From Pseudovibrio sp. Alg231-02 (lineage in GTDB: Bacteria > Pseudomonadota > Alphaproteobacteria > Rhizobiales > Stappiaceae): a stretch of DNA of 64,000 bases. The stretch spans positions 635,068 through 699,067 of the forward strand of contig NZ_FREX01000001.1 of the NCBI RefSeq assembly GCF_900143565.1, written 5' to 3'. The translations under genes and the position numbers were made by a program. Shown one piece after another: positions 1 through 64,000 of the stretch (positions within the stretch are counted from its first letter, which is position 1; every line of letters starts with the position of its first letter). Below the pieces are notes generated by a model. It was not told the origin of the DNA. It worked only from the letters and a program-made list of their open reading frames with translations, and did not search any database.

Positions 1-279
1 GGAGTAGAGCATGCCGTCGTGACCCATTGCGATGCCGTCATCGACTGCGATGGTGTTGAACTCTTTTGCGATGCCACCGGCCTGCTCGATTTCGCGAGCG
101 ACGAGCTGACCAAGGTCTTTCAAATGCACGTGGCCTGGCACGAACTGCGTGAAGGAGTTGACGACAGCAATAATTGGCTTGCCGAAGTCATTTTCTTTAA
201 CACCGGTTGCCCGCCACAGGCCTCTGGCGCCTGCCATGTTGCGGCCGTGTGTGGAAGTGCGCGAACGATAGTTTGGCAT
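1..279 (-). CDS. ilvD: Dihydroxy-acid dehydratase, N-terminal part (runs off window)
   Basis: Partial gene: the first 93 codons from ATG at 279, reading without a stop to the window edge. The product dehydrates 2,3-dihydroxy-3-methylbutanoate/pentanoate to the 2-keto acids in valine and isoleucine synthesis, in the cytoplasm. The translated start contains [30 protein letters not shown] and [14 protein letters not shown], all hallmarks of the IlvD/Edd family N-terminus. The Fe-S and active-site parts further on lie outside the window. A plus-strand ORF covering the same bases is a shadow. The start has only a weak G-rich ribosome site (TTGGGG). No leader peptide or attenuator was recognised upstream. 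Confidence 0.93.
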
Positions 280-380
280 CGAAAACCCCAATCTGGCGAA
301 TATGTTATTTACGCGTTGCGGTATAGTTAGTTTTATCGGACTAATTTGGCAACTTTTCTTCAGCTTACACCACTAATGAG

Positions 381-401
381 AAAAAGAGTACCCGCGGGTA
401 C
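381..401 (-). terminator. Possible terminator after the oxidase pair
   Basis: On the minus strand a perfect 14-base palindrome GTACCCGCGGGTAC (388-401; usable as a GTACC/GGTAC stem with a CGCG tetraloop) is followed by TCTTTTTCTC. It lies 70 bases past the stop of the first oxidase gene and upstream of ilvD, so it may end the oxidase transcript. The stem is short, and the palindrome could instead be an operator for ilvD. Confidence 0.45.
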
Positions 402-470
402 GCCTCTCCCCTTCTGATCGCTTGAGCATTTCTCGGGTGTCGTCTGCTCGTGCCTCAAGTCTTGCTGCTT

Positions 471-1772
471 TTAGAAGCGGTTAAAGGCAAAACTGGAGAG
501 ATCGTGACCAGCTGGTATCCCTGTGAGCACATCTGCCATAAGACGTCCAATAGATGGGCCTATTCCAAACCCATGGCCTGAGAAACCCGTCACGATATGC
601 AGGTTATCCAGATTTGGAGCTCTATCGATCACCGGCAAAAAGTCTGGCATGGCATCAATGAGGCCGCCCCAGGCGGATTGCAGTTTCGTTCCTTTGAGCT
701 GAGGGAAGCGATCGACAAGAGCCTCAGTTAAAGCTCTCAGCTCTTTCTGATCAGGCATGGAGTTAAGAACGCGCATGGCTTCAAATGGTGTTATGTCCGC
801 TCCGGTCCAGCTCCGTTTTTGCATCCAGTGGTCAGGGTAGTTTTTTGGAGACCACGGTTTGATGCTGGTGCCTTTTAAGTTTTCGGCCATGTTGGGCAGC
901 CATTCTTTCAAGAACCTAAAAGAATCCAGACCGATATGGTGGGTCTGGTTGTTCTTGAGTGCCAGCGTGTAGCCACCATCCTGACGACGGCGCATGGCGA
1001 AGGTGTTGTCTGAGGCATTTGCCGGGAAGACATCCGGCACGGCTTGCGTTGCAGCAACAGTCAGCTCCACGGAAAGCTGAGGCAGTTTAATGCCTGCATT
1101 GGCGGCGAATAGAGAAGACCATGCCCCACCTGCCAGCATTACTTGCCCCGCCTTGATCTCGCCCTGCTCTGTGACAGCACCAACGACTTCACCGCCAGAT
1201 TTTACCAATGTACGAACAGCATTGTTTTCGCAGATGACAGCTCCAAGACGCTCTGCAGCCTTTGCAATGCCGAGTGTTGCTTGCCCGGGTTCAGCCCGAC
1301 CATCACTGGCAGTATGCATTCCGCCAATCCAACGCCCATCTTTACCTTTGATGTCTTCATGAACCTGCGCTCTTGAGATCATGCAGGTATCGAGATCATA
1401 TTTCCGGCCAAGCTCGACGAACTTTTCGAAATTTTCCAAGTCCTCATGCTTCTCAGCAAGGTAGTAGACGCCAGTCGCGCTGTAGCCAAGGTCTTCCCCT
1501 GTCTCTTTGCTGAGCTCGGCCCATAGGCGGCGTGCTTCAATCGAGAGCGGGATCTCCGGTTCATCACGTCCTTGCTGCCGAATCCAACCCCAATTGCGGC
1601 TGGACTGCTCTCCAGCAACACGCCCCTTTTCGCAAAGGGTGACGCTTACGCCCTTCTTAGCAAGGTAATACGCGGTGCAAACACCAGTGATGCCGCCGCC
1701 GATGATGAGCACGTCAGTTTCCTGCGGCTGTTCTCCATGGAACTGCTGCGGTGTATTTTCTGAATAAATCAC
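471..1772 (-). CDS. FAD-dependent oxidoreductase, DAO/DadA family (paralogue 1)
   Basis: A 433-residue flavoprotein of the D-amino-acid oxidase (DAO) superfamily, expected to oxidise an amine or amino acid. The substrate cannot be read from sequence. The N-terminal Rossmann motif VLIIGGGITGVCTAYYLAKK binds the FAD ADP moiety, followed by LCEKGRVAGEQSSRNWGWIRQ. The C-terminal GFSGHGFGIGPSIGRLMAD is the second FAD-contact region typical of the family. The start is GTG at 1772; no earlier ATG exists and its N-terminus aligns with that of the neighbouring paralogue, but the ribosome site is weak. It follows the upstream gene's stop by 18 bases, so the two are probably co-transcribed and perhaps translationally linked. 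Confidence 0.85.
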   Translation of the reverse strand: MIYSENTPQQFHGEQPQETDVLIIGGGITGVCTAYYLAKKGVSVTLCEKGRVAGEQSSRNWGWIRQQGRDEPEIPLSIEARRLWAELSKETGEDLGYSATGVYYLAEKHEDLENFEKFVELGRKYDLDTCMISRAQVHEDIKGKDGRWIGGMHTASDGRAEPGQATLGIAKAAERLGAVICENNAVRTLVKSGGEVVGAVTEQGEIKAGQVMLAGGAWSSLFAANAGIKLPQLSVELTVAATQAVPDVFPANASDNTFAMRRRQDGGYTLALKNNQTHHIGLDSFRFLKEWLPNMAENLKGTSIKPWSPKNYPDHWMQKRSWTGADITPFEAMRVLNSMPDQKELRALTEALVDRFPQLKGTKLQSAWGGLIDAMPDFLPVIDRAPNLDNLHIVTGFSGHGFGIGPSIGRLMADVLTGIPAGHDLSSFAFNRF

Positions 1773-1790
1773 GTCACTTACTCAAGGAGG

Positions 1791-3131
1791 TTAGATAAAG
1801 GGTCCGAGCTTGATCTTGGAGCCATCGGAAAACCGCGAATAACGGAAGCGCGTCAGGTCGTAGCCAGCTGGTTTATCCATGAGCAAATCTGCCATTATGC
1901 GTCCTGCTGCAGGACCAATGCCAAACCCATGCCCGGAAAAACCCGTTGCGATAAACACGCCCTTTTGTGTCGGGACTTCATCCATGATCGGGACAAAGTC
2001 CGGCATTGCATCAATCATTCCAGCCCAACTTTCTTCCATTTGCAGCCCTTTGAGCTGAGGGAAGCGGTCAACCAGACGATCCTGAATGCGTTTGAGGGCT
2101 TTCGGGCTCGGATCAGGGTTTAGCACACGACATGTTTCAAACGGTGTGACTTCATCTCCAGACCAATGCCGCTTATGCGCCCATGAATCTGGATAGTTCT
2201 TTGGTGGGTTCATGCCAAAGGAAATGCCTTTGAAGGACGCTTTCACAGCAGGAAGCCACTTGAAGAGGTGACGAAACGAGTCCTTACCGATGTAGTGATC
2301 ATGAATATCACTGACCGCAAGTGTGTAACCACCATCTACTCTTTTGCGGAACGCGAATGTGCCGTCTGCAGCGTTGCCGTTGAAAAGATCAGGCACAGCC
2401 TTGGTTGCAGCCACAGTTGCCCGCACACATAGCTGAGGCATGGACACGCCGAGGTTTTGTGCAAAGAGTGAGGACCATGCACCAGCAGCGATCAGGACGC
2501 GGTTTGCTTTGATCGTCCCCTTTTCGGTCACAGCACCTGTGAGTTTACCACCTTCAATCTCGAGCGTACGCACTGCACAGTCTTCAACGATCACAGCACC
2601 GTTGCGTTCCGCTGCTCTGCCAATCGCGGGCACTGCTATCCATGGCTCAGCACGGCCATCGCTTGGTGTGACCATGCCACCAACCCATTTGCCATCACGC
2701 CCCGGAATTTTGGTGTAGACCTCGTCTTTACTGAGGAGCTTGGTATCGAGTTGATGCTGTTTGGCGAGCTCAAGAAAGTCCTCATAGTTTTTGAGGTCCT
2801 CTTGTTTTTCTGCCAGATAATAAACACCCTCCTGGCGAAACCCGAGATCCTCTCCGGTTTCTTTCATCAGCTGCTGCCAGAGCCGGCTGCTTTCCATGGA
2901 TATGGGGAGTTCTGCGGCATCCCTGCCTTGCTGGCGGACCCAGCCCCAGTTGCGGCTCGACTGTTCTCCGGCAACGCGGCCCTTTTCGCAGAGTGTCACG
3001 TTCACACCCTTTTGTGCCAGCCAGTAGGCTGTGCAGGTGCCAATCACGCCACCGCCAATAATCAGAACATCAGTCTGTTCTGGAAGGTCGCCGAAGAACT
3101 GTTGGGGAGTGGAGCTGGTATAGGTCGCCAT
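1791..3131 (-). CDS. FAD-dependent oxidoreductase, DAO/DadA family (paralogue 2)
   Basis: A 446-residue protein clearly paralogous to its downstream neighbour along the full length: both open with STPQQF/NTPQQF, then TDVLIIGGG, CEKGRVAGEQSSRNWGW, and end with TGFSGHGFGIGP. It has an extra C-terminal tail of about a dozen residues (SDGSKIKLGPFI). Family role: FAD-dependent oxidation of amines or amino acids, including the gamma-glutamylputrescine oxidase/glycine oxidase relatives; exact substrate unknown. ATG start at 3131 with AGAGG eight bases upstream. It is the first gene of a two-gene minus-strand operon. The pair looks like a tandem duplication followed by divergence. Confidence 0.86.
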   Translation of the reverse strand: MATYTSSTPQQFFGDLPEQTDVLIIGGGVIGTCTAYWLAQKGVNVTLCEKGRVAGEQSSRNWGWVRQQGRDAAELPISMESSRLWQQLMKETGEDLGFRQEGVYYLAEKQEDLKNYEDFLELAKQHQLDTKLLSKDEVYTKIPGRDGKWVGGMVTPSDGRAEPWIAVPAIGRAAERNGAVIVEDCAVRTLEIEGGKLTGAVTEKGTIKANRVLIAAGAWSSLFAQNLGVSMPQLCVRATVAATKAVPDLFNGNAADGTFAFRKRVDGGYTLAVSDIHDHYIGKDSFRHLFKWLPAVKASFKGISFGMNPPKNYPDSWAHKRHWSGDEVTPFETCRVLNPDPSPKALKRIQDRLVDRFPQLKGLQMEESWAGMIDAMPDFVPIMDEVPTQKGVFIATGFSGHGFGIGPAAGRIMADLLMDKPAGYDLTRFRYSRFSDGSKIKLGPFI

Positions 3132-3254
3132 GAAGGCCTCTAGGAATCGGATCTATAAATTACAATCCGATGAACTTAGCAGGACTAAGATACCACTGCA
3201 CGAGGGTGTGCCTAAGCACTTAGTCGACCTTTGGATTAGACCATATTGGTAGGT

Positions 3255-3273
3255 CTGGTTGTTTCGCAACCAG
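3255..3273 (-). terminator. Hairpin downstream of the SDR gene
   Basis: Perfect 7-base inverted repeat (CTGGTTG / CAACCAG) with a 5-base loop, 43 bases beyond the SDR stop. There is no clear T-run after it on the minus strand, so it is a weak terminator candidate. The surrounding stretch 3132-3315 holds no credible gene. Confidence 0.3.
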
Positions 3274-3315
3274 AAGCTGGCCTGAGAACTCAACGCTCTC
3301 AGACCAGAGAATTGC

Positions 3316-4083
3316 TTAGCGCGGTGCCATACGAATTGCGCCATCCAGGCGGATGGTTTCACCGTTCAGCATTGGGTTGGTGCAAATTGCTTCCACCAGC
3401 TGAGCGTATTCGTCGCCGCGGCCCAAACGGGACGGGAACGGCACCTGCTGACCGAGAGAGTCCTGCACTTCCTGAGAGAGGCCACGAAGCATTGGAGTTT
3501 CGAAGATACCCGGTGCAACAGTCATCACGCGGATGCCGGACTTAGACAGGTCGCGTGCAACAGGCAATGTCAGAGCGGCGATGCCACCTTTAGACGCTGC
3601 ATAAGCTGCCTGGCCGATCTGACCGTCAAATGCTGCCACAGATGCAGTGGAGATGATCACGCCGCGCTCACCATCTTCTGTCAGTGGTTCAAGGCTTGCC
3701 ATGCGTGTTCCAGCAAACGACGTACAACGGAATGTGCCAACAAGGTTTACGTTGATCACCGTCTGGAACATATCCATTGGGTGCGGCTCACCACGAGAGG
3801 TGGTTTTTGCAACAGGCGCGATACCTGCACAGTTGACGAGAATACGTGTTGGGCCGTGCGCTGCTTCAGCTGCATCCAGACCTGCTTTCACGCTGTCATC
3901 GCTGGTGACGTCCACTTTTACGAACTGACCACCAATCTCTTGTGCCAGTGCTTTACCAGCTTCTTCATTCACGTCGAAAAGAGTTACTTTAACGCCATGG
4001 CCAGCCAATTTCCGTGCGGTTGCCGCGCCAAGGCCTGATGAGCCGCCGGTTACAACGGCTGCAATTTCTTTATTAAGTTGCAT
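3316..4083 (-). CDS. Short-chain dehydrogenase, 3-hydroxyacyl-CoA dehydrogenase type 2-like
   Basis: A 255-residue classical SDR. TGGSSGLG is the NAD-binding glycine motif; NCAG and the catalytic S-(x)n-YAASK (in AAYAASKGG) are present; the C-terminal VAPGIFETPM and GETIRLDGAIRM match the HSD17B10-like 3-hydroxy-2-methylbutyryl-CoA dehydrogenases of fatty-acid and isoleucine catabolism. Start chosen at ATG 4083 (MQLNKEIAAVVTGG), with GGGATGGGA upstream; a start 25 codons earlier would add an N-terminus unlike the family. It stands alone between the oxidase pair and the cyclase. Substrate assignment is by family only. Confidence 0.85.
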   Translation of the reverse strand: MQLNKEIAAVVTGGSSGLGAATARKLAGHGVKVTLFDVNEEAGKALAQEIGGQFVKVDVTSDDSVKAGLDAAEAAHGPTRILVNCAGIAPVAKTTSRGEPHPMDMFQTVINVNLVGTFRCTSFAGTRMASLEPLTEDGERGVIISTASVAAFDGQIGQAAYAASKGGIAALTLPVARDLSKSGIRVMTVAPGIFETPMLRGLSQEVQDSLGQQVPFPSRLGRGDEYAQLVEAICTNPMLNGETIRLDGAIRMAPR

Positions 4084-4194
4084 GGAATCCCATCCCGATT
4101 CATTTTGTTTGCCCCGCTGTCTTTCAAAGCTCCCGCCAAAATTCTTTGAAAGCAGCAAAATGCTGGATTGCGGGTCGGCATGAGAAAATCATTC

Positions 4195-5664
4195 TCACGC
4201 CAAAGCCACAAGGTCTACTTTTCCATTGATTCCCGCAACACACTCGGACTTTAAATCTATCATGTTTCCCTTATACCCTTGTCGTAGAGCCATGGAATAA
4301 CTTGCACCATCTGTCAGGAACCGTGTGCCCTGCACCTTGTTGGCGGCTTCCAGCTTTGCAGCGCGGTTGACAGCATCACCGATCACGGTGAACTCCAACC
4401 GGTCCCGTACACCAACAACTCCAACACTGACCGGACCTGCTGCGACCCCTACACCAACTTCAAATTTCATGGGCCAACCTGCAGCTTCCAGATCGGCGCA
4501 CTCTTCCTCCAGAATGTGAGTCAGTTCGACACCTGCTCGCAACGCGTCAGCTGCATACGTTTCGCTGTCTGATACAGCGCCGAAGGTTGCAAGAATTCCA
4601 TCACCAAGGAACTTATCAATCTTGCCCCCTTCTCCCAAAATCACCTTTGCAGCTTTCTTTTGGTAGAGACTCAGAACACGCATGGTGGTTTCTGGTGGCA
4701 GTTTGGCGGCAGTTTTTGTAAAGGACCGGATGTCTACAAGAAGGATGGCAACATCCCGGATTTCACCAGTTCCAGCCATGAGCCTGCTTTCAGATTCCAC
4801 AATGGAATTTGCAACTTCTGGCGTGAAAAAGCGGCTCAAGTCTTTTACTGCATTCTTCTGGCGAATGGCTGAGAAGAAAGTGCGGCGGGCTCTGAAGATA
4901 GAAAGGGCAAGAAGCGCTGTCACTGACAGGATGATTATCAACTTGTCTAATTCTGCCCCGATGAGAACTGCCTCGCCGGTCAGATATTCGATGTAGTTTC
5001 GAGTGATAAGTGTTGAGCCACCTTGATAGGTCAGAGCATAGAACACCAACCCTAACCAACCCAGAGCCCCGAAGACGCCAGTGAGGATCACGTATCTTGG
5101 ATCAAAGCGGAGGGCTCTCAGGGCTATGAACAGGAACAGGTACATCAAGGTCGGGGCCTTGAGGTAAAAAGTGGGATGCTGGGCATACTGGATGTGGAAG
5201 GAGAAAATCAATCCGACCAGAAGCGCTACGTCTGCCATGATAGACAGGACCAGATACCAGACCGGCAGGGTCGTTCTGAAAGAGACGTAAATACGTATAA
5301 GCGTAAAGACGAGATAACAGGAAAAGGCGATGGGAACGAAGTTGAAGCCCATAGTGCCTTCGGCTCTTGGCGCCAGGGCGTACAGAACAGCGAAGAAGAT
5401 GATGACTCCGAGCTGGACGATACCGATCAGACGTTCGGAGGCCGCTTCCTGACGCGCTACTTCACTACGCACACGTAAAGGCAAGTCCCCTTCCGGAGCT
5501 TTTGGCCCTAAAACACCGCGCTTCAGCTGCTGGTAGAAGTTAGGTTCAGCTTTCTTCTGGTAAGAGATGCCATGGAACTTTTCGCTCAAGTCCACATCCG
5601 GCTTTTTCTCAGATCCACGTTTTTTTGAAGGATCGGAATTTTCTGGACCACTTCCAACTGCCAC
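4195..5664 (-). CDS. Membrane-bound class III adenylate/guanylate cyclase
   Basis: 489 residues. About 80 N-terminal cytoplasmic residues precede a membrane block of roughly six hydrophobic segments (about 80-258) and then a class III cyclase catalytic domain (about 300-489). Metal-binding aspartates are visible in LLVDIRSFT (D311) and KFLGDG (D355). K351 and T426 in EFTVIGDAVNRAAKLE are the Lys/Thr purine-selecting pair typical of bacterial adenylate cyclases, and N433/R434 or K437 are transition-state residues, so the enzyme looks active, probably making cAMP. GTG start at 5664 with GGGAGA upstream. It is the most downstream gene of the minus-strand group that includes an MBL hydrolase and a cNMP-binding protein, which suggests a local cyclic-nucleotide circuit. 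No obvious sensor domain apart from the membrane block. Confidence 0.88.
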   Translation of the reverse strand: MAVGSGPENSDPSKKRGSEKKPDVDLSEKFHGISYQKKAEPNFYQQLKRGVLGPKAPEGDLPLRVRSEVARQEAASERLIGIVQLGVIIFFAVLYALAPRAEGTMGFNFVPIAFSCYLVFTLIRIYVSFRTTLPVWYLVLSIMADVALLVGLIFSFHIQYAQHPTFYLKAPTLMYLFLFIALRALRFDPRYVILTGVFGALGWLGLVFYALTYQGGSTLITRNYIEYLTGEAVLIGAELDKLIIILSVTALLALSIFRARRTFFSAIRQKNAVKDLSRFFTPEVANSIVESESRLMAGTGEIRDVAILLVDIRSFTKTAAKLPPETTMRVLSLYQKKAAKVILGEGGKIDKFLGDGILATFGAVSDSETYAADALRAGVELTHILEEECADLEAAGWPMKFEVGVGVAAGPVSVGVVGVRDRLEFTVIGDAVNRAAKLEAANKVQGTRFLTDGASYSMALRQGYKGNMIDLKSECVAGINGKVDLVALA

Positions 5665-5750
5665 ACTTGTCTCCCGTCACACCATTCAACAGGTGTTGCT
5701 GGTTTGCTCGCAGTTTCATCCGATCTGTTGCGAGCGACGGGTGAATGAAC

Positions 5751-6572
5751 TTAAGGTTTGAAGACCATCCCTTCAGAGGCCACGATTGCTCGTGGATGCA
5801 TCTGCTGGGCAGCCAAACCTATCTCGTCCAATTCATCATCCGTGCGACGCGGATCGTGATGAAAGATCACGGGCGTTTTCACGTTGGCGCGCTGGCATAT
5901 TCCGACCACATGCTCCCATGTGGAATGTCCCCAACCCTTATACTTAGGGTATTCGGCACAGGTGTACATCCCATCCTGGATCACAACATCTGCATCACGG
6001 ATAAACTCTAGGACAGCAGCATCGTGAGATGCGCTCCCCATTTCGTGATCTGTGATGATGCACATGGACTTACCATTGTACTCCATCCGGTAGCCACAGG
6101 CACCGCCTGGATGGTTTAGCGCAACGGTTTTGATTATCAGCCCATTGTCTTTCTTCAGGGTGTCCCCTGCCTTGAAACTTTTAAAGGAAACGGCACTTAG
6201 CGTGTTCGCTCCTACCGGGAAAATAGGGGGTGACATGATCCGACAGATAATGTCCTTCAAATCACATGGGTCATTAAAATGGCCTGCGGTTAGGCGAATA
6301 CTGAAATTGGGATCGTACGCAGGCTCGAAGAAGGGCAAACCACAGATGTGGTCTAGGTGTGTATGCGTGAAGAGAAGATCGATGTCGCGGTGTGGGCCTT
6401 TCATCAACTCTTTACCCAGATTGCGTGCACCAGACCCACAGTCGACCATCAACAGAACGTCTCCCGCCCGAATTTCAAAGCAGGCTGTTTCTCCGCCGTA
6501 TCTAAGTGTTTCGGGACCAGCAGCAGCTGTTGAACCGCGAACACCCCAAATTTTAAGAGAAAACTCGTTCAA
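5751..6572 (-). CDS. Metallo-beta-lactamase-fold hydrolase
   Basis: About 273 residues from a TTG start at 6572. Opens with KIWGVRGSTAAAGPETLRYGG, the usual start of a branch of MBL-fold metal-dependent hydrolases often found with cyclic-nucleotide signalling domains. The HTHLDH metal motif is intact, with later ligand candidates in NHPGG, ITDHEMG and FHHDPRR, so a di-metal active site is plausible. Substrate unknown; related folds include RNase Z, PhnP and class II-type cyclic-nucleotide phosphodiesterases. An ATG at 6653 would overlap the cNMP gene by 68 bases and add an unrelated arginine-rich leader, so I prefer the TTG with AAAGG upstream. Placed between a cyclase and a cNMP-binding protein; degradation of the nucleotide signal is an inference from position. 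Confidence 0.82.
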   Translation of the reverse strand: MNEFSLKIWGVRGSTAAAGPETLRYGGETACFEIRAGDVLLMVDCGSGARNLGKELMKGPHRDIDLLFTHTHLDHICGLPFFEPAYDPNFSIRLTAGHFNDPCDLKDIICRIMSPPIFPVGANTLSAVSFKSFKAGDTLKKDNGLIIKTVALNHPGGACGYRMEYNGKSMCIITDHEMGSASHDAAVLEFIRDADVVIQDGMYTCAEYPKYKGWGHSTWEHVVGICQRANVKTPVIFHHDPRRTDDELDEIGLAAQQMHPRAIVASEGMVFKP

Positions 6573-6585
6573 GTAATCTGGCCTT

Positions 6586-7026
6586 TCAAGTGGACGCAGG
6601 GCGTGCCTGCGCAAGTTCTCTGGTCGTTTTTTCCAATCGCAACGCCAATACACGCATAATCTCGAGCGAAACTTTCGGAAACTCCGCGATGAGCTTCAAA
6701 AAATCGTCTTTGGATATTGCCAGAATGTGAGTTGTACCCACTGACTGTAAGGTCGCTGTTCTTGGCACATCACACAGGATCGCAATCTCACCAATGATGG
6801 CATATTGTCCAACCTTCGCAACCTCATTTTCATCAACAAACACAGCAACTTCACCGGAGAGGACAACAAATGCACTGTCACCATCATCTCCCTGATGGCA
6901 CAAATGCTCCCCATCCTGAAACTCCATGCGGTCACTGATGAACGCAAGAAGACGCAGTTTGCTTGGTTCCAATCCCTGAAAGAGAGGGACACGGCTTAAA
7001 GCTTGAACTTCTGCATCAATAGTCAC
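6586..7026 (-). CDS. Stand-alone cyclic-nucleotide-binding domain protein
   Basis: 146 residues made of one CAP/CNMP-binding beta-barrel followed by a helical tail and no DNA-binding HTH, so it is not a Crp-type transcription factor. The phosphate-binding cassette GEIAILCDVPRTATLQ retains the Glu and Arg that hold the ribose and cyclic phosphate. GTG start at 7026 with GGGAG upstream; the gap to the ABC gene is 100 bases and to the MBL start 13 bases. Probably a cytosolic sensor or adaptor passing cAMP/cGMP status to a partner. The adjoining ABC-like protein or MBL hydrolase are natural candidates, by inference only. Confidence 0.87.
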   Translation of the reverse strand: MTIDAEVQALSRVPLFQGLEPSKLRLLAFISDRMEFQDGEHLCHQGDDGDSAFVVLSGEVAVFVDENEVAKVGQYAIIGEIAILCDVPRTATLQSVGTTHILAISKDDFLKLIAEFPKVSLEIMRVLALRLEKTTRELAQARPAST

Positions 7027-7126
7027 ATTTCACTCCCAATAACTTGATGAGCATAGCTGAAGTTCTCCCAGCAAACTGTGTTCCAGCTCACATCATCTCG
7101 CCTTTGTTTCACCATAGTTCCCAAGA

Positions 7127-9724
7127 CTATCTTTCGATAACCCTCCCATTTTCTAGGTGAAGCGTCGTAGAAAACTCCTCAGCAACACTTTCATTACTTA
7201 CTCCGAACATGAGAATTTTATCACTCATGAGCTTCCTGAGGTCTTCGCGCAGGGTTTTATCTGTTGCACTTACACTGTTTGCTGTCTCATCCAGAACGTA
7301 GATGTGGGCATTCTTCAACAGGGCACGAACCAGACAAATCAACCTGCGTTGATGGGAGGATAACTTCGCGCCAGCAATGCCCACCTGATAATCGAAGGCA
7401 GCGCGGCGAATTGGGGCAATCAAGTCTCTTTCACGCACGAGCTCCTGCAGAACTTGTTGTATTTTCTGGCGGGCATCGCGGCGGTCCAACCTTGCGTGTC
7501 CGAAGACCAGATTGTCCTCGATGCTCAAAGTGGTGAGATAAGTGTCTGGATCAAAGAACTCGAAACGCTCATTGTCTTTGCCCACTGTTTCCATAAACTG
7601 TTTCCGAGCAGCGAGGATCTTCTCCCGCATATCATCATCCAGAACGCCAAGGCGGTGCTTTGCTGGAATGAGCTTGAGCGCCAGCGCAATCAAACGGGCC
7701 CGATCTACATCTTTGAGCCGTTTGCGCCGCTGTTCACCCTTTTGGTCATTCACAATACGGGCAAACTCCGGAAGATCCTCACGACTGATGAAAGAGTACC
7801 TGTTCAGCAAATCACTGTCTGCGCTGACATCAGCAAACAGTTCGACCATGGTCTTTGCGATTTTCAGCCCGATATCCGCCAGGAGCACATCAAACCCGGT
7901 CTCTTTGAGGAAAGCTGAAATCTGCGGGTCTGTCGGAACATGTTCAATGGTCATAAAGTGTTCTTTGGGGCTGGCGAAAAACAGGTTCTGCGCCAGATTA
8001 GCAGACATGTTGAATTTTTCAGGGTCCCAGAACTCGACAAGATTTTGAAGTTTTGTGTCATTCTGGATTTTCTCGCGCAAGGCTTTCCGCGCCTCAACCA
8101 ATTTGGGCATGAGGCCGCCATTGAGCTCTTCAGTCTCGTTTGGATTGATGACTGTCTCAACGCCCAGTAAGTACAAATCACGCGAGAAACCCGCCACTTT
8201 ACACAGCTCAAGGGCTTTGTCTTCCAGTTGCTGCATGGACCCAGCATCGGCCAACTCGTAATCTTCCCAGCGCGCTTTCAAATCAAAGTACGGATTGAGT
8301 GTCATGGCAGCTTCCTTCAACTGGCGCTGCCGCTTTCTCAGATCACTGCCTTCATACTCGACCTTTTCCTGAGGCCTGTGGCGCAGCCCGTAGAAGAGGT
8401 TATCGCGAATTGTCCCTGTCCAGACATGCAAATGACCACCCACGTAGGCAATCTGCCGACCCAAGGTCGCTTCTGGCATGCTTTCGAAATTGGTGTTGTT
8501 GATGGTGACTGATCCTGACGTGGGACTCAGCAATCCAGCTGCCATCTGCAACAACTCAGCGCGTCCAGAACCATCCACACCAGAAACAGCCAGTGGTTTA
8601 CCCGGCTCGACATTAAGTGAAACATTATGCACTTCCTGCCCGGTCCCTACTCCTGATAGCCCTAGTTTATCTAGGGTAAGTGAACCTGTTAGCACCAGAG
8701 ATTCATCATCCAGCAGGCGTTGTTTGTCGTAGAGATCAGGTGGATCGAAGTTTTCGACCACTGTCTGGTATTTGACTGAGACGTCTGCGGTCATTTGGTA
8801 GTAGGCCAGCAGCTCTTTCCATGGACCAGCCAGATCCTTGTAGGCTGCAATCACCGCAATCAACGCACCGATGCTGAGTTGCCCTTTGATGACCAGATAG
8901 CCGCCGATAAAGTAGAAGAAAAACGGCGTCAGCTGGTTCATGAAATTATTAACGAACTTGATGAAGTACTTGCGATTATAGATATCGAAACGAATACGGA
9001 AGTTTCGATAGAGTCTGTCTGAAAGGTCTGCTGAATGCCACGCTGACGTGTCGTTGCTATGAATCTCGGAGATACCTGAGATACTCTCTCCCACCTTATC
9101 GGCGATCACGCGCACATTCTTCACACGCTGACGAGACAGGCGAACGACCTTCTGTTGGAGCTTGGGAATGATATATCCCTGCACCGGATAAAGTGAGATG
9201 GCGGCCAGTCCGAGCAGTGGGTCCTGCATGAAAATAAAGCCGACCTGAACGACCAGCATTCCGCCTTGATAGGCTGGTAAAGCGAAGGCCTCGCCAACAA
9301 AACCACCAACATCCTCGACCTCGGCGGTAATCATTGGTATGATCTCGCCGGAGCTGACCTTCTTAAAGTGAGGCAGGCGGAAGCGGAGTACGCGCTGAAA
9401 CAGCTCAAACCGCAACTGGCGTAGCATCCTCTCACCCAGTCTACCCTTGTAGACGTTGAGGTAGAGCTTGATGCAGTTGCTAACAACAACAAGAACCAAA
9501 AACAAAATACATAGCACCGCCAGATACTGAATCTGACCGAGCTGCATTCCGAAAAGTTCTACTGGAAAATTGCTACCCTGAATTGCTTCATTGGTAATTG
9601 TCTTAGGTAGATCCAGCAGGATGTAACTCACCGGATAGGACAATATGGTGACTAGAAGAATCGCCACTTGATAGCGGGCTGAGTTCTTCCAGATGAATTG
9701 GAAAAGCGATTTTTCCATGTCCAC
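7127..9724 (-). CDS. ABC-exporter-like membrane protein with degenerate NBD and repeat-bearing insertion
   Basis: 865 residues. Residues 1-310 form an ABC type-1 exporter membrane domain (hydrophobic segments near 20-40, 65-85, 152-182, 260-300). The nucleotide-binding domain is heavily altered. Walker A is GVDGSGRAEL (382-391), with Arg for the catalytic Lys. The Q-loop Gln is missing (YVGG, 427-430). The signature is LSSHQ (788-792) instead of LSGGQ. Walker B keeps Asp and Glu (VLDETA, 810-815). The switch His is absent (GVSNES, 841-846). Between Q-loop and signature lies about 340 residues of extra sequence in which a segment recurs: EFWDPEKFN...NLFF (564-573) and EFFDPDTYL...NLVF (722-741), each preceded by a similar helical stretch. 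ATPase activity is doubtful. It heads the minus-strand group with cNMP, MBL and cyclase genes and is divergent from the glycan cluster. Confidence 0.82.
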   Translation of the reverse strand: MDMEKSLFQFIWKNSARYQVAILLVTILSYPVSYILLDLPKTITNEAIQGSNFPVELFGMQLGQIQYLAVLCILFLVLVVVSNCIKLYLNVYKGRLGERMLRQLRFELFQRVLRFRLPHFKKVSSGEIIPMITAEVEDVGGFVGEAFALPAYQGGMLVVQVGFIFMQDPLLGLAAISLYPVQGYIIPKLQQKVVRLSRQRVKNVRVIADKVGESISGISEIHSNDTSAWHSADLSDRLYRNFRIRFDIYNRKYFIKFVNNFMNQLTPFFFYFIGGYLVIKGQLSIGALIAVIAAYKDLAGPWKELLAYYQMTADVSVKYQTVVENFDPPDLYDKQRLLDDESLVLTGSLTLDKLGLSGVGTGQEVHNVSLNVEPGKPLAVSGVDGSGRAELLQMAAGLLSPTSGSVTINNTNFESMPEATLGRQIAYVGGHLHVWTGTIRDNLFYGLRHRPQEKVEYEGSDLRKRQRQLKEAAMTLNPYFDLKARWEDYELADAGSMQQLEDKALELCKVAGFSRDLYLLGVETVINPNETEELNGGLMPKLVEARKALREKIQNDTKLQNLVEFWDPEKFNMSANLAQNLFFASPKEHFMTIEHVPTDPQISAFLKETGFDVLLADIGLKIAKTMVELFADVSADSDLLNRYSFISREDLPEFARIVNDQKGEQRRKRLKDVDRARLIALALKLIPAKHRLGVLDDDMREKILAARKQFMETVGKDNERFEFFDPDTYLTTLSIEDNLVFGHARLDRRDARQKIQQVLQELVRERDLIAPIRRAAFDYQVGIAGAKLSSHQRRLICLVRALLKNAHIYVLDETANSVSATDKTLREDLRKLMSDKILMFGVSNESVAEEFSTTLHLENGRVIER

Positions 9725-9971
9725 TCCGATTAAGCTCAGATCAGGCTAACCCAAACTGAGGCGATGCGATTTACGCTCTAACTGACGCAAGGGAACTTTA
9801 CGCTTCAAGATCTTAAAAAACGGCATAAACCCGCAAGATCCCTTGGATTTATGGGGGTACTTCTTTGGTGTTTAAACGCTTCAAAGCAGGTTTGACCGTT
9901 GCTTGGTGGCCTTCCCCCGCCAAACTGATCTGATGCTGAGGTTTATGCGCAGCAGATGGAATAAGAAGCGC
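9725..9971. promoter_or_regulatory. Divergent intergenic region between ABC-like gene and glycan cluster
   Basis: 247 bases between oppositely oriented starts, so it must carry promoters in both directions. ACGCTTCAA occurs twice (about 9800 and 9869), spaced about 70 bases apart, and could be a shared protein site. No convincing -35/-10 pair was identified. No gene is supported here. Confidence 0.4.
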
Positions 9972-11213
9972 ATGACGGTAATGACGCCAAAAATTCTGAT
10001 TTATAGCCACGACACCTTTGGATTGGGCCATCTGCGGCGGTGCCGCACAATCGCACAATCTTTGGTTGGCTCCTTCCAGGAAATGTCCGTTCTCATCCTT
10101 TCAGGATCTCCCATCATTGGTAGTTTCGAGTTTCGTTCCCGGGTCGATTTCGTCCGCATTCCGGGCGTGATCAAACTGCGTAGTGGTGAGTACACTTCGC
10201 TCTCTTTGCAGCTTGATATCAATGAGACGATCGCTATTCGATCATCCATCATCGAACACACGGCCAAGGTGTTTAAACCTGATATCTTCATCGTCGATAA
10301 GGAGCCGCTTGGGCTGCGTGGTGAGGTTCTCCCCTCGCTTCAATACCTCAAGGGGCAAAAAACACGGCTGGTTTTGGGTCTTCGCGATGTGATGGATGAT
10401 CCGCATGTTCTGAAGGAGGAGTGGCTTCGCAAACGCGCCTACCCTGCTCTCAATGATCTTTATGATGAGATCTGGGTTTACGGCCCTTCAGTAATGAACA
10501 ATCCATTGGATGGGCTTGGCTTTGACCAGTCGGTGATGGAAAAGACGCTCTTTACCGGCTACCTGCGCCGGTCAATGCCAAGTTCAGCTCAGGATTTCAC
10601 AGCGCCCTTTGATGGTGCCCCTTATGTGTTGGTGACCCCGGGCGGGGGTGGTGATGGTGTTGAGCTCGTCGATTGGGTCATACGGGCCTATGAAGCACGT
10701 TTGCGTCCTTTGTTCCCAGCTCTCATTGTTCTTGGACCCTTCATGAGCAAGGCAGATGTGGAAGCATTCTCAACGCGTGCATCTCATTTGCGCGATGTTG
10801 AGATCCTTCGATTTACCCCAGAAATTGAGCCCTATATGGCCAATGCGACTGCTGTGATTGGCATGGGAGGGTACAACACATTCTGCGAGATCCTCTCCTT
10901 TGACAATCCAGCCCTTCTGGTTCCACGTGTTGTGCCACGCAGAGAGCAGGCTATTCGAGCAGAGCAAGCCCAGCGGCTGGGTCTTGCGCAGATGCTTCCG
11001 ATTGACTCATACCCGAGTGTTGAGCTGATGGTGAAAGCATTGGCAAACCTACCATTTATCGCACCACCGTCTCATGCTCATTCCGAAAACTATCTAGGTG
11101 GTTTGGATATTATCAATCTGCGAACTGCCGAAATTCTTGGCATGCGTGAACAGCATTTATCACAACGTCTTGATCCTCGAGACGATGTCAAACTGACATA
11201 TAATGCGGGGTAG
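9972..11213 (+). CDS. MurG-like (GT-B) glycosyltransferase
   Basis: About 413 residues from ATG 9972. N-terminal SHDTFGLGHLRRCRTIAQSL resembles the glycine-rich acceptor loop of MurG/GT28 enzymes. The C-terminal half has LVTPGGGGDG, then GMGGYNTFCEIL and LVPRVVPRREQAIRAEQ, the nucleotide-sugar-binding layout of GT-B enzymes that act at the GGYNT/GAGT loop. No membrane segment: likely cytosolic or peripheral. The extended TTG start at 9903 has no support. First gene of a plus-strand run; its TAG overlaps the next start region. It is related in design to the fourth gene of the cluster. Donor and acceptor unknown. Confidence 0.8.
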   Translation: MTVMTPKILIYSHDTFGLGHLRRCRTIAQSLVGSFQEMSVLILSGSPIIGSFEFRSRVDFVRIPGVIKLRSGEYTSLSLQLDINETIAIRSSIIEHTAKVFKPDIFIVDKEPLGLRGEVLPSLQYLKGQKTRLVLGLRDVMDDPHVLKEEWLRKRAYPALNDLYDEIWVYGPSVMNNPLDGLGFDQSVMEKTLFTGYLRRSMPSSAQDFTAPFDGAPYVLVTPGGGGDGVELVDWVIRAYEARLRPLFPALIVLGPFMSKADVEAFSTRASHLRDVEILRFTPEIEPYMANATAVIGMGGYNTFCEILSFDNPALLVPRVVPRREQAIRAEQAQRLGLAQMLPIDSYPSVELMVKALANLPFIAPPSHAHSENYLGGLDIINLRTAEILGMREQHLSQRLDPRDDVKLTYNAG

Positions 11214-11215
11214 TG

Positions 11216-12454
11216 ATGGAAGTTGGTCGCATTGCTGTGGTTGTTAAAGGGTATCCTCGTCTTTCCGAGACCTTTATTGCCCAGGAAATCTACGGTCTGC
11301 AGGAACGCGGTGTAGGCCAGCTTATTGTCGCGCTGCGCCGCCCCTATGATCCTTATGTGCATGACGTCCACGAGAAGATCACTTCCGAAGTGCTTTACCT
11401 CACTGAGTATCTCAAGGATGATCCGCCTCGTGTCCAAAAAGCTATGGCATGGGCAAAGAAACAACCGGCATATGCAGCAGCCAGGGCATGTTTTAAAAAA
11501 GACCTAGAGCACAAGAAAAATGCAGAGCGCTTCCGCCGATGGGGGCAAGCTTGTGTGATGGCTCATGAACTGCCAGAGGATGTTATCTGGATACACACGC
11601 ATTACCTTCACAGCCCTTGTAGTGTTGCACGTTACGCAGCTCTTCTCTCGGGGCGTCGCTGGTCATTCTCAGCTCATGCCAAAGACATATGGACCACGGA
11701 ACGATGGGAACTTGAGACAAAACTTGCTGACGCTGCCTGGGGAGTAACCTGTACTAAAGCGAACCTTGCTTACCTGCGTTCCCTTTGTAAGGAACCTCAC
11801 AAAATCAGTCTTGTTTATCATGGTCTCGATTTTTGCGGATTTCCTGAGGCTCCCCGTCCTGCCACGTTACGGGATGGAACAGGAGCAGACGGCGTTCGGA
11901 TTATCTCCGTCGGGCGACTGGTAGACAAGAAGGGTTATGACAACTTGCTGCGCGCTTTCAGCAAACTCCAAAAGGATTTGAACTGGCACTTCACTCACAT
12001 CGGTGGAGGTGAGCTGTCATGTTCACTCAAGAACCTTGGTGTGCAACTTGGTCTGGATGACCGTATATCGTGGCTGGGAGCCCAACCGAGGAAACTTGTG
12101 TTGGAAGAGATGGAAAACGCCGATATTTTCGCTCTTGCCTGCCGTGTCTCAAAGTCGGGCGATCGGGATGGCCTGCCGAACGTGGTGATGGAAGCACAAG
12201 CTATGGCGTTGCCGTGTGTTTCAACAGAGGTGTCTGCTCTTCCTGAGATCATTGAAAGTAATGAGACTGGCCTGCTTTGTCCTGCTGAAGACATCTCAGC
12301 CTTATCAGAGGCACTGCAGCTTCTGATCACACACCCTTCTGAGCGAGAGCGCATTGGAACCAATGCGTTTGAAAGCGTTCATCGCCGGTTCAGTGCCTCG
12401 CCCGGTTTGGATTTTCTAGAGGAGAAGTTCTCGAGAAGTTTGGAGCCCTGCTGA
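11216..12454 (+). CDS. Glycosyltransferase family 4
   Basis: About 412 residues. KGYPRLSETFIAQEI at the N-terminus is the acceptor-side motif of GT4 enzymes of exopolysaccharide pathways. The C-terminal GRLVDKKGYDNLLRAF and the E-x7-E region in DGLPNVVMEAQAMALPCVST bind the nucleotide sugar. ATG 11216 is preferred over the overlapping GTG 11213, and it follows the previous stop by two bases. The stop TGA shares bases with the next ATG (TGATG), so translation is coupled. A retaining transferase building a glycan or glycolipid; exact linkage unknown. Confidence 0.85.
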   Translation: MEVGRIAVVVKGYPRLSETFIAQEIYGLQERGVGQLIVALRRPYDPYVHDVHEKITSEVLYLTEYLKDDPPRVQKAMAWAKKQPAYAAARACFKKDLEHKKNAERFRRWGQACVMAHELPEDVIWIHTHYLHSPCSVARYAALLSGRRWSFSAHAKDIWTTERWELETKLADAAWGVTCTKANLAYLRSLCKEPHKISLVYHGLDFCGFPEAPRPATLRDGTGADGVRIISVGRLVDKKGYDNLLRAFSKLQKDLNWHFTHIGGGELSCSLKNLGVQLGLDDRISWLGAQPRKLVLEEMENADIFALACRVSKSGDRDGLPNVVMEAQAMALPCVSTEVSALPEIIESNETGLLCPAEDISALSEALQLLITHPSERERIGTNAFESVHRRFSASPGLDFLEEKFSRSLEPC

Positions 12455-13584
12455 TGAAAGTCGCCTTTACAGCGCCCATGAAGCCTATTGACCACCCTGT
12501 GCCTTCGGGAGACCGAACCATGGGGCGATTGATCGTGCGAGCATTACATTTGGCGGGGCATGAGGTTGAAATTGCCTCCACTTTTCGCAGCTGGCGCGCT
12601 GAGGGTGGTGAGGACGTGACACGCGACGTGAAAGAGCTGGCGCTTACAGAGGCAAAAGCTATCGCAGAGCGCTGGATTGAACACAGTGAAGTGCCTGATG
12701 TGTTTCTCACGTATCACCTCTACCACAAAGCACCTGACTGGATCGGCCCGTACCTGTGCGCGAAATTCAACATTCCTTATGTGGTCGTGGAAGCCAGTCG
12801 TGCCCCAAAACGACAGGCAGGCAACTGGGCTCTCGGGTTTAATGCAGCTGATGCAGCTCTTGCTCAGGCCAGTCAGGTGGTCGCTCTGACTAAATCTGAT
12901 GCACAATGCCTGAAAGAGGTCCTGAATGAAGATGTTCTGACGGTTCTGCCACCATTTTTGGAAACTGCAAAGTTTGAGGTCAGTCACAGTGTCACCAAAG
13001 GCTCGGCTGATGGAAAGATACGGCTGCTGTGTGCGGGTATGATGCGTGAAGGCGACAAGCAATTTTCATACATGGTGCTTGCTGCTGCCCTGAAACAGAT
13101 TGCCGATTTGCCATGGCGCCTGACCATTGCCGGAGATGGACCGGCCCGAGGTGAGATAGAACCGCTGTTTGATCCGGCACGCACAGAATTTGTCGGGCTC
13201 ATCCCTTGGCAAGAGATGCCGCGTCTTTACCGGTCTCACGACATTTTTGTCTGGCCTGCCATTCGTGAAGCCTTTGGCTTTGTGTTTCTGGAGGCTCAAT
13301 CCTGTGGCTTGCCCGTGGTTGGTGGGCGGGTGTTTGGTGTACCTGACATCGTGGAGGAAGGTACCAGTGGTTTGCTTTCAGATGAAGGCGACGCCTCTGC
13401 TTTGGCTCAAAACCTGATGTCTCTCATAAAAAACACACACAAACGGGAGAATATGGGGCTCGCAGCTATAGAAAACATTCACAAAAACCATAGTCTTGAA
13501 GCTGGGGCGAGAGGGCTGGATAAGGTGCTCAACGCAGCTCTTGAACATCACAAGTTTAAACGGAGAGTTCACGGAGGCCGATGA
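12454..13584 (+). CDS. Glycosyltransferase, GT4-type
   Basis: 376 residues. N-terminal MKVAFTAPMKPIDHPVPSGD leads into a GT-B fold. The donor-binding half shows GDGPARGEIEPLF, then FVWPAIREAFGFVFLEAQSCGLPVV, with the usual E-x7-E spacing. ATG at 12454 overlaps the preceding stop by one base and its own stop overlaps the next gene's start, so it sits inside a tightly coupled operon. No signal peptide or membrane helix. Predicted to add a sugar to the product of the same pathway. The family assignment is firm; the substrate is not known. Confidence 0.83.
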   Translation: MKVAFTAPMKPIDHPVPSGDRTMGRLIVRALHLAGHEVEIASTFRSWRAEGGEDVTRDVKELALTEAKAIAERWIEHSEVPDVFLTYHLYHKAPDWIGPYLCAKFNIPYVVVEASRAPKRQAGNWALGFNAADAALAQASQVVALTKSDAQCLKEVLNEDVLTVLPPFLETAKFEVSHSVTKGSADGKIRLLCAGMMREGDKQFSYMVLAAALKQIADLPWRLTIAGDGPARGEIEPLFDPARTEFVGLIPWQEMPRLYRSHDIFVWPAIREAFGFVFLEAQSCGLPVVGGRVFGVPDIVEEGTSGLLSDEGDASALAQNLMSLIKNTHKRENMGLAAIENIHKNHSLEAGARGLDKVLNAALEHHKFKRRVHGGR

Positions 13585-14783
13585 TGAAAGCCTTCATCCA
13601 TGTTCAGCACTTACTTGGCTCGGGCCATATCGTTCGGGCAGTGGCGCTTGCCAAGGCGCTGGTTCGTCAAGGCATTGCAGTGACTCTTGCAACTGGGAAC
13701 CGTATTCCTGACACGCTGAATTGTGACGGCCTTTCGGTTGTCCGGCTGCCTGCTGTGCGTGCTGCCAATGCAAAATTTAATGTTCTGCTGGATGAGCATA
13801 ACGTCCCGATTGATGAGGCGTGGTGGGAGAAACGCATCACGGCAACGCTTTCTGCCTTTTCCTCTGAGCATTTTGACTTGCTGATCACAGAAACCTACCC
13901 CTTTGGGCGCAGGATGTTTGCAGCCGAGATGACGCGTCTTCTTGAATGTGCTGGCAGCAAACTCTCCCCGCCCTGGGTCGTTTGCTCTGTACGTGACATT
14001 CTGGTGCGCAAGGACGAGTTATGGAAGGAAGAATGGATGGCCTCACAAGCCTCCGCCTTTTATGATCGGATCCTTGTCCATTCAGACCCGCAACTCATTA
14101 CGTTTGATGAGAGTTTTCCGTTCTCAAACAGGGTGAGTTCGCATATCCGCTACACGGGCTATATCAGTGATGACCGTACAACATCCGCACCTTCAATTGA
14201 CGGTGCAGGTGAGATTATTGTTTCGTGTGGAGGTGGAGCTGTCGGCTCTGCTTTGTTGCGGGCTGCGCTTTCTGCTCCCAACCATATGTCACCCAACATC
14301 AGCCATCGGTGGCGCGTGCTTGTTGGACAGGACGTTCCCGACGCTGAGTTCCAACAGTTTTCCAGGCACTCTTCATCAGAGCTCATTATTGAGCGGGCTC
14401 GCAAAGACTTCCCTGCGCTTTTGAAGAATGCCAAACTTTCTATTTCTCAAGCTGGTTACAACACGGTTGTCGATATCCTGCGTGCAGGTATTCCATCCGT
14501 TCTGGTTCCTTTCGCACAAGAAGCTGAGACAGAGCAAACTCAACGCGCGCTCAGCCTCATGAAGCATCACAGAGCTGTGGCTGTTCCCGAAAAAGTGCTC
14601 AGCCCTAATACGCTTGCACAAGCTGCACAAAAAGCACTTTCCCTTCCAGCGCCAGATTTACACGTGGCGCTCAATGGAGCGGAGATTTCAGCTCAAGTGC
14701 TTGCCGCAGATCTTGGCATGGAAACACCCATGGACCATGCGCTCGGGATTATCTGGGAAAGGAACGTTTCTCGTGATCTCTAG
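13584..14783 (+). CDS. MurG-like (GT-B) glycosyltransferase, second copy type
   Basis: About 399 residues. HLLGSGHIVRAVALAKALV parallels the GLGHLRR motif of the first gene in the run. Later VSCGGGAVGSALL and ISQAGYNTVVDILRAGIPSVLVPF mirror its GGYNT donor loop. Two ATGs (13581 and 13584) are possible; GGAGG at 13573-13577 is six bases from the second, which I therefore prefer. Overlaps the preceding stop. Cytosolic GT-B enzyme; substrate unknown. Having two MurG-like and two GT4 enzymes in one run implies at least a tetrasaccharide-scale assembly if all act on one product. Confidence 0.8.
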   Translation: MKAFIHVQHLLGSGHIVRAVALAKALVRQGIAVTLATGNRIPDTLNCDGLSVVRLPAVRAANAKFNVLLDEHNVPIDEAWWEKRITATLSAFSSEHFDLLITETYPFGRRMFAAEMTRLLECAGSKLSPPWVVCSVRDILVRKDELWKEEWMASQASAFYDRILVHSDPQLITFDESFPFSNRVSSHIRYTGYISDDRTTSAPSIDGAGEIIVSCGGGAVGSALLRAALSAPNHMSPNISHRWRVLVGQDVPDAEFQQFSRHSSSELIIERARKDFPALLKNAKLSISQAGYNTVVDILRAGIPSVLVPFAQEAETEQTQRALSLMKHHRAVAVPEKVLSPNTLAQAAQKALSLPAPDLHVALNGAEISAQVLAADLGMETPMDHALGIIWERNVSRDL

Positions 14784-15624
14784 TATCGCTCCTGTCGTTG
14801 AGCCTGTTCCGGAAACCGAACAACCCGCAGGTGACAGCCAACGGGCGTTTGAACATCATCTCACCCAGCACCTCAATTGGTTTGAAGAGCGCGGCCTTAC
14901 TGTCAAGTTCTGGTGGCGGGACGATGATGCTGTTTCGCCAACTCCTGCGCTTGAAGAATTGCTTGTGTTTTCTGACCGGTTCCGCATTCCGCTTTCGCTT
15001 GCCGTAATTCCAAAATTTGCAACAGATGCGCTCGCCCAGCGTCTTGCGAACACGCAGGATGTTCATGCCGTTCATCATGGTTGGCAGCATAAGAATTATC
15101 AGAAGAAAATATACGGCGAGAAAGCCAGTGAGTTTGGGTGGCGGCGAACGTCTAAGGAGATGGCGAAAGAACTGGCAGAAGGCCGAGAGATCCTGCAAAA
15201 CTTGTTCGGTGAACGTTTTGTGCCGTTGTTTGTGCCTCCCTGGAACCGGATTGCGCCGCGTGCTGTGCATCTCCTTAAGCAGCAAGGCGATTACGGATTA
15301 TCCGCATTTACCTGGATCAATCATTTCCGCCTGCCACGCCTCCAAAGCCACGTCGACATCATCAAATGGAAGAAAAACAAACGCTTTATCGGTTGGGAGG
15401 CAGCTCGCAAACGGTTAGATCTGCAGCTTTGCCGACGTCGAACCAATGTCGCTGAGCCGATCGGACTGCTGACACATCATCTTGATCACGGTGAAGGCTG
15501 CTCAGAATTTCTGGAGGTATTTTTCGAGCTCACGTCTGCTCATCCTGCAGTTAAATGGCTTAGTTCTCGAGACCTTCTGGATCAAGCAAAACACGATTTT
15601 ACTTTGGCTGCCGGACAGGTCTGA
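14773..15624 (+). CDS. NodB-type polysaccharide deacetylase-like protein
   Basis: About 283 residues from GTG 14773, which overlaps the preceding gene by 11 bases and has AAAGGAA upstream. A reading frame starting at 14614 would lie mostly inside the glycosyltransferase gene and is not supported. KFWWRDDDAVSPTPAL carries the paired acidic residues of the metal-dependent deacetylase motif; HHGWQHKN and FVPPWNRIAP are later parts of the NodB fold (the PPW/PPF loop). No signal peptide, so it may act on a cytosolic intermediate, as in lipid-linked sugar deacetylation. Last plus-strand gene of the cluster; its end overlaps the convergent methyltransferase by 26 bases. Confidence 0.78.
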   Translation: MISSIAPVVEPVPETEQPAGDSQRAFEHHLTQHLNWFEERGLTVKFWWRDDDAVSPTPALEELLVFSDRFRIPLSLAVIPKFATDALAQRLANTQDVHAVHHGWQHKNYQKKIYGEKASEFGWRRTSKEMAKELAEGREILQNLFGERFVPLFVPPWNRIAPRAVHLLKQQGDYGLSAFTWINHFRLPRLQSHVDIIKWKKNKRFIGWEAARKRLDLQLCRRRTNVAEPIGLLTHHLDHGEGCSEFLEVFFELTSAHPAVKWLSSRDLLDQAKHDFTLAAGQV

Positions 15625-16192
15625 CCAACCTAAGTTTCCACCCTACATTCTTTGAAAAAGACTTTAACTCAAGATCATCAAGCACTTGCCAAAGATCTGT
15701 TTTGTCCGTTTCATCCCAGATCTTCTTGATGGACTTGTTTGCGCCTGATTTTTCTCGCGCTGGCGTGTACATGGAAATTGCAATAACGCCGTTATCTTCA
15801 AGAAATCTTGCATACCGATTGAGCTGTAATTCAGGCTCTTCGCAAAAGTAGAGCACTTCATTGAAGACAACTGCTGAGAACGTCTCCTCTGGTTTAGCGT
15901 TGAAGCTCTCAAGATCAGATTGCACCAGTTGCACATGCTCCTCCCCAACCTTGGCATTGCCTAGTGCAATTTCTGAGAGATCGACGCCACAATACCGCTG
16001 CAAGCCTGATGGCTTGAGATAGTGATACAGAATTGCTTCACCGCAGCCGACATCAAGGACTGCATGTGTCGTTGCAGTTTGTCCTAGCCATGCGGAGAGA
16101 ATTCCGTAGCGCGCAGCCTCTTTGATATCATTAAGAAAATGCCAGCGACCTGCTTCGTATTGGCGATCCCAATCACCTGAGAGATCTTCCAT
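15599..16192 (-). CDS. SAM-dependent methyltransferase (class I, small)
   Basis: 197 residues from ATG 16192 (MEDLSGDWDRQYEAGRWHFL). VLDVGCGEAILYHYL is motif I (SAM-binding), VDLSE motif II, and FSAVVFNEVLYF the post-motif. The WDRQYEAGRW opening is common in NodS-like and sugar or thiopurine-type methyltransferases, so N- or O-methylation of a glycan is plausible next to a deacetylase, as in Nod factor pathways. It begins 16 bases after the permease stop and may be the last gene of the ABC importer operon, while its own end overlaps the convergent deacetylase. Function beyond methyl transfer is inference. Confidence 0.8.
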   Translation of the reverse strand: MEDLSGDWDRQYEAGRWHFLNDIKEAARYGILSAWLGQTATTHAVLDVGCGEAILYHYLKPSGLQRYCGVDLSEIALGNAKVGEEHVQLVQSDLESFNAKPEETFSAVVFNEVLYFCEEPELQLNRYARFLEDNGVIAISMYTPAREKSGANKSIKKIWDETDKTDLWQVLDDLELKSFSKNVGWKLRLVRPVRQPK

Positions 16193-16208
16193 TATATTGA
16201 GGCTCCAG

Positions 16209-17381
16209 CTACTTATACGGATCAGCTGCATCGCGCAGCCCGTCGCCCATGAAGTTGAAGGCAAGCACGACAATGATGATCGGAATAACCGGCGCCATCA
16301 ACCACGGATAAATGGTAACGACGGAGATATTCTGGGCTTCATTGAGAAGAACACCCCAGGATACAGCGGGCCTCCTCAGTCCGAGATTCAAGAAGGACAG
16401 AGCCGTTTCACCAAGTATCATCGCCGGTACAGAAAGTGTTGCTGATGCAACAAGGTGACTTGTGAAACCGGGAAGCAAGTGTTTGACGATAATACGACTT
16501 GGGCTAGCGCCCATCAGAGCTGCGGCCTTGGCATATTCTTCTTCTCGCAGTGATAGCAATTTTGATCTGACGGCGCGCGCCAAACCCGGCCAGTCCAACA
16601 GGCCCAGAATGACCGTCAAGCCGAAGTAAATCCAGACTGGCGACCATGTTATCGGCAAGGCGGCAGATAAAGCCATCCAGAGTGGGAGTTCGGGCAATGA
16701 GCGCATAATTTCGATAACGCGTTGAATTGAGCTATCGATCCACCCACCGAAGAAACCAGCAAGTCCGCCGAGCAAGACACCAAGCACCATGGATATGCTT
16801 ACCCCGACAAGACCAATGGTGAGAGACAGCCGTGCTCCATAAACGAGACCTGAATATTGATCTCGCCCCAATCTGTCCGTTCCTGCAATAAACAGCGTCC
16901 CGTCTTTAGCGGGGCAAATAACGTGAAGGCTTGCGGGAAACAGGCCCCAGAACTTGTAGGGGTCTCCTTTGCAAAAGAACCGGAGCTTTTGAACTTTTGT
17001 GGTGTCTGTTTCATAGACCCACTTCAAATTTTCCAGATCAACTGAAGGGTTCAGACCATACACAAAGGGTCCAATCAACTTGCCTTCATGGAACAGGTGA
17101 ATGGCTTGTGGCGGAGCAAAGAGGAAATCTACGTTTCGCTTTGCCACTGAATAAGGTGCAATAATTTCTGCAAAAGGGACGCATAGGTAGAAGAAGAAGA
17201 GAATGATCGCTGAGATAACGGCCAGCTTGTGCTTGCGGAACTTCCACCAGATGATTTTCCATTGTGGCGCCTGATAGTATCTCTCCTGCTCTCGGGTCAG
17301 GATCTCAACATCCTTGGGGTCAAAACCCTTAGGGTTGACGTAGTGCTCTGCTTTGTCCTCTCCACGTTTGCCCGGGTTCAT
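16209..17381 (-). CDS. ABC importer permease, OppC/DppC type
   Basis: 390 residues with an N-terminal cytoplasmic tail, a first membrane segment near 53-75, a large periplasmic loop (about 76-165) and a five-helix core. The core carries GTDRLGRDQYSGLVYGARLSL and the EAA loop EEEYAKAAALMGASPSRIIVKHLLP that docks the ATPase. The long loop resembles permeases of rhizobial Agp-type oligosaccharide/peptide importers more than plain DppC. ATG at 17381 overlaps the TGA of the upstream permease (ATGA), so the two are coupled. Partner of the gene at 17378-18406; the substrate could be oligopeptide or oligosaccharide. Confidence 0.88.
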   Translation of the reverse strand: MNPGKRGEDKAEHYVNPKGFDPKDVEILTREQERYYQAPQWKIIWWKFRKHKLAVISAIILFFFYLCVPFAEIIAPYSVAKRNVDFLFAPPQAIHLFHEGKLIGPFVYGLNPSVDLENLKWVYETDTTKVQKLRFFCKGDPYKFWGLFPASLHVICPAKDGTLFIAGTDRLGRDQYSGLVYGARLSLTIGLVGVSISMVLGVLLGGLAGFFGGWIDSSIQRVIEIMRSLPELPLWMALSAALPITWSPVWIYFGLTVILGLLDWPGLARAVRSKLLSLREEEYAKAAALMGASPSRIIVKHLLPGFTSHLVASATLSVPAMILGETALSFLNLGLRRPAVSWGVLLNEAQNISVVTIYPWLMAPVIPIIIVVLAFNFMGDGLRDAADPYK

Positions 17382-18406
17382 TGTCTTGCCCCTTCTTTTC
17401 CAAGGCGAATTCGTGGATCCAGATAACCAAGCAAGACATCAGAGACCAACATGCCAATCAATGTGAGGATAGAGACGAAGAGGAGGATAAACCCTGCAAG
17501 GAACTGATCCTGCGATTGAAGCGCTCCAAGAAGGACAGGACCGACGGTGGGAAGGTTGAGGACGACAGAAACAATAACCGAGCCTGACACAAGCGAGGGA
17601 ATTAGATTGCCTATATCTGCTATGAATGGGTTGAGAGCGACACGAAGGGGATATTTGACGAGGAGTTTACTTTCTCGCATTCCCTTTGAACGAGCGGTCG
17701 TGACGTATTGCTTATAGATCTCATCCAGCAGGTTCGCGCGTAATCGGCGGATCATGGCGGCTGTGCCGGATGTTCCGATGACAATCACCGGAACAATAAG
17801 ATGTGCCACAATAGACAGGGCTTTACCGCCGCTCAAGGGTTCGCCAATGTAGTGCTCCTCCATAATGCCCCCTACCGTCAGTCCAAACCAGCTGTTGGCC
17901 AGATACATTAAAACCAATGCCAATAAGAAGTTAGGGGTCGCTAGACCGAGATACCCAATAAGTGTGAAGGTGTAATCTCCTAACGAATACTGATGTGTCG
18001 CGGAGTAAATGCCGATGGGAAAGGCAACGCAGTAAATGAAAAGGATCGTAGCAAGGTTGAGCGCAACTGTAAGCGGTAATGTTGGGCCAACCACTTCACC
18101 GACTGGCTGGTCATACTCAAAGGACCAGCCCCAATTGCCCTGAATTAGTCCATCAAACCCATTGGGTCCGGGCCAGAGCCCCACCCAAATTCCGTAACGC
18201 TCCACAAACGGCCTATCAAGAGCGAACTCTTTGCGCAGAAACTCCAGTCTGCCAATGGAAGCACTTTCTCCGGTTGAGCGGAGCATGGAGATCTGGTTGG
18301 AGATGTAGTCCCCTTCCGGCAATTCAATGATGAAGAAAACCAGGAAACTGATGGCAGCAAGCGTTGGTATCATCACCAACAGCCGCCGCAGGATGTAATT
18401 GAGCAC
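17378..18406 (-). CDS. ABC importer permease, OppB/DppB type
   Basis: 342 residues opening MLNYILRRLLVMIPTLAAIS, the standard OppB/DppB N-terminal helix. The EAA motif occurs near YVTTARSKGMRESKLLVKYPLR, and the final segments LASGSV-type and DVLLGYLDPRIRLG are as in the family. GTG start at 18406 with GGGAAG close upstream. The gap to the substrate-binding protein stop (18407-18532) holds no gene. Forms the membrane channel together with the downstream OppC-type permease. Confidence 0.88.
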   Translation of the reverse strand: MLNYILRRLLVMIPTLAAISFLVFFIIELPEGDYISNQISMLRSTGESASIGRLEFLRKEFALDRPFVERYGIWVGLWPGPNGFDGLIQGNWGWSFEYDQPVGEVVGPTLPLTVALNLATILFIYCVAFPIGIYSATHQYSLGDYTFTLIGYLGLATPNFLLALVLMYLANSWFGLTVGGIMEEHYIGEPLSGGKALSIVAHLIVPVIVIGTSGTAAMIRRLRANLLDEIYKQYVTTARSKGMRESKLLVKYPLRVALNPFIADIGNLIPSLVSGSVIVSVVLNLPTVGPVLLGALQSQDQFLAGFILLFVSILTLIGMLVSDVLLGYLDPRIRLGKEGARQ

Positions 18407-18532
18407 CCGCTTCCCTTTCTTTTCTCACACCACTCGTGGGAGAAGTCTAAAGGAGCTCTCTTGGCTTTCTCTGAGAAAATCTAATCAGGTTTGAGAAGCC
18501 CTATTAGCCCGCGCTTAAGGCAAGTGAAAAAA

Positions 18533-20449
18533 TCAATGAGGGAGATCGTCTTCATCCGGTAAGAGGTCTTCAAAAAAGAAGAGATCCATGCGGTGGATGC
18601 CGAACTGAGCACCGGGATCCCATCCATAAATGCCCATTTCAGGTACATTCAAAAGCCCCTTAACAACCACTGGCTGCCGGACAGCATTGACCAGACCGAT
18701 ATGAATTGTTTCATCTGCGTGAATCTGCAGGATTTGCTCCCAAATCATGTCCCGCTCTTCAAAACTACTGCTCACCAGCCATTGATCAAAGAGCTCAATC
18801 AAGCGAATTGCCGGAGGCCAGTCAGGTTTAACACCTGCGTGTCCATCACTCTCATAGTAGTTGCCCCATGGAGCCCATGAGAGAAAATCTTCGCGCGTGG
18901 GAGCATAATCTATCGGCGGCATATCTGCTGTTGGTACACCGTTTTCAAAACCGGACCAGACAGACATCATCAAAGTGCCAGAGAGCGCGCGAGCCCGGAT
19001 CGTGTCGCGCTGGCTTGGGCGGATAAAAGCAGAAACACCAATTTCCTTCCACGTTTCTGCAACAAGCTCCAGCGCATCATCCTGTTCAGCACTCTCGCCT
19101 GTGGTCTCAATAATGAGTTGCAGCGGGCGTCCGTCTTCCAGCAAGCGTACGCCGTCTCCTCGCCTATCTGTCAGTCCAATATCATCCAGCAACTGATTAG
19201 CAAGGTCTGGATTAAATTCCGCCCAAGCCGTTTGAAAGTCTGGCTGATACAACGGAGAAATGTTGAGAACCGTATCGTTGCCGGCTCTCCCCAAACCAAA
19301 ATAAAGTACTTTGTTTATGAGCTCACGATCGATGCCCAACGAGAGCGCATGGCGAAATCTGCGGTCCTGCATGAGTTTGCGCCATGTTGGATCTTTGACG
19401 CTGAGGTTGGGCAGGATTGAAATTTCAGATCCCTTGGAGTTGAGCCAGAGACGGGTGTCATAATCCTGTGTCTGTTCACCACGTTTAAGAACGGAAATAT
19501 CAGAGAACCCAAGTCCACGTGCCTGCAAATCACTTTCACCAGCCAGCGCCTTTGCCGGAATAAGTTTACCATCCACCACATCCATAATTATGCGGTCGAT
19601 ATAGGGAAGTTGCTGGCCTGCACTGTCCACGCGATGGAAGAACGGATTACGCTCCATAACTGCCCTGCGATCCCCCGAAGTGTTTCGTGGCACCCATGGC
19701 TGCAATGTGGGGATATGCGGATTGGATGCGCCGTACATGTCGTCCATGCGGTTGAACAAAGGTGCCCACCCGCGCACTTTCTCAATACGAGCGATCTGCC
19801 TGATAAATTCCGGATTTCCATACTCTTCATGGAACTGCTTCATGTAAGCAGCTGGCCGGTAAATGAACGGCGGGCGTGCTTTTGCAAGTTCCTGCAGGAA
19901 CAGAGGATTTGGCTCATGCCACTCAAAACGAACCGTCGTCTCATCAATAACTGAGAACTCAGGACCTTCACCATCCACCAGCATGAACCCTGGCAGGCCG
20001 ATGGGGTTCAGCTCCTCGTTTAGGGCGACATCTTCAAACCAGAACCGAAAGTCTTCTGCATTAAAGGAACTGCCATCAGACCATTTATGGCCTTCACGCA
20101 GATTTAGAGTGAAGATCTTGTCATAGTGATTATCTACACTCTCCAAAATGTCTGGATTTAACTCGAGGTTTTCATTGTACCCAACCAGCCTTGCATAGCC
20201 CCACACATTGATCAGACGCACGTCTTTAGGCCGCGAAATGAGCGTATGCAGCGCACCACCCTGCACTCCGATTACGCGGCCAATATCATCAGGGTAGGTC
20301 ACAAGTGGTTCATTGGGAACACGATCTACGATAGATGGCAGGCCCGGCGGAATTCCCGGAGTTTCCTTCAGGACCAGAGCTGCCGAGACCGTGGGCACTG
20401 CGAGGCTGATGAGCATAACAACCGTTGTGAGGAGGCCAAGTTTTCTCAT
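18533..20449 (-). CDS. Extracellular solute-binding protein, family 5
   Basis: About 638 residues from ATG 20449: MRKLGLLTTVVMLISLAV then a small-residue stretch ending VSA is a Sec signal peptide, so the protein is periplasmic. GHKWSDGSSFNAEDFRFWFED is the SBP_bac_5 signature region. It is longer than E. coli OppA (about 540), as in the large rhizobial oligosaccharide/peptide binders. The ATG shares bases with the TGA of the upstream ATPase (ATGA) and has GGGGGGAG upstream, which decides this start over a longer one at 20512. Delivers the ligand to the two permeases encoded downstream. Confidence 0.9.
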   Translation of the reverse strand: MRKLGLLTTVVMLISLAVPTVSAALVLKETPGIPPGLPSIVDRVPNEPLVTYPDDIGRVIGVQGGALHTLISRPKDVRLINVWGYARLVGYNENLELNPDILESVDNHYDKIFTLNLREGHKWSDGSSFNAEDFRFWFEDVALNEELNPIGLPGFMLVDGEGPEFSVIDETTVRFEWHEPNPLFLQELAKARPPFIYRPAAYMKQFHEEYGNPEFIRQIARIEKVRGWAPLFNRMDDMYGASNPHIPTLQPWVPRNTSGDRRAVMERNPFFHRVDSAGQQLPYIDRIIMDVVDGKLIPAKALAGESDLQARGLGFSDISVLKRGEQTQDYDTRLWLNSKGSEISILPNLSVKDPTWRKLMQDRRFRHALSLGIDRELINKVLYFGLGRAGNDTVLNISPLYQPDFQTAWAEFNPDLANQLLDDIGLTDRRGDGVRLLEDGRPLQLIIETTGESAEQDDALELVAETWKEIGVSAFIRPSQRDTIRARALSGTLMMSVWSGFENGVPTADMPPIDYAPTREDFLSWAPWGNYYESDGHAGVKPDWPPAIRLIELFDQWLVSSSFEERDMIWEQILQIHADETIHIGLVNAVRQPVVVKGLLNVPEMGIYGWDPGAQFGIHRMDLFFFEDLLPDEDDLPH

Positions 20450-22347
20450 ATATGGCTCCCCCCTAAACCCACGATATCGCGCATACTTTCCATTCCCGGA
20501 GCACATACCCAATGATCTGTCTCAATCTCAACCAAATACGGTACGGTTGAGTAGCGCATCCGGTAGGGCGAAGGCCATTGTGTCGGGTCTGAGCTTGCGG
20601 TTCCTGCCAGAGATGAAAAATCCAGTTTGTGGTCCAAAGAGGGTTCTGGCACTGCTTTGAGAAGTGTACGCGTATAGGGATGGATCGGATTATCTATGAT
20701 CTGCCGCGTTGGTCCGACTTCGACAACCTTGCCCTTGCACATGACCGCTATGCGATCAGAAATGTAGTCAACCACAGCAAGGTTGTGGCTGACGAAAACA
20801 TAGGTCAGGCCCAACTCATCTTTGAGGTCTTTGAGAAGGTTCAAGATCTGTGCCTGAACGGAGACATCAAGCGCTGATGTTGGTTCATCACAAATCAAAA
20901 ACTCCGGGTTTAGCGCCAGAGCTCTTGCGATCCCGATACGTTGTCTTTGGCCTCCGGAGAAGGAGTGCGGGTAACGACGCAGATATCTTGGCGACAAGCC
21001 GACAAGATCAATCAGTTCCCGGATGCGCGCTCCTTGACTGAGGCTGTCACCCATACGGTGTATGACGAGCGGCTCCTGCAGGATCTCGTTGAGTGTTCGG
21101 CGTGGGTTTAACGAAGAGAACGGGTCCTGAAAGATAATCTGAGCCCGTTTACGGTATTGGAAGAGCTCTTTTTCAGAAAAACCCTGAATATCGCGTGCGC
21201 CGTCCTCAGTGGTGTAGGAGATTTTGCCACGCGTCAAAGGAAAAGCTCGCAGCATAGCAAGCGCGGCTGTGGTTTTTCCGGAACCTGACTCTCCAACAAT
21301 ACCAAGGCATTCACCTCTACGGACCGTCAAAGATACATTGTCGAGTGCGGTTGTCATGCCTCTGCGTTTTTTGCCGCGCAGGTTCTTGAATGTGAAGTTC
21401 TTACAAACGCCTTCCAGCTCAATGAGCGGCGTTCCACGGAATGCGTGAGCTTTGCCAACCGGACTTGGCTGAAAGTCAGAATGATGCGTGCGGGGTTTGA
21501 TTGGGCGGATTGGAACAAGGCGTTCATCCGGCTCCATAGAAAGCGAAGGAACCGCGTTGAGCAGCGCTTTCAGATAAGGGTGCTGCGGGGTCAGGAACAG
21601 GTCTTCAACACTACCCTTTTCCATGACCTCACCGTTGTAGACCACGACAACCTCATCAGCCATGTTTGTGACTACACCAAAATCATGCGTAATCATGAGC
21701 AGTGTCATGTTCAGTTCAGCTTGTACTTCCTTAATCAACTTCAGAATTTCGGCCTGAATGGTAACATCCAGCGCGGTTGTCGGCTCATCTGCGATAAGAA
21801 GCGTGGGGCGGCAGATCATCGCCATGGCTATGAGTGCGCGTTGCCGTAAGCCGCCAGAGAGCTCAAATGGATAGGCACGGATTGCGCGCTCAGGCTCGGG
21901 GAAATGAACCAGACGCAACATATCCTTGGTCAGTTCCTGGGCTTCTTTAGTGCCAACAAAGCGGTGCAGTTTTGCTGCTTCGCTGATCTGATCTCCAATG
22001 GTGTGCAGTGGTGAGAGCGAGACCATGGGCTCTTGAAAGATCATTGCAATCTGATCGCCGCGAATGGCGCGCATGGCAGGACCAGCCGGAGGCAGTTTTG
22101 CAATGTCTACTTTCTCACCGTTTTTGCGATTGTCCCGAAATAAAATTTGACCTGATGTGATGCGAGATTTTGCAGGAAGGATCCCCATAACCGCCCTGGA
22201 GATCACGGTCTTGCCAGACCCTGACTCACCAACCAAAGCGACGCATTTGTTTTCCGGGACACTAAAAGACACATCGCGGACAACTTGGTGATGCCCTTCG
22301 TCTCCATGAAACTCTACCGACAACCCTTTGACGTCAAGCAGGTTCAC
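20446..22347 (-). CDS. ABC importer ATPase with two fused nucleotide-binding domains (OppD-OppF type)
   Basis: 633 residues. First domain (about 1-270): Walker A GESGSGKTV, signature ELSGGLRQR, Walker B LLIADEPTTALD. Second domain (about 310-590): Walker A GESGSGKTT, signature SFSGGQRQR, Walker B FLICDEPTSALD. Each is followed by the oligopeptide/dipeptide C-terminal extension (HPYLKALLNAVP and HPYTRTLLKAVPEP). Both sites look catalytically complete. GTG start at 22347 with GAGGAAGGGA upstream. First gene of the importer operon; its stop overlaps the substrate-binding protein start. Confidence 0.92.
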   Translation of the reverse strand: MNLLDVKGLSVEFHGDEGHHQVVRDVSFSVPENKCVALVGESGSGKTVISRAVMGILPAKSRITSGQILFRDNRKNGEKVDIAKLPPAGPAMRAIRGDQIAMIFQEPMVSLSPLHTIGDQISEAAKLHRFVGTKEAQELTKDMLRLVHFPEPERAIRAYPFELSGGLRQRALIAMAMICRPTLLIADEPTTALDVTIQAEILKLIKEVQAELNMTLLMITHDFGVVTNMADEVVVVYNGEVMEKGSVEDLFLTPQHPYLKALLNAVPSLSMEPDERLVPIRPIKPRTHHSDFQPSPVGKAHAFRGTPLIELEGVCKNFTFKNLRGKKRRGMTTALDNVSLTVRRGECLGIVGESGSGKTTAALAMLRAFPLTRGKISYTTEDGARDIQGFSEKELFQYRKRAQIIFQDPFSSLNPRRTLNEILQEPLVIHRMGDSLSQGARIRELIDLVGLSPRYLRRYPHSFSGGQRQRIGIARALALNPEFLICDEPTSALDVSVQAQILNLLKDLKDELGLTYVFVSHNLAVVDYISDRIAVMCKGKVVEVGPTRQIIDNPIHPYTRTLLKAVPEPSLDHKLDFSSLAGTASSDPTQWPSPYRMRYSTVPYLVEIETDHWVCAPGMESMRDIVGLGGSHI

Positions 22348-22487
22348 GTGCGTCCCTTCCTCACTGGTCTGTTGCTAGCGCACGCGAGAAAGCCTTTCGC
22401 GGCTTTCACACTAGAACAGGGCTTTCTTTCAATGAGGTTGGGTTACGTGGCACACTTAAATTAAACTAGAAGACAATGCCGGGATTA

Positions 22488-24365
22488 TCAGTCGTCGCAT
22501 ATGGTCGAGTTGAGTTGCCAAACCTCGACTTTGCCCTTCCGTCCACGAATGTCATGGCTACCGCGATGGGTTACGTTATCGGGTCGCCCTGCTCTCTCAA
22601 CAGTTTCACCGCTCAACACCACACATGCTCCTTTAACGGAGGAGATGGTGCCACCCAGGCTTTGCAGGCGACTGCACACATTCACGGCATCGCCGACAAT
22701 GGTGTAGTTCCAACGTTCGACCGCCCCTACATTACCAACAATTACTGGGCCTGTGTGAATGGCAATCCGTACATTCAAAGCATTTTCGGGTGTAACTGCA
22801 TTGGCTTGCTGGATGGCGCTGACCATATCTTCTGCAGCAGAGATTGCGCATCGGGCATGGTCTTCCATCTCGTTTGGAGCACCCCAGAATGCGAGCATGC
22901 CGTCACCGACGAACTTATCGACAGTCCCCTGATGAGCCTCCACAGCAGACACAAGCAGTTTGAAGTGATCATTGAGCAGTCCAGCCACTTCGCCAGCGCT
23001 TCTGTGTTCGGAGATCGACGTGAAACCTTCAATGTCCGTAAACAGGATCGTCAGTTCAGCTTCTTTCGCTTTGGCTGCACGGTCGATCCCCATAGCCATC
23101 AACTTGGAATAGAGTGACTTTGGGATATACCGGCTCATGGCTTGTAAGCCGCTGGTGCTGGCATTCATTGCAGACGTAATCTGATCTACTTCTCGAATAT
23201 GACTGCGTGGTAGTGGTTCAAGGTGCTCAAACTCCAGAGCCCCAAACTTTTGAGCGCGCGCAGCAATGCCTTTCAATGGAGATGACAGACGACGCGCGAA
23301 GAAGATCGCGACAAGTGCGGACAGGAACACAACAGCCACGCCAGCAAAGACCGAGTTAATCAGACGAGTAAACTCATCATAACGCGAGTTTGCCAACTGA
23401 TACTCACCGACGTAGTAGACCTCGCCATCTGGTGAAACAAGCTTTTGTAAAACAAGAACATACATGTCCTCGCCATCGTAAATCAAATGCAGTTCAACGC
23501 CTCGTTTGCGCGCGCGCTGACTAAAGGGTTGTGCTTTACTGCCCTCAAACTTTGCAAGAACGGGATCTCCAAACTCTGTGACATGCGCCAGCAGATTGTG
23601 CTGTTGCAGCTCATTGGTTGGAGAGGAATACGCGAGCACCCGATTTTTGTCAGTCAGGATAAAGCGAGTGACATCCTCTTCGTCTACTTCGTTTCCAATT
23701 CCATCTTCTTTTGAAGAGGCGAGGACCGAGCCAACACCCTTCATCGTGATAATTGCGGAAACGTAGCCGATCGTCTCTCCATCAAACTTGATAGCGCTTG
23801 TCGCCGTTGCAAATGGGTCTTCACCAGATGCGTAGAAGTCCCCCCAGAATGGGTCTTCAGCAGTTTGCGCATCGATGCTTTGCATTCTGGAGAATTCAAA
23901 CAGATCTTGTTCAGGCTGGAATGGGATCAGATCTTGCCGGTTTTCGGCGTGACGCAAGCCCCAGACTGTTCCATTGGGCAGTGACAACACCAAGCCTTCG
24001 ACACTTTTCACCCCGAACAACACGCCACGAAACGTCTGGCGGGCACGAAAGATCGCATTTTGCGCCGTTGGCTGTTCTTCCGCATAAACTTTGATTGCAT
24101 GTACCGAGGAGAATGCCGGGGTCATATAGGCACTCAAGGCATTGTTGATTGCCTCGGTGGACATGATCGACGCTTTTTCGATCAAGCTTCGGGTATTCTT
24201 CAGATTGGTATGAACAGACATGTACAGCACAATACCGCCGCACAAGGTCACAACAGTCACGAAGGTTAGGCTCACCAACCACGTCAATGACAACTTGTAA
24301 TAGCACCGCCGTATGCCGATTGCTTTACGCCTGATCCTATTCCAAAGCTTCAAACCGTGACCCAC
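22488..24365 (-). CDS. Receptor-type class III adenylate/guanylate cyclase
   Basis: 625 residues: transmembrane helix about 28-48, an extracytoplasmic sensor about 49-335 with a Cache-like look, a second helix about 336-358, a HAMP-like linker, and a class III cyclase domain about 436-620. Metal aspartates in LFTDIEGFTS (D444) and FVGDGMLAFWG (D488), K484, and the YTIVGDAVNVCSRL segment all argue for an active enzyme. GTG start at 24365 is the best available but lacks a clear ribosome site. It lies between the CoA-transferase and the importer ATPase genes, on the same strand. The ligand is unknown; the neighbouring importer makes a nutrient cue conceivable. Confidence 0.87.
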   Translation of the reverse strand: MGHGLKLWNRIRRKAIGIRRCYYKLSLTWLVSLTFVTVVTLCGGIVLYMSVHTNLKNTRSLIEKASIMSTEAINNALSAYMTPAFSSVHAIKVYAEEQPTAQNAIFRARQTFRGVLFGVKSVEGLVLSLPNGTVWGLRHAENRQDLIPFQPEQDLFEFSRMQSIDAQTAEDPFWGDFYASGEDPFATATSAIKFDGETIGYVSAIITMKGVGSVLASSKEDGIGNEVDEEDVTRFILTDKNRVLAYSSPTNELQQHNLLAHVTEFGDPVLAKFEGSKAQPFSQRARKRGVELHLIYDGEDMYVLVLQKLVSPDGEVYYVGEYQLANSRYDEFTRLINSVFAGVAVVFLSALVAIFFARRLSSPLKGIAARAQKFGALEFEHLEPLPRSHIREVDQITSAMNASTSGLQAMSRYIPKSLYSKLMAMGIDRAAKAKEAELTILFTDIEGFTSISEHRSAGEVAGLLNDHFKLLVSAVEAHQGTVDKFVGDGMLAFWGAPNEMEDHARCAISAAEDMVSAIQQANAVTPENALNVRIAIHTGPVIVGNVGAVERWNYTIVGDAVNVCSRLQSLGGTISSVKGACVVLSGETVERAGRPDNVTHRGSHDIRGRKGKVEVWQLNSTICDD

Positions 24366-24446
24366 CTGTGTGAGGAATGCCAGCCCGTTAAACCACTCCC
24401 AGGACCGAGGGTCAAACTGCCTTCCTGCACATGGTGTCGCTAGTCT

Positions 24447-25622
24447 TTATTCTACTGCTTCTTTGCCTAATTCTCTCAATATCTCATTTCTATGCTCATC
24501 GAGAGCTGGTGCACCCTTCTCCAGTTTCAGCTTAGAATTAGTAAACCGAATTGGCGTACGGACATAGGTTTGCTCGCCTTGATGCTTAGATGTTGTTGGC
24601 AAGTTGACTTTCATTTGCCGGTGTTCAATTTGCGGATCCTGCAAAACATCAGCAACTGTATTGATCGGACCTGCCGGAACGCCGCGTTCTTCCATTTTTG
24701 ACAGGAGTTCATCCCGATTGAAGTTCAGCACGAGAGCCTGAAGCTTTTCTGTTAATTCCTCGCGGTGCTTCACACGAGACGGGTTGGTGGCATAGCGCTC
24801 GTCCTCAGACAGTTCTTCCTGCCCAAGAATCTTGCAGAAGTTCGCAAACTGAGTGTCGTTGCCAACAGCCACAATGAGATGACCATCCTTCACTTCAAAA
24901 ACTTGATATGGAACGATGTTTGGATGAGCGTTACCCATACGGCTAGGGACATTGCCGCTGCTTAGATAATTCATCGCCTGATTGGCCAAAACACCGACCT
25001 GAGCATCCAGCAAAGCCATATCGATCCATTCGCCTTCACCGGTCAGGTCACGGCGGCGCAGAGCTGCCTGAATACCTATGACCCCGTATAGGCCCGTGAA
25101 GATATCAGCAAAAGCAACGCCTACCTTTTGTGGCTCGCCGCCTTGCGAACCAGTCAGATCCATAATACCGCCCATGCCTTGGATCATAAAATCGTATCCA
25201 GCGCGATGGGCATAAGGGCCATTCTGACCAAAACCAGTCACGGAACAATAGATCAGCTTCGGATTGATCTTCTTGAGGCTATCATAGTCGAGGCCAAACT
25301 TGGCTAGCCCGCCAACTTTGAAGTTTTCGATCAGCACATCACTTTGACGCACCAGATCATAAATCAACTCAAGATCTTCCTGCTTTGAGAAGTCAGCAGT
25401 TATGGAGCGTTTGCCGCGATTGCAGGCATGGAAGTAGGCTGCGCTTTTGCTTCCGCCCTCTTCTTCGACAAACGGAGGTCCCCAGGTCCGGGTATCATCA
25501 CCGCGCGGGCTTTCCACCTTGATGACATCGGCACCCAAATCAGAAAGGGTTTGTCCAATCCATGGGCCTGCCAGAATGCGCGCCAGTTCCAATACTTTTA
25601 TGTTTTCCAGGGGAGCTGTCAC
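24447..25622 (-). CDS. CoA-transferase, family III (CaiB/BaiF)
   Basis: 391 residues. LELARILAGPWIGQTLSDLGADVIKVE and GDDTRTWGPPF are the family III N-terminus; the covalent-catalysis aspartate is expected in GVAFADIFTGLYGV. Family members move CoA between organic acids such as formate/oxalate, carnitine, succinate or 2-methylmalate; the acid used here cannot be told. GTG start at 25622 with GAGG upstream. Ends 81 bases before the cyclase start on the same strand. Divergent from pepN across a 270-base gap. Confidence 0.88.
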   Translation of the reverse strand: MTAPLENIKVLELARILAGPWIGQTLSDLGADVIKVESPRGDDTRTWGPPFVEEEGGSKSAAYFHACNRGKRSITADFSKQEDLELIYDLVRQSDVLIENFKVGGLAKFGLDYDSLKKINPKLIYCSVTGFGQNGPYAHRAGYDFMIQGMGGIMDLTGSQGGEPQKVGVAFADIFTGLYGVIGIQAALRRRDLTGEGEWIDMALLDAQVGVLANQAMNYLSSGNVPSRMGNAHPNIVPYQVFEVKDGHLIVAVGNDTQFANFCKILGQEELSEDERYATNPSRVKHREELTEKLQALVLNFNRDELLSKMEERGVPAGPINTVADVLQDPQIEHRQMKVNLPTTSKHQGEQTYVRTPIRFTNSKLKLEKGAPALDEHRNEILRELGKEAVE

Positions 25623-25794
25623 GGAAGCAACCTCAGCCTTTTTGTATAGATCTGTTTCAGGGGCTCAGTGCTACCTGTTTTTTCGGGATAGTGCTTACGA
25701 GGATCTGTCATGATCTCCTTCCAGTCCTTCCCTTGCTTGATAATTTGATTTTTGGGTGCAAAAGTGATGAGGTTTTCATTCCCTGCATTTGACC

Positions 25795-25815
25795 GGAACC
25801 GTTTTCAACGGTACC
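25795..25815. promoter_or_regulatory. Imperfect dyad in the CoA-transferase/pepN divergent gap
   Basis: GGAACCGTT, a 3-base spacer and AACGGTACC form a 9-base inverted repeat with one mismatch, about 80 bases upstream of pepN. The 25623-25892 gap has no gene; this is its only structured element and could be an operator for either side. Confidence 0.35.
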
Positions 25816-25892
25816 GCCGATCTACATAAAAATTTGGAAGCGCTGCGCCAAGGGGTGATCAAGCTGCTTTAACACTTCTTGGGAGAACAGGT

Positions 25893-28529
25893 ATGCGATC
25901 TGAAACTGCTCAGCTCATTAGACTGCAAGACTACACAGAGACACCCTACGTCATTGAGAGTGTTTCTCTTATCTTCAAACTTCTACCAGAAGCAACCGAA
26001 GTTATCTCCACCCTTACCATTTCCAAGCGTGATGGCACCGAAGACGGCGCTCCACTTGAGTTGGATGGCGACGAGCTTACACTTATTTCAGCTGCTATTG
26101 ATGGCGTGCTATTGGCAGAAGACGCTTTAGAAGCCTCTGCAGACAAGCTGACGGTTCATGCACCACCTGCTGAGCGCTTCCAGTTGGAAGTTATCACCAA
26201 GGTGAACCCAACCACGAACACCAAGCTGGAAGGGCTTTACCTTTCTCAGGGCATCTACTGCACTCAATGTGAGGCAGAGGGCTTCCGCCGGATCACTTAC
26301 TACTATGACCGCCCGGATGTGCTTTCAGTATTCACGACCCGCATTGAAGCAGACAAAGCGACCAATCCGATTTTGCTTGGTAATGGCAATCCGCAGGACG
26401 CAGGTGACATTGAAGGCACTGACCGTCACTTTGCCGTGTGGCATGATCCACACCCGAAGCCAGCTTATCTGTTTGCGCTTGTTGCTGGCGATCTTGCCTG
26501 CATTTCAGAAAAGTATACGACAGCTTCTGGCACACCAGTCGATCTGAACATCTTTGTCGAGAAAGGCAATGAGGACCGCGCAGACTGGTCCATGGACAGC
26601 CTGATCCGCTCCATGCGGTGGGACGAGAAAGTATTTGGCCGCGAGTATGACCTTGAAGTGTTCAACATTGTTGCTGTTTCTGCATTCAACATGGGTGCGA
26701 TGGAGAACAAGGGCCTCAACATTTTCAATGACAAGTTCATTCTGGCGGATAGTGACACAGCGACCGACACAGACTACGAGGGTATTGAGACTGTTGTTGC
26801 CCATGAATACTTCCACAACTGGACTGGCAACCGTATCACCTGCCGCGAATGGTTCCAACTTTGCCTGAAGGAGGGTCTCACTGTATTCCGCGATCAGGAG
26901 TTTTCTTCTGATGAACGTTCCCGCCCTGTGAAGCGTATTGCTGATGTGATCCGCCTGAAATCCCGTCAGTTCCCTGAGGATCAGGGACCTCTTTCGCATC
27001 CAGTGCGCCCGACAGAATACAAAGAGATCAACAACTTCTATACGGCGACTGTCTATGACAAAGGCGCTGAGCTGGTTCGTATGATCAAGACAATTCTTGG
27101 TGCAGACAACTTCAGAAAAGGGATGGATCTTTACTTCGAGCGACATGATGGTGATGCCTCAACCATTGAGGACTTCCTCAAATGCTTTGAGGATGCGACC
27201 AAGATCGATTTGTCTCACTTCAGCCTGTGGTACCACCAGTCCGGCACACCAGTTGTGAAAGCAAAAAGTTCTTACGACGAAGCTGCAAAGACTTTCACTC
27301 TGGAGCTGGAACAGATTAATGCTCCAACACCTGGACAAGACCAAAAGAAGCCATTCTTCATTCCAATTCGCTTTGGCCTGGTTGGCCCGAATGGAGATGA
27401 TCTCGTCTATTCCAGTGCCGAAGGTGCTCAAGTCGATGGCGACTTGCTGTGTCTGAGCGGCAACAAACAAACCGTTGTCTTCCATGGTATTGGCAGTAGG
27501 CCAGTTCCTTCCCTTCTGCGTGAATTCTCGGCTCCAGTTAAGTTGGAAACAGGTCTGTCCCGTGAAGGTCAGATCTTCCTGATGCGCCATGACATTGACC
27601 CGTTCAATCGCTGGCAGGCTGCTCAGACGTTGATGACCGATCTGCTTATTGAGCTGATCAATGGTGCAGAGCCGACAGGCAAGGACGCCTTTATTGAGGC
27701 GCTCGGTCACATGGCAGAGGATGAGAACCTTGACCACGCGTTCCGTGGTTTTGGCCTGATGCTGCCTAGCGAGCAGGCAATCGCACTTGAAATCGGCAAA
27801 GACGTCGATACTGATGCGATCGGTGATGCCCGTGATGCGTTCTCCAAAGAGATCGGCGTTGCACTCTATGACACCTTCAAGCGTATCTATGATGCTTTGG
27901 AGATGCCAGCAACGTTTAGCCCGGATGCTCTTTCAGCTGGCAAGCGTGCGCTGAAGCTGCGTTGTTTGTCCTACTTAGCGGCAAGCAATGGTGAAGGCAG
28001 CGCTACTCTGGCTAAGGCACATTTTGATGCTGCTGATAACATGACGGACCGGATCAGCGCCTTGAACTGCCTGGTCAAGTTCAAGCTGGCAGGGGCGCAA
28101 GAAGCAATGGCTTCCTTTGAGGAACGCCACAAGGACACTGCTCTTGCCATGGATAAATGGCTGGGTGTCGCGGCCAGCGCGCCGAGCAAAGACACGATTG
28201 GCGCCCTACGTACTCTTACAGAACATCCGGCATTTTCTTGGGATAATCCAAATCGTATCTACGCGCTCATTGGTGGCTTCCTAGGTGGCAATACAAGAGG
28301 TTTCCATGCGGCTGATGGTTCAGGATATGATTATCTTGCTGAAATCACGTTGCAATTGGACAAGATTAACCCTCAGGTTGCTTCCAGAATGGTCAAAAGC
28401 TTTGGCTCCTGGAAGAATATGAATGCGGAACGCAGAGTAAAGGCAGAGGCCGCTTTGAAGCGAATTCTTGCAGCTGATCAGCAACTCTCTACTGATGTCA
28501 AAGAAATAGTTGAGCTGTGTCTAGACTAA
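25893..28529 (+). CDS. pepN: Aminopeptidase N (M1 zinc peptidase)
   Basis: 878 residues, the usual length of E. coli-type PepN. Cleaves N-terminal residues from peptides in the cytoplasm. The exopeptidase motif GAMEN (268-272) and the zinc site HEYFH (304-308) with the distal Glu in KEGLT (about 327) are all present; Tyr in the NFYTATVYDKGAELVRM block fits the transition-state stabiliser. ATG at 25893 with GGGAGA seven bases upstream. Single-gene unit ended by a strong terminator at 28577. Confidence 0.96.
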   Translation: MRSETAQLIRLQDYTETPYVIESVSLIFKLLPEATEVISTLTISKRDGTEDGAPLELDGDELTLISAAIDGVLLAEDALEASADKLTVHAPPAERFQLEVITKVNPTTNTKLEGLYLSQGIYCTQCEAEGFRRITYYYDRPDVLSVFTTRIEADKATNPILLGNGNPQDAGDIEGTDRHFAVWHDPHPKPAYLFALVAGDLACISEKYTTASGTPVDLNIFVEKGNEDRADWSMDSLIRSMRWDEKVFGREYDLEVFNIVAVSAFNMGAMENKGLNIFNDKFILADSDTATDTDYEGIETVVAHEYFHNWTGNRITCREWFQLCLKEGLTVFRDQEFSSDERSRPVKRIADVIRLKSRQFPEDQGPLSHPVRPTEYKEINNFYTATVYDKGAELVRMIKTILGADNFRKGMDLYFERHDGDASTIEDFLKCFEDATKIDLSHFSLWYHQSGTPVVKAKSSYDEAAKTFTLELEQINAPTPGQDQKKPFFIPIRFGLVGPNGDDLVYSSAEGAQVDGDLLCLSGNKQTVVFHGIGSRPVPSLLREFSAPVKLETGLSREGQIFLMRHDIDPFNRWQAAQTLMTDLLIELINGAEPTGKDAFIEALGHMAEDENLDHAFRGFGLMLPSEQAIALEIGKDVDTDAIGDARDAFSKEIGVALYDTFKRIYDALEMPATFSPDALSAGKRALKLRCLSYLAASNGEGSATLAKAHFDAADNMTDRISALNCLVKFKLAGAQEAMASFEERHKDTALAMDKWLGVAASAPSKDTIGALRTLTEHPAFSWDNPNRIYALIGGFLGGNTRGFHAADGSGYDYLAEITLQLDKINPQVASRMVKSFGSWKNMNAERRVKAEAALKRILAADQQLSTDVKEIVELCLD

Positions 28530-28576
28530 GACAGTCTACTTTGCACCCAGCGAAGTCTCTGAGAGTCCTATGAAAA

Positions 28577-28616
28577 TTAACGGCAGCAAAAAGAGCTGCC
28601 GTTAACCATTTTTTTG
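28577..28616 (+). terminator. Rho-independent terminator of pepN
   Basis: An 11-base perfect stem (TTAACGGCAGC, 28577-28587, pairs with 28595-28605) and a 7-base A-rich loop are followed by CCATTTTTTTG. It begins 48 bases past the pepN stop. Confidence 0.88.
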
Positions 28617-28709
28617 TGTCGAGACTCTGGACAAGTTGATTCGGATAGATTCAAATGAATGTGATTCGGGTGAATTGCAACCCGAGTTATTTGCGGCGGA
28701 ATCTGACAC

Positions 28710-31097
28710 ATGGGGGCATTCATGGCACGAGCCTTTGCAGGGGGCGCGACCGCTCGACGACTCTTGAACTCGACCAAACGGACAGGCAAAAAAGACGCTC
28801 TGACCGGACATATCAAGTTGCTCGCTCAACCAGCCTACCAACGCCTCTTAACAACGGAACCAATGATGCGCAGAATTATTCCTGCTCTTTGCATCGTGTT
28901 CATTGCGTGTACCGCTATCTTCCGCGGACTTGAGATTGCTTACAATTATGAGAATGTCGGCCAGAAGGCTCAGGACGATCTCACACTTATTGCAACTGCC
29001 CTGACCGCCAGCATTGAAATTTCCGAGCAAGAAAAAGGCTCCGCCGGCCTGACTTCTGCTTTGCAGCGTGCACTTTCTGAGGCCCTGCCCCCCCGGGCCA
29101 CCAGCCAAAGCCGCCAAATTCTGTTGACTGACCCGAACGGTACCATTGTTGCCAGTGCTCCGACCCGTCCTGATATGGAAGGGTTGAAAATTACCAGTTT
29201 CCTTGGTGACACTCAACCAATGACGTTCTTTGGAAAGCGCGCAGGTGTGCTGACGCTCAATGAGGGCACCAAAGACGCAACCCGGGCAACAGTTCATCAT
29301 CTACCAAACAAAATCGGCATGGTTGCTATCATGCAGCCAGAAGATGCAATTTTCTCTTCCTGGCGTGCTGAACTTTCCGCCAATGTCACGATCTTTGTTG
29401 CAACCTCCATGGTGCTGCTGGTCATCATCTATGCCTATTTTGCGCAGGCAACCCGAGCGCAACAGGCAGATGGCATTTACTCGGCGACGCGCTCTCGCAT
29501 AGACGCTGCCCTCAACCGTGGTCGCTGCGGCCTGTTTGACTGGGATCTTTCCCGTGGCCGCGTGTTCTGGTCTGCCTCGCTTTATGAGATGCTGGGCATG
29601 GATCCACGTAATGACATTATGGGCTTTGCTGAGATCCAATCCCTGACCCATGCTGATGACGTTGATCTTTACGATCTTGCAAAGAGCCTGCTGGATACCG
29701 GTAAGAGCAACGTGGATCGTCAATGGCGCATGCGTCACAGTGATGGTTCCTGGGTCTGGCTTCGGGTTCGTGCTGAAGTTCAAACCGATGCGGGTACCAA
29801 TGAACCTCACCTGATCGGCATCTGTATGGATGTGACCGAGCAGAAGCGCTTGGCAGAGCAGAGCCGTACTGCTGATCTACGCCTGCGTGATGCGATTGAG
29901 AACATCTCCGAAGCCTTTGTCCTGTGGGATGCTGACAACCATCTGGTGATGTGTAACTCCAACTACCGCAAGCTGCATCAGCTGCCAGACCATGTTGTGC
30001 AGTCGGGCACGCCTTATGCAACTGTCATGTCTTCCGCGAGCCAACCGATTATTTCTGAGCCTGAGGAAGGCGACCACATCGACAGCGATATGGGCAGTTC
30101 CTACAAGGTTGAGATGGAAGGTGGTCGCTGGTTACAGGTCTCAGAGCGCCGGACCAAAGATGGTGGCTTCGTTTCCGTTGGCACCGACATTACAGAGCTG
30201 AAGCGTAAAGAAGAGAAATTGCTTGAGTCTGAGCGCGGTCATATGGCGACCATTGCCGACTTGCGCCAGTCCCGCCAGAAACTTGAACTACAGGCTCAAC
30301 AGCTGGTAGAACTGACCGAGAAGTATGCGGATGAGAAGACCCGCGCGGAAGATGCAAACCAGGCGAAGTCCGAATTCCTTGCAAACATCTCCCACGAGTT
30401 GAGAACACCACTGAACGCGATCATCGGCTTCTCTGAGATTATGGATCAAGGCATGTTTGGTGATCTTGGTTCCGACAAGTACAAAGAATACTGCAAGGAC
30501 ATTCATTCCTCCGGTAACTACCTGCTGAACGTGATCAACGACATTCTGGATATGTCTAAGATTGAAGCGGGCCGGATTGAGTTGTCTGTTGAAGATGTTC
30601 AGATCCAGCAGATCGTTCAGGATGCTGCCCGGATTATCTCTGCAACAGCAGCTGAGAAGAACATCAAGGTTGTTAGCGAAAATCTGCCTCACATGCATCT
30701 GCAGGCTGACCGCCGCGCTGTTAAGCAGATCCTACTCAACCTGCTTGCAAACTCTATCAAGTTTACACCAGACAATGGTGAGGTTAGGGTCTCTGCCCGC
30801 AAGGTGGGTGCCTTTGCTGAACTGAAGATCTCTGACAATGGTATCGGAATCTCCAAGAAAGATATCGACCGTCTTGCCAAGCCGTTTGTGCAGGTGGAGA
30901 ACCAATTCACCAAGACGCACAAAGGGTCAGGCCTTGGTCTGGCGATTGCACGATCTCTCAGCGAGCTGCACGGCGGTTACATGGAAATTGCTTCTGAAGT
31001 TGGTACAGGCACCGAGGTTACGATCAAGCTGCCCTTGAAAGCTAAGGGACGCGACAAAGGCCGTCTGACAGGCATCAGCAATTTGAACGCAGCTTAA
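28710..31097 (+). CDS. PAS-domain sensor histidine kinase, PleC/DivJ/CbrA-like
   Basis: 795 residues: membrane helix about 55-75, periplasmic region, second helix about 226-246, PAS domain about 262-376 (GLFDWDLSRGRVFWS) with PAC tail, second PAS about 390-496, coiled coil about 500-552, HisKA with FLANISHELRTPLNAIIGF (phospho-acceptor H562), and HATPase_c with N, G1 and G2 boxes (LLANSIKF, DNGIGI, GSGLGLAI). The HisKA sequence resembles the PleC/DivJ group that controls DivK and the cell cycle in alphaproteobacteria, including rhizobial CbrA. Start at 28710 or 28722; a G-run favours the latter. No partner regulator next to it. Confidence 0.88.
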   Translation: MGAFMARAFAGGATARRLLNSTKRTGKKDALTGHIKLLAQPAYQRLLTTEPMMRRIIPALCIVFIACTAIFRGLEIAYNYENVGQKAQDDLTLIATALTASIEISEQEKGSAGLTSALQRALSEALPPRATSQSRQILLTDPNGTIVASAPTRPDMEGLKITSFLGDTQPMTFFGKRAGVLTLNEGTKDATRATVHHLPNKIGMVAIMQPEDAIFSSWRAELSANVTIFVATSMVLLVIIYAYFAQATRAQQADGIYSATRSRIDAALNRGRCGLFDWDLSRGRVFWSASLYEMLGMDPRNDIMGFAEIQSLTHADDVDLYDLAKSLLDTGKSNVDRQWRMRHSDGSWVWLRVRAEVQTDAGTNEPHLIGICMDVTEQKRLAEQSRTADLRLRDAIENISEAFVLWDADNHLVMCNSNYRKLHQLPDHVVQSGTPYATVMSSASQPIISEPEEGDHIDSDMGSSYKVEMEGGRWLQVSERRTKDGGFVSVGTDITELKRKEEKLLESERGHMATIADLRQSRQKLELQAQQLVELTEKYADEKTRAEDANQAKSEFLANISHELRTPLNAIIGFSEIMDQGMFGDLGSDKYKEYCKDIHSSGNYLLNVINDILDMSKIEAGRIELSVEDVQIQQIVQDAARIISATAAEKNIKVVSENLPHMHLQADRRAVKQILLNLLANSIKFTPDNGEVRVSARKVGAFAELKISDNGIGISKKDIDRLAKPFVQVENQFTKTHKGSGLGLAIARSLSELHGGYMEIASEVGTGTEVTIKLPLKAKGRDKGRLTGISNLNAA

Positions 31098-31120
31098 GAG
31101 CAAGAAGACAATCTTCAAAG

Positions 31121-31157
31121 AAAAGGCCGCTTCATCAGCGGCCTTTTCTTTGTTTTC
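31121..31157. terminator. Two-way terminator between histidine kinase and glnE
   Basis: AAAAGGCCGCT (31121-31131), a 5-base loop, then AGCGGCCTTTT (31137-31147) followed by CTTTGTTTTC. The A-rich left flank gives a matching T-rich tail on the minus strand, so it can end both converging transcripts (kinase from the left, glnE from the right). Confidence 0.88.
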
Positions 31158-31171
31158 AGATGTACATTATT

Positions 31172-34100
31172 TTAGCTGGTCTTTTCAGCTTCTTCCACTT
31201 TGCCAATGAGGTGCTCAAAGGTTCTGCGGACCATGATCTGTTGTTCCTGCATGTAGATGGTCAGACGTTCAAAGTCTGGCTCACCTCCTGCATTTACAAG
31301 AAGATCAAGCAAGCCACCCGGAGCTGTTTTTGGGTCAAAGTGTCCGGTTTGAGCGAGCTTCAGGATCTGTGTCAGGTCCTCATAGTTTCGAAGGGCTGGA
31401 ATAAGCGTGTCAGCATCCTCTTCACGCAATACTCCAAAATCACGCGCCTTAAGCAATGCATCTTCGGTGCGCGCCTGCAGGACTTCAGGATGCTCGACAC
31501 CGTGAGCCAACTGCAAGAACTGGGCGATGAACTCAATATCGATCAAGCCACCCGGAATACCCTTGATCTGCCATGGGCTCTTTGCTGGTTTTTCTTTCTG
31601 GATGCGCGCACGCATATCGCAGACATCACGGGCCAGTTTTTCAATATCGCGCTTGTCCTGCAACAACTGGGAGACCGCACAGTCGATCTGTTGAGCAAAC
31701 TCAGGGCTTGAGCTGGTGATGACACGAGCACGTGTCAGGGCCATATGCTCCCACGTCCAGGCATCGTTGGACTGATAGTCTTTGAAGGATGCAAAACGCG
31801 TTGCAAGAGGTCCAGAGTTGCCTGAGGGCCGCAAACGGAAGTCAACCTCGTAGAGGACGCCCTCTGCCGTCGGCGCAGTCAGGGCGGATACAAGGCGCTG
31901 AGTGAGGCGACTGTAGTACTGGCTTGGGGCCAACGGGCGTTTGCCGTCACTTTGCACGACATCCTCGGGGAAATCGTAGAGCAGGATCAGGTCAAGGTCC
32001 GATGCACAAGTGATTTCCTGTCCACCCAGTTTGCCCATGGCAACAAGAGCAAGTTCAGCTCCTGGAATTTTGCCGTGAGCATCTTCCAGTTCCTGCTGAA
32101 CACGTGGCAACAGTTGACAGAGCACTGCGTCTGCAAGTGTTGAAAGCCCCTGCCCTAACTCTGCTGCTGTGATCGTTCCTGTGATCAAGCGCAGGCCGAG
32201 CAAGAATTGTTGCTCCTGTACAAAGATACGCGCCCGGTCGAGCGCTTCTTCATAATACCCAGCCTGATCGAGCGTCACAGCAAGCGCTGTTTCAATCTGC
32301 TCTGCTGATGGCGCCCCACCAAAGAATGCCGGGTCGAGAAGCGCATCCAGAACGTGGACGCGTTTGGAGACGATCTCGGCCATACGTGGTGCGTTGCCCA
32401 TCACCATCGTCAGCAAGTTGAACAGGTGCGGGTTAGACTTGAGCAACCCGAAGAGTTGCACACCCATTGGCAGTTTGGAGAGGAAGGAGTCAAATGTCAG
32501 CAGTGCTTTGTCTGCATTCTCAGTACGCGCTAATGCATCCAGCAGAATTGGGGTAAACTCGGTCAACCGTTCACGAGACTTTGGCGCACGAACTGCCGGA
32601 TATCTGCCGTAGTGCCATTGACGGATGGTGCGGATTGCATCGACAGGTCTTTGGAATCCAAGATGGCTGAGAGTTTCGAGCGTGTTGGGGTCTTCATCAT
32701 CTCCTGTGAAGACCAAATTGCCAAGGTTGGTTGCCAGATCTGGCTCATGCTCAAACAGGCCTGAGTAGTGCTTTTGCACCAACTCAAATTTAGAGCGGAT
32801 CATGTCAGCAAACTCAGAGCGGCCTTGAATGCCCATAAGGTGATAGACACGTGCCAATGCCTCTTCATCCTTAGGCAGGATGTGGGTCTGCTCATCGTTG
32901 ATCATCTGAATGCGATGCTCAACCTCGCGCAGGTAGCGATAGGCTTCTTCCATATCTTCTGCAGCGGATTGGTCGATCCAGCCACAGTCAGCCAGTCTTT
33001 CCAGTGTGATCAGTGTTCGCCGGTCGCGTAGTTGCGGGTTGCGGCCACCTGCGATCAGCTGTTGGGTCTGCGCGAAAAACTCAACTTCACGAATACCGCC
33101 CCGTCCCAGCTTCACGTTATGACCGGCAACTGTGATTTTGCTGAAGCCTTTGTGGGCATGGATTTGGCGTTTGATGGAGTGCACATCTGAAATGGCGGCA
33201 TAGTCCAAATATTTGCGCCAGACGAATGGGCGTATTTCTTCAAGGAAGATCTCACCGGCTTCAATATCGCCTGCACATGGGCGTGCTTTGATGAGCGCTG
33301 CACGTTCCCAGTTCTGGCCCAGGCTTTCATAATAGACCAGCGCTGCAGGAACAGAGATTGCCAGCGGCGTTGCTCCTGGATCTGGTCGTAAGCGCAAGTC
33401 GGTTCTGAAAACATATCCATCCCCGGTACGCTCGTTCATGAGCTTCACCAGACGGCGGGTGATACGGACGAATTCAACAGGCGCTTCTGCACCACCAATC
33501 AGGCGGCTACGCTCAGGATCATAAAGAACGATCAGATCGATGTCTGAGGAGTAATTAAGTTCACCTGCACCATGCTTGCCCATGGCCAGAATGAAGAAAC
33601 CTGCCTCTTTTTCCGGTTCATCATGATCAACCGGAATAAATTTACCTTTGACTTCAAGCTCACGAAGGCAGAAGCGTAGGCAGGCGGTCAATGATGCATC
33701 TGCAAACTTGGTGAGAGCACCCGTTACATTTTCCAGCGGCCATGCACCTGCAATATCCGCCAACGCAACCGTGAGAGCCATTTCCTGTTTTGCCAGACGC
33801 AGCGACTGCATAAGTGCAGCTTCGCTTTCAGGTCGGGCATTCAGGCAGTCCTGTAAAAGGATCGCAATGGTCTCTTCCGGCGGTGTATTCAAAATACGCA
33901 GGAAGCGTTGAACATCGCGCAGCATGGTCTCGCGCAGGAACGGCGCACTGACCATGAAGCCTTTTACAAAGCTGCGCAGATGGGGGGCGCCCTGACAGAG
34001 CTGTTCAAACTCAGAAATGAGGTCCTTACGTTCCAGCTTCTCAGTAAGATCTTTCAGGTACCGATCACCCAGATCATCATCTGCACAGATGGGTTGGCGT

Positions 34101-34201
34101 TCTAAGCGCTCAAATAAAGGAGCAAGAGCTCCTTCACGATGTTCGCGCTTCAGAATGCTGCTTTTTAGCTGGTGGCGTTCTTCTTCCGAGCCTTGTCCCA
34201 T
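31172..34201 (-). CDS. glnE: Bifunctional glutamine synthetase adenylyltransferase/adenylyl-removing enzyme
   Basis: 1009 residues, full length for GlnE. It adenylylates glutamine synthetase under nitrogen excess and removes AMP under limitation, directed by PII. Two nucleotidyltransferase domains are visible: N-terminal (adenylyl-removing) with YSSDIDLIVLYD and C-terminal (adenylylating) with CASDLDLILLYD; GRGGIREVEFFAQ and GGLIDIEFIAQ follow each. ATG at 34201 overlaps the end of the sensor-kinase gene by 37 bases, so expression is tied to that two-component operon. Ends at a two-way terminator. Confidence 0.96.
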   Translation of the reverse strand: MGQGSEEERHQLKSSILKREHREGALAPLFERLERQPICADDDLGDRYLKDLTEKLERKDLISEFEQLCQGAPHLRSFVKGFMVSAPFLRETMLRDVQRFLRILNTPPEETIAILLQDCLNARPESEAALMQSLRLAKQEMALTVALADIAGAWPLENVTGALTKFADASLTACLRFCLRELEVKGKFIPVDHDEPEKEAGFFILAMGKHGAGELNYSSDIDLIVLYDPERSRLIGGAEAPVEFVRITRRLVKLMNERTGDGYVFRTDLRLRPDPGATPLAISVPAALVYYESLGQNWERAALIKARPCAGDIEAGEIFLEEIRPFVWRKYLDYAAISDVHSIKRQIHAHKGFSKITVAGHNVKLGRGGIREVEFFAQTQQLIAGGRNPQLRDRRTLITLERLADCGWIDQSAAEDMEEAYRYLREVEHRIQMINDEQTHILPKDEEALARVYHLMGIQGRSEFADMIRSKFELVQKHYSGLFEHEPDLATNLGNLVFTGDDEDPNTLETLSHLGFQRPVDAIRTIRQWHYGRYPAVRAPKSRERLTEFTPILLDALARTENADKALLTFDSFLSKLPMGVQLFGLLKSNPHLFNLLTMVMGNAPRMAEIVSKRVHVLDALLDPAFFGGAPSAEQIETALAVTLDQAGYYEEALDRARIFVQEQQFLLGLRLITGTITAAELGQGLSTLADAVLCQLLPRVQQELEDAHGKIPGAELALVAMGKLGGQEITCASDLDLILLYDFPEDVVQSDGKRPLAPSQYYSRLTQRLVSALTAPTAEGVLYEVDFRLRPSGNSGPLATRFASFKDYQSNDAWTWEHMALTRARVITSSSPEFAQQIDCAVSQLLQDKRDIEKLARDVCDMRARIQKEKPAKSPWQIKGIPGGLIDIEFIAQFLQLAHGVEHPEVLQARTEDALLKARDFGVLREEDADTLIPALRNYEDLTQILKLAQTGHFDPKTAPGGLLDLLVNAGGEPDFERLTIYMQEQQIMVRRTFEHLIGKVEEAEKTS

Positions 34202-35661
34202 GCTTCGTTGCCCTCTCCCTCACCTCTTTGCCCCTTGTTTAAGGGCAGAACAATCCGGGCCCGCAGGCCAGATTGCTTATCACTTTCAGAATCATCTGCT
34301 GTCCCAGCCGATGTTAGCTGCAATTCTCCATGATGGAGAGTTACCACCGCCTTGATAAGTGACAATCCAAGCCCAGAACCCGGTGCATGGCGAGAGCTAT
34401 CAAGCCGAACGAAGCGATTACACACCCGCTCACGATCAGCAGCAGCGATGCCAGCACCATTGTCTTCTATGCTGAGTATAGCCTGCTCATCATTTCCAGA
34501 CAGTACGACTTTGATTGTGGGTTTGATATTCTCTTCGGTTGGGCGACCATATTTGAGAGCATTTTCTATCAAGTTTGCGAGAGCTTGCGCCAGTAACTCC
34601 CGATCACCTTCGATGACAGGCTCATCTTCCAGTGAGACAGAGAACTCAACACCATCATCTTCGGCAACGGGCTCATAAAGTTCGCAAACGTCCTTGACGA
34701 TGTTGCCCAGCTTGATTGATTGCAGCTCAGCTCCAGTGGAACCCGCTTCTACACGTGCGATGCGCAGCAGTGCGTTAAAGGTGTTGATCAGCTCATCGGT
34801 CTCAACCAGTGTCTCTTCCAGACATTCGCGGCCTTCATTTTCACTCAAGTTTTGCCGTAGTGCAGCTTCCACGCGCCCTCGCATACGTGTGAGCGGTGTT
34901 TTGAGATCATGTGCAATGTTGTCGGAGACTTCCTTGAGGCCCTTCATCAGCTCTTCAATACGATCCAACATCACATTGAGGTTGCTGGCCAGACGGTCGA
35001 ACTCATCTCCGTTACCAGTCACATCGAGGCGACCGGCAAGATCACCTTCCATAATCAGACGGGAGCTCATGGAAAGGTTATCTATGCGTTTCAGGATACG
35101 GCGATTGAGGAAGAACCATGTGATGCCAGCCAGAACGACCATCCCGACCAGCCAGAGGGTCAAAGCGTCACCCAATAAGCTTTTCAGATGGACCTGATCT
35201 TCCAGATCACGTCCGACCAGCAGCTTGAAGTTGCCGGGCAATTCGAAGATGCGGACGATCGCTTTGGCTTTGTTCTGGTCCGTCTCAGCAAACCCTAGTG
35301 GTGTGTAGGAGACAAACTGAATTCGGCCATCGGACACTGAGAGAACTTTCTCAGGCAGATAGGCGATGTTGCCCGTAATGACGTTTCCAGAGTAGTCCAG
35401 AATGAGATAGAGGTTTGAGTTGGGGCTTCGGACACGGCGCTCCACACCAACGACGAGCCCGTTGATACCGTTTTGTGCATATTGTTCGGCAAGGCCCTGA
35501 ATTTCTGCATCAACCGTCTGCACCACCTGTTTATTCATCAGGTCATCGGTGTTCTGCGAGATGAAGATGAACAGAAACACAGAGAGCGCCGTAAACGACG
35601 TCAGATAGATTGCGGCCAGCTTGAAGGCTGTGGTTGAGAGGATTCTAGTTAGAGCTGTCAC
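34165..35661 (-). CDS. Sensor histidine kinase (HAMP, EnvZ-like)
   Basis: About 498 residues from GTG 35661 (VTALTRILSTTAF). Membrane helix near 12-35, periplasmic sensor of about 140 residues, second helix then HAMP (LIMEGDLAGRLDVTG), HisKA with IAHDLKTPLTRMRGR (phospho-His), and HATPase_c (ENALKYGR, DNGAGI, GSGLGLSLIKA). A longer frame to 35754 would run into the regulator gene and is not supported. The start overlaps the response-regulator stop, so they form a pair. In rhizobia the same kinase lies between degP and glnE; signal unknown, envelope stress being plausible from the degP link. Confidence 0.9.
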   Translation of the reverse strand: MTALTRILSTTAFKLAAIYLTSFTALSVFLFIFISQNTDDLMNKQVVQTVDAEIQGLAEQYAQNGINGLVVGVERRVRSPNSNLYLILDYSGNVITGNIAYLPEKVLSVSDGRIQFVSYTPLGFAETDQNKAKAIVRIFELPGNFKLLVGRDLEDQVHLKSLLGDALTLWLVGMVVLAGITWFFLNRRILKRIDNLSMSSRLIMEGDLAGRLDVTGNGDEFDRLASNLNVMLDRIEELMKGLKEVSDNIAHDLKTPLTRMRGRVEAALRQNLSENEGRECLEETLVETDELINTFNALLRIARVEAGSTGAELQSIKLGNIVKDVCELYEPVAEDDGVEFSVSLEDEPVIEGDRELLAQALANLIENALKYGRPTEENIKPTIKVVLSGNDEQAILSIEDNGAGIAAADRERVCNRFVRLDSSRHAPGSGLGLSLIKAVVTLHHGELQLTSAGTADDSESDKQSGLRARIVLPLNKGQRGEGEGNEAWDKARKKNATS

Positions 35662-36325
35662 GGATGGAATACCCTGCACCACGAACAGTATGAAGCAACG
35701 GGAAATCGAACCCTTTGTCGATCTTTGACCGAAGCCTTGAGATGTGAACGTCAATCACGTTGGTCTGCGGATCAAAGTGATAATCCCAGACGTTTTCCAG
35801 CAACATGGTGCGGGTCACTACCTGCCCAGCATGCTTCATGAGGTATTCAAGAAGGCGGAACTCGCGGGGCTGTAGCACGATCTCCTGTCCAGCACGGCTA
35901 ACAGAGTGCGCGAGGCGATCCAGAACAAGATCAGCAACTTGCAACTTGGTTTCCACTTGTGGACCAGCTTTACGGCGGCTCAGCACTTCAACACGGGCGA
36001 GCAGTTCAGAAAAGGCGTAGGGTTTTGAGAGGTAGTCATCTCCACCTGCGCGCAGACCGGTCACGCGATCATCTACTTGCGAGAGCGCTGAGAGGATCAA
36101 TACGGGCGTTTCATCACCAGAGGCACGCAGTGTTTCGATGATGGAGAGGCCATCGCGTTTGGGCAGCATGCGATCAACGACGAGCACATCCCACGTGTTG
36201 GAGATTGCCAGCTCAAGTCCGTCTTCCCCATTGTCTGCGTGATCAGGTGAGTGCCCTGCTTCCTTCAGTGCTTTGAGCAGATAGTCTGCCGCTTCCCGAT
36301 CATCTTCAATAATCAAGATTCTCAT
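35645..36325 (-). CDS. OmpR-family response regulator
   Basis: 226 residues. Receiver domain with acidic pocket IIEDDRE, phospho-acceptor D51 in VLVVDRMLPK and Lys in YLSKPYAFSE, followed by a winged-helix DNA-binding domain (LQPREFRLLEYLMKHAGQVV, VIDVHISRLRSKID, TVRGAGYSI). ATG at 36325. Overlaps the partner kinase downstream. Separated from degP by a terminator and hairpins, so probably has its own promoter within 36326-36380. Confidence 0.93.
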   Translation of the reverse strand: MRILIIEDDREAADYLLKALKEAGHSPDHADNGEDGLELAISNTWDVLVVDRMLPKRDGLSIIETLRASGDETPVLILSALSQVDDRVTGLRAGGDDYLSKPYAFSELLARVEVLSRRKAGPQVETKLQVADLVLDRLAHSVSRAGQEIVLQPREFRLLEYLMKHAGQVVTRTMLLENVWDYHFDPQTNVIDVHISRLRSKIDKGFDFPLLHTVRGAGYSIRDSSN

Positions 36326-36380
36326 TTTTTCATTTCCCAGAGCAAGGCATTGGTCGTTTCCTCACATTGACGGGAAACGA

Positions 36381-36423
36381 TAAAAAAAAGCAAATGCTGT
36401 TGGGGGTAACCGTCAGCATTTGC
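36381..36423 (-). terminator. Rho-independent terminator of degP
   Basis: On the minus strand a 10-base stem (GCAAATGCTG, positions 36414-36423, pairing with CAGCATTTGC, 36390-36399) and 14-base loop are followed by eight Ts. It lies about 200 bases past the degP stop and just before the regulator gene. Confidence 0.8.
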
Positions 36424-36540
36424 ATAAGTTTTATAGGTGAAGTTGGCAGATGATAAAGTCCCTGCCTTTTCTTCCAGCATTGGTTTTTAGGACTGACATC
36501 AAGTAGAGGGCTACCCTTGCTATCAGCCCCTCAAACAACC

Positions 36541-36607
36541 GAAACACCTGTGAGGGTATCTTTGGTGTTTCGACGAGGGATCACGAGAGGGGCGTTTCTC
36601 GTGATCC
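36541..36607. repeat. Two consecutive inverted repeats in the degP 3' region
   Basis: GAAACACC/GGTGTTTC (36541-36548 with 36564-36571, 15-base loop) and GGATCACGAGA/TCTCGTGATCC (36578-36588 with 36597-36607, 8-base loop). Both are perfect and start within 20 bases of the degP stop. Neither has a T-run, so they look like mRNA 3'-end stabilisers or processing hairpins ahead of the true terminator. Together with that terminator they account for the gene-free stretch 36326-36624. Confidence 0.6.
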
Positions 36608-36624
36608 GCATTCTTGTAAGTGGC

Positions 36625-38175
36625 TTATTCCTCACTCTTTTCCAGCGGGATCGCTACAAAGAGTGTGTTCTCACCACGGGTGACACGCAGCAGAACTGCC
36701 TTGCGTCCCTGTTCACGTGCTGTTTCAACCTGTTCTGCAACATCGGTTGGTGTTTCAACTTTAACACCAGCAACTTCGGTGATGATCGCACCAGGTGCGA
36801 GGCCTTTGTCAGCAGCAGGTCCATCTGGATCTACTTTGGTGACAACAACGCCTTCTTCATCAACACCTGCCTGTTCAGCAGTTGCCAGTTCCAGACCTAG
36901 GCTGTCTACCAATGCGGTATTCGCATCCTTGCTTTTGCTCACTGAGGCTTGTTTTTTCTCTTCAGGAATAGTGCCGAGTTTCACAGTCGCGGTGTCGATT
37001 TCACCATTGCGCCAGTATTCGATCTTCACTTCGGTGTTTGGTGAGTATCCAGCGATGACCTTTGCCAGTTCACGCGGGCCGTTCACTTCTTCACCATCGA
37101 CCTTGAGGATGATGTCACCAGCCTGGAAGCCAGCAGCTTTTGCAGGGGTATCGCCCTGAACTTCGGCAACCAGCGTGCCGTTTTCGTTTTCAAGACCGAG
37201 GGATTCAGCGATGTCCTTGGTCACAGGCTGGATCTGAACGCCAAGCCAGCCGCGGGTTACTGCGCCGTCTTCTTTCAGGTCAGAGATGATCTTTTTTGCA
37301 GTCTGTGCCGGGATCGCAAATGCGATGCCCACGTTGCCACCGCTTGGAGACACAATCGCAGAGTTTACGCCGACCACTTCACCCTTCACGTTGAATGCAG
37401 GACCACCGGAGTTACCACGGTTCACAGAAGCATCAATCTGAAGGAAATCATCATAGATGCCAGCGCCGATGTCACGACCACGAGCGGAGACGATACCAGC
37501 CGTTACAGTGCCACCCAGACCGAACGGGTTGCCAACTGCGACGACCCATTCTCCAACCAGTGGAGCATCATCTGTAAAGGCGACGTATTCAAACTTTTCT
37601 TCGCTTTCCACTTTCAGGAGAGCCAGATCAGAACGCTTGTCGGAACCAACCAGCGAGGCTTCCAGTTCCTCGCCTTCACTGGTTACGATGGTGAACTCAG
37701 TTCCGCCTTCAACCACGTGTTCGTTGGTCACTACATAGCCATCATCAGAGATGAAGAAGCCGGACCCTTGAGATTGATCGAAGCGCTTGCGTGGTGGGGC
37801 TTTCTTTTTTTGCTCACCACCTGGACCACCAAACTCGCGGAAGAATTTCTGCAGTGGGTGATCATCCGGCATATCGCGGAACATTGGAGGAATGCCCGCC
37901 AGACGATCATTCTCTTTAACCTCAGAGCGCACACGAACGGAAACAACTGTTGGCTGAACGGCTTCGACCAAACCAACAAAGCTTGGCATTGCTGGCGCAT
38001 TTACGCGAACCGGCTCGGCTTGAGCGGTTGCTGGAACAAGTGTCAGCGGAGCAACCATTGCACCTGCAATTGCCAGTGCCATGGTGCCATTGAGAAGACG
38101 GGAACGACGTTTGGAAGTGGTTTTTGCAGCAGACAGGGAAACAACGTTGGAACTTGCGTTCTTGGTCAACTTCAT
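36625..38175 (-). CDS. degP: Periplasmic serine protease, DegP/HtrA (Do) family
   Basis: 516 residues from ATG 38175, where GGAG sits eight to nine bases upstream; an ATG at 38190 (521 residues) is the alternative. Signal segment LLNGTMALAIAGAMVAPLTL with cleavage near AQAEP exports it to the periplasm. Catalytic triad His (TNEHVVEGG), Asp (KRSDLALL) and Ser (NRGNSGGPAF) is intact, followed by two PDZ domains (about 290-400 and 420-510). Degrades or refolds damaged envelope proteins. In rhizobia it lies between cycL and this two-component pair; here an alpha/beta hydrolase gene intervenes. Confidence 0.94.
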   Translation of the reverse strand: MKLTKNASSNVVSLSAAKTTSKRRSRLLNGTMALAIAGAMVAPLTLVPATAQAEPVRVNAPAMPSFVGLVEAVQPTVVSVRVRSEVKENDRLAGIPPMFRDMPDDHPLQKFFREFGGPGGEQKKKAPPRKRFDQSQGSGFFISDDGYVVTNEHVVEGGTEFTIVTSEGEELEASLVGSDKRSDLALLKVESEEKFEYVAFTDDAPLVGEWVVAVGNPFGLGGTVTAGIVSARGRDIGAGIYDDFLQIDASVNRGNSGGPAFNVKGEVVGVNSAIVSPSGGNVGIAFAIPAQTAKKIISDLKEDGAVTRGWLGVQIQPVTKDIAESLGLENENGTLVAEVQGDTPAKAAGFQAGDIILKVDGEEVNGPRELAKVIAGYSPNTEVKIEYWRNGEIDTATVKLGTIPEEKKQASVSKSKDANTALVDSLGLELATAEQAGVDEEGVVVTKVDPDGPAADKGLAPGAIITEVAGVKVETPTDVAEQVETAREQGRKAVLLRVTRGENTLFVAIPLEKSEE

Positions 38176-38338
38176 TTGGCTCAACTCCATTTAGTCAATC
38201 TCAGCCCAACTGGGGAAAACGGGCTTTTGCATTTCGTTGAGAATGACTATGCCAGAGCGAACCTTACAAACACCTATCTGCCACATTAATCTTCTGTAAT
38301 GATGGGGAAACTTCGTAGTTGCTCCCACCTCGCTTTAG

Positions 38339-39106
38339 TTAGTCCTGCGTGTAGCGGCTTGCCCATGCTGCAATCACGCGTGCTGCATAGTCTGCATCTT
38401 TGTATTTAAACAGCAGATGATCGGCATCATCCAAAGACACAAATGATTTCGGATGCTTCGCTGCCTCAAAGATCTGAGCAGCATTCTCAATGCCAACCGT
38501 GGCATCAATTGGCGAGTGAAGAACCAACACTGCCTTTTTCAGCACAGCAACGCGCGACCGAACATCCTGCGCTTCAAGATCTTCGATAAACTGGCGTTTA
38601 ATCTTAAACGGTCGTTCACCAAGCTGGACGGTGGCTTCGCCCTTCTCTTTTATCTCATCAAGGGAAGCTCCGAAGTTATGAATCACATGATCAGCTGAGG
38701 CTGGTGCACCGATTGTGGCAACCGCTTTTACCTCTGGCACCTCAGAGGCTGCTGCGAGCACAGCTGCGCCGCCCAGAGAATGCCCTACAAGCAGCTTTGG
38801 TGCCTCATAATGCTCCCGCAGGTAATCAGCGGCGCGAACAAGATCCTGAAGGTTTGATGAGAAATTGGTGGAAGCGAAGTCGCCACCGCTATTACCGAGA
38901 CCAGTGAAGTCAAAGCGCAGAACAGCAATCCCGTCTTTGGTCAAAGCAGATGCAATGCGTCGTGCTGCGGAAAGATCTTTGGAACAAGTGAAGCAATGGG
39001 CGAACAGGGCATAGGCCTTTGGTTCACCATCTGGTGTGTCCAGACGCGCTGCAAGATGCGCTCCCTGAGAGCCTTCAAATTCCAATTTAATGGGATCGTT
39101 TGCCAT
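38339..39106 (-). CDS. Alpha/beta hydrolase
   Basis: 255 residues from ATG 39106 ([12 protein letters not shown]), with AGGAAC eight bases upstream. Nucleophile elbow GHSLGG (S110), oxyanion region HCFTCSK, and acid/base candidates in HSPIDATV and DADHLLF make a complete triad. This sequence type is usually found fused to a C-terminal OsmC domain in alphaproteobacteria; here only the hydrolase half is present. Cytosolic, substrate unknown. It separates the cyc operon from degP. Confidence 0.85.
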
Positions 39107-39233
39107 TTGAACTGTTCCTGTCATTTCCTGCGCAACTGGCACATTCGGAATATATATTAAGAGACAGGTATCTAGTGCGCGCTTACAGGCGTCTTTACAA
39201 TTCAACTGGTTGCAAGAAGATGTGATTAAACGT

Positions 39234-39262
39234 GAGCCCCGCAAACCATGTCTGCGGGGCTC
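39234..39262 (-). terminator. Hairpin terminator after the cyc operon
   Basis: Perfect 10-base G+C-rich stem (GAGCCCCGCA with TGCGGGGCTC) with a 9-base loop, 12 bases past the cycL stop. The T-run on the minus strand is weak (ACGTTTAATC), while the plus-strand side is also T-rich, so efficiency is uncertain. Confidence 0.6.
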
Positions 39263-39273
39263 TGTTATTGGTC

Positions 39274-39762
39274 TTATTTAGAAGACATAAGCTTGTCGAG
39301 TTCGGCCTGCTCTTCATCCGAGAGCGGCTTGACACCCGCTGTACTGCTCTTCAGCGGTGCATGCTTTTTCTTTCGCGATGTACGCCACAGGAAAAAGCCT
39401 CCAAGCAGCAATGCGAGAGGTCCGCCGCCCCACAAAAACAGGGTGTGGAACGCAAAGCGCGGTTTGAGAAGGACAAACTCACCATAGCGGTCAACAAGAT
39501 AGTCCATAACTTCCTTGTCACTGTCCCCTTCTACCAGTCGCTCACGCACCAGCAGGCGTAGATCCTTCGCCAGTTTAGCGTTGGAGTCGTCAATGGACTG
39601 GTTCTGGCAGACCACGCAGCGCACTTCCTTGGAAATTTCGCGTGCACGTTCTTCCAGAACAGGATCTTTCAAGACTTCATCCGGGTTGACTGCATAAGCA
39701 GCTGGAGTTCCCAGAAGAACAGAAGAGATCAATACCAGTACGAACTTCATCTTCATGGTCAT
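39274..39762 (-). CDS. cycL: Cytochrome c maturation protein CcmH/CycL
   Basis: 162 residues: signal peptide ([22 protein letters not shown]), then the conserved [21 protein letters not shown] with the redox RCxxC that reduces apocytochrome cysteines before haem attachment, a C-terminal membrane helix and a short cytosolic tail. ATG at 39762 shares one base with the cycK stop (TAATG), with GGCGGAG upstream. Acts in the periplasm with CycH and CycK in the haem lyase complex. Confidence 0.95.
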
Positions 39763-41777
39763 TACTCCGCCGGAGTTGGGGTTGCTGTTGCAACACCGCC
39801 TGCTACGCCTTTGCGCTTGCGGGCTGAAACAGGAGCACCAACACGCAGGCGACGATCAAAGAGAGCAATACAGCCACCCAGAGACATAAGCAGAGTACCA
39901 ATCCAGATCAGCGTGATCAGCGGTTTGAAGTAGATGCGCGTAACAATACCACCATTTGCGTCAGAATCACCCGTTGCAAAGTACACCTGCGAGAAGCCGA
40001 AGGTCGCGATGGATGTTTCACTCATTGGCATTCCACTGGCATTATAAGCACGCTTGGATGGCTCCATGATACCGACGACGTTACCACCTTTGCGAAGAGT
40101 ATACTGGGAGACCATCTCCTGATAGTTCGGACCATTTTGGGTCCAGCTCTTCTCATAGGTCACATTGTAACCGTTCTGTTCCAGCGTATCACCTGGGCGC
40201 ATCACTTCAACGCGTTCAGATTCAAACGCCATTGTTGTCACAATACCCAGAACGGTAATCCCAAGACCAGCATGGCCCAGCACAGTAGACCAGACAGTTG
40301 GTGCAAAGCCTTTGATGCGGGCCATGGAACGACCAAAGCCAATTTTGAACAGCTGAGAACGTTCAACGATTTCCCAAAGGGAACCAAAGATCGCCCAGAA
40401 TGCCAAACCGAAGCCAAGCGCTGTCATAATGCTTGTTGTACTGACGCCCATGAACCAGATCAGGCCGAAAGTCGCGAGCATTGCGATCACAAAAGCAGAG
40501 GTCAAGCGTTGGGCTACACCCCACGCATCACCACGCTTCCATGCCAAAAGCTGGCCAAATGGCATCAGGATCAGTACTGGCACCATGATTGGGCCAAATG
40601 TCAGGTTGAAGAATGGTGCACCCACGGAGATCTTGTCGCCAGAGAAGGCTTCCAGAACGAGTGGGTAAAGCGTACCGACAAAGACCGCAGCACAGGCTGT
40701 TGTCAGGAACAGGTTGTTCAACACCAGTGAACCTTCGCGGCTGATTGGTGCAAACAGGCCACCTTGACGAAGCAATGGTGCGCGCCATGCAAACAATGTG
40801 AGTGACCCACCGACAAAGATCAGCAGGATCGCAAGGATAAAGAGTCCACGTGCCGGATCAACTGCGAATGCGTGTACGGAGGTGAGAACACCTGAACGGA
40901 CGAGGAAGGTCCCCAGCAGCGACAAGGAGAATGTCAGCAGTGCGAGGAAAACAGTCCAAACCTTCAGAGCATCCCGACGTTCCATTACGATTGCGGAGTG
41001 AAGTAGCGCTGTACCGGTGAGCCATGGCATGAAGGATGCGTTTTCGACCGGATCCCAGAACCACCAGCCACCCCAGCCGAGTTCGTAGTAAGCCCAGTAA
41101 GAACCCATTGCGATGCCGAGGGTCAGGAAGATCCAGCTTACGAGGATCCAAGGACGTACCCAACGCGCCCAAGCGGCATCAAGTTTGCCAAGAATGAGCG
41201 CAGCTGCAGCAAACGCGAACACGATGGAGAAGCCAACGTAGCCAATGTAAAGAATTGGCGGATGGATCGCCAAGCCGACATCCTGCAGCATTGGGTTGAG
41301 GCCCGAGCCTTGCAACGGTGCAGGGCTGATACGGGTGAAGGGGTTTGATGCAACAATGACGAAGAGCAGGAATGCAAAGGAAACCCAGCCCTGAGCGCCA
41401 AGAGTAGCAGCCCGGAGACGCTGTGGAATGTTGCGTGAAAACACTGCAACCAATGCACCGAACAACACCAGAATAAGTACCCAGAGAAGGATGGAGCCTT
41501 CGTGGTTGCCCCACACACCGGAGATTTTATAGACCAGCGGCTTGTCGCTGTGGGAGTTCTGATAGGTATTCAGAAGCGAGAAGTCTGAGTTCAGGTATGC
41601 CCAGGTCAATGCGGCAAAGGCAACGCAAGTCAAAAGGAACATAAGTACGGCAAGGCCAGGTGCCATCCCCATCAGACGGTGGTCTGAATTCACTGCACCC
41701 CACACTGGAAAGACCGACTGAACAGCCGCGACTACCAATGCCAGAATGAGTGCATAGTGGCCAAGTTCAATTATCAT
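39762..41777 (-). CDS. cycK: Haem lyase CcmF/CycK
   Basis: 671 residues, polytopic. The periplasmic WWD haem-handling motif is seen in GWGGWWFWDPVENASFMPWL. Family-typical MIIELGHYALILAL start and many membrane segments. Ligates haem, delivered by CycJ, to apocytochrome c together with CycH and CycL. ATG at 41777 with AGGA upstream. Third gene of the cycHJKL operon, one-base overlap with cycL. Confidence 0.96.
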   Translation of the reverse strand: MIIELGHYALILALVVAAVQSVFPVWGAVNSDHRLMGMAPGLAVLMFLLTCVAFAALTWAYLNSDFSLLNTYQNSHSDKPLVYKISGVWGNHEGSILLWVLILVLFGALVAVFSRNIPQRLRAATLGAQGWVSFAFLLFVIVASNPFTRISPAPLQGSGLNPMLQDVGLAIHPPILYIGYVGFSIVFAFAAAALILGKLDAAWARWVRPWILVSWIFLTLGIAMGSYWAYYELGWGGWWFWDPVENASFMPWLTGTALLHSAIVMERRDALKVWTVFLALLTFSLSLLGTFLVRSGVLTSVHAFAVDPARGLFILAILLIFVGGSLTLFAWRAPLLRQGGLFAPISREGSLVLNNLFLTTACAAVFVGTLYPLVLEAFSGDKISVGAPFFNLTFGPIMVPVLILMPFGQLLAWKRGDAWGVAQRLTSAFVIAMLATFGLIWFMGVSTTSIMTALGFGLAFWAIFGSLWEIVERSQLFKIGFGRSMARIKGFAPTVWSTVLGHAGLGITVLGIVTTMAFESERVEVMRPGDTLEQNGYNVTYEKSWTQNGPNYQEMVSQYTLRKGGNVVGIMEPSKRAYNASGMPMSETSIATFGFSQVYFATGDSDANGGIVTRIYFKPLITLIWIGTLLMSLGGCIALFDRRLRVGAPVSARKRKGVAGGVATATPTPAE

Positions 41778-41847
41778 TACGATATCCTAGTATCCATTTG
41801 GCGCTGGATAACCGGCCCTTTTGGGCAGAGCCGGTTGATTTTACTTT

Positions 41848-42321
41848 TTAGTTTACTTTGGTGCTTTGCTCTGCGGAGGCGGCCTGTTCCTCTTCCATCC
41901 AGTGGCCATCTTCCTTCAAGGTCTCGTAGACCTCTTTTGGCATATAGCTTTCATCATGCTTGGCCAGAACCGTGTCTGCAATGAAAACACCCTTCTCGTC
42001 CATGTGGCCTTCAGCGATGATGCCCTGCCCTTCACGAAACAGATCTGGCAAAATGCCCTTGTAAGAAACCGGGATAGCTTCTGCCTGATCGGTTACCCGG
42101 AAGAGGATCACTGAGCCCCGGCTCTTATCAAGAGAGTCATCTTCAACCAAACCGCCAAGACGGATGCGTTGCCCAACTTCAACTTGCTGTTCAGCGATGT
42201 CGCTTGGGCTCTGGAAATAAGTCACGCTGCTGGAGAGTCCATAAAGAACCAAGCCGACAGCTGACCCCAGCACCAATCCCGCAAGACCAATAAGCCCGAG
42301 TCTTTTTTGTTTACGTGTCAT
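41848..42321 (-). CDS. cycJ: Haem chaperone CcmE/CycJ
   Basis: 157 residues: N-terminal anchor helix (LGLIGLAGLVLGSAVGLVLYGL), OB-fold periplasmic domain, and LAKHDESYMPKEV, where the His binds haem covalently and the Tyr four residues later is the axial ligand. Takes haem exported by CcmABC to the lyase. ATG 42321. The gap to cycH upstream is 155 bases with no supported gene. Confidence 0.95.
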   Translation of the reverse strand: MTRKQKRLGLIGLAGLVLGSAVGLVLYGLSSSVTYFQSPSDIAEQQVEVGQRIRLGGLVEDDSLDKSRGSVILFRVTDQAEAIPVSYKGILPDLFREGQGIIAEGHMDEKGVFIADTVLAKHDESYMPKEVYETLKEDGHWMEEEQAASAEQSTKVN

Positions 42322-42476
42322 ACTCGCAGTTCCGTAGATACGTTGCCAACTAATGCCTTACGGCGTTTGTATTCTGCAGCTCAATAGAACATCAAAAGAA
42401 GCTCTATCTCTTTGTCCTAGGCATATCTTATTTCCGAAAACCGCTTGGTATTCATCAAAGATATGCAACCCCTGCC

Positions 42477-43637
42477 TTATTCGGCAGGGCTCAAATTCAG
42501 GCTCGCGGCCAGTTGGTTGATCTGTTCCAGCGCTGCCGCATCGTCCTTCAGGTTTTGCTTGGCGCGGGCGACTGCTTTTGCGGCCTCCACTTGCTCCCCG
42601 AGAATAATGCGGGCCTGTATCAGGCGACCCCACTCGGAAACAGAACCACCCTGTTCATTAAGGCGTTCATCCAGTTGCACAACCATCTGGTTGATCATTT
42701 CATTGCGATCTTCCGCACTCATCTCAGCTGCTGCTTCAACTTCTTCAGCAGAAGGTCCTGCTGGCTGTCCAAGTGCCGGGATTGCCTCAGCCTCACCAGA
42801 TATAACGGCGCCTCGTGCGATCAGTTCGTCACGCTGTGCTTTTGCTGCGTCCACCCAAGGAGCATTTTGATCTGCAGTCTTCAGCAGAGCATTCCAGGCA
42901 GCCAGCGCTTCGTTTATCTGGCCCTTCTGGCCCATAGCCATTGCCAGATAGTAGTAGGGTTGCAGCATTTCAGGCTTAGCAAGGTTGATCCGGCGCAAAA
43001 CCTTTTCAACTTCATCGGACACTTGTCCTTCATTTGCGAAAATGCTTGCTTCAGCCCAACCAACCATGAAATCGAGATTTTCAGGGAACTGGCTCAACGC
43101 CTGCGCATAGGCGCGGCGGGCCTTATCAAACTGGCTCGTACGCATGTAAACAGGTGCGATTACAGCCCAACCCTGTCCGTCGTTGGGGTTTTCTTTGAGG
43201 TGATCCTCAGTCCTGGCAATCAGAACTTCAAGATCAGCCTGCCCTGCGGTTTCAGCCAAACGCTCAGCGCGTGGCTGGTCAGGGATTTCCGGAGAACCGT
43301 ACTGTAAATACATACCTAGCGCTGCCAGAGGTACCAAAACAACCGCTGTCAGCTGCACAATGCGCATGCGCATTTTAGAGGGAGCTGACTGGTGGTCTCC
43401 CTGGTTTTGCTTGTGCGCGGCTAACAAGCGACGCGACACTTCAATTTTGGCGGCTTCTGCCATGTCCGGCGCGATTACACCGCGCTCAAGATCTTTTTGT
43501 ATTTCTTCGAGCTGGGCACGAAACACAGCTTCATCATTGCGCTCATCAGGACTAACCTTGGGAGAGCGAGCCAATGGAACGAGTACGGCCAATGCGACCG
43601 CCGCCGTCAAAATTGCGAGAACTAACCAGAATGTCAT
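42477..43637 (-). CDS. cycH: Cytochrome c maturation protein CcmI/CycH
   Basis: 386 residues. Two membrane helices (about 2-22 and about 95-115) flank a cytosolic leucine-zipper-like segment, followed by a TPR-type periplasmic domain (GWAVIAPVYMRTSQFDKARRAY and similar) that holds the apocytochrome C-terminus. First gene of cycHJKL; ATG at 43637. The ccmABC exporter and ccmG genes are not in this window. Confidence 0.93.
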   Translation of the reverse strand: MTFWLVLAILTAAVALAVLVPLARSPKVSPDERNDEAVFRAQLEEIQKDLERGVIAPDMAEAAKIEVSRRLLAAHKQNQGDHQSAPSKMRMRIVQLTAVVLVPLAALGMYLQYGSPEIPDQPRAERLAETAGQADLEVLIARTEDHLKENPNDGQGWAVIAPVYMRTSQFDKARRAYAQALSQFPENLDFMVGWAEASIFANEGQVSDEVEKVLRRINLAKPEMLQPYYYLAMAMGQKGQINEALAAWNALLKTADQNAPWVDAAKAQRDELIARGAVISGEAEAIPALGQPAGPSAEEVEAAAEMSAEDRNEMINQMVVQLDERLNEQGGSVSEWGRLIQARIILGEQVEAAKAVARAKQNLKDDAAALEQINQLAASLNLSPAE

Positions 43638-43775
43638 AGTGGCTCAAATAGACAGGTTCTAAATGTGAAAGGCAACAGTTCCCCCCCTGCGACGGGCAGT
43701 CGCACAAGCCATATACCCACAAAATACCTATGAAGTTGCACTTATTTTCTAAAAGACGCAGGCACTACTAGGGGG

Positions 43776-45242
43776 TTAGGCGGCATCTTTCAGGTAAGTC
43801 TTCTGTCTGCGAATGAGGTTCGCGGTGTCTTCCGGCTCCAGCGAGATCTCACTCATCGAGATTAAACGGCTCAATTTTCTCGAAATTTCGCCATAATTCG
43901 GAAGGTTTTCAGTCTCGTTTTGCTCGTCTTTGGGAGCTGTCAAAAGTTTCTCAGAGTTGCGATCGATGAAACGTTCGACATGATCTCTGGTTGAGATTTG
44001 CAGCTCGTTCAAGCCAAGCACACCTGCATATTGCGACGCTAACTTGGCGAGTTTTAATCCCCTCAAACATTTGTGATAGGCGCGTTGAATCTGCTCCAGC
44101 CGGTACCCACCCTGCAAATCTGCAATGTCAGGTTTTGTTTCTGAAGAAATTGCTTCCTCCAGTTGTGCTGGGAGGTTGCGCAGTTCATCGCGTAACAGAA
44201 TACACAAACGATTTTTGAGCTGAACAGCACGCTGGTTCCATTGACCGCAAGCGCTGAAGCCTTCGAGTTCTTCTAGTTCCTCAAAATGCAGCAAGCAGGC
44301 GTTGGCTGCTTCCGGAAGCCCAACAATGGCCTCCTCTTCCATGCGCCAGCCTTCAACGACGGACACACTTTGCTCCAAAGAAGACAAAGCAAACTCTATA
44401 AAGGCTGCATAAGGGGTGCCCGTAATATCTTTAAGAGTAGGAACAGCTGCGAGGGTTTGAGCCAGTTTAATGAGGTCAACAGGCGCTTCGTCCAGACGAA
44501 GGAATGACAGCGCTGCAAGATAATTGGCCTCAGCTCTGTGCTGCTCCATATGGGTACGCATGTTTTGCAAACTGTTACCGGAGGACATGGACAGGATGTC
44601 TTCTGCAAAAGGTGGAGTGTCTGCCATCACCTTTTCCCATGCAGGCGCTCTTTCCAAAATCACCAGAACGTCACAGAGGAAATCAAAATTGACATGGCCT
44701 CCAACCTTGCGGCGAAGCTTTGTCTTTATCTGAATGTCTTGATCTGCTGCTTCCAGCTCTTTTTTTGCAGCAGCAACCAAACGCAGGCGGAGACCCTCAG
44801 CGCATGTATAGAGTGCTTTCTGGATGGTTTCATGGGTCGTGGGCAAATCTTGTTGCTGACACAGCTCTTCCAAGGCTTCTACCGCTTCGGTAAACTCATT
44901 AGAAAGAAGCACCTGGCGCATGTAGGTCCAGAGCGGCTCCATTACTGCGGCATCGATCCGACCTTGCTGCGGCGTGCTCAGCGGTATTTGAATGAGGAAT
45001 GGTTGAAGAGGGCTTAGAATTGCGCGCTTGAGTGGCGTATCCAGAGACAGCCTATTTTCAGGGATGTAAGAGGCTTCACCAAGGAGCCTGCGAATAGTGA
45101 GCAGCATGAGTTCGGCATTTGGTACAGATGTTCCGCTTTGCACGGTATCATCGACAGACCGTTCCAACATCCGCAAAGCAGATTGAGACAAGGCTCCTAA
45201 CACCTTCTCCATTTGCAATGCTTTATGGTTGACCTCGTGCAT
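43776..45242 (-). CDS. Hypothetical protein, 488 residues, unrecognised
   Basis: I do not recognise this protein. It is soluble (no signal peptide or membrane helix), rich in Leu, Glu and Ala, and looks almost wholly alpha-helical. KAALYTCAEGLRLRLVAAAKKELEAA-type segments near 165-190 and FEELEELEGFSACGQWNQRAVQLKNRL near 340 suggest coiled or repeat-like helices. ATG at 45242 with AGAGAG eight bases upstream is a good start, and the frame is long and uninterrupted. It lies between the cyc operon and a lipoprotein gene, same strand, with intergenic gaps on both sides, so it is probably its own unit. An 8-base dyad precedes it. Confidence 0.8.
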   Translation of the reverse strand: MHEVNHKALQMEKVLGALSQSALRMLERSVDDTVQSGTSVPNAELMLLTIRRLLGEASYIPENRLSLDTPLKRAILSPLQPFLIQIPLSTPQQGRIDAAVMEPLWTYMRQVLLSNEFTEAVEALEELCQQQDLPTTHETIQKALYTCAEGLRLRLVAAAKKELEAADQDIQIKTKLRRKVGGHVNFDFLCDVLVILERAPAWEKVMADTPPFAEDILSMSSGNSLQNMRTHMEQHRAEANYLAALSFLRLDEAPVDLIKLAQTLAAVPTLKDITGTPYAAFIEFALSSLEQSVSVVEGWRMEEEAIVGLPEAANACLLHFEELEELEGFSACGQWNQRAVQLKNRLCILLRDELRNLPAQLEEAISSETKPDIADLQGGYRLEQIQRAYHKCLRGLKLAKLASQYAGVLGLNELQISTRDHVERFIDRNSEKLLTAPKDEQNETENLPNYGEISRKLSRLISMSEISLEPEDTANLIRRQKTYLKDAA

Positions 45243-45272
45243 CCAAATCTCTCTGGTACTCAGCTTTACACT

Positions 45273-45296
45273 GGTTGAGCTTATACACGCTCAACC
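45273..45296. promoter_or_regulatory. Inverted repeat upstream of the unknown 488-residue gene
   Basis: Perfect GGTTGAGC / GCTCAACC with an 8-base spacer, 31-54 bases before the ATG at 45242. It has no T-run on the minus strand, so an operator is as likely as a terminator for the lipoprotein gene. The rest of 45297-45450 shows only a weaker GCATGC-centred palindrome near 45387-45405. Confidence 0.4.
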
Positions 45297-45450
45297 CTCA
45301 CAACATGCAGCAGACGACAACTGCTAAAATTGTATTTGTTGATCAAAACTATCGGCGGAATTGCTTAATCAAATCTTGATAATCAGCCTTTTCCGCATGC
45401 GAAAGGTGTGTTTCCTTCCGCAAAAACTGCTTATAGCGAGGGATTTCGGG

Positions 45451-45909
45451 TTAGTTCAGCGCTGCCCAGCGCTCACCGTCCTTACAGGCCGCACCTTTGA
45501 TCAGCTGCGTTTTCTCATCATACGCAATGGTATGTTGGAAATCGCGGCAGCGGCGGTCATTCACGTAATAGACAGGACCAGACTTAACTGTGCCTTGTGC
45601 GCCAGAGAATCGGTTGCGCCAGACAACTTTGTTGCCTGCATCAGATGCATTCAACGCTTTGCTCTGTGCTTTATAGACGGTGTCGAGGTCACCGCTTCTG
45701 AGCAGTTGCTTCAACTCGCCTTCTGTGGCGCTGTCGATTGCAGCCTGAGCTGCTGCGTTTTGCTCACTGTCAGAAGACCAGAAACCGAAAATAGATGAGG
45801 ATTCGGCATCAGTTTGAGCACTGGTGACATGATCAGATGTCGCACAGCTGGCTAAACCGCCAACAACGACAGGTAAGACCATCAGTTTTTTCCAGTTTCG
45901 CACCAACAT
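45451..45909 (-). CDS. Outer-membrane lipoprotein, surface-antigen (17 kDa/RT0821)-like
   Basis: 152 residues from ATG 45909 (MLVRNWKKLMVLPVVVGGLASC), with AGAGGATGC upstream. LASC is a lipobox, so the mature protein would start at Cys22 and be lipid-anchored. The C-terminal segment with VYYVNDRRCRDFQHTI and GAACKDGERWAAL matches the surface-antigen domain seen in rickettsial 17 kDa-type lipoproteins, with two conserved Cys. A longer frame up to 46035 would destroy the signal sequence. Role unknown, probably envelope structure. Confidence 0.82.
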   Translation of the reverse strand: MLVRNWKKLMVLPVVVGGLASCATSDHVTSAQTDAESSSIFGFWSSDSEQNAAAQAAIDSATEGELKQLLRSGDLDTVYKAQSKALNASDAGNKVVWRNRFSGAQGTVKSGPVYYVNDRRCRDFQHTIAYDEKTQLIKGAACKDGERWAALN

Positions 45910-46105
45910 GCATCCTCTTTGTCGCTTTTGCGACTTATCCGTTTTCCGGAAAGGCTCTTTGTCCCTTCCAAGGTCTTCCAGTAAGGCCTCAAACCAAAGC
46001 AGCGTCATTAGCTTGAAAACGCTATCGTGGAGCAACCCCTTAAAACACAGTTACACTTACTATCAGGACTGTTTGAAACAGATGCAACCCCTGCCCCAAA
46101 ACAGA

Positions 46106-47527
46106 TCAGATTGTCAGAGACGGCAAGGTCACCGTTGCCTTCAATCCACCTAACTCGCTATCGCCAAGTTCAAATGAACCACCGTAAATACCTGCAATGT
46201 CAACAATTATGGATAAACCCAAACCCGTTCCAGGGACGGTTTCATCCAATCTTTGCCCTCTGCGCAGCGCACGTTTTTTCTCTTCAGCCCCCAATCCAGG
46301 GCCATCATCTTCTACGATCAGAGCGATGAGTGACGCAGAGGAATTGTTGCTTTTCAGCGCCACTGACACTTTTTTATCACACCATTTGCAGGCGTTATCC
46401 AACAAGTTCCCAAGGATTTCCTCCAGATCTTGCTGCTCACCACGGAACAACAGAGTCTCATCCATATCAACCGTGATCTCAGGCTCTTTGTCACGATGGA
46501 TTTTTTCCATTGCACGTGCCATGCGCGACACCACAGGTGCAGCTTCACACGACACACCGATCACCCGGCGCTGAGCCGCCATCCGTGCCTTTTCCAGATA
46601 GTGCTGAACTTGCCCTCTCATAAGATCCGCTTGCTCCGAAACCTTCAAAGCGAGCGGCTCATCTGAACTTCTGGCCTCGTTGGTAATGACAGAGAGAGGC
46701 GTTTTCAGGGCATGAGCAAGATTTCCCACCTGTGTTCTGGAATGTTCCACGACTTCTCTGTTTGAGTGGATGAGTGCGTTCAATTCAACAGCGAGCGGTT
46801 TCAGCTCTTTGGGCAGATCTTCCTGAACTGCTTCCTCTTTTCCCTGACGGACCCGACCAAGGCTCTCCTGAAGTTCTGTTAGCGGACGCAAGCCAAAGCG
46901 CACTTGCAGGAAGATAGCAGCGACAAGACCAAGACCGAGAACACCCAGCGTGATCGCTGCTTGCCATGCAAAGGATGCGGTACTCTCGCCAAGCTCTCGC
47001 GTGCTTCCGGCAACTGCGATTGTTACAGGCTGGAGACCACCAAACTGGATGCGTTTTTGCAAGAGGCGCAGATCGCGACCAGCTGGGCCAGTGATATTTT
47101 GCTTGAGTTCCAGTTCGCCCTGCATGTTTTGTAGGCGCAGCGTGTCACCAAAAAGAGATTCGCTTTCAAACAGAACTTTGCCACCGCGTTGCACGGTCCA
47201 GTACCATCCCGACAGCGGCATGTTAAACCGTGGATCACCGATACGGCTTAATGTAGGGTTCTTCTGCTCCCCTTCCGCAGCAAGGGCGCTGACAATTGCT
47301 GTCATGTGGACTTCAAGGCGCTCATCCAGTGCTTTCTCCCCCGCTTCTCGAAACAGAGCAACAAGAATAGCACCCGCAACAACAAGACTGACAACAGCCC
47401 ACAGGCCCGCAACAAAAATCAGACGCCATGCCAATGACGCCTGTTGCTTCTTGCGAATGAACCTGATGGGATTCCAGTTGAGCGGCCCCTGCAAGTCGTT
47501 GGTGTCTGCGCTGTTCTTATCAGGCAT
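46106..47527 (-). CDS. feuQ: Sensor histidine kinase FeuQ (PhoQ-like)
   Basis: 473 residues from ATG 47527, with AGGAAGAAA upstream; this start overlaps the regulator stop. Helices at about 34-56 and 190-212 flank a periplasmic sensor (RFNMPLSGWYWTVQRGG), then HAMP, HisKA with VGNLAHALKTPLSVI (phospho-His) and HATPase_c (LLDNACKW, EDDGPG, GTGLGLSII). The HALKTPL box and pairing with a FeuP-type regulator identify the family. In Sinorhizobium FeuPQ responds to low osmolarity and promotes cyclic glucan export. The signal here is not proved. Confidence 0.85.
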   Translation of the reverse strand: MPDKNSADTNDLQGPLNWNPIRFIRKKQQASLAWRLIFVAGLWAVVSLVVAGAILVALFREAGEKALDERLEVHMTAIVSALAAEGEQKNPTLSRIGDPRFNMPLSGWYWTVQRGGKVLFESESLFGDTLRLQNMQGELELKQNITGPAGRDLRLLQKRIQFGGLQPVTIAVAGSTRELGESTASFAWQAAITLGVLGLGLVAAIFLQVRFGLRPLTELQESLGRVRQGKEEAVQEDLPKELKPLAVELNALIHSNREVVEHSRTQVGNLAHALKTPLSVITNEARSSDEPLALKVSEQADLMRGQVQHYLEKARMAAQRRVIGVSCEAAPVVSRMARAMEKIHRDKEPEITVDMDETLLFRGEQQDLEEILGNLLDNACKWCDKKVSVALKSNNSSASLIALIVEDDGPGLGAEEKKRALRRGQRLDETVPGTGLGLSIIVDIAGIYGGSFELGDSELGGLKATVTLPSLTI

Positions 47528-48185
47528 TTTCTTCCTGTAGCCTGTAGCCCAATCCACGTACGGTCTCGATCAGTGAACTACCAAACTTCTTGCGCAATCG
47601 GCCTACGAACACCTCAATGGTGTTGGAGTCGCGGTCAAAGTCCTGATCGTACAGATGTTCAACCAGTTCGGTTCTGGAAATCACTCGGCCTTTGTGGTGC
47701 ATGAGGTAAGACAGCAGGCGGAACTCGTGAGAGGTGAGTTTTACGGACATGCCGTTTTTCGTCACTTTGCCTGCCTTGGTGTCCAGAACAATGTCGCCGA
47801 TAGATATCTCGTTGGAAGCCAGACCGGCGGCGCGGCGCACCAGTGCCCGCACCCGTGCCAGCACTTCTTCCATGTGGAAGGGCTTTGCAACGTAATCATC
47901 TGCGCCAGCATCAATGCCAGCAACCTTATCGCTCCAACGATCACGAGCCGTCAGGATAAGGACTGGCATGGAATGGCCATCTCTACGCCAACGTTCCAAT
48001 ACGCTGAGACCATCCATCTGCGGCAAACCAAGATCCAGAATGACAGCGTCATAGGGTTCAGTATCGCCGAGGAAATGGCCTTCCTCGCCATCATATGCTT
48101 TGTCGACAACGTAACCGGCGTCTTCCAACGCTTCAGACAGTTGTCTGTTCAAATCCCGATCATCTTCAACGATCAACATTCGCAT
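47520..48185 (-). CDS. feuP: OmpR-family response regulator FeuP
   Basis: 221 residues from ATG 48185 (MRMLIVEDDRDLNRQL). Receiver with D51 in AVILDLGLPQMDG and the switch Lys in YVAKPFHMEE; winged helix with KLTSHEFRLLSYLMHHKGRV and SNTIEVFVGRLRKKFG. Strongly resembles rhizobial/Brucella FeuP (EEGHFLGDTEPYDA block). Translationally coupled to the kinase downstream. Its upstream region holds a 9-base dyad (48217-48238) and a long palindrome (48249-48299). Confidence 0.88.
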   Translation of the reverse strand: MRMLIVEDDRDLNRQLSEALEDAGYVVDKAYDGEEGHFLGDTEPYDAVILDLGLPQMDGLSVLERWRRDGHSMPVLILTARDRWSDKVAGIDAGADDYVAKPFHMEEVLARVRALVRRAAGLASNEISIGDIVLDTKAGKVTKNGMSVKLTSHEFRLLSYLMHHKGRVISRTELVEHLYDQDFDRDSNTIEVFVGRLRKKFGSSLIETVRGLGYRLQEENA

Positions 48186-48216
48186 AAGATCTACCCCACA
48201 CAAGCACTCAGGCTCA

Positions 48217-48238
48217 TAAAGCAGTTCAGACTGCTTTA
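48217..48238. promoter_or_regulatory. Perfect dyad upstream of feuP
   Basis: TAAAGCAGT, 4-base spacer TCAG, then ACTGCTTTA: a 9-base perfect inverted repeat ending 32 bases before the feuP ATG. Position and symmetry suit an operator or a leader hairpin; no T-run follows on the minus strand. Confidence 0.5.
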
Positions 48239-48248
48239 ATTTTACAGT

Positions 48249-48299
48249 TGCACATTCCTATCTGAAAATCGGTTTCCACTTTTCAGATAGGAATGTGCA
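48249..48299. repeat. Long intergenic palindrome, constant-loop family (copy A)
   Basis: A perfect 20-base stem (48249-48268 with 48280-48299) around an 11-base loop TCGGTTTCCAC. The core AAAATCGGTTTCCACTTTT (48265-48283) is shared, apart from loop variants, with the palindrome at 63290-63334, whereas the outer stem is different. Lies between the PepSY-like gene and feuP. No T-run follows, so it is better viewed as a member of a palindromic repeat family than as a terminator. Confidence 0.8.
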
Positions 48300-48376
48300 G
48301 TATCACCTAATATCGCTTCCAAAATTCGTTCAAATTCAGGCAGAAAAATCTCTATCCAGAGTTCTTCTCAAATCGG

Positions 48377-48670
48377 TTACAACCGGCGCCCAGTTCTTGC
48401 ATCCAGCGTCACTTGTGAGACGTTGCCGTTGTTGAGTACGGACAGCACATAGACCAATCCCCCTCCTCGCTCACAGAGCTTGGCTGAGAGTATCTGCCCA
48501 TTGACCCGCAGCGAGCCCAGAGGCCGCGCCTGACCGCTGGCAACAGCTTGCCTGGTCTGGCTGGAGGACAAACACGCGGCCTGCGCAGGTGCTGACCATG
48601 TAAAAACCGTTGCCGCCAAAGCCAGTGCCATCAATGAGCGAAAAAAGAGGTTGTGGAATTGGTGTCTCAT
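48377..48670 (-). CDS. Small secreted PepSY-like protein
   Basis: 97 residues from ATG 48670. MRHQFHNLFFRSLMALALAATVFTW ending SAPAQA is a Sec signal peptide, leaving a mature domain of about 65 residues. The C-terminal LYVLSVL-like strand plus NGNVSQVTLDARTGRRL has the PepSY look (strand, then D-A-x-T-G). A longer frame to 48730 is not supported, since it would bury the signal peptide. Such genes often precede FeuP/PhoP-type two-component genes, as here; it may modulate the kinase sensor in the periplasm, by inference. Confidence 0.75.
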   Translation of the reverse strand: MRHQFHNLFFRSLMALALAATVFTWSAPAQAACLSSSQTRQAVASGQARPLGSLRVNGQILSAKLCERGGGLVYVLSVLNNGNVSQVTLDARTGRRL

Positions 48671-48727
48671 AGGGCGTCTTCTAACCGGCACTGGCTGAAC
48701 CTCACATGAACGAGGTGTTATATATTT

Positions 48728-48760
48728 CAAAACAAAGACCTAGCAGATTCTCTGGGGTCT
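48728..48760 (-). terminator. Possible terminator at the end of the GTA cluster
   Basis: On the minus strand AGACC and GGTCT enclose an inner CAGA-gaa-TCTG hairpin and are followed by TTGTTTTG, 48 bases past the last GTA stop. The stems are short, so this is tentative. The same gap (48671-48807) must also hold the promoter of the PepSY-like gene; TATATA near 48720 could be its -10. Confidence 0.4.
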
Positions 48761-48807
48761 GTGATGTTTCTTGGCTTGGTTTGCAAATAATCCGGTAAAA
48801 GCAATTG

Positions 48808-51800
48808 TTAAAGTGTTACGCTCGCCAAGCAATCTGAAGTTGTCCCCAAACCGAATTTCGTTGAGTTTTGAGCAACTTCACAGGCTACCAGATGCTGACC
48901 TGCTCCAAATAGCGATTGCAGCTCGGTTTGTGGGATTATCAGGCTTTCCTGTGTGGCCTCGTATTCACGCAAGGCGGTCCGTTCATTTTCGCCTTCATCC
49001 TGACGATAAAGCGTGACCGAAAACTGAAGTTTATCCTCTTGGAGCGGAATATCTGGCGTTGCCCAGCTGTCCGCCTCCCATCTGGCTCTGCGAATCCATT
49101 TAAGTTCCAAATCCCCATTATCGGCTTGGCTTGCACTCAGATGAACCGGTGCGAATGGTTTAAGTGAGCTTTGTTTTCCAGCATGGCTTGTGTTCACGGC
49201 CCATTTAAAGCCCAGAGGTTTGCCAGCTGGAACGACACGATATGAGAGCGCAACATCAGCTTTGTCGCTGGTCCATGGCAGTTTCAGCAGGGATTGGTCC
49301 AAGAGGATAAATTCGGCGTTCTCCTCACTCGACGAAGCAACCAGATGCTCCGTACTCAATTGCCCTCTGAGTAACTGCGTGAGTTTGTAAGTCTTGGGGG
49401 CGATCAGTTCTGCTTGACTGAACTGTATCACTTCCCACTCCTCATTTTTGCGAATGGCACAGGCATTTGCGCCTGAGAGCACATCGAGCAGCTTTCGGCT
49501 TTGTAACTGGCCTCCGTAGAGTTTTACGGTGATATGAGAGACCAAATCCCATCGCCAAAGTGGGCCAGAGGTGAGAGGTTCTTGCAATATGCCCGTGGTG
49601 GCTGGTTCTGTCACCTGCACTAGCGGTGTGAATTCTTCACCTGAGCTGGAGCTGTACAGCTGATAGGCACTCGGCCAGTTCGCATTGTAGATAGCGACCA
49701 CCGGGCTTCCGTCATCTGCTCCCTCACTGTGGAACCTTGGCAAATCCAAGATGCTGACAATTGGCGGACCTGAGGTGGTGTCGTTGAAAGATCGTTGTGA
49801 TGATCCATCCAAGACTGCTGCTGCGATATTAGGATATCCGTTGAGCCGTATTGCCTGAACGTCCAGATGAGCACCAGATGAGACCTGATCAATCCGGCAC
49901 TGAAAGGAAGTGGTGTCATCACCCAGAAGCTCGCCGGGAAGTTCCAGTACATCACCCGGTCGCAGATCGATTTTACTCAGAGCAAGTTTAAACTTAAGGG
50001 TCTCCCGATCCAGCCACACGCTCTGGTGCATTTTTTGAACCAGCTTTTTGGCAGAGGAGAGCGAAGCTGTGATGGGGAGCTGGATGTTGGAGGTGCGCCT
50101 GTCCATGCCTTCCAAACGGCGGGAGGAGACAACGAGAGCCTCATAATTGTTATTGGGGTCCATTCCCCGCAGTCGGAGTTCAGCTGGCAGGTCGCTGCCA
50201 TCATTGCGGCTGATGGAGATATAGCCCTCCTCCTCTTCAGCTTCCAATAGGTCAGCAAGGCTCAGTTTTCCATTTTCTGTGGCCTTGGCGTATTTAGGGA
50301 GGATGGCCAGATGGGTTCCGCGATCAACGGCAATGCCTCCGGCGAGTTGCAGGACGGGAGAGAGCGCAGAGCGTAAGGACGTTGGGCCTGTCACGATCAG
50401 ACCTTCGAGGGTTTCGCCCAGTTCAGCGATCTCTGTCAGCTCTTGTGTGTGTCCAAAATCATCACGCATGGCACGGATGAGGCCTGAGAGAGAGGTTGCG
50501 CCGAGACGACCTGTCAGCCAATGGCCGAGCTGCCAGTTCTGACCATCTGCCCAGGCATCTGAATATGTTGGGAATTCGGGGAATGGGCGGGCGTCCCATG
50601 TCCAGAGGAAGGCGTTGTCCGCATCGACCATCGTACCTGCGTAGGTGTTTGAGGCTGGATTGTCGCCCTGAGGCCAGTCCGGATGATCTGTTCCCCAATA
50701 ACTGAGGCTTGCTTCCAGCGCGCGACGTTGGACAAGGTCATCCTGTTGCCCGCTGGAGAAGTGCGGTAATGCGCTTTCGGCAGACTTAGGGTCCACGAAG
50801 ACATTGGGCTGGTTCGTTCCTTTATCGACAGCAGGAAAGCCGAGTTCGGTGAACCAGATGGGTTTGGATTGCGGTACCCAGGGGGTTGGTGTGTTTTGCT
50901 GCGTACTTGCACTGCGTTCAAAGTGCTGGTTTTGCCACCAGTTCTTAAGGTCTTTTTGCCGGAACACCCATGGCTTGTTGTAGGCTCCGTCTGTAATCGG
51001 GCTGCGGGCCTTTTCGGAACGGTCATTGTTGCCTGCGTAGTACCAGTCATAATACTCGCCCGAGGCAATTCCCTCTCGCAATTCCTTGAGATTGTAGGCT
51101 GTTTGCGGGTCATCGTTCTGACGCAAGTCCGATAGTGGCAGGTAGTTATCGATGCCGACAAAATTGATGTCAGCATGCGCCCAGAGTGGGTCCAGAGGAA
51201 AGCGCAGGTCACCGGATTGAGGGGGGTGGCCCGCGTATTCACTCCAGTCGGCTGCGTAGGAAAGTTTAGTCTGGTCGCCGACAATCTGGCGGACCTCTGT
51301 GGCCAGTATTTTCAGGTGATCAACAAAAGGAAACGTGCCGCCGCCTGCCCAACATTGGGTGAGACCGCGCATTTCTGAGCCGATGAGAAACGCTTCCACA
51401 CACCCGGCCTCTTTTACCAAATTGGCATAGTGCAGGATGAAACGGCGAAACCGCCAGTCACTACCTAAGCCGACAAAAGCGTCTATCTGCGGCGTAACTG
51501 CGCTGGTTCCCTGCTGTGTTCCGGGTTGTCCTGCTGCGATTTCAGAAGTGATGCGTCCGCGCCAGGGGAAGCTGGATTGATTGGTTGCGCCATATGGGTC
51601 GGGCAGCTGATTGTCATCGGGGATATCCATCATCACGAACGGGTAGAACATGACGGCAAGGCCGCGACGCTTTAGTTCCTTGATGGCTTCTGTGACGGAA
51701 ACATCGGAGGGAGTGCCACCATAGGCAGGTCTGTCATTGATGCGGGAGACCTCCTGCGCTTCAGCGCGGGTCAGGCCTGCAACGCTCCAGTTTTCTGGCA

Positions 51801-52686
51801 GGTGCTTTGTGGTCTGGTAGGTCACTTTGGGCTGAATGGTGCACTGGGAAGCGCGTAGGTCATCGCCAAACCAGGCGACAACGAGCGCGACGCTTTTCAG
51901 GTTTGGGCAGAGGGCCTGAAGTTCATCCAAAGAGCGGACCAGATCGGTTTCCTCGCCCTTGCCATGGCGGTTGACGCTCCGGGTGTTACCGGGAGCGAGC
52001 TTCTCGATGACTTCCTGCGGGTGGTAGGCGAACTCACCTGCTCCGGGGATGAGCGTGACTGCCTTGATCTGCTGTTCCAGTGGTTCAATGGAGCGGAGTA
52101 CTTCAAAGGCGAGTTGAGGGATGCGGTTGCCGAACTCTGCCAGAGAGAGGCGTTCGAACACCACATACGCGGTGCCTTTGTAGGCTGGCGCGGTGCCTTG
52201 CTTGGCTTCTATCAGTGGGTCAGGTTGTTGATCTTCTGCCCCCAGATACACCCTCATGTTAATCGCGTTGGTGTCCAGCTCCTTACCGTTAGCCCAGACA
52301 CGGCGTACTGCGGTGATGGGGCCTTCACAGAGGGCCACGGCAAAGTTGGCGAAGTAGCTGTGGCTGGTGATACTGGTCGATGAGCCAGTGGATTTTCCGC
52401 CCTGTTTTTCTTCGGAGACCACCTCTTCCAGTCGCGTTGCCCAGATGATGTTGCCAGTTACGCGGACACGGCCATAGACAAAGGGAAGAGATGCGCCTTC
52501 AGCTGCGGTTTGTAATTGCAGGTCGCCTAGCTTGCCGACAGAAAGCTCTCTGTTTTCACCGAAGATCTGCTGATCGATCCATGCTCCACCCAGAGCCCCC
52601 AGTGTTTGTCCGATTATGGCACCGAAAGGGCCACCGACTGCGCCGCCAACGGCTGCACCAACACTTGATAGCACCATTGTTGCCAT
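48808..52686 (-). CDS. GTA g15: host-recognition tail tip protein ('megatron')
   Basis: 1292 residues, full length for RcGTA g15. The N-terminal glycine-rich AAVGGAVGGPFGAIIGQTLGA segment suits membrane insertion or tail-hub packing. A TIM-barrel glycoside-hydrolase-like domain covers about 430-760 (LSYAADWSEYAGHPP, FVGIDNYLPLSD, WFTELGFPAVDKG). A phage-tail domain follows (about 780-1000), then beta-rich C-terminal modules, including one with fibronectin-like wording around 1190-1280. Acts at the tail tip in cell-surface recognition and DNA entry. ATG 52686. Last gene of the cluster. Confidence 0.92.
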   Translation of the reverse strand: MATMVLSSVGAAVGGAVGGPFGAIIGQTLGALGGAWIDQQIFGENRELSVGKLGDLQLQTAAEGASLPFVYGRVRVTGNIIWATRLEEVVSEEKQGGKSTGSSTSITSHSYFANFAVALCEGPITAVRRVWANGKELDTNAINMRVYLGAEDQQPDPLIEAKQGTAPAYKGTAYVVFERLSLAEFGNRIPQLAFEVLRSIEPLEQQIKAVTLIPGAGEFAYHPQEVIEKLAPGNTRSVNRHGKGEETDLVRSLDELQALCPNLKSVALVVAWFGDDLRASQCTIQPKVTYQTTKHLPENWSVAGLTRAEAQEVSRINDRPAYGGTPSDVSVTEAIKELKRRGLAVMFYPFVMMDIPDDNQLPDPYGATNQSSFPWRGRITSEIAAGQPGTQQGTSAVTPQIDAFVGLGSDWRFRRFILHYANLVKEAGCVEAFLIGSEMRGLTQCWAGGGTFPFVDHLKILATEVRQIVGDQTKLSYAADWSEYAGHPPQSGDLRFPLDPLWAHADINFVGIDNYLPLSDLRQNDDPQTAYNLKELREGIASGEYYDWYYAGNNDRSEKARSPITDGAYNKPWVFRQKDLKNWWQNQHFERSASTQQNTPTPWVPQSKPIWFTELGFPAVDKGTNQPNVFVDPKSAESALPHFSSGQQDDLVQRRALEASLSYWGTDHPDWPQGDNPASNTYAGTMVDADNAFLWTWDARPFPEFPTYSDAWADGQNWQLGHWLTGRLGATSLSGLIRAMRDDFGHTQELTEIAELGETLEGLIVTGPTSLRSALSPVLQLAGGIAVDRGTHLAILPKYAKATENGKLSLADLLEAEEEEGYISISRNDGSDLPAELRLRGMDPNNNYEALVVSSRRLEGMDRRTSNIQLPITASLSSAKKLVQKMHQSVWLDRETLKFKLALSKIDLRPGDVLELPGELLGDDTTSFQCRIDQVSSGAHLDVQAIRLNGYPNIAAAVLDGSSQRSFNDTTSGPPIVSILDLPRFHSEGADDGSPVVAIYNANWPSAYQLYSSSSGEEFTPLVQVTEPATTGILQEPLTSGPLWRWDLVSHITVKLYGGQLQSRKLLDVLSGANACAIRKNEEWEVIQFSQAELIAPKTYKLTQLLRGQLSTEHLVASSSEENAEFILLDQSLLKLPWTSDKADVALSYRVVPAGKPLGFKWAVNTSHAGKQSSLKPFAPVHLSASQADNGDLELKWIRRARWEADSWATPDIPLQEDKLQFSVTLYRQDEGENERTALREYEATQESLIIPQTELQSLFGAGQHLVACEVAQNSTKFGLGTTSDCLASVTL

Positions 52687-52704
52687 GGTCCTGTCCTTTC
52701 CGGA

Positions 52705-53145
52705 TCACTGACTTGAGAAGAATGAAAAACGCCCTGCAATCTTGTTGCGCCACATGGGCACCAGCGGGCTTTCAACCACTCCCACCGCTTCGTAGGCATG
52801 GATGAAGCGGTCTTTGCTGGTCATAAATCCAAGATGTTTGCAGGGAACTTGTGGTGCCCAGCGAAACAGAATGACTTCCGCTGGCTTTGGCTTTTGCAAA
52901 GACCCTTGCACCTCGTTCAGATACTGGTGCGCAGCATTGAGCAACTGGTCCTCGCCTTTCAGCTCCGCCCATTCAGGTGCGTAACTGGCAGGAACGGGTG
53001 GCTCGGTGTGATGCAAAAAGCGATAGAGGCCGCGGATAAAGCCAAGACAATCGCAGCCTGCACCTTTGGTTGTTGCCTGATGCTGGTAAGGCGTTCCGAC
53101 CCAGCTGCGCGCTTCCTTCAGGAGGGTTTGGGGAGACTGCTGCAT
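52705..53145 (-). CDS. GTA g14: NlpC/P60 cell-wall peptidase
   Basis: 146 residues. WVGTPYQHQATTKGAGCDCLGF contains the catalytic Cys (GCDC, C33), with His in CKHLGFM and a later His in FIHAYE completing the site. It is carried on the tail baseplate and opens peptidoglycan during DNA entry. ATG at 53145, two bases after the g13 stop, so coupled. Equivalent to RcGTA g14. Confidence 0.93.
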   Translation of the reverse strand: MQQSPQTLLKEARSWVGTPYQHQATTKGAGCDCLGFIRGLYRFLHHTEPPVPASYAPEWAELKGEDQLLNAAHQYLNEVQGSLQKPKPAEVILFRWAPQVPCKHLGFMTSKDRFIHAYEAVGVVESPLVPMWRNKIAGRFSFFSSQ

Positions 53146-53147
53146 GA

Positions 53148-54035
53148 TTACCCCACCAGCTTTTCGCCGTTGTTGGCGGCAGATTGGCTTTCAGGTCCGG
53201 CAAGGATGAAGTCGTTGCCCGGCATATGAGGAAAGCCCCGGAAGTTCTCGGTGTTCTGGAACTTAGTCTGGCAGCTGCTCCAGCTTTTATCGCAGCCTGC
53301 GGAAACGGACGCGAATAACGGATAAGTTTGCTCCAGTAACAAGGGTGCCCAGAGCGTGAGTTTGTGCTTGCCTTGCTCAATGAGGTGACTGGCTATGCGC
53401 AAGGGTTGATTGGCGTAGGGGCCGGATTGAAAGATGAGCTTGCCGAAGGACCACCAGTCTGTGCCGATATCGGTGTTGCCCTCGATGACCAACCGATTGC
53501 CGCCTTCTTTGCCTGTGATACTCACCTGTCTTGTGTAGGCAGCAGCGTCCAGATTGATCCCGCAGTTAGGATCTCCCAGATCAGCATGACATTGGTGGGA
53601 GAGTTGCCTGCCTTTTGGCTCAGAGAGTTTGGTGGCCAATGAGCGAAACTCGGTGCGGAACACATCGGCATTTCTTGTGATTTCACCAAGGGAGCCGCGC
53701 CGGAGCAACTCGTGCTCCTCCGGCTTTTGCCAGTTGACCAGATAGACCTCAACTTCGGCATTGTCCCAAAGGCCCGCACTCAACTCCTTCTCGCTTAAGC
53801 TGTCGGAAGAGAGGACGCCCAGCGCTTCTTCCTGTCCGGCCTGAAAGTCAGATTGAGCCATGGCCTGAGTGCCATCCAATCCGATGCCGGGTTCATAGGT
53901 TTTACCGAGCAGTGAGATTGGGTGATCGTGGGTGGTGAAACCGAGGCTGAGACCGGATGGAGCGGTTAAGCGCCAGCAGTAGGCCACGGTTGTGCCCTCA
54001 CCGGTCAGGTGTTCTTTCAAAGCAGCATTGAACAT
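53148..54035 (-). CDS. GTA g13: baseplate hub (DUF2163/phage_BR0599)
   Basis: 295 residues from ATG 54035 (MFNAALKEHLTGEGTT); the longer frame to 54143 overlaps g12 and is not supported. C-terminal AGCDKSWSSCQTKF and ENFRGFPHMPGNDF are the family signature. Four cysteines (QCHADLGDPNCG and GCDKSWSSC) are arranged as in the RcGTA hub, where a metal or Fe-S centre has been described as far as I recall. Links distal tail to tail tip. Confidence 0.92.
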   Translation of the reverse strand: MFNAALKEHLTGEGTTVAYCWRLTAPSGLSLGFTTHDHPISLLGKTYEPGIGLDGTQAMAQSDFQAGQEEALGVLSSDSLSEKELSAGLWDNAEVEVYLVNWQKPEEHELLRRGSLGEITRNADVFRTEFRSLATKLSEPKGRQLSHQCHADLGDPNCGINLDAAAYTRQVSITGKEGGNRLVIEGNTDIGTDWWSFGKLIFQSGPYANQPLRIASHLIEQGKHKLTLWAPLLLEQTYPLFASVSAGCDKSWSSCQTKFQNTENFRGFPHMPGNDFILAGPESQSAANNGEKLVG

Positions 54036-54057
54036 GGGTTTGCTCGCAGAGTTGGTT

Positions 54058-54702
54058 TCAGATGAGAAGTTCGACGAGTGGGATGGACGGCACCTGCCCT
54101 GCCTCAAAGTGCAGGAGGTTGATTTCCAGCTGGTCGTTTTCAAAGCGCGTGGGCGTATCGAACAGGAAGCCCGCCGTGATCACCTGATCGTTTGAGGGAA
54201 TGTGACCGGCCTGAAATTCAAGATTGCCTGTCAGAGGATTAAGAAGCACATCACTGCCGACGGTTTTCAATTGACCGGCGACCGCAACCGAGACAGTTCC
54301 TGCCACTGGTTTCGTGATTTTGCGATGCCAGGCAACGCTTGCCGTTCCCACTTGCTTGATGAGCTGGAACGTCTTTGTTGTCCCGTCGCCAGTTCCGATC
54401 GTCACATCGGTTGCAGATGGAGTTGCATCAAAGGTGCAGGATTTATGATCCATGGGGTCACGAAACCGGAATCCGCAGAGGCGACCACCCACTTTTTCGA
54501 AAAATGAGAGCACCCGCTGCAGGTCTGCCGCGCTGCGCAATCCGGTCCCCACATCAAAATGCCGTCGCGTTCCCTTCCAGATGGCGTTTCGGGATTCTGC
54601 GCCATTGAGTAACCTTGTGACCTGACTGCGTTTTTCTACTCTGACAGAAGCCCCTAGGGAAATTCCAAGTGGGAATGATTCATCAACAAAACATGGTTGC
54701 AT
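54058..54702 (-). CDS. GTA g12: distal tail protein (DUF2460)
   Basis: 214 residues from ATG 54702, with a strong AGGAGGGTGAA upstream that decides against the longer frame to 54750. FPLGISLGASVRVEKRSQV and GFRFRDPMDHKS are DUF2460 hallmarks. Forms the ring between tail tube and hub. Its start is one base after the stop of a 70-codon ORF that fills the gap from g11. Confidence 0.92.
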   Translation of the reverse strand: MQPCFVDESFPLGISLGASVRVEKRSQVTRLLNGAESRNAIWKGTRRHFDVGTGLRSAADLQRVLSFFEKVGGRLCGFRFRDPMDHKSCTFDATPSATDVTIGTGDGTTKTFQLIKQVGTASVAWHRKITKPVAGTVSVAVAGQLKTVGSDVLLNPLTGNLEFQAGHIPSNDQVITAGFLFDTPTRFENDQLEINLLHFEAGQVPSIPLVELLI

Positions 54703-54703
54703 T

Positions 54704-54916
54704 TCACCCTCCTGTTTGACTTGGCTCAAGGCTGGGCGCCCGCGAAGCATCTAATAGGTTTGACATGGGAAAGTTATCTGCGTGATTTGCGTAGACCCGT
54801 TGTCGATGCTCCTCCCTCTTTGCAAAGCAACGGATTTTTCCAAAAAGTTTGCTACCACCGTCCGGTAGCAAAGCCACGTCGGTCCTTGAGTCCCTCCTCT
54901 TCAATGCCGACGTCAT
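54704..54916 (-). CDS. Possible small gene between GTA g11 and g12
   Basis: 70 codons from ATG 54916, which shares bases with the g11 stop (ATGA), to a stop one base before the g12 ATG, so the frame tiles the gap exactly. The peptide (MTSALKRRDSRTDVALLPDG and on) is basic, soluble and unlike any GTA protein I know; the canonical order has nothing here. It contains a terminator-like hairpin. An open frame of this size can arise by chance, so coding status is uncertain. Confidence 0.35.
   Translation of the reverse strand: MTSALKRRDSRTDVALLPDGGSKLFGKIRCFAKREEHRQRVYANHADNFPMSNLLDASRAPSLEPSQTGG
54841..54872 (-). terminator. Terminator-like hairpin inside the GTA cluster (g11/g12)
   Basis: On the minus strand TTTGCTACC pairs perfectly with GGTAGCAAA (9 bases, 7-base loop; positions 54864-54872 and 54848-54856), and CTTTTTGG follows. 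It has the form of an intrinsic terminator in the middle of an otherwise tightly packed operon, downstream of the tape measure and upstream of the baseplate genes. It may attenuate distal expression. Confidence 0.6.
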
Positions 54917-55458
54917 AGCCCGCGTCGCCCCCGTCCGGTGGCGCGGGCCATTATCATCGCAATCTGCCCCTGAGATCTTTCAAAGCTGCGCACATCCTGT
55001 GTCGCCACATTTATTGTGACGTTGGGCTGCGTGTTGCCCGCATTCATGGCAACGCCCAGTCGACCATCGTTGCCGCGCTGCAAAGGCAGGATTGCCTCTG
55101 CCCCCGCCTCTCCCATCACCCCCAAGCCCGTGTTGCCTGCTGCGAACATCATCGGGCTGGAAACAACCCCGCCTTTTGCAAAGGGCGTCACGCCTGCCAC
55201 TTTGCCAATAGCTGATGAAATTCCGGCAGAAAGCAGGTTTTCAAGTGGCTTTAAGGCACTGTTGAGTGCAGAGCTGGACATGTTGAGCGCGACTTGTGAG
55301 AGGATCGATTGCAGGTCTTTGCCAGAGGTGACTGCGCTTTGCAGGCCTTTGCCAAGCTCTGAAGAGAACTCTTTGGCAAGGGTGTTGACCTCCTGCATGG
55401 TTGTTTCCAACTCACGCGCGTCTTCTACGTTCAGCGGTTCATTAAAACTATCGGTCAT
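54913..55458 (-). CDS. GTA g11: short tail tape measure protein
   Basis: 181 residues. Helical N-terminal half (ELETTMQEVNTLAKEFSSELGKGLQSAV), then a Gly/Ala-rich segment with FAKGGVVSSPMMFAAGNTGLGVMGEAGAEAILPL, the classic tape-measure C-terminal motif. Very short compared with phage tape measures, as expected for GTA particles with short tails. ATG at 55458 overlaps the previous stop (ATGA). Confidence 0.9.
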   Translation of the reverse strand: MTDSFNEPLNVEDARELETTMQEVNTLAKEFSSELGKGLQSAVTSGKDLQSILSQVALNMSSSALNSALKPLENLLSAGISSAIGKVAGVTPFAKGGVVSSPMMFAAGNTGLGVMGEAGAEAILPLQRGNDGRLGVAMNAGNTQPNVTINVATQDVRSFERSQGQIAMIMARATGRGRRGL

Positions 55459-55682
55459 GGTGTTTGTTGATCCTCTTTGTCTGGGAACTGGGCCAGCAGC
55501 CCTTCCAGTACACCTCGTGTGATCGTGCGGGCACTGCGGGTTCCCGGTGGAGTGAAAGCCATTTCCAGCTCAACCAGTGTTGATTGCCAGAAGGTGTACG
55601 GTGACCAGCCAAGCTCCCGGCAGGCTTTGTGCATCAGGTCATGCCAGGGCACAGCTTGGTTTTCAGATTGCCCGGGCTTCAC
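55455..55682 (-). CDS. GTA g10.1: tail assembly chaperone component (phage_TAC_6/DUF2376)
   Basis: 75 residues. ACRELGWSPYTFWQSTLVELE is the family signature (LGW-P-FW-T--E). GTG start at 55682 shares bases with the g10 TGA (GTGA), and its own stop overlaps g11. Thought to work with g10 in tape-measure/tube assembly, in place of the frameshifted G/GT pair of lambda-like phages; no slippery sequence was noted here. Confidence 0.85.
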   Translation of the reverse strand: MKPGQSENQAVPWHDLMHKACRELGWSPYTFWQSTLVELEMAFTPPGTRSARTITRGVLEGLLAQFPDKEDQQTP

Positions 55683-56029
55683 GATTGAGACTGCTGAGGT
55701 GGAGAGAACGTGGCGACCAGGAGTTCCCCTGCCAGCTTGGCAAGGGCTGCAACGCCGCCTTCATGGGAGAGTTCTGCGACCTCTTCGTTCTCAATGACAA
55801 GTCCACCCCCGCGAAGGCCTGCACCGAGCACTTTGATGATGTCGGCAGCACTCAGCTTCCCAGAGGAAAACCGCTCTGTCAGCTGCTGTAATGTGCTGCA
55901 GCTGAGCGCGTCTTCCAGCTCTGCCAGAGCCCCGAGTGTGAGCACAAGAATGTGCTTTTGACCGCCAAGGTCTGCGAGGACTTCACCGCGCCTGCGATTA
56001 ACGCCTCTGCCATAGGTTTTAGGTGGCAT
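55679..56029 (-). CDS. GTA g10: tail assembly protein (GTA TAC-like)
   Basis: 116 residues. NRRRGEVLADLGGQKHILVLTLGALAELEDAL is the typical N-terminus (GTA_TAC/Phage_TAC_11 family), followed by a helical segment with LSAADIIKVLGAGLRGGG. ATG 56029 with GAGGAGTACAGG upstream. Overlaps g10.1 by four bases. Confidence 0.88.
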   Translation of the reverse strand: MPPKTYGRGVNRRRGEVLADLGGQKHILVLTLGALAELEDALSCSTLQQLTERFSSGKLSAADIIKVLGAGLRGGGLVIENEEVAELSHEGGVAALAKLAGELLVATFSPPQQSQS

Positions 56030-56039
56030 CCTGTACTCC

Positions 56040-56456
56040 TCAGGTTAGCGGGGTAAACGTGAGAGCACCGGCGGATTCCAGCGAGATCTCGAAGGTGACT
56101 TCAGATCGGTAGTCGCCGGAGTATTCCAATGCGGACAAGTGGAACGGGCCTTCCAGTGTTCCAAAACCGGGCAGGATAATCTGCCATGTACGCAGCTCTC
56201 CAGCAAAGAAGGCTGTGCGGACTTTTTCTGCGGAGGCTTTGTCGCGAAACAGACCACTGCCAGAGAGCGAGGCGTGGCGTGTGGAAGCTCCTGCTAGCAG
56301 CTCGCGCCAACGGCCTGTGCTTTCGGCATCGGTGATATCAATGGGCGTGGCGTTGAGGGCGAGGCGTCTTGAGCGCAGGCCTGCCACGCTTTCGAAGGTG
56401 CCGTCTCCTACTGTATCCACTTTCAACAGCAGGTCTTTTCCGGCCTGAGCGACCAT
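56040..56456 (-). CDS. GTA g9: major tail tube protein
   Basis: 138 residues from ATG 56456 (MVAQAGKDLLLKVD), with GAGAGGAAAACAG upstream; the ATG at 56471 adds only RGKQ and lacks that spacing. TP901-1-type tail tube protein: VAGLRSRRLALNATPIDITDAES and FEISLESAGALTFT are characteristic. Polymerises into the tail tube. Confidence 0.93.
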   Translation of the reverse strand: MVAQAGKDLLLKVDTVGDGTFESVAGLRSRRLALNATPIDITDAESTGRWRELLAGASTRHASLSGSGLFRDKASAEKVRTAFFAGELRTWQIILPGFGTLEGPFHLSALEYSGDYRSEVTFEISLESAGALTFTPLT

Positions 56457-56480
56457 CTGTTTTCCTCTCAAAGGTTGGTG

Positions 56481-56888
56481 TTAAGCAGTCTTTTGCAGCA
56501 GGACGGAGAATTTGATGCGTCCGTACCATGTGCGGCCATCGCCCAGACGGCGGCAGCTGGTTTCGGTCAAGGTCAGGCCTGACGTTTCAAGTCCGGCAGG
56601 TGGCGTGACACCCGTCTCCAGCAGTTCGTTGAAGATCTGGAGGACCTCCTGGGTTTGAGCCCGGTCCGCATGGCGCGAGTAGATGCCTATGGAGCCTGTG
56701 AGCCTGCCACCGTCGTCCAGATGACCTGTCAGCAATTGTGTGGTGACAGCCTCCAGCGTTGCATAGGGCAAGGCTGCTCCCCTTGGCACGCCGTCAAACA
56801 CCCGCATTGGATCTCCCAGATAAGGTTTTAGCGATGCCTTGGCGTGGATTGCCTGAAACAGGGCTTTGCGGAACTCAAGCTCCCCCAT
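56481..56888 (-). CDS. GTA g8: tail terminator (DUF3168)
   Basis: 135 residues from ATG 56888 (GGAGGGCG six bases before). AIHAKASLKPYLGDPMRVFDGVP followed by ALPYATLE is the DUF3168 N-terminus. Caps the head-proximal end of the tail tube. Its start overlaps the g7 end by 14 bases. Confidence 0.9.
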   Translation of the reverse strand: MGELEFRKALFQAIHAKASLKPYLGDPMRVFDGVPRGAALPYATLEAVTTQLLTGHLDDGGRLTGSIGIYSRHADRAQTQEVLQIFNELLETGVTPPAGLETSGLTLTETSCRRLGDGRTWYGRIKFSVLLQKTA

Positions 56889-57213
56889 CATCGCCCTCCT
56901 CTTGCTCACAAAGGATTTGCATGAAGGGCGCCTGCTCTGAGTGCGGGAGAACTGCTTTTACCCTGAGGCTCTGTCCACCCCGCTCCACCCGCCAGCCCTC
57001 TGCCACATCTGTGCGGCGGCGAAGGGTGAGCGTGAGCGGGTAAGTGCTGGCAATGCGGCCTGCCGCAGTGCTCTGTGAGCCAGTGGATGCCTCTACCAGC
57101 CCCCAGACCATGGCGATTTGCTGGTAACTCCTTGTGACAGAGCCATCCGTGCCATTGGTGATCTCTGGTCTGAGTAACAGCAGGGGTTCGTTGAGTGTGC
57201 CTGCTGCTCTCAT
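56875..57213 (-). CDS. GTA g7: head-tail stopper/joining protein
   Basis: 112 residues. Phage head-tail joining family: RPEITNGTDGSVTRSYQQIA, VWGLVEASTGSQ, and LTLRRRTDVAEGWRVE match the SPP1 gp16-like barrel. ATG at 57213 overlaps the g6 stop (ATGA). Closes the portal after packaging. Confidence 0.9.
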   Translation of the reverse strand: MRAAGTLNEPLLLLRPEITNGTDGSVTRSYQQIAMVWGLVEASTGSQSTAAGRIASTYPLTLTLRRRTDVAEGWRVERGGQSLRVKAVLPHSEQAPFMQILCEQEEGDDGGA

Positions 57214-57782
57214 ATCCTGAGCACCTTGTAAGGCGAGAGTGCTGCCTCGAAGCCGTGGGGCATGAGGCCTGTGAGGCGGTCTTCTTCCAGCATGGAACGG
57301 CGCTCGTACCAGAAGCCGACCAGCATCAGAATCGCGGTTTGCAGACCTGCGGGAACCGAGGTTGCCGCTGAGCCATAGCCAGCTTTGAAGTCAACCTCGA
57401 TGCCGTTGAGGTCTCGCAATGGCCCAACCGCGCCTGCCTTGAAGCGCAGGCGGGCGGGATTTCCGGCCAAATCCACCTGATAGTTCGACGCCGGCACCAG
57501 ATGTTGGTTGCCTTCCCTGTCATAGGTGTAGACCTGCAGGACTTGGGCGACCGGTGCGACAGGCAGGCGGATCAGGCGGTCTGGCGACAGATCATCCAGA
57601 AGAAGTCGCCATTCCTGTTCTATAAGAGCCCGCCGTGTGAGGGTCTCCACCTGTTCCCGCGCAGCTTTGATCAGACGCTCGATCAGATCATCCTCGTGGG
57701 TGTGGGAGACCCTGAGCTGCGCATGCGCCTGGGCGAGCGAAACCGGCTCCAGAGCCGGTGGCACTGTGAGTATAGCCGTCAC
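57210..57782 (-). CDS. GTA g6: head-tail adaptor/connector
   Basis: 190 residues. LAQAHAQLRVSHTHEDDLIERLIKAAREQVETLTRRALI is the gp6-like connector N-terminus with its helical bundle (quoted in part by position 17-55). PAGLQTAILMLVGFWYERRS is the C-terminal helix. GTG start at 57782 with GAGGAGGAGCC upstream. Binds below the portal. Confidence 0.91.
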   Translation of the reverse strand: MTAILTVPPALEPVSLAQAHAQLRVSHTHEDDLIERLIKAAREQVETLTRRALIEQEWRLLLDDLSPDRLIRLPVAPVAQVLQVYTYDREGNQHLVPASNYQVDLAGNPARLRFKAGAVGPLRDLNGIEVDFKAGYGSAATSVPAGLQTAILMLVGFWYERRSMLEEDRLTGLMPHGFEAALSPYKVLRI

Positions 57783-57814
57783 GGCGGCTCCTCCTCGATT
57801 GTTGATGAAGATGA

Positions 57815-59146
57815 TTAGGCGCTGAAGTTCAGCAGTTTGTAGGCATCGAAATCCATGATGCCGCCGCCGACGCGTTTGGTGATGTAAAACAGCACGTTTG
57901 GTTTGCTGGTGTACGGGTCACGCAGAACAGAGATGCCGACACGGTCCACCACCATGTAGCCACGGTGGAAGTCACCAAACGCGATGGCGTATGGATCAGA
58001 GCCAGCAGTCATGTCTGGCATGTGTTCAGCTTCCGTGACCGGGAAGCCCATGAGGCTTGGGTCTGCGCCTACAGCTGCGGGTGGTTGCCAGATGTAGTTG
58101 CCCTGCCCGTCCTTCAGCTTGCGGATGGCAGCTTGCGTTCTGCGATTGAAGAGGAAGCGGGCGTTGCGGCGGATGGCGGTTTTGACGCCGTAAATCAGCG
58201 AGATCAGCAGATCGCTTCCGTTGGAAGAGGGAAACGCCCCTGCCTGTCCTGTCTTGATGGACCCGATGGAGAGGCCTGTATCATTCAGCGTGCCGTGAAT
58301 TGTGCCTTTGAGCAGCCCTTGTGGCTGACTGGTGCCGTTGCCATTGAGGAAGGCAGCGGATTCCTTTTCTGCAAAGACGGTTTCCACCTCTTCCGCCAGA
58401 ATTTCCCCGATGTTGACCGCTGCGTCGTCCAGCAGAGTTTGGGTGACGGCTGGCAAAGCAGAAAGCTCGAAGATCTTCACCTCCCGCATCTCAAATTTCA
58501 TTGCGTTTGTGGGCGTGCTGCGGGCATCGGTTTCGCCTTCCCAATCCGCATCCGGGTTCACCGTTACGACAGGACGGCGGTAGGATGCGCCTGAGATCTT
58601 GCGGTTGGACGCGATGGAGCGGATGGGGGACAGGGCTGTGATGCGGCGTAGGATGTCCGTTTCCAGCTGCTCCGGCACCAGATACCCACCATCGCCAGCA
58701 GTGCCGGAGGACATGGCCTTTTGCTCCAGCGTTTTAAGGCGGGTCTCCTGCCCGTCACGCATGTAGGTCTCAAACGCAGATTTGTGCTCTACCTCAGCTG
58801 ATGGGCCGCCGGTGGTTTCTGGCGTAGAGCGCGGCAAGCGCTGGGATTTGAGTTGAAGCTCATTCAGGTGGCGCAGCTGACCGTCTATAATCTCGTCCAG
58901 ACGGGCGAGTTTTTCGTCCAAAAGCACATCCGATCCGGATTTTTGCTCCAGCTCAGCCAGACGCATGTCGTTGGTCTGGGTGTACTCAGAATAAGCGTGG
59001 TTCAGCTGGTTAAAGCTGCCAGAGGCCTCCATTCCTGACACAAACTGCCCTGTTGCCGGGCCAGAAAGTGCGGGATGAGCTGATTTTCCTGCAGCTTCCC
59101 TTGCGAAGTCTTTGGTTTCTAATGCTGGATTACATGTATTTTTCAT
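57815..59146 (-). CDS. GTA g5: major capsid protein (HK97 fold)
   Basis: 443 residues from ATG 59146 with GAGGAAAA upstream. Residues about 1-140 are a helical delta/scaffold region (MRLAELEQKSGSD, LDEIIDGQLRHLNELQLKSQ) expected to be removed by the g4 protease. The capsid fold starts near GTAGDGGYLVPEQLETDI. FLNGNGTSQPQGLL, FLFNRRTQAAIRKLKDGQG and SLMGFPV are HK97-family landmarks. Confidence 0.95.
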   Translation of the reverse strand: MKNTCNPALETKDFAREAAGKSAHPALSGPATGQFVSGMEASGSFNQLNHAYSEYTQTNDMRLAELEQKSGSDVLLDEKLARLDEIIDGQLRHLNELQLKSQRLPRSTPETTGGPSAEVEHKSAFETYMRDGQETRLKTLEQKAMSSGTAGDGGYLVPEQLETDILRRITALSPIRSIASNRKISGASYRRPVVTVNPDADWEGETDARSTPTNAMKFEMREVKIFELSALPAVTQTLLDDAAVNIGEILAEEVETVFAEKESAAFLNGNGTSQPQGLLKGTIHGTLNDTGLSIGSIKTGQAGAFPSSNGSDLLISLIYGVKTAIRRNARFLFNRRTQAAIRKLKDGQGNYIWQPPAAVGADPSLMGFPVTEAEHMPDMTAGSDPYAIAFGDFHRGYMVVDRVGISVLRDPYTSKPNVLFYITKRVGGGIMDFDAYKLLNFSA

Positions 59147-59229
59147 AGGATTATTTTCCTCGTAAAGCATATAAAAAGACTGCGGCGCCGATTGGAACCA
59201 CAGATCGTACTTTCAAATAATCAGGAGCT

Positions 59230-59826
59230 TCAGGAGACCACAGTCAGCCGTGCTGATGGCAGCAACGGGAACGTGACCAGCGAGATTTCCCAGAGGTCTA
59301 CCGCCAGCACATCCCGCCTGCCGGTTTTGCTGTTGCGCTGGGCGCGGCGGGTTTTGAAGCCGATGGACAGTCCGTCCAGAATACCCGTTTGCACCATAGC
59401 GATGGCTTGCCGGCCCTGCGTGATGCCCGGATAGAGCAAGCCCTTTACAAAGAGGCCGATGCTGTCCTCCTGAATGTGCAGCCACTTGCCGATGGGGTGG
59501 GATGGATCGTGCTGCCAGAGCATTTTTACATCCGTGAGTTTTTGCTTTTGCAGCGTGTTTTGAAATGCACCTTTGCGCATCACGTCGCCGCCCTGATCGC
59601 TCAGTTCAAACCGGCTGGCGTAACCTTCAATTGCGATGGGGTGATCCGTGTTCAAATTGATTGCCTCCCTTAGCGAGCTTTCAATTGTTTTTTCTGCCGG
59701 AGTTTGCTCCCTCCGACTTTGCCGCGCGTCGTTCCACCAGAGCTCCGGCGAGGGCCTTGGTGAAGTTGGCGAAGGTCTGTGCAGGGGCTTCATTGCCGCG
59801 CTGCGTTGGCTGTTGTTTTTGCTCAA
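59230..59826 (-). CDS. GTA g4: prohead maturation protease (HK97 type)
   Basis: Up to 198 residues. GYASRFELSDQGGDVMRKGAF, KMLWQHDPSHPIGKW (active-site His), TGILDGLSIGFKT (Ser) and WEISLVTFPLLPSARL define the U35 protease family. The TTG at 59826 and an ATG at 59793 are both possible starts and neither has a good ribosome site; the first 50 residues are Pro-rich and low in conservation. Trims the capsid protein scaffold. Confidence 0.88.
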   Translation of the reverse strand: MSKNNSQRSAAMKPLHRPSPTSPRPSPELWWNDARQSRREQTPAEKTIESSLREAINLNTDHPIAIEGYASRFELSDQGGDVMRKGAFQNTLQKQKLTDVKMLWQHDPSHPIGKWLHIQEDSIGLFVKGLLYPGITQGRQAIAMVQTGILDGLSIGFKTRRAQRNSKTGRRDVLAVDLWEISLVTFPLLPSARLTVVS

Positions 59827-59911
59827 CCGGCACGGCTTGTGTTTTGTGTTTTTGGGTCAAGGCTTCACCTTCAACCTTTCAAATAATCTCAATAGTCTGA
59901 GTGTGCGATTT

Positions 59912-60100
59912 TCATGGATCCATGCGCAGCAGCTGGTTGAGTTTTTCCAGTTCACTCATGAACTCCTCGAACCTGCGATTGAACCGGATGACTTGCTTTA
60001 ATGCCCATAGGAGCAGTGATGTGGACGTGCCTGCCCAGGCGCCGAGCGCCACATGGGCAAGGTCTCCTTTTGCAGCGAGCGCTGCCAGTAACTCATTCAT
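59912..60100 (-). CDS. GTA g3.5: small membrane-associated protein
   Basis: 62 residues from ATG 60100, with GGAGGGCAAAG upstream and a start overlapping the portal stop. One hydrophobic segment (LGAWAGTSTSLLLWALKQVI, about 19-38), then a charged helical end (FNRRFEEFMSELEKLNQLL). A frame reaching to 60307 lies inside the portal gene and is not supported. Position matches the small gene between portal and protease in RcGTA; function unknown. Confidence 0.75.
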   Translation of the reverse strand: MNELLAALAAKGDLAHVALGAWAGTSTSLLLWALKQVIRFNRRFEEFMSELEKLNQLLRMDP

Positions 60101-61271
60101 CTTTGCCCTCCGCCCCATATCCAACGGCGATGCGTTTTTCATCGCGGGAGAGGAAGTCCGCTGCGGTGATGCGATCCCACAGTGCTTTGCGTTCCAGCGC
60201 CAGCGCTTCGACAGCATCAAGGTCCAGCTCCAGCGTGACCTGCTCATCGTAAGCAGCTGAGAGCCAATTGGAGAGCTCGGAGAGAACCCGCGCGGCGAGC
60301 GGCACAACCGTCAAACGCCAGAAGGCGCGGTTGGCTTCCTGATAGTTGGCGTAGGTGTTGTCTCCCGGAATACCGAGCAGCATAGGCGGCACGCCGAAGG
60401 CCAGTGCGATTTCGCGGGCGGCGACATTCTTCAGCTCAATGAAGTCCATATCCTTGGGCGACATGCCCATCTGTTTCCAGTCGAGCCCGCCTTCCAGCAG
60501 CATGGGGCGGCCAGCATTTTTCGCACCCTGATAGGAGCTTTCCAGCTCTTCTTTGAGGCGGTGGAACTGGTCGTCCGTCATGTTCATCGCATCGCCTGCA
60601 CCATAGACCAGCGCACCGGTTGGACAGGCGGCATTATCGAGCAGAGACTTGTTCCACTCTCCGGCGGCGTTATGAATGTCGAGGGCAATTTGCGCGGCTT
60701 CAATGGGGGCGAAGCCGTAGTGGTCGTTGAGCGGGTTGAAGAGCTTGATGTGCAGAACGGGTTGGACCTTGTCACCGGGGGCTTTGCGCAGTTCTACTTT
60801 GCGGCCTGCCACCTGATATTCATAGGCCTCCACCCAGCCGGCCTCATCCACCAGCACCTTCATACGGTCCGGGCGCAGGGCATGAAGCTCACGCGGTGCG
60901 CCCTCCAGCGAGACGGCCTCTACATAGGCATTGCCGGAGACCAGCAGGAAGCCGTAGACCTCCTCCAGAAATGAACGCCGTGTTTGCATGGGGGTGGGCT
61001 GGTTCAGAAGTTCCATCAGGGGATGGACTTCCAGCTCTTCATCGCCCACTTTCACAGTGAGGGACACGTTTGCGGCGGCTTCGGAGATGAGACGCACGCA
61101 TCTGTAGGCGATAGGATTTCGTAAATACCCTTGGTTTATAAGTGATTCATAGTTGCGCGGGGTCCAGACGGCCCCTTCACCAAATCGCATGAAGGCGACT
61201 GATTTTGCCCGTGATGCCTTTTGCTCAGTTACTGGTGAAAAAACTGAATCAAGAAGTCTGCGTAACCCCAT
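60093..61271 (-). CDS. GTA g3: portal protein
   Basis: 392 residues, HK97-type portal (phage_portal family). GYLRNPIAYRCVRLISEAAANV, SGNAYVEAV with LHALRPDRMKV, PLNDHYGFAPIEAA and FGVPPMLLGIPGDNTYANYQEANRAFW are family landmarks. Forms the dodecameric DNA gateway. ATG at 61271. Upstream, 61272-61489 is gene-free and holds repeats. Confidence 0.95.
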   Translation of the reverse strand: MGLRRLLDSVFSPVTEQKASRAKSVAFMRFGEGAVWTPRNYESLINQGYLRNPIAYRCVRLISEAAANVSLTVKVGDEELEVHPLMELLNQPTPMQTRRSFLEEVYGFLLVSGNAYVEAVSLEGAPRELHALRPDRMKVLVDEAGWVEAYEYQVAGRKVELRKAPGDKVQPVLHIKLFNPLNDHYGFAPIEAAQIALDIHNAAGEWNKSLLDNAACPTGALVYGAGDAMNMTDDQFHRLKEELESSYQGAKNAGRPMLLEGGLDWKQMGMSPKDMDFIELKNVAAREIALAFGVPPMLLGIPGDNTYANYQEANRAFWRLTVVPLAARVLSELSNWLSAAYDEQVTLELDLDAVEALALERKALWDRITAADFLSRDEKRIAVGYGAEGKDE

Positions 61272-61356
61272 GAGATCAGAGTCCTTTTCGCTCTAACTTA
61301 ATGTTTTGATTCAACTAATCAGGCGACCAAAACTGTATGTTTTTGTGCTAGCCTTG

Positions 61357-61429
61357 ATAAACAGCTTTAACTTTCTGCTTGCGCGTATCCTGATCGGAAA
61401 AACAGCTTTCACTTTCCGGCAATACACGC
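61357..61429. repeat. Two degenerate repeat copies in the terL-portal gap (copies C1, C2)
   Basis: AAACAGCTTTAACTTTC (61359-61375) and AAACAGCTTTCACTTTC (61400-61416) are direct repeats with one difference, 41 bases apart. The second lies inside a decayed hairpin: GCGTAT (61383-61388), GGAAA/TTTCC around the loop, and ATACACGC (61422-61429). Its outer arms and core match the intact palindrome upstream of g1, so it looks like an eroded copy. The rest of 61272-61489 shows no gene. Confidence 0.55.
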
Positions 61430-61489
61430 AGGACTAATCTTCACAAACAGATTCAAGTTTGCGAGCTAACCTCTGATAGAATTAGTGTT

Positions 61490-62821
61490 TTAAAGTTTGC
61501 GCAGGCGTGGTTTGCCTGCTGGGCGGCGGTTGAGTTCTGTTATGGCCCAGACCAGTGCATCCAGCCGATCGGGAGATCTTCCGTTGCTCAGTCCACCAAC
61601 TCCAAAGTCGGAGAGCTCATCTTCCAACTCAGGAAAAACACCGCAGTGATGAACGCGCCCTTGCTCGTACAACAGGGCGACAGGCTCTGCTCTGCGGCGT
61701 TTGCTTTTGGTTGCGTGGACGGACTTTACCGGCACGCTGGCATCAACACTTTCAATGACCTCACGCACCATCTCGCCACCCTGATTGACCTCCGCCAATA
61801 AACAATCCGCCTCCAGCTCATGATAGAGTTTGATGGCTTGCTCAGCCCATGCAGCGGGGCGCAGGCCCTGGGCGGTTCTGTCTCGCAAGACATGCAGGTC
61901 ACCTGCCTCAGTGATACCTGCTGCGACGATGCCACAGGAATCTGCAGTCCTGCCTGATGTGGCTGGCGGGTCCACGGCAACAACAATGCGCTTCAGTTCG
62001 GGAGCATCCCGCACCCGGCCCATCTCGAACCATTTGCGGGCGAATAAAGCGTCTTCCCGGTCTTCAATCAGTTCGCCATCCAGCTCCTGCCTACCTAATC
62101 GCGTGCCACCGTACCGCTCTGCCATTTGCAGCAGAAACACCTCTGCCAGAAAGGCGGCATTCGCTTTCGTTCCGGCCTTGGTCATCACGGTGCCTTTGTC
62201 TTGCAGCAGCAGTTTTAACAGCGGCGTGGACTTGGGTGTTGTGGTCACCAGTTGTTGTGGTTGCACCCCAAGACGCAGACCAAACTGGAGCATGTCGAAG
62301 GTTTCTGTTGCGTTGCTCCACTTGCCTGCTTCATCACACCAGGCAGCGTCAAATTGAGGACCGCGCAGAGCCTCAGGATCTTCTGAAGAAAAGGCCCGAG
62401 CGACCGCGCCGTTCGCCCATTCCAATCGGCGCCGTGATGGGTTCCACAGAGGCTTGTGGCCTGCTGGGTGAACGGTGAGCAGACCGGAAATGCCCTCGAT
62501 CATCACCTCCCGCACATCCGCGTAGGTTTGGCCGACGAGCGCAATATTGCCAGCCGCCGGACCAGCCCATGCCTCCCCTGCAACCTTGCCTCTCACCCAT
62601 TCTGCCCCTGCTCTTGTTTTGCCTGCACCGCGTCCGCCCATGAGCAACCATGTGGTCCAACTGCCCTCAGGCGGGCGTTGATGGGCGTGTGCGAACACCT
62701 GCCAGTTATATTGAAGATAACTCAGTTCATGTGCATTCAAGGAGGCGACAAAGTCATGAAGTTTGCCCTGCGCCACACAAGCTTTCAATGCGCTGCGAAA
62801 GCTGTTGTCGCATCTGGTCAT
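61490..62821 (-). CDS. GTA g2: large terminase
   Basis: 443 residues from ATG 62821, with AGAGGTGAG upstream. ATPase domain: Walker A LLMGGRGAGKTRAG (about 60-73), Walker B WCDEAGKW, coupling motif VTTTPKST. Nuclease domain acids in VVAVDPPATSG, LLAEVNQGG and SPDRLDALVWAI. Packages DNA headful-style; in GTAs the packaged DNA is mostly random host DNA. Overlaps g1 by 68 bases. Confidence 0.95.
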   Translation of the reverse strand: MTRCDNSFRSALKACVAQGKLHDFVASLNAHELSYLQYNWQVFAHAHQRPPEGSWTTWLLMGGRGAGKTRAGAEWVRGKVAGEAWAGPAAGNIALVGQTYADVREVMIEGISGLLTVHPAGHKPLWNPSRRRLEWANGAVARAFSSEDPEALRGPQFDAAWCDEAGKWSNATETFDMLQFGLRLGVQPQQLVTTTPKSTPLLKLLLQDKGTVMTKAGTKANAAFLAEVFLLQMAERYGGTRLGRQELDGELIEDREDALFARKWFEMGRVRDAPELKRIVVAVDPPATSGRTADSCGIVAAGITEAGDLHVLRDRTAQGLRPAAWAEQAIKLYHELEADCLLAEVNQGGEMVREVIESVDASVPVKSVHATKSKRRRAEPVALLYEQGRVHHCGVFPELEDELSDFGVGGLSNGRSPDRLDALVWAITELNRRPAGKPRLRKL

Positions 62822-63263
62822 CACTCACCTCTTCTGTGTTGTCCTCACCGTGTGCTTGCTGCAGGTCGATCAACATATCTAGCGTCTTGGCGAGGCTGGT
62901 AATGGCTTTTGCTGTGGCATCCATCTCTCCTGCTGCTGATTGCGGATCGCCGCTTAGCTTTTTCAGTTTGGCTTCCAGTGCGCTGACTTGTTTTTCAAAG
63001 GCAGCATAAAGACGGGCAATCAGGCGCCTGCGTTCTTCTGGCTGAGAGCTTGCAAGCTCCTGCGCCAGCTCCCATTTGCGCAGCCATCCTTCCCGTTTGA
63101 TCTTGGTGGTGATGGTGCTGCTTGGCAGGCCTGTTTTGCGAGCGATATCAGCAATTGAGATAGCCTCTTCTTCCACCATGCGGCGGACAACCTGCCAGAC
63201 CTCTAATGGCACACGCAGTCGTGCTGCCTGCTCCTCCTGTTGGGGCTCTTGCTCCTCCGCCAT
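62754..63263 (-). CDS. GTA g1: small terminase-like DNA-binding protein
   Basis: 169 residues from ATG 63263, with GAGGAGGAACG upstream, a textbook ribosome site that excludes the frame to 63359. A helix-turn-helix lies around VRRMVEEEAISIADIARKTG, followed by a long helical region (ARLYAAFEKQVSALEAKLKKL) and ISIAD-type contacts. Equivalent in position to RcGTA g1, which is a small terminase subunit. First gene of the cluster. Confidence 0.85.
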   Translation of the reverse strand: MAEEQEPQQEEQAARLRVPLEVWQVVRRMVEEEAISIADIARKTGLPSSTITTKIKREGWLRKWELAQELASSQPEERRRLIARLYAAFEKQVSALEAKLKKLSGDPQSAAGEMDATAKAITSLAKTLDMLIDLQQAHGEDNTEEVSDDQMRQQLSQRIESLCGAGQTS

Positions 63264-63289
63264 CGTTCCTCCTCTCGCTAAAATTGATT

Positions 63290-63334
63290 GCGTATCGTTG
63301 TCCGAAAACCGGTGCCCACTTTTCGGCGATACGC
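63290..63334. repeat. Intergenic palindrome, constant-loop family (copy B), upstream of GTA g1
   Basis: GCGTATCG (63290-63297), a 4-base bulge and CCGAAAA (63302-63308) pair with TTTTCGG and CGATACGC (63320-63334) around the 11-base loop CCGGTGCCCAC. The core AAAACCGGTGCCCACTTTT (63305-63323) matches the core of the palindrome at 48265-48283, while the arms differ. It sits 27-71 bases upstream of the g1 ATG, so it would be in the leader if the promoter is further upstream. Confidence 0.8.
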
Positions 63335-63459
63335 TGTAGGCACAAAAAAAGCCGCCCATTGAAACAAGGAGCAGCTGGTCAATTCTCTAAAATGTAGTGC
63401 AGATAGAAAGAGTAAGACTGCCTCTGCAGGCACCGTCACACTTTCTCTAGCATGCCAAA

Positions 63460-63488
63460 ACCCTATCAAAACAGCGGTGCGCTGTCAA
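63460..63488 (-). promoter_or_regulatory. Candidate sigma70 promoter for the GTA cluster
   Basis: On the minus strand TTGACA (63483-63488), 17-base spacer, TAGGGT (63460-63465). The -35 is perfect and the -10 poor. It would give a leader of about 190 bases before g1. It is the best match in the gene-free stretch 63264-63720, which otherwise holds the copy B palindrome, the YcgN terminator and a small TGCCT/AGGCA dyad near 63419. Confidence 0.35.
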
Positions 63489-63606
63489 GATTATATTCCT
63501 AGAGTAAGTCGTCCAAAGAGGCATGGACACTTATCCCCGTTTCACGTTAGGATTGAAACTCGTTCAACTTTAAATAAAGAAAGCTGTAAGGCTTTGATGC
63601 GACATT

Positions 63607-63637
63607 CAAAAAAGCGCAGGCCCTGAGGCACTGCGCT
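63607..63637 (-). terminator. Rho-independent terminator of the YcgN-like gene
   Basis: On the minus strand AGCGCAG (63631-63637) pairs with CTGCGCT (63613-63619) across an 11-base loop and is followed by a run of six Ts. Lies 84 bases past the stop at 63721 and separates that gene from the GTA cluster. Confidence 0.75.
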
Positions 63638-63720
63638 GGCTTTACAATTGCTTTGAATTTTGACTTATACCCGCTTCTCACCTGTGGAGAAGTAATTGAA
63701 AATAAACATATTTTGCAGGA

Positions 63721-64000
63721 TCAGTCTTTGGTGTATTCCTCATCCGGCCAGTCGACGAGATAGTTTTCGAACTCTTCTGGCTCCATTCCATCTTCGCTGA
63801 TGGTTTTGTCTTGGACAGAGATTCCGGCGTCATGCACGCTTTGCGGATCTTTGGAAACAAGCGGATGCCACCAGTACAGATCCCTGCCCTCACGGATTAA
63901 ACGATACGCACATGTTGGCGGTAACCATTTCAAAGTTCTTACAGTTTCCGGCGAAAGCTGTACGCAATCGGGCACTGTGTCGAAGCGCTGTTCATAGTTT
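63721..64000 (-). CDS. YcgN/UPF0260 family cysteine-cluster protein, C-terminal part
   Basis: Partial: the frame enters from the window edge (NYEQRFDTVPDCVQLSPETV) and runs 92 codons to a stop at 63721. PDCVQLSPE, WLPPTCAYRL, WWHPLVSKDP and HDAGISV are the conserved C-terminal landmarks of the UPF0260/YcgN family, which carries a cysteine cluster thought to bind zinc or iron. Its N-terminal cysteines lie outside the window. A GTG at 63973-63975 gives an apparent internal start, but the conserved frame continues upstream of it. Function unknown. Confidence 0.88.
   Translation of the reverse strand, partial: NYEQRFDTVPDCVQLSPETVRTLKWLPPTCAYRLIREGRDLYWWHPLVSKDPQSVHDAGISVQDKTISEDGMEPEEFENYLVDWPDEEYTKD

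Follow-up and report, generated by a model that had tools for sequence, protein, structure and literature searches.

Genes and domains of the locus

The window, that is, the whole 64,000-nucleotide stretch of DNA that was analysed, contains a gene for an ABC-exporter-like protein next to a gene for a small cyclic-nucleotide-binding partner, which is followed on the same strand by a metallo-hydrolase gene and then a cyclase gene; a glycosyltransferase cluster lies on the other side (Table 1). The ABC-exporter-like frame starts with GTG and runs through 865 codons without interruption. Pfam assigns residues 63-293 to ABC_membrane (PF00664, E 4.7e-18, above cut-off) and finds ABC_tran (PF00005) as two stretches, the better of which covers residues 365-477. 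The best NCBIfam match is MsbA (2.5e-42, far below the MsbA cut-off), and the best sequence matches in the PDB are ABCB4 and ABCB1, with MsbA lower in the list. A full-length AlphaFold model (pLDDT 62.7, pTM 0.46) was judged too weak and set aside; a model of the NBD, which is fairly confident (pLDDT 84.3, pTM 0.77), was used solely for secondary structure and for Foldseek, which led to ABC proteins in the PDB, e.g., the ComA NBD (3vx4, TMt 0.75).

Table 1. Features of the locus, with window coordinates and the basis of each assignment
Feature	Coordinates	Strand	Basis
Adenylate/guanylate cyclase	4195..5664	-	PF00211
Metallo-beta-lactamase-fold hydrolase, start uncertain	5751..6653	-	PF12706
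Stand-alone cyclic-nucleotide-binding protein, 146 aa, partner gene	6586..7026	-	PF00027, E 1.2e-18
Phosphate-binding cassette of partner, residues 77-92, IIGEIAILCDVPRTAT	6751..6798	-	family comparison
ABC-exporter-like protein of 865 aa; NBD degenerate, helical subdomain in three copies	7127..9724	-	open ORF, PF00664, split PF00005, orthologues
Switch-His position 843, Ser	7196..7198	-	family alignment
Walker B Asp-Glu, residues 812-813	7286..7291	-	sequence and family alignment
Altered signature LSSHQ, residues 788-792	7349..7363	-	sequence and family alignment
Helical-subdomain unit C, about residues 661-796, R707, N738, runs into signature	7337..7744	-	profile self-comparison, conservation
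Extra helical-subdomain unit B, about residues 529-664, R546, N580	7733..8140	-	profile self-comparison, conservation
Helical-subdomain unit A, about residues 397-532, native copy with N442	8129..8536	-	profile self-comparison
Q-loop position 430, Gly replacing Gln	8435..8437	-	family alignment
Altered Walker A, GVDGSGRA, residues 382-389	8558..8581	-	sequence and family alignment
Transmembrane domain, residues 1-325 (ABC_membrane, type IV exporter fold)	8750..9724	-	Pfam, conservation
Glycosyltransferase GT1, GT28-like C-terminal domain, divergent from ABC gene, start uncertain	9903..11213	+	domain search, co-occurrence
Glycosyltransferase GT2	11213..12454	+	domain search
Glycosyltransferase GT3	12454..13584	+	domain search
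Glycosyltransferase GT4, GT28-like	13581..14783	+	domain search
Polysaccharide deacetylase-like, start uncertain, overlaps GT4	14614..15624	+	PF01522 just below curated cut-off
Oligopeptide-type ABC importer: two permeases, SBP_bac_5 protein, double ATPase	16209..22347	-	domain search
Second adenylate/guanylate cyclase	22488..24365	-	PF00211

The gene is under purifying selection. In comparison with the near-copy L003, dN/dS was 0.012 for the transmembrane domain (TMD), 0.053 for the N-terminal part of the NBD, 0.030-0.065 for parts of the insert and 0.147 for the C-terminal part of the NBD; values for pairs more distant than L003 are partly saturated. A pseudogene, or a frameshift, which the earlier note had listed among the things that would refute it, is ruled out by this selection and by the frame, which shows no frameshift here and is open in 13 of 14 orthologous loci (it is broken in L011).

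Distribution of the family

The source genome comprises 5.96 Mb, and the closest named loci are from Pseudovibrio, with 98% identity to strain Ad37. Matches to the insert of the NBD (see below) were found in 131/385 sampled alphaproteobacterial genomes at E 1e-5. A 14-member profile, run at E 1e-30 against 398 genomes sampled across the phylum, matched 32 (own genome included), all of them Alphaproteobacteria except G490, whose match consists of the TMD only. Moreover, 253 plasmid records match the insert, and the ten commonest organism names among them are all alphaproteobacterial. The family is large, and among the titles and abstract openings listed, searches of the open-access literature showed no paper on the protein or its family. 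In public annotation, its members are often called "ABC transporter ATP-binding protein".

Of the 131 insert-matching genomes, 105 (own included) were read before the alignment, which comprises 124 members and also takes in named orthologous loci, five loci on plasmids and others that the phylum-wide search had supplied. The near-copies L001, L002, L003, L005, L006 and L009 were left out, as were the frame-broken L011 and the partial, diverged or TMD-only rows L062, L065 (second ORF), L075-L079, L089, L090 and L122 (second ORF). Counts of neighbouring genes over 129 loci include the six near-copies, and gene counts over 123 stretches exclude them.

Altered ATPase motifs

Four ordinary exporters from the same genome, which carry K, S, Q, D, E and H in the matching alignment columns, served as controls. 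Measured against them, all the motif changes described in the earlier note are present: the Walker A Lys is Arg (GVDGSGR at residues 382-388, which departs from GxxGxGK(S/T)), the Q-loop Gln and the switch His are absent, the signature is altered, and the Walker B Asp-Glu pair is kept. The nearest relatives, which would have counted against that note had they possessed an intact NBD and no insert, share both the insert and the altered motifs.

Across the 124 aligned members, the Walker A Lys is found in 64 and Arg in 47, and the following residue is Ser/Thr in only 12 and Glu/Asp in 90. The Q-loop Gln is kept in 22/124. Neither LSGGQ nor its GG occurs in any member (0/124 each), and the signature Gln is present in 106/124. 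At the Walker B Asp position, Asp is found in 25/124, Asn in 59/124 and Ser in 24/124; the Walker B Glu is kept in 63/124 and the D-loop Asp in 105/124. A switch His lies within one column in 36/124 members, this column being the least certainly aligned. When five core ATPase features were scored per member (n=124), 31 members had none, 48 one, 33 two, 11 three, one four and none all five. By these counts the 865-amino-acid protein is a typical family member. Lineage-specific decay of the NBD is ruled out, as the same kinds of motif change recur across the family, and an altered motor in this ABC-exporter-like family is well supported by the sequence comparison.

The P-loop glycines are mostly kept (position 382 in 110/124 members, 387 in 109/124), and Lys or Arg occupies position 388 in 111/124. 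Since these residues persist, and the protein in the window also has the Walker B Asp-Glu, some nucleotide binding may remain.

Three helical-subdomain units in one NBD

The Walker A motif and the signature are separated by 406 residues in this protein versus 104 in 4/4 controls, and the Q-loop and signature by 358 versus 56. Hence, 302 extra residues lie between the Q-loop and the signature, fewer than the approximately 340 estimated earlier. The spacing of 158 residues reported between the two similar segments holds exactly from N580 to N738.

The protein was compared with itself, segment by segment, by profile-profile alignment based on the 124 members. Copy B (531-600) matches copy C (683-752) at E 9.9e-19 over 53 columns with 23% identity, so that the two segments singled out in the earlier note are significantly similar; native segment A matches B at E 3.3e-6 and C at 6.9e-7. 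The scan comprised 91 segment pairs, one of them trivially overlapping, and each E-value refers to a single comparison. Once the trivial overlap is set aside, the seven best pairs all fall among the three units, which indicates three tandem helical-subdomain units, two of them extra. Among these pairs are helical stretches lying after each motif (e.g., 463-532 versus 595-664, 7.9e-6), and the next-ranked pair lies within the TMD (0.0038). Chance internal similarity is ruled out by these E-values. The proposal that helical-subdomain material had been duplicated within one NBD was therefore right in kind but too narrow in extent: there are three units rather than two, and the similarity reaches beyond two short motifs.

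The equivalent Asn is near-invariant in all three units (n=124; N442 0.99, N580 1.00, N738 1.00), and the equivalent Arg is invariant in the two extra ones (R546 1.00, R707 1.00); R546, N580, R707, N738, G742 and W486 are each found in 99-100% of the 124 members. A search of the PDB with the insert sequence found no relative (best E 0.13). In known exporters, the helical subdomain faces the TMD coupling helices.

The cyclic-nucleotide-binding partner

The partner is encoded by the next gene in 106/129 loci and is fused C-terminally to the ABC protein in 15/129 (121/129 together); the fusion was confirmed by Pfam in 3/3 cases tested. The remaining 8/129 loci have neither an adjoining nor a fused partner, and four of these eight have one elsewhere in the stretch. 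The phosphate-binding cassette of the partner is intact, with the residues characteristic of such a cassette: Gly in 116/116, Glu in 107/116 and Arg in 116/116 sequences. A CRP-like DNA-binding domain is absent from the partner, as Pfam to E 0.1 gave only cNMP_binding and a weak cupin match. Taken together, the motif loss in the ABC protein and the intact cassette of its partner suggest one unit with a decayed ATP site and a preserved cyclic-nucleotide site. Only 18/123 fetched stretches contained a cyclase, which is thus not a constant part of the locus.

The transmembrane domain and relatives that lack the NBD

The residues Q19, K86, N90, E98, R105, Q182, P187, R205, R245, K252 and P267 of the TMD are conserved in at least 98% of the 124 members, and conservation analysis places these family-specific residues in the protein of the window as well. 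Relatives that consist of the TMD only (314-413 amino acids) also occur, and at least 19 TMD-type matches lie in open frames of 328-425 amino acids, the one in G139 running to the contig end. The eleven positions are kept in 6/6 TMD-only proteins, and each is shared by no more than one of the controls, whose very distant TMDs can only be roughly aligned with that of the family; E135 is also kept, yet two controls have Glu there. In a quick tree, the family and the TMD-only proteins stand apart from ordinary exporters with 99% SH-aLRT, although branches are long and the inner order is unsure. Membership in SbmA/BacA is not supported: at the E-value limits used, neither the 865-amino-acid protein nor five TMD-only kin gave such a Pfam match.

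One genome, G324, is of particular interest because proteins related at 34-46% identity to GT1-GT4 and the deacetylase-like protein are encoded beside a 345-amino-acid TMD-only protein, which takes the place of the ABC protein and is followed by zapA and an ORF resembling transketolase. A search of this genome (assembly 91% complete) found no insert-bearing NBD, and G324 was the sole match among four genomes of the order to which it belongs. Elsewhere, two TMD-only genes lie near multicopper oxidase genes, and that of G490 lies near a cytochrome c' gene. Taken together, the residues common to the family and the TMD-only proteins, the tree and the NBD-less form in G324 are the best evidence that the function sits in the TMD.

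Association with a glycan cluster

GT1 and GT2 are both found in 88/129 stretches. Over the 385 genomes, uncorrected for kinship, the insert and GT1 occur together in 124, the insert alone in 7, GT1 alone in 3 and neither in 251. The three genomes with GT1 only are G324, with its TMD-only form, G070, whose GT1 is distant (33% identity), and G025, which is 86% complete. In several genomes (e.g., G301, G131 and G168), GT1 is remote from the ABC gene; linkage alone therefore does not explain the co-occurrence, and a link of the family to glycan genes is well supported by gene content. Importer-ATPase counts across stretches were disregarded because ABC ATPases of every kind can give a match.

Relatives of GT1, GT2 and GT4 accompany the ABC and partner genes, the oligopeptide-type importer and a cyclase on R. 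etli p42e, and the same set, with an adenylate/guanylate cyclase, is found in Sinorhizobium meliloti (L074). In Azospirillum, the importer and GT1-GT4 adjoin a fused ABC-partner form, and no cyclase is annotated in that stretch. According to the passages of PMC10128002 used here, nine genes between smb21252 and smb21271 of S. meliloti, among them the glycosyltransferase genes smb21252 and smb21265, are required for PPP, a surface polysaccharide that is uncharacterised, and loss of smb21252 or smb21265 raises sensitivity to phazolicin; part of PMC10315480 describes seven of the nine as going up under Myxococcus predation. The S. meliloti cluster that matches the one in the window appears to be that of this putative polysaccharide. 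Judging from gene order and product names, smb21265 would be GT1, and the ABC and partner genes would lie between smb21265 and smb21271; the passages of PMC10128002 used here do not list the nine genes individually and name no such ABC gene within smb21252-smb21271. The PPP work used strain 1021, in whose record (L176) the frame of the ABC gene is split; this reflects either an error in the sequence or a gene that is dispensable in 1021. The match in strain 2011 has the length of the query.

Possible mode of action

The reading that we favour, tentatively and at somewhat less than an even chance, is that the protein is an ABC-exporter-derived, ATP-independent, cyclic-nucleotide-controlled glycan translocator or scaffold. 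It would be a type IV ABC exporter with a dead or nearly dead motor and a retained, re-specialised TMD, in which the NBD fold is kept as a scaffold, enlarged by the two tandem helical-subdomain copies and coupled to the small partner protein. The TMD would translocate the GT1-GT4 glycan or form a membrane platform for it. Cyclic nucleotide, which the cyclases encoded nearby may supply, would bind to the partner and thereby switch the complex via the enlarged NBD. ATP hydrolysis would not be needed, and if the process is driven at all, polymer synthesis or an ion gradient would provide the energy. We infer the lack of ATP use, the translocation and the cyclic-nucleotide control from the comparisons described above. 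The strongest objections to this reading are that the P-loop glycines are kept, that the NBD-less cluster is a single case, and that the 1021 frame is split. The earlier suggestion that the protein may act as a receptor or gated channel instead of pumping is partly supported, as it would fit the loss of ATPase residues, the intact partner and the NBD-less relatives.

We consider it unlikely that the protein transports nothing and serves the glycosyltransferases as a membrane scaffold or receptor, its TMD dimer anchoring and regulating the enzymes when cyclic nucleotide is bound. SUR proteins, which regulate a channel without pumping, would be the model, and the altered motor, the partner with its intact cassette and the frequent glycosyltransferase neighbours would suit such a role. 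However, the TMD is the most constrained part of the protein, and its conserved polar residues are shared with the NBD-less forms, which would better suit a substrate or ion path and would be less needed by a scaffold.

Slightly less likely again is that the protein continues to export or flip its substrate with ATP at an unorthodox site, perhaps by pairing with an ordinary half-transporter from another locus to form a heterodimer. Heterodimeric exporters have one degenerate site, so there is precedent for such an arrangement, and purifying selection on the NBD, the mostly kept P-loop glycines and Lys/Arg, and the Walker B Glu in about half of the members (63/124) agree with it. Nevertheless, the Walker A Ser/Thr (12/124) and Walker B Asp (25/124), the two positions known for Mg2+ coordination, are mostly gone and the signature GG is wholly lost, so both composite sites would be faulty; moreover, the NBD is missing in G324 beside the same cluster.

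It is improbable that the NBD moiety binds another ligand (e.g., a glycan, nucleotide sugar or cyclic nucleotide) via the extra helical units, as the near-invariant residues in the repeats might suggest, since the insert has no sequence likeness to any solved protein and the Asn residues may merely cap helices.

If the favoured reading of an ATP-independent translocator or scaffold were extended to the family as a whole, the controlling nucleotide would have changed: the ATP site would be dead, a cyclic-nucleotide-binding subunit, be it separate or fused, would have taken over, and the NBD with its three helical subdomains would serve only as the transmission piece of a cyclic-nucleotide-gated glycan translocator whose TMD acts alone in some genomes. 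This we regard as possible, if on balance doubtful. The family may in this way form a direct link between cyclic-nucleotide signalling and a glycan of the envelope. In S. meliloti, that glycan is considered to protect against an antimicrobial peptide, and the ABC-exporter-like protein may move or organise such a protective surface sugar without using ATP. If ATP is indeed unused, the common name would mislead for a gene matched in 131/385 sampled Alphaproteobacteria and on rhizobial plasmids, and selection would hold the NBD in place without catalysis.

Comparison with known systems

The protein resembles type IV ABC exporters (MsbA, Sav1866, ABCB1/ABCB4) in the order of TMD and NBD and in fold. 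In contrast to them, the family has no member with a full set of ATPase motifs (0/124) and possesses two extra helical units, a cyclic-nucleotide partner and family-specific TMD residues. A functional parallel may exist with CFTR and SUR, ABCC proteins that have turned into a channel and a receptor and have kept ATP binding, as the ABC architecture would in each case serve gating or regulation, not pumping; to our knowledge, CFTR and SUR have no comparable insert and are not regulated by such a cyclic-nucleotide-binding partner protein. SbmA is described in parts of two papers (PMC13316013; PMC10128002) as proton-driven though related to ABC TMDs. By analogy with SbmA/BacA (SLiPT), the family would possess an ABC-exporter-like TMD that works without ATP, but here the NBD remains in most family members seen, and the setting is a glycan cluster. 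If ATP is unused, the family would be a further case, beside SbmA/BacA, of ABC TMDs that work without it.

Divergent, fused and interrupted relatives of the ABC-exporter-like family

Three loci, L062, L089 and L090, encode proteins related to the split, insert-bearing NBD of the family (profile match within 494-834), and their N-terminal half has little or no match to the family TMD. At L075, L076 and L078 are ABC-type TMD proteins of approx. 400 aa that lack an NBD and carry an additional hydrophobic stretch at the N-terminus. Genes for multicopper oxidase, CopB or PCuAC lie close to those of the L076 and L078 proteins, and a cytochrome c' gene lies close to that of L075; the three possibly represent a copper-linked transporter family.

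Paralogues of the family fused at the C-terminus to the cyclic-nucleotide-binding partner occur in multiple copies in two sampled genomes: three in G154 (L065, L093, and L094) and two in G331 (L066 and L092). Moreover, the ABC gene is broken in two records (see table); its match spans 2713 bases in the S. meliloti 1021 record versus 2712 in strain 2011.

Coordinates of the interrupted ABC genes and of the metallo-hydrolase gene in the window
Feature	Coordinates	Strand	Frames
ABC gene, S. meliloti 1021 pSymB record	L176:685-3436		two overlapping, 237 + 762 aa
ABC gene, P. denitrificans JCM 12308 draft	L011:6001-8594		interrupted, ORFs of 427 + 391 aa
Metallo-hydrolase, window	5751-6653	-	start uncertain

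The metallo-hydrolase of the window

The metallo-beta-lactamase-fold hydrolase could complete a cyclic-nucleotide module. It is matched best by RNase Z models (1e-18, under the cut-off) and weakly by a cyclic-nucleotide-degrading phosphodiesterase model (2e-7, also under the cut-off).
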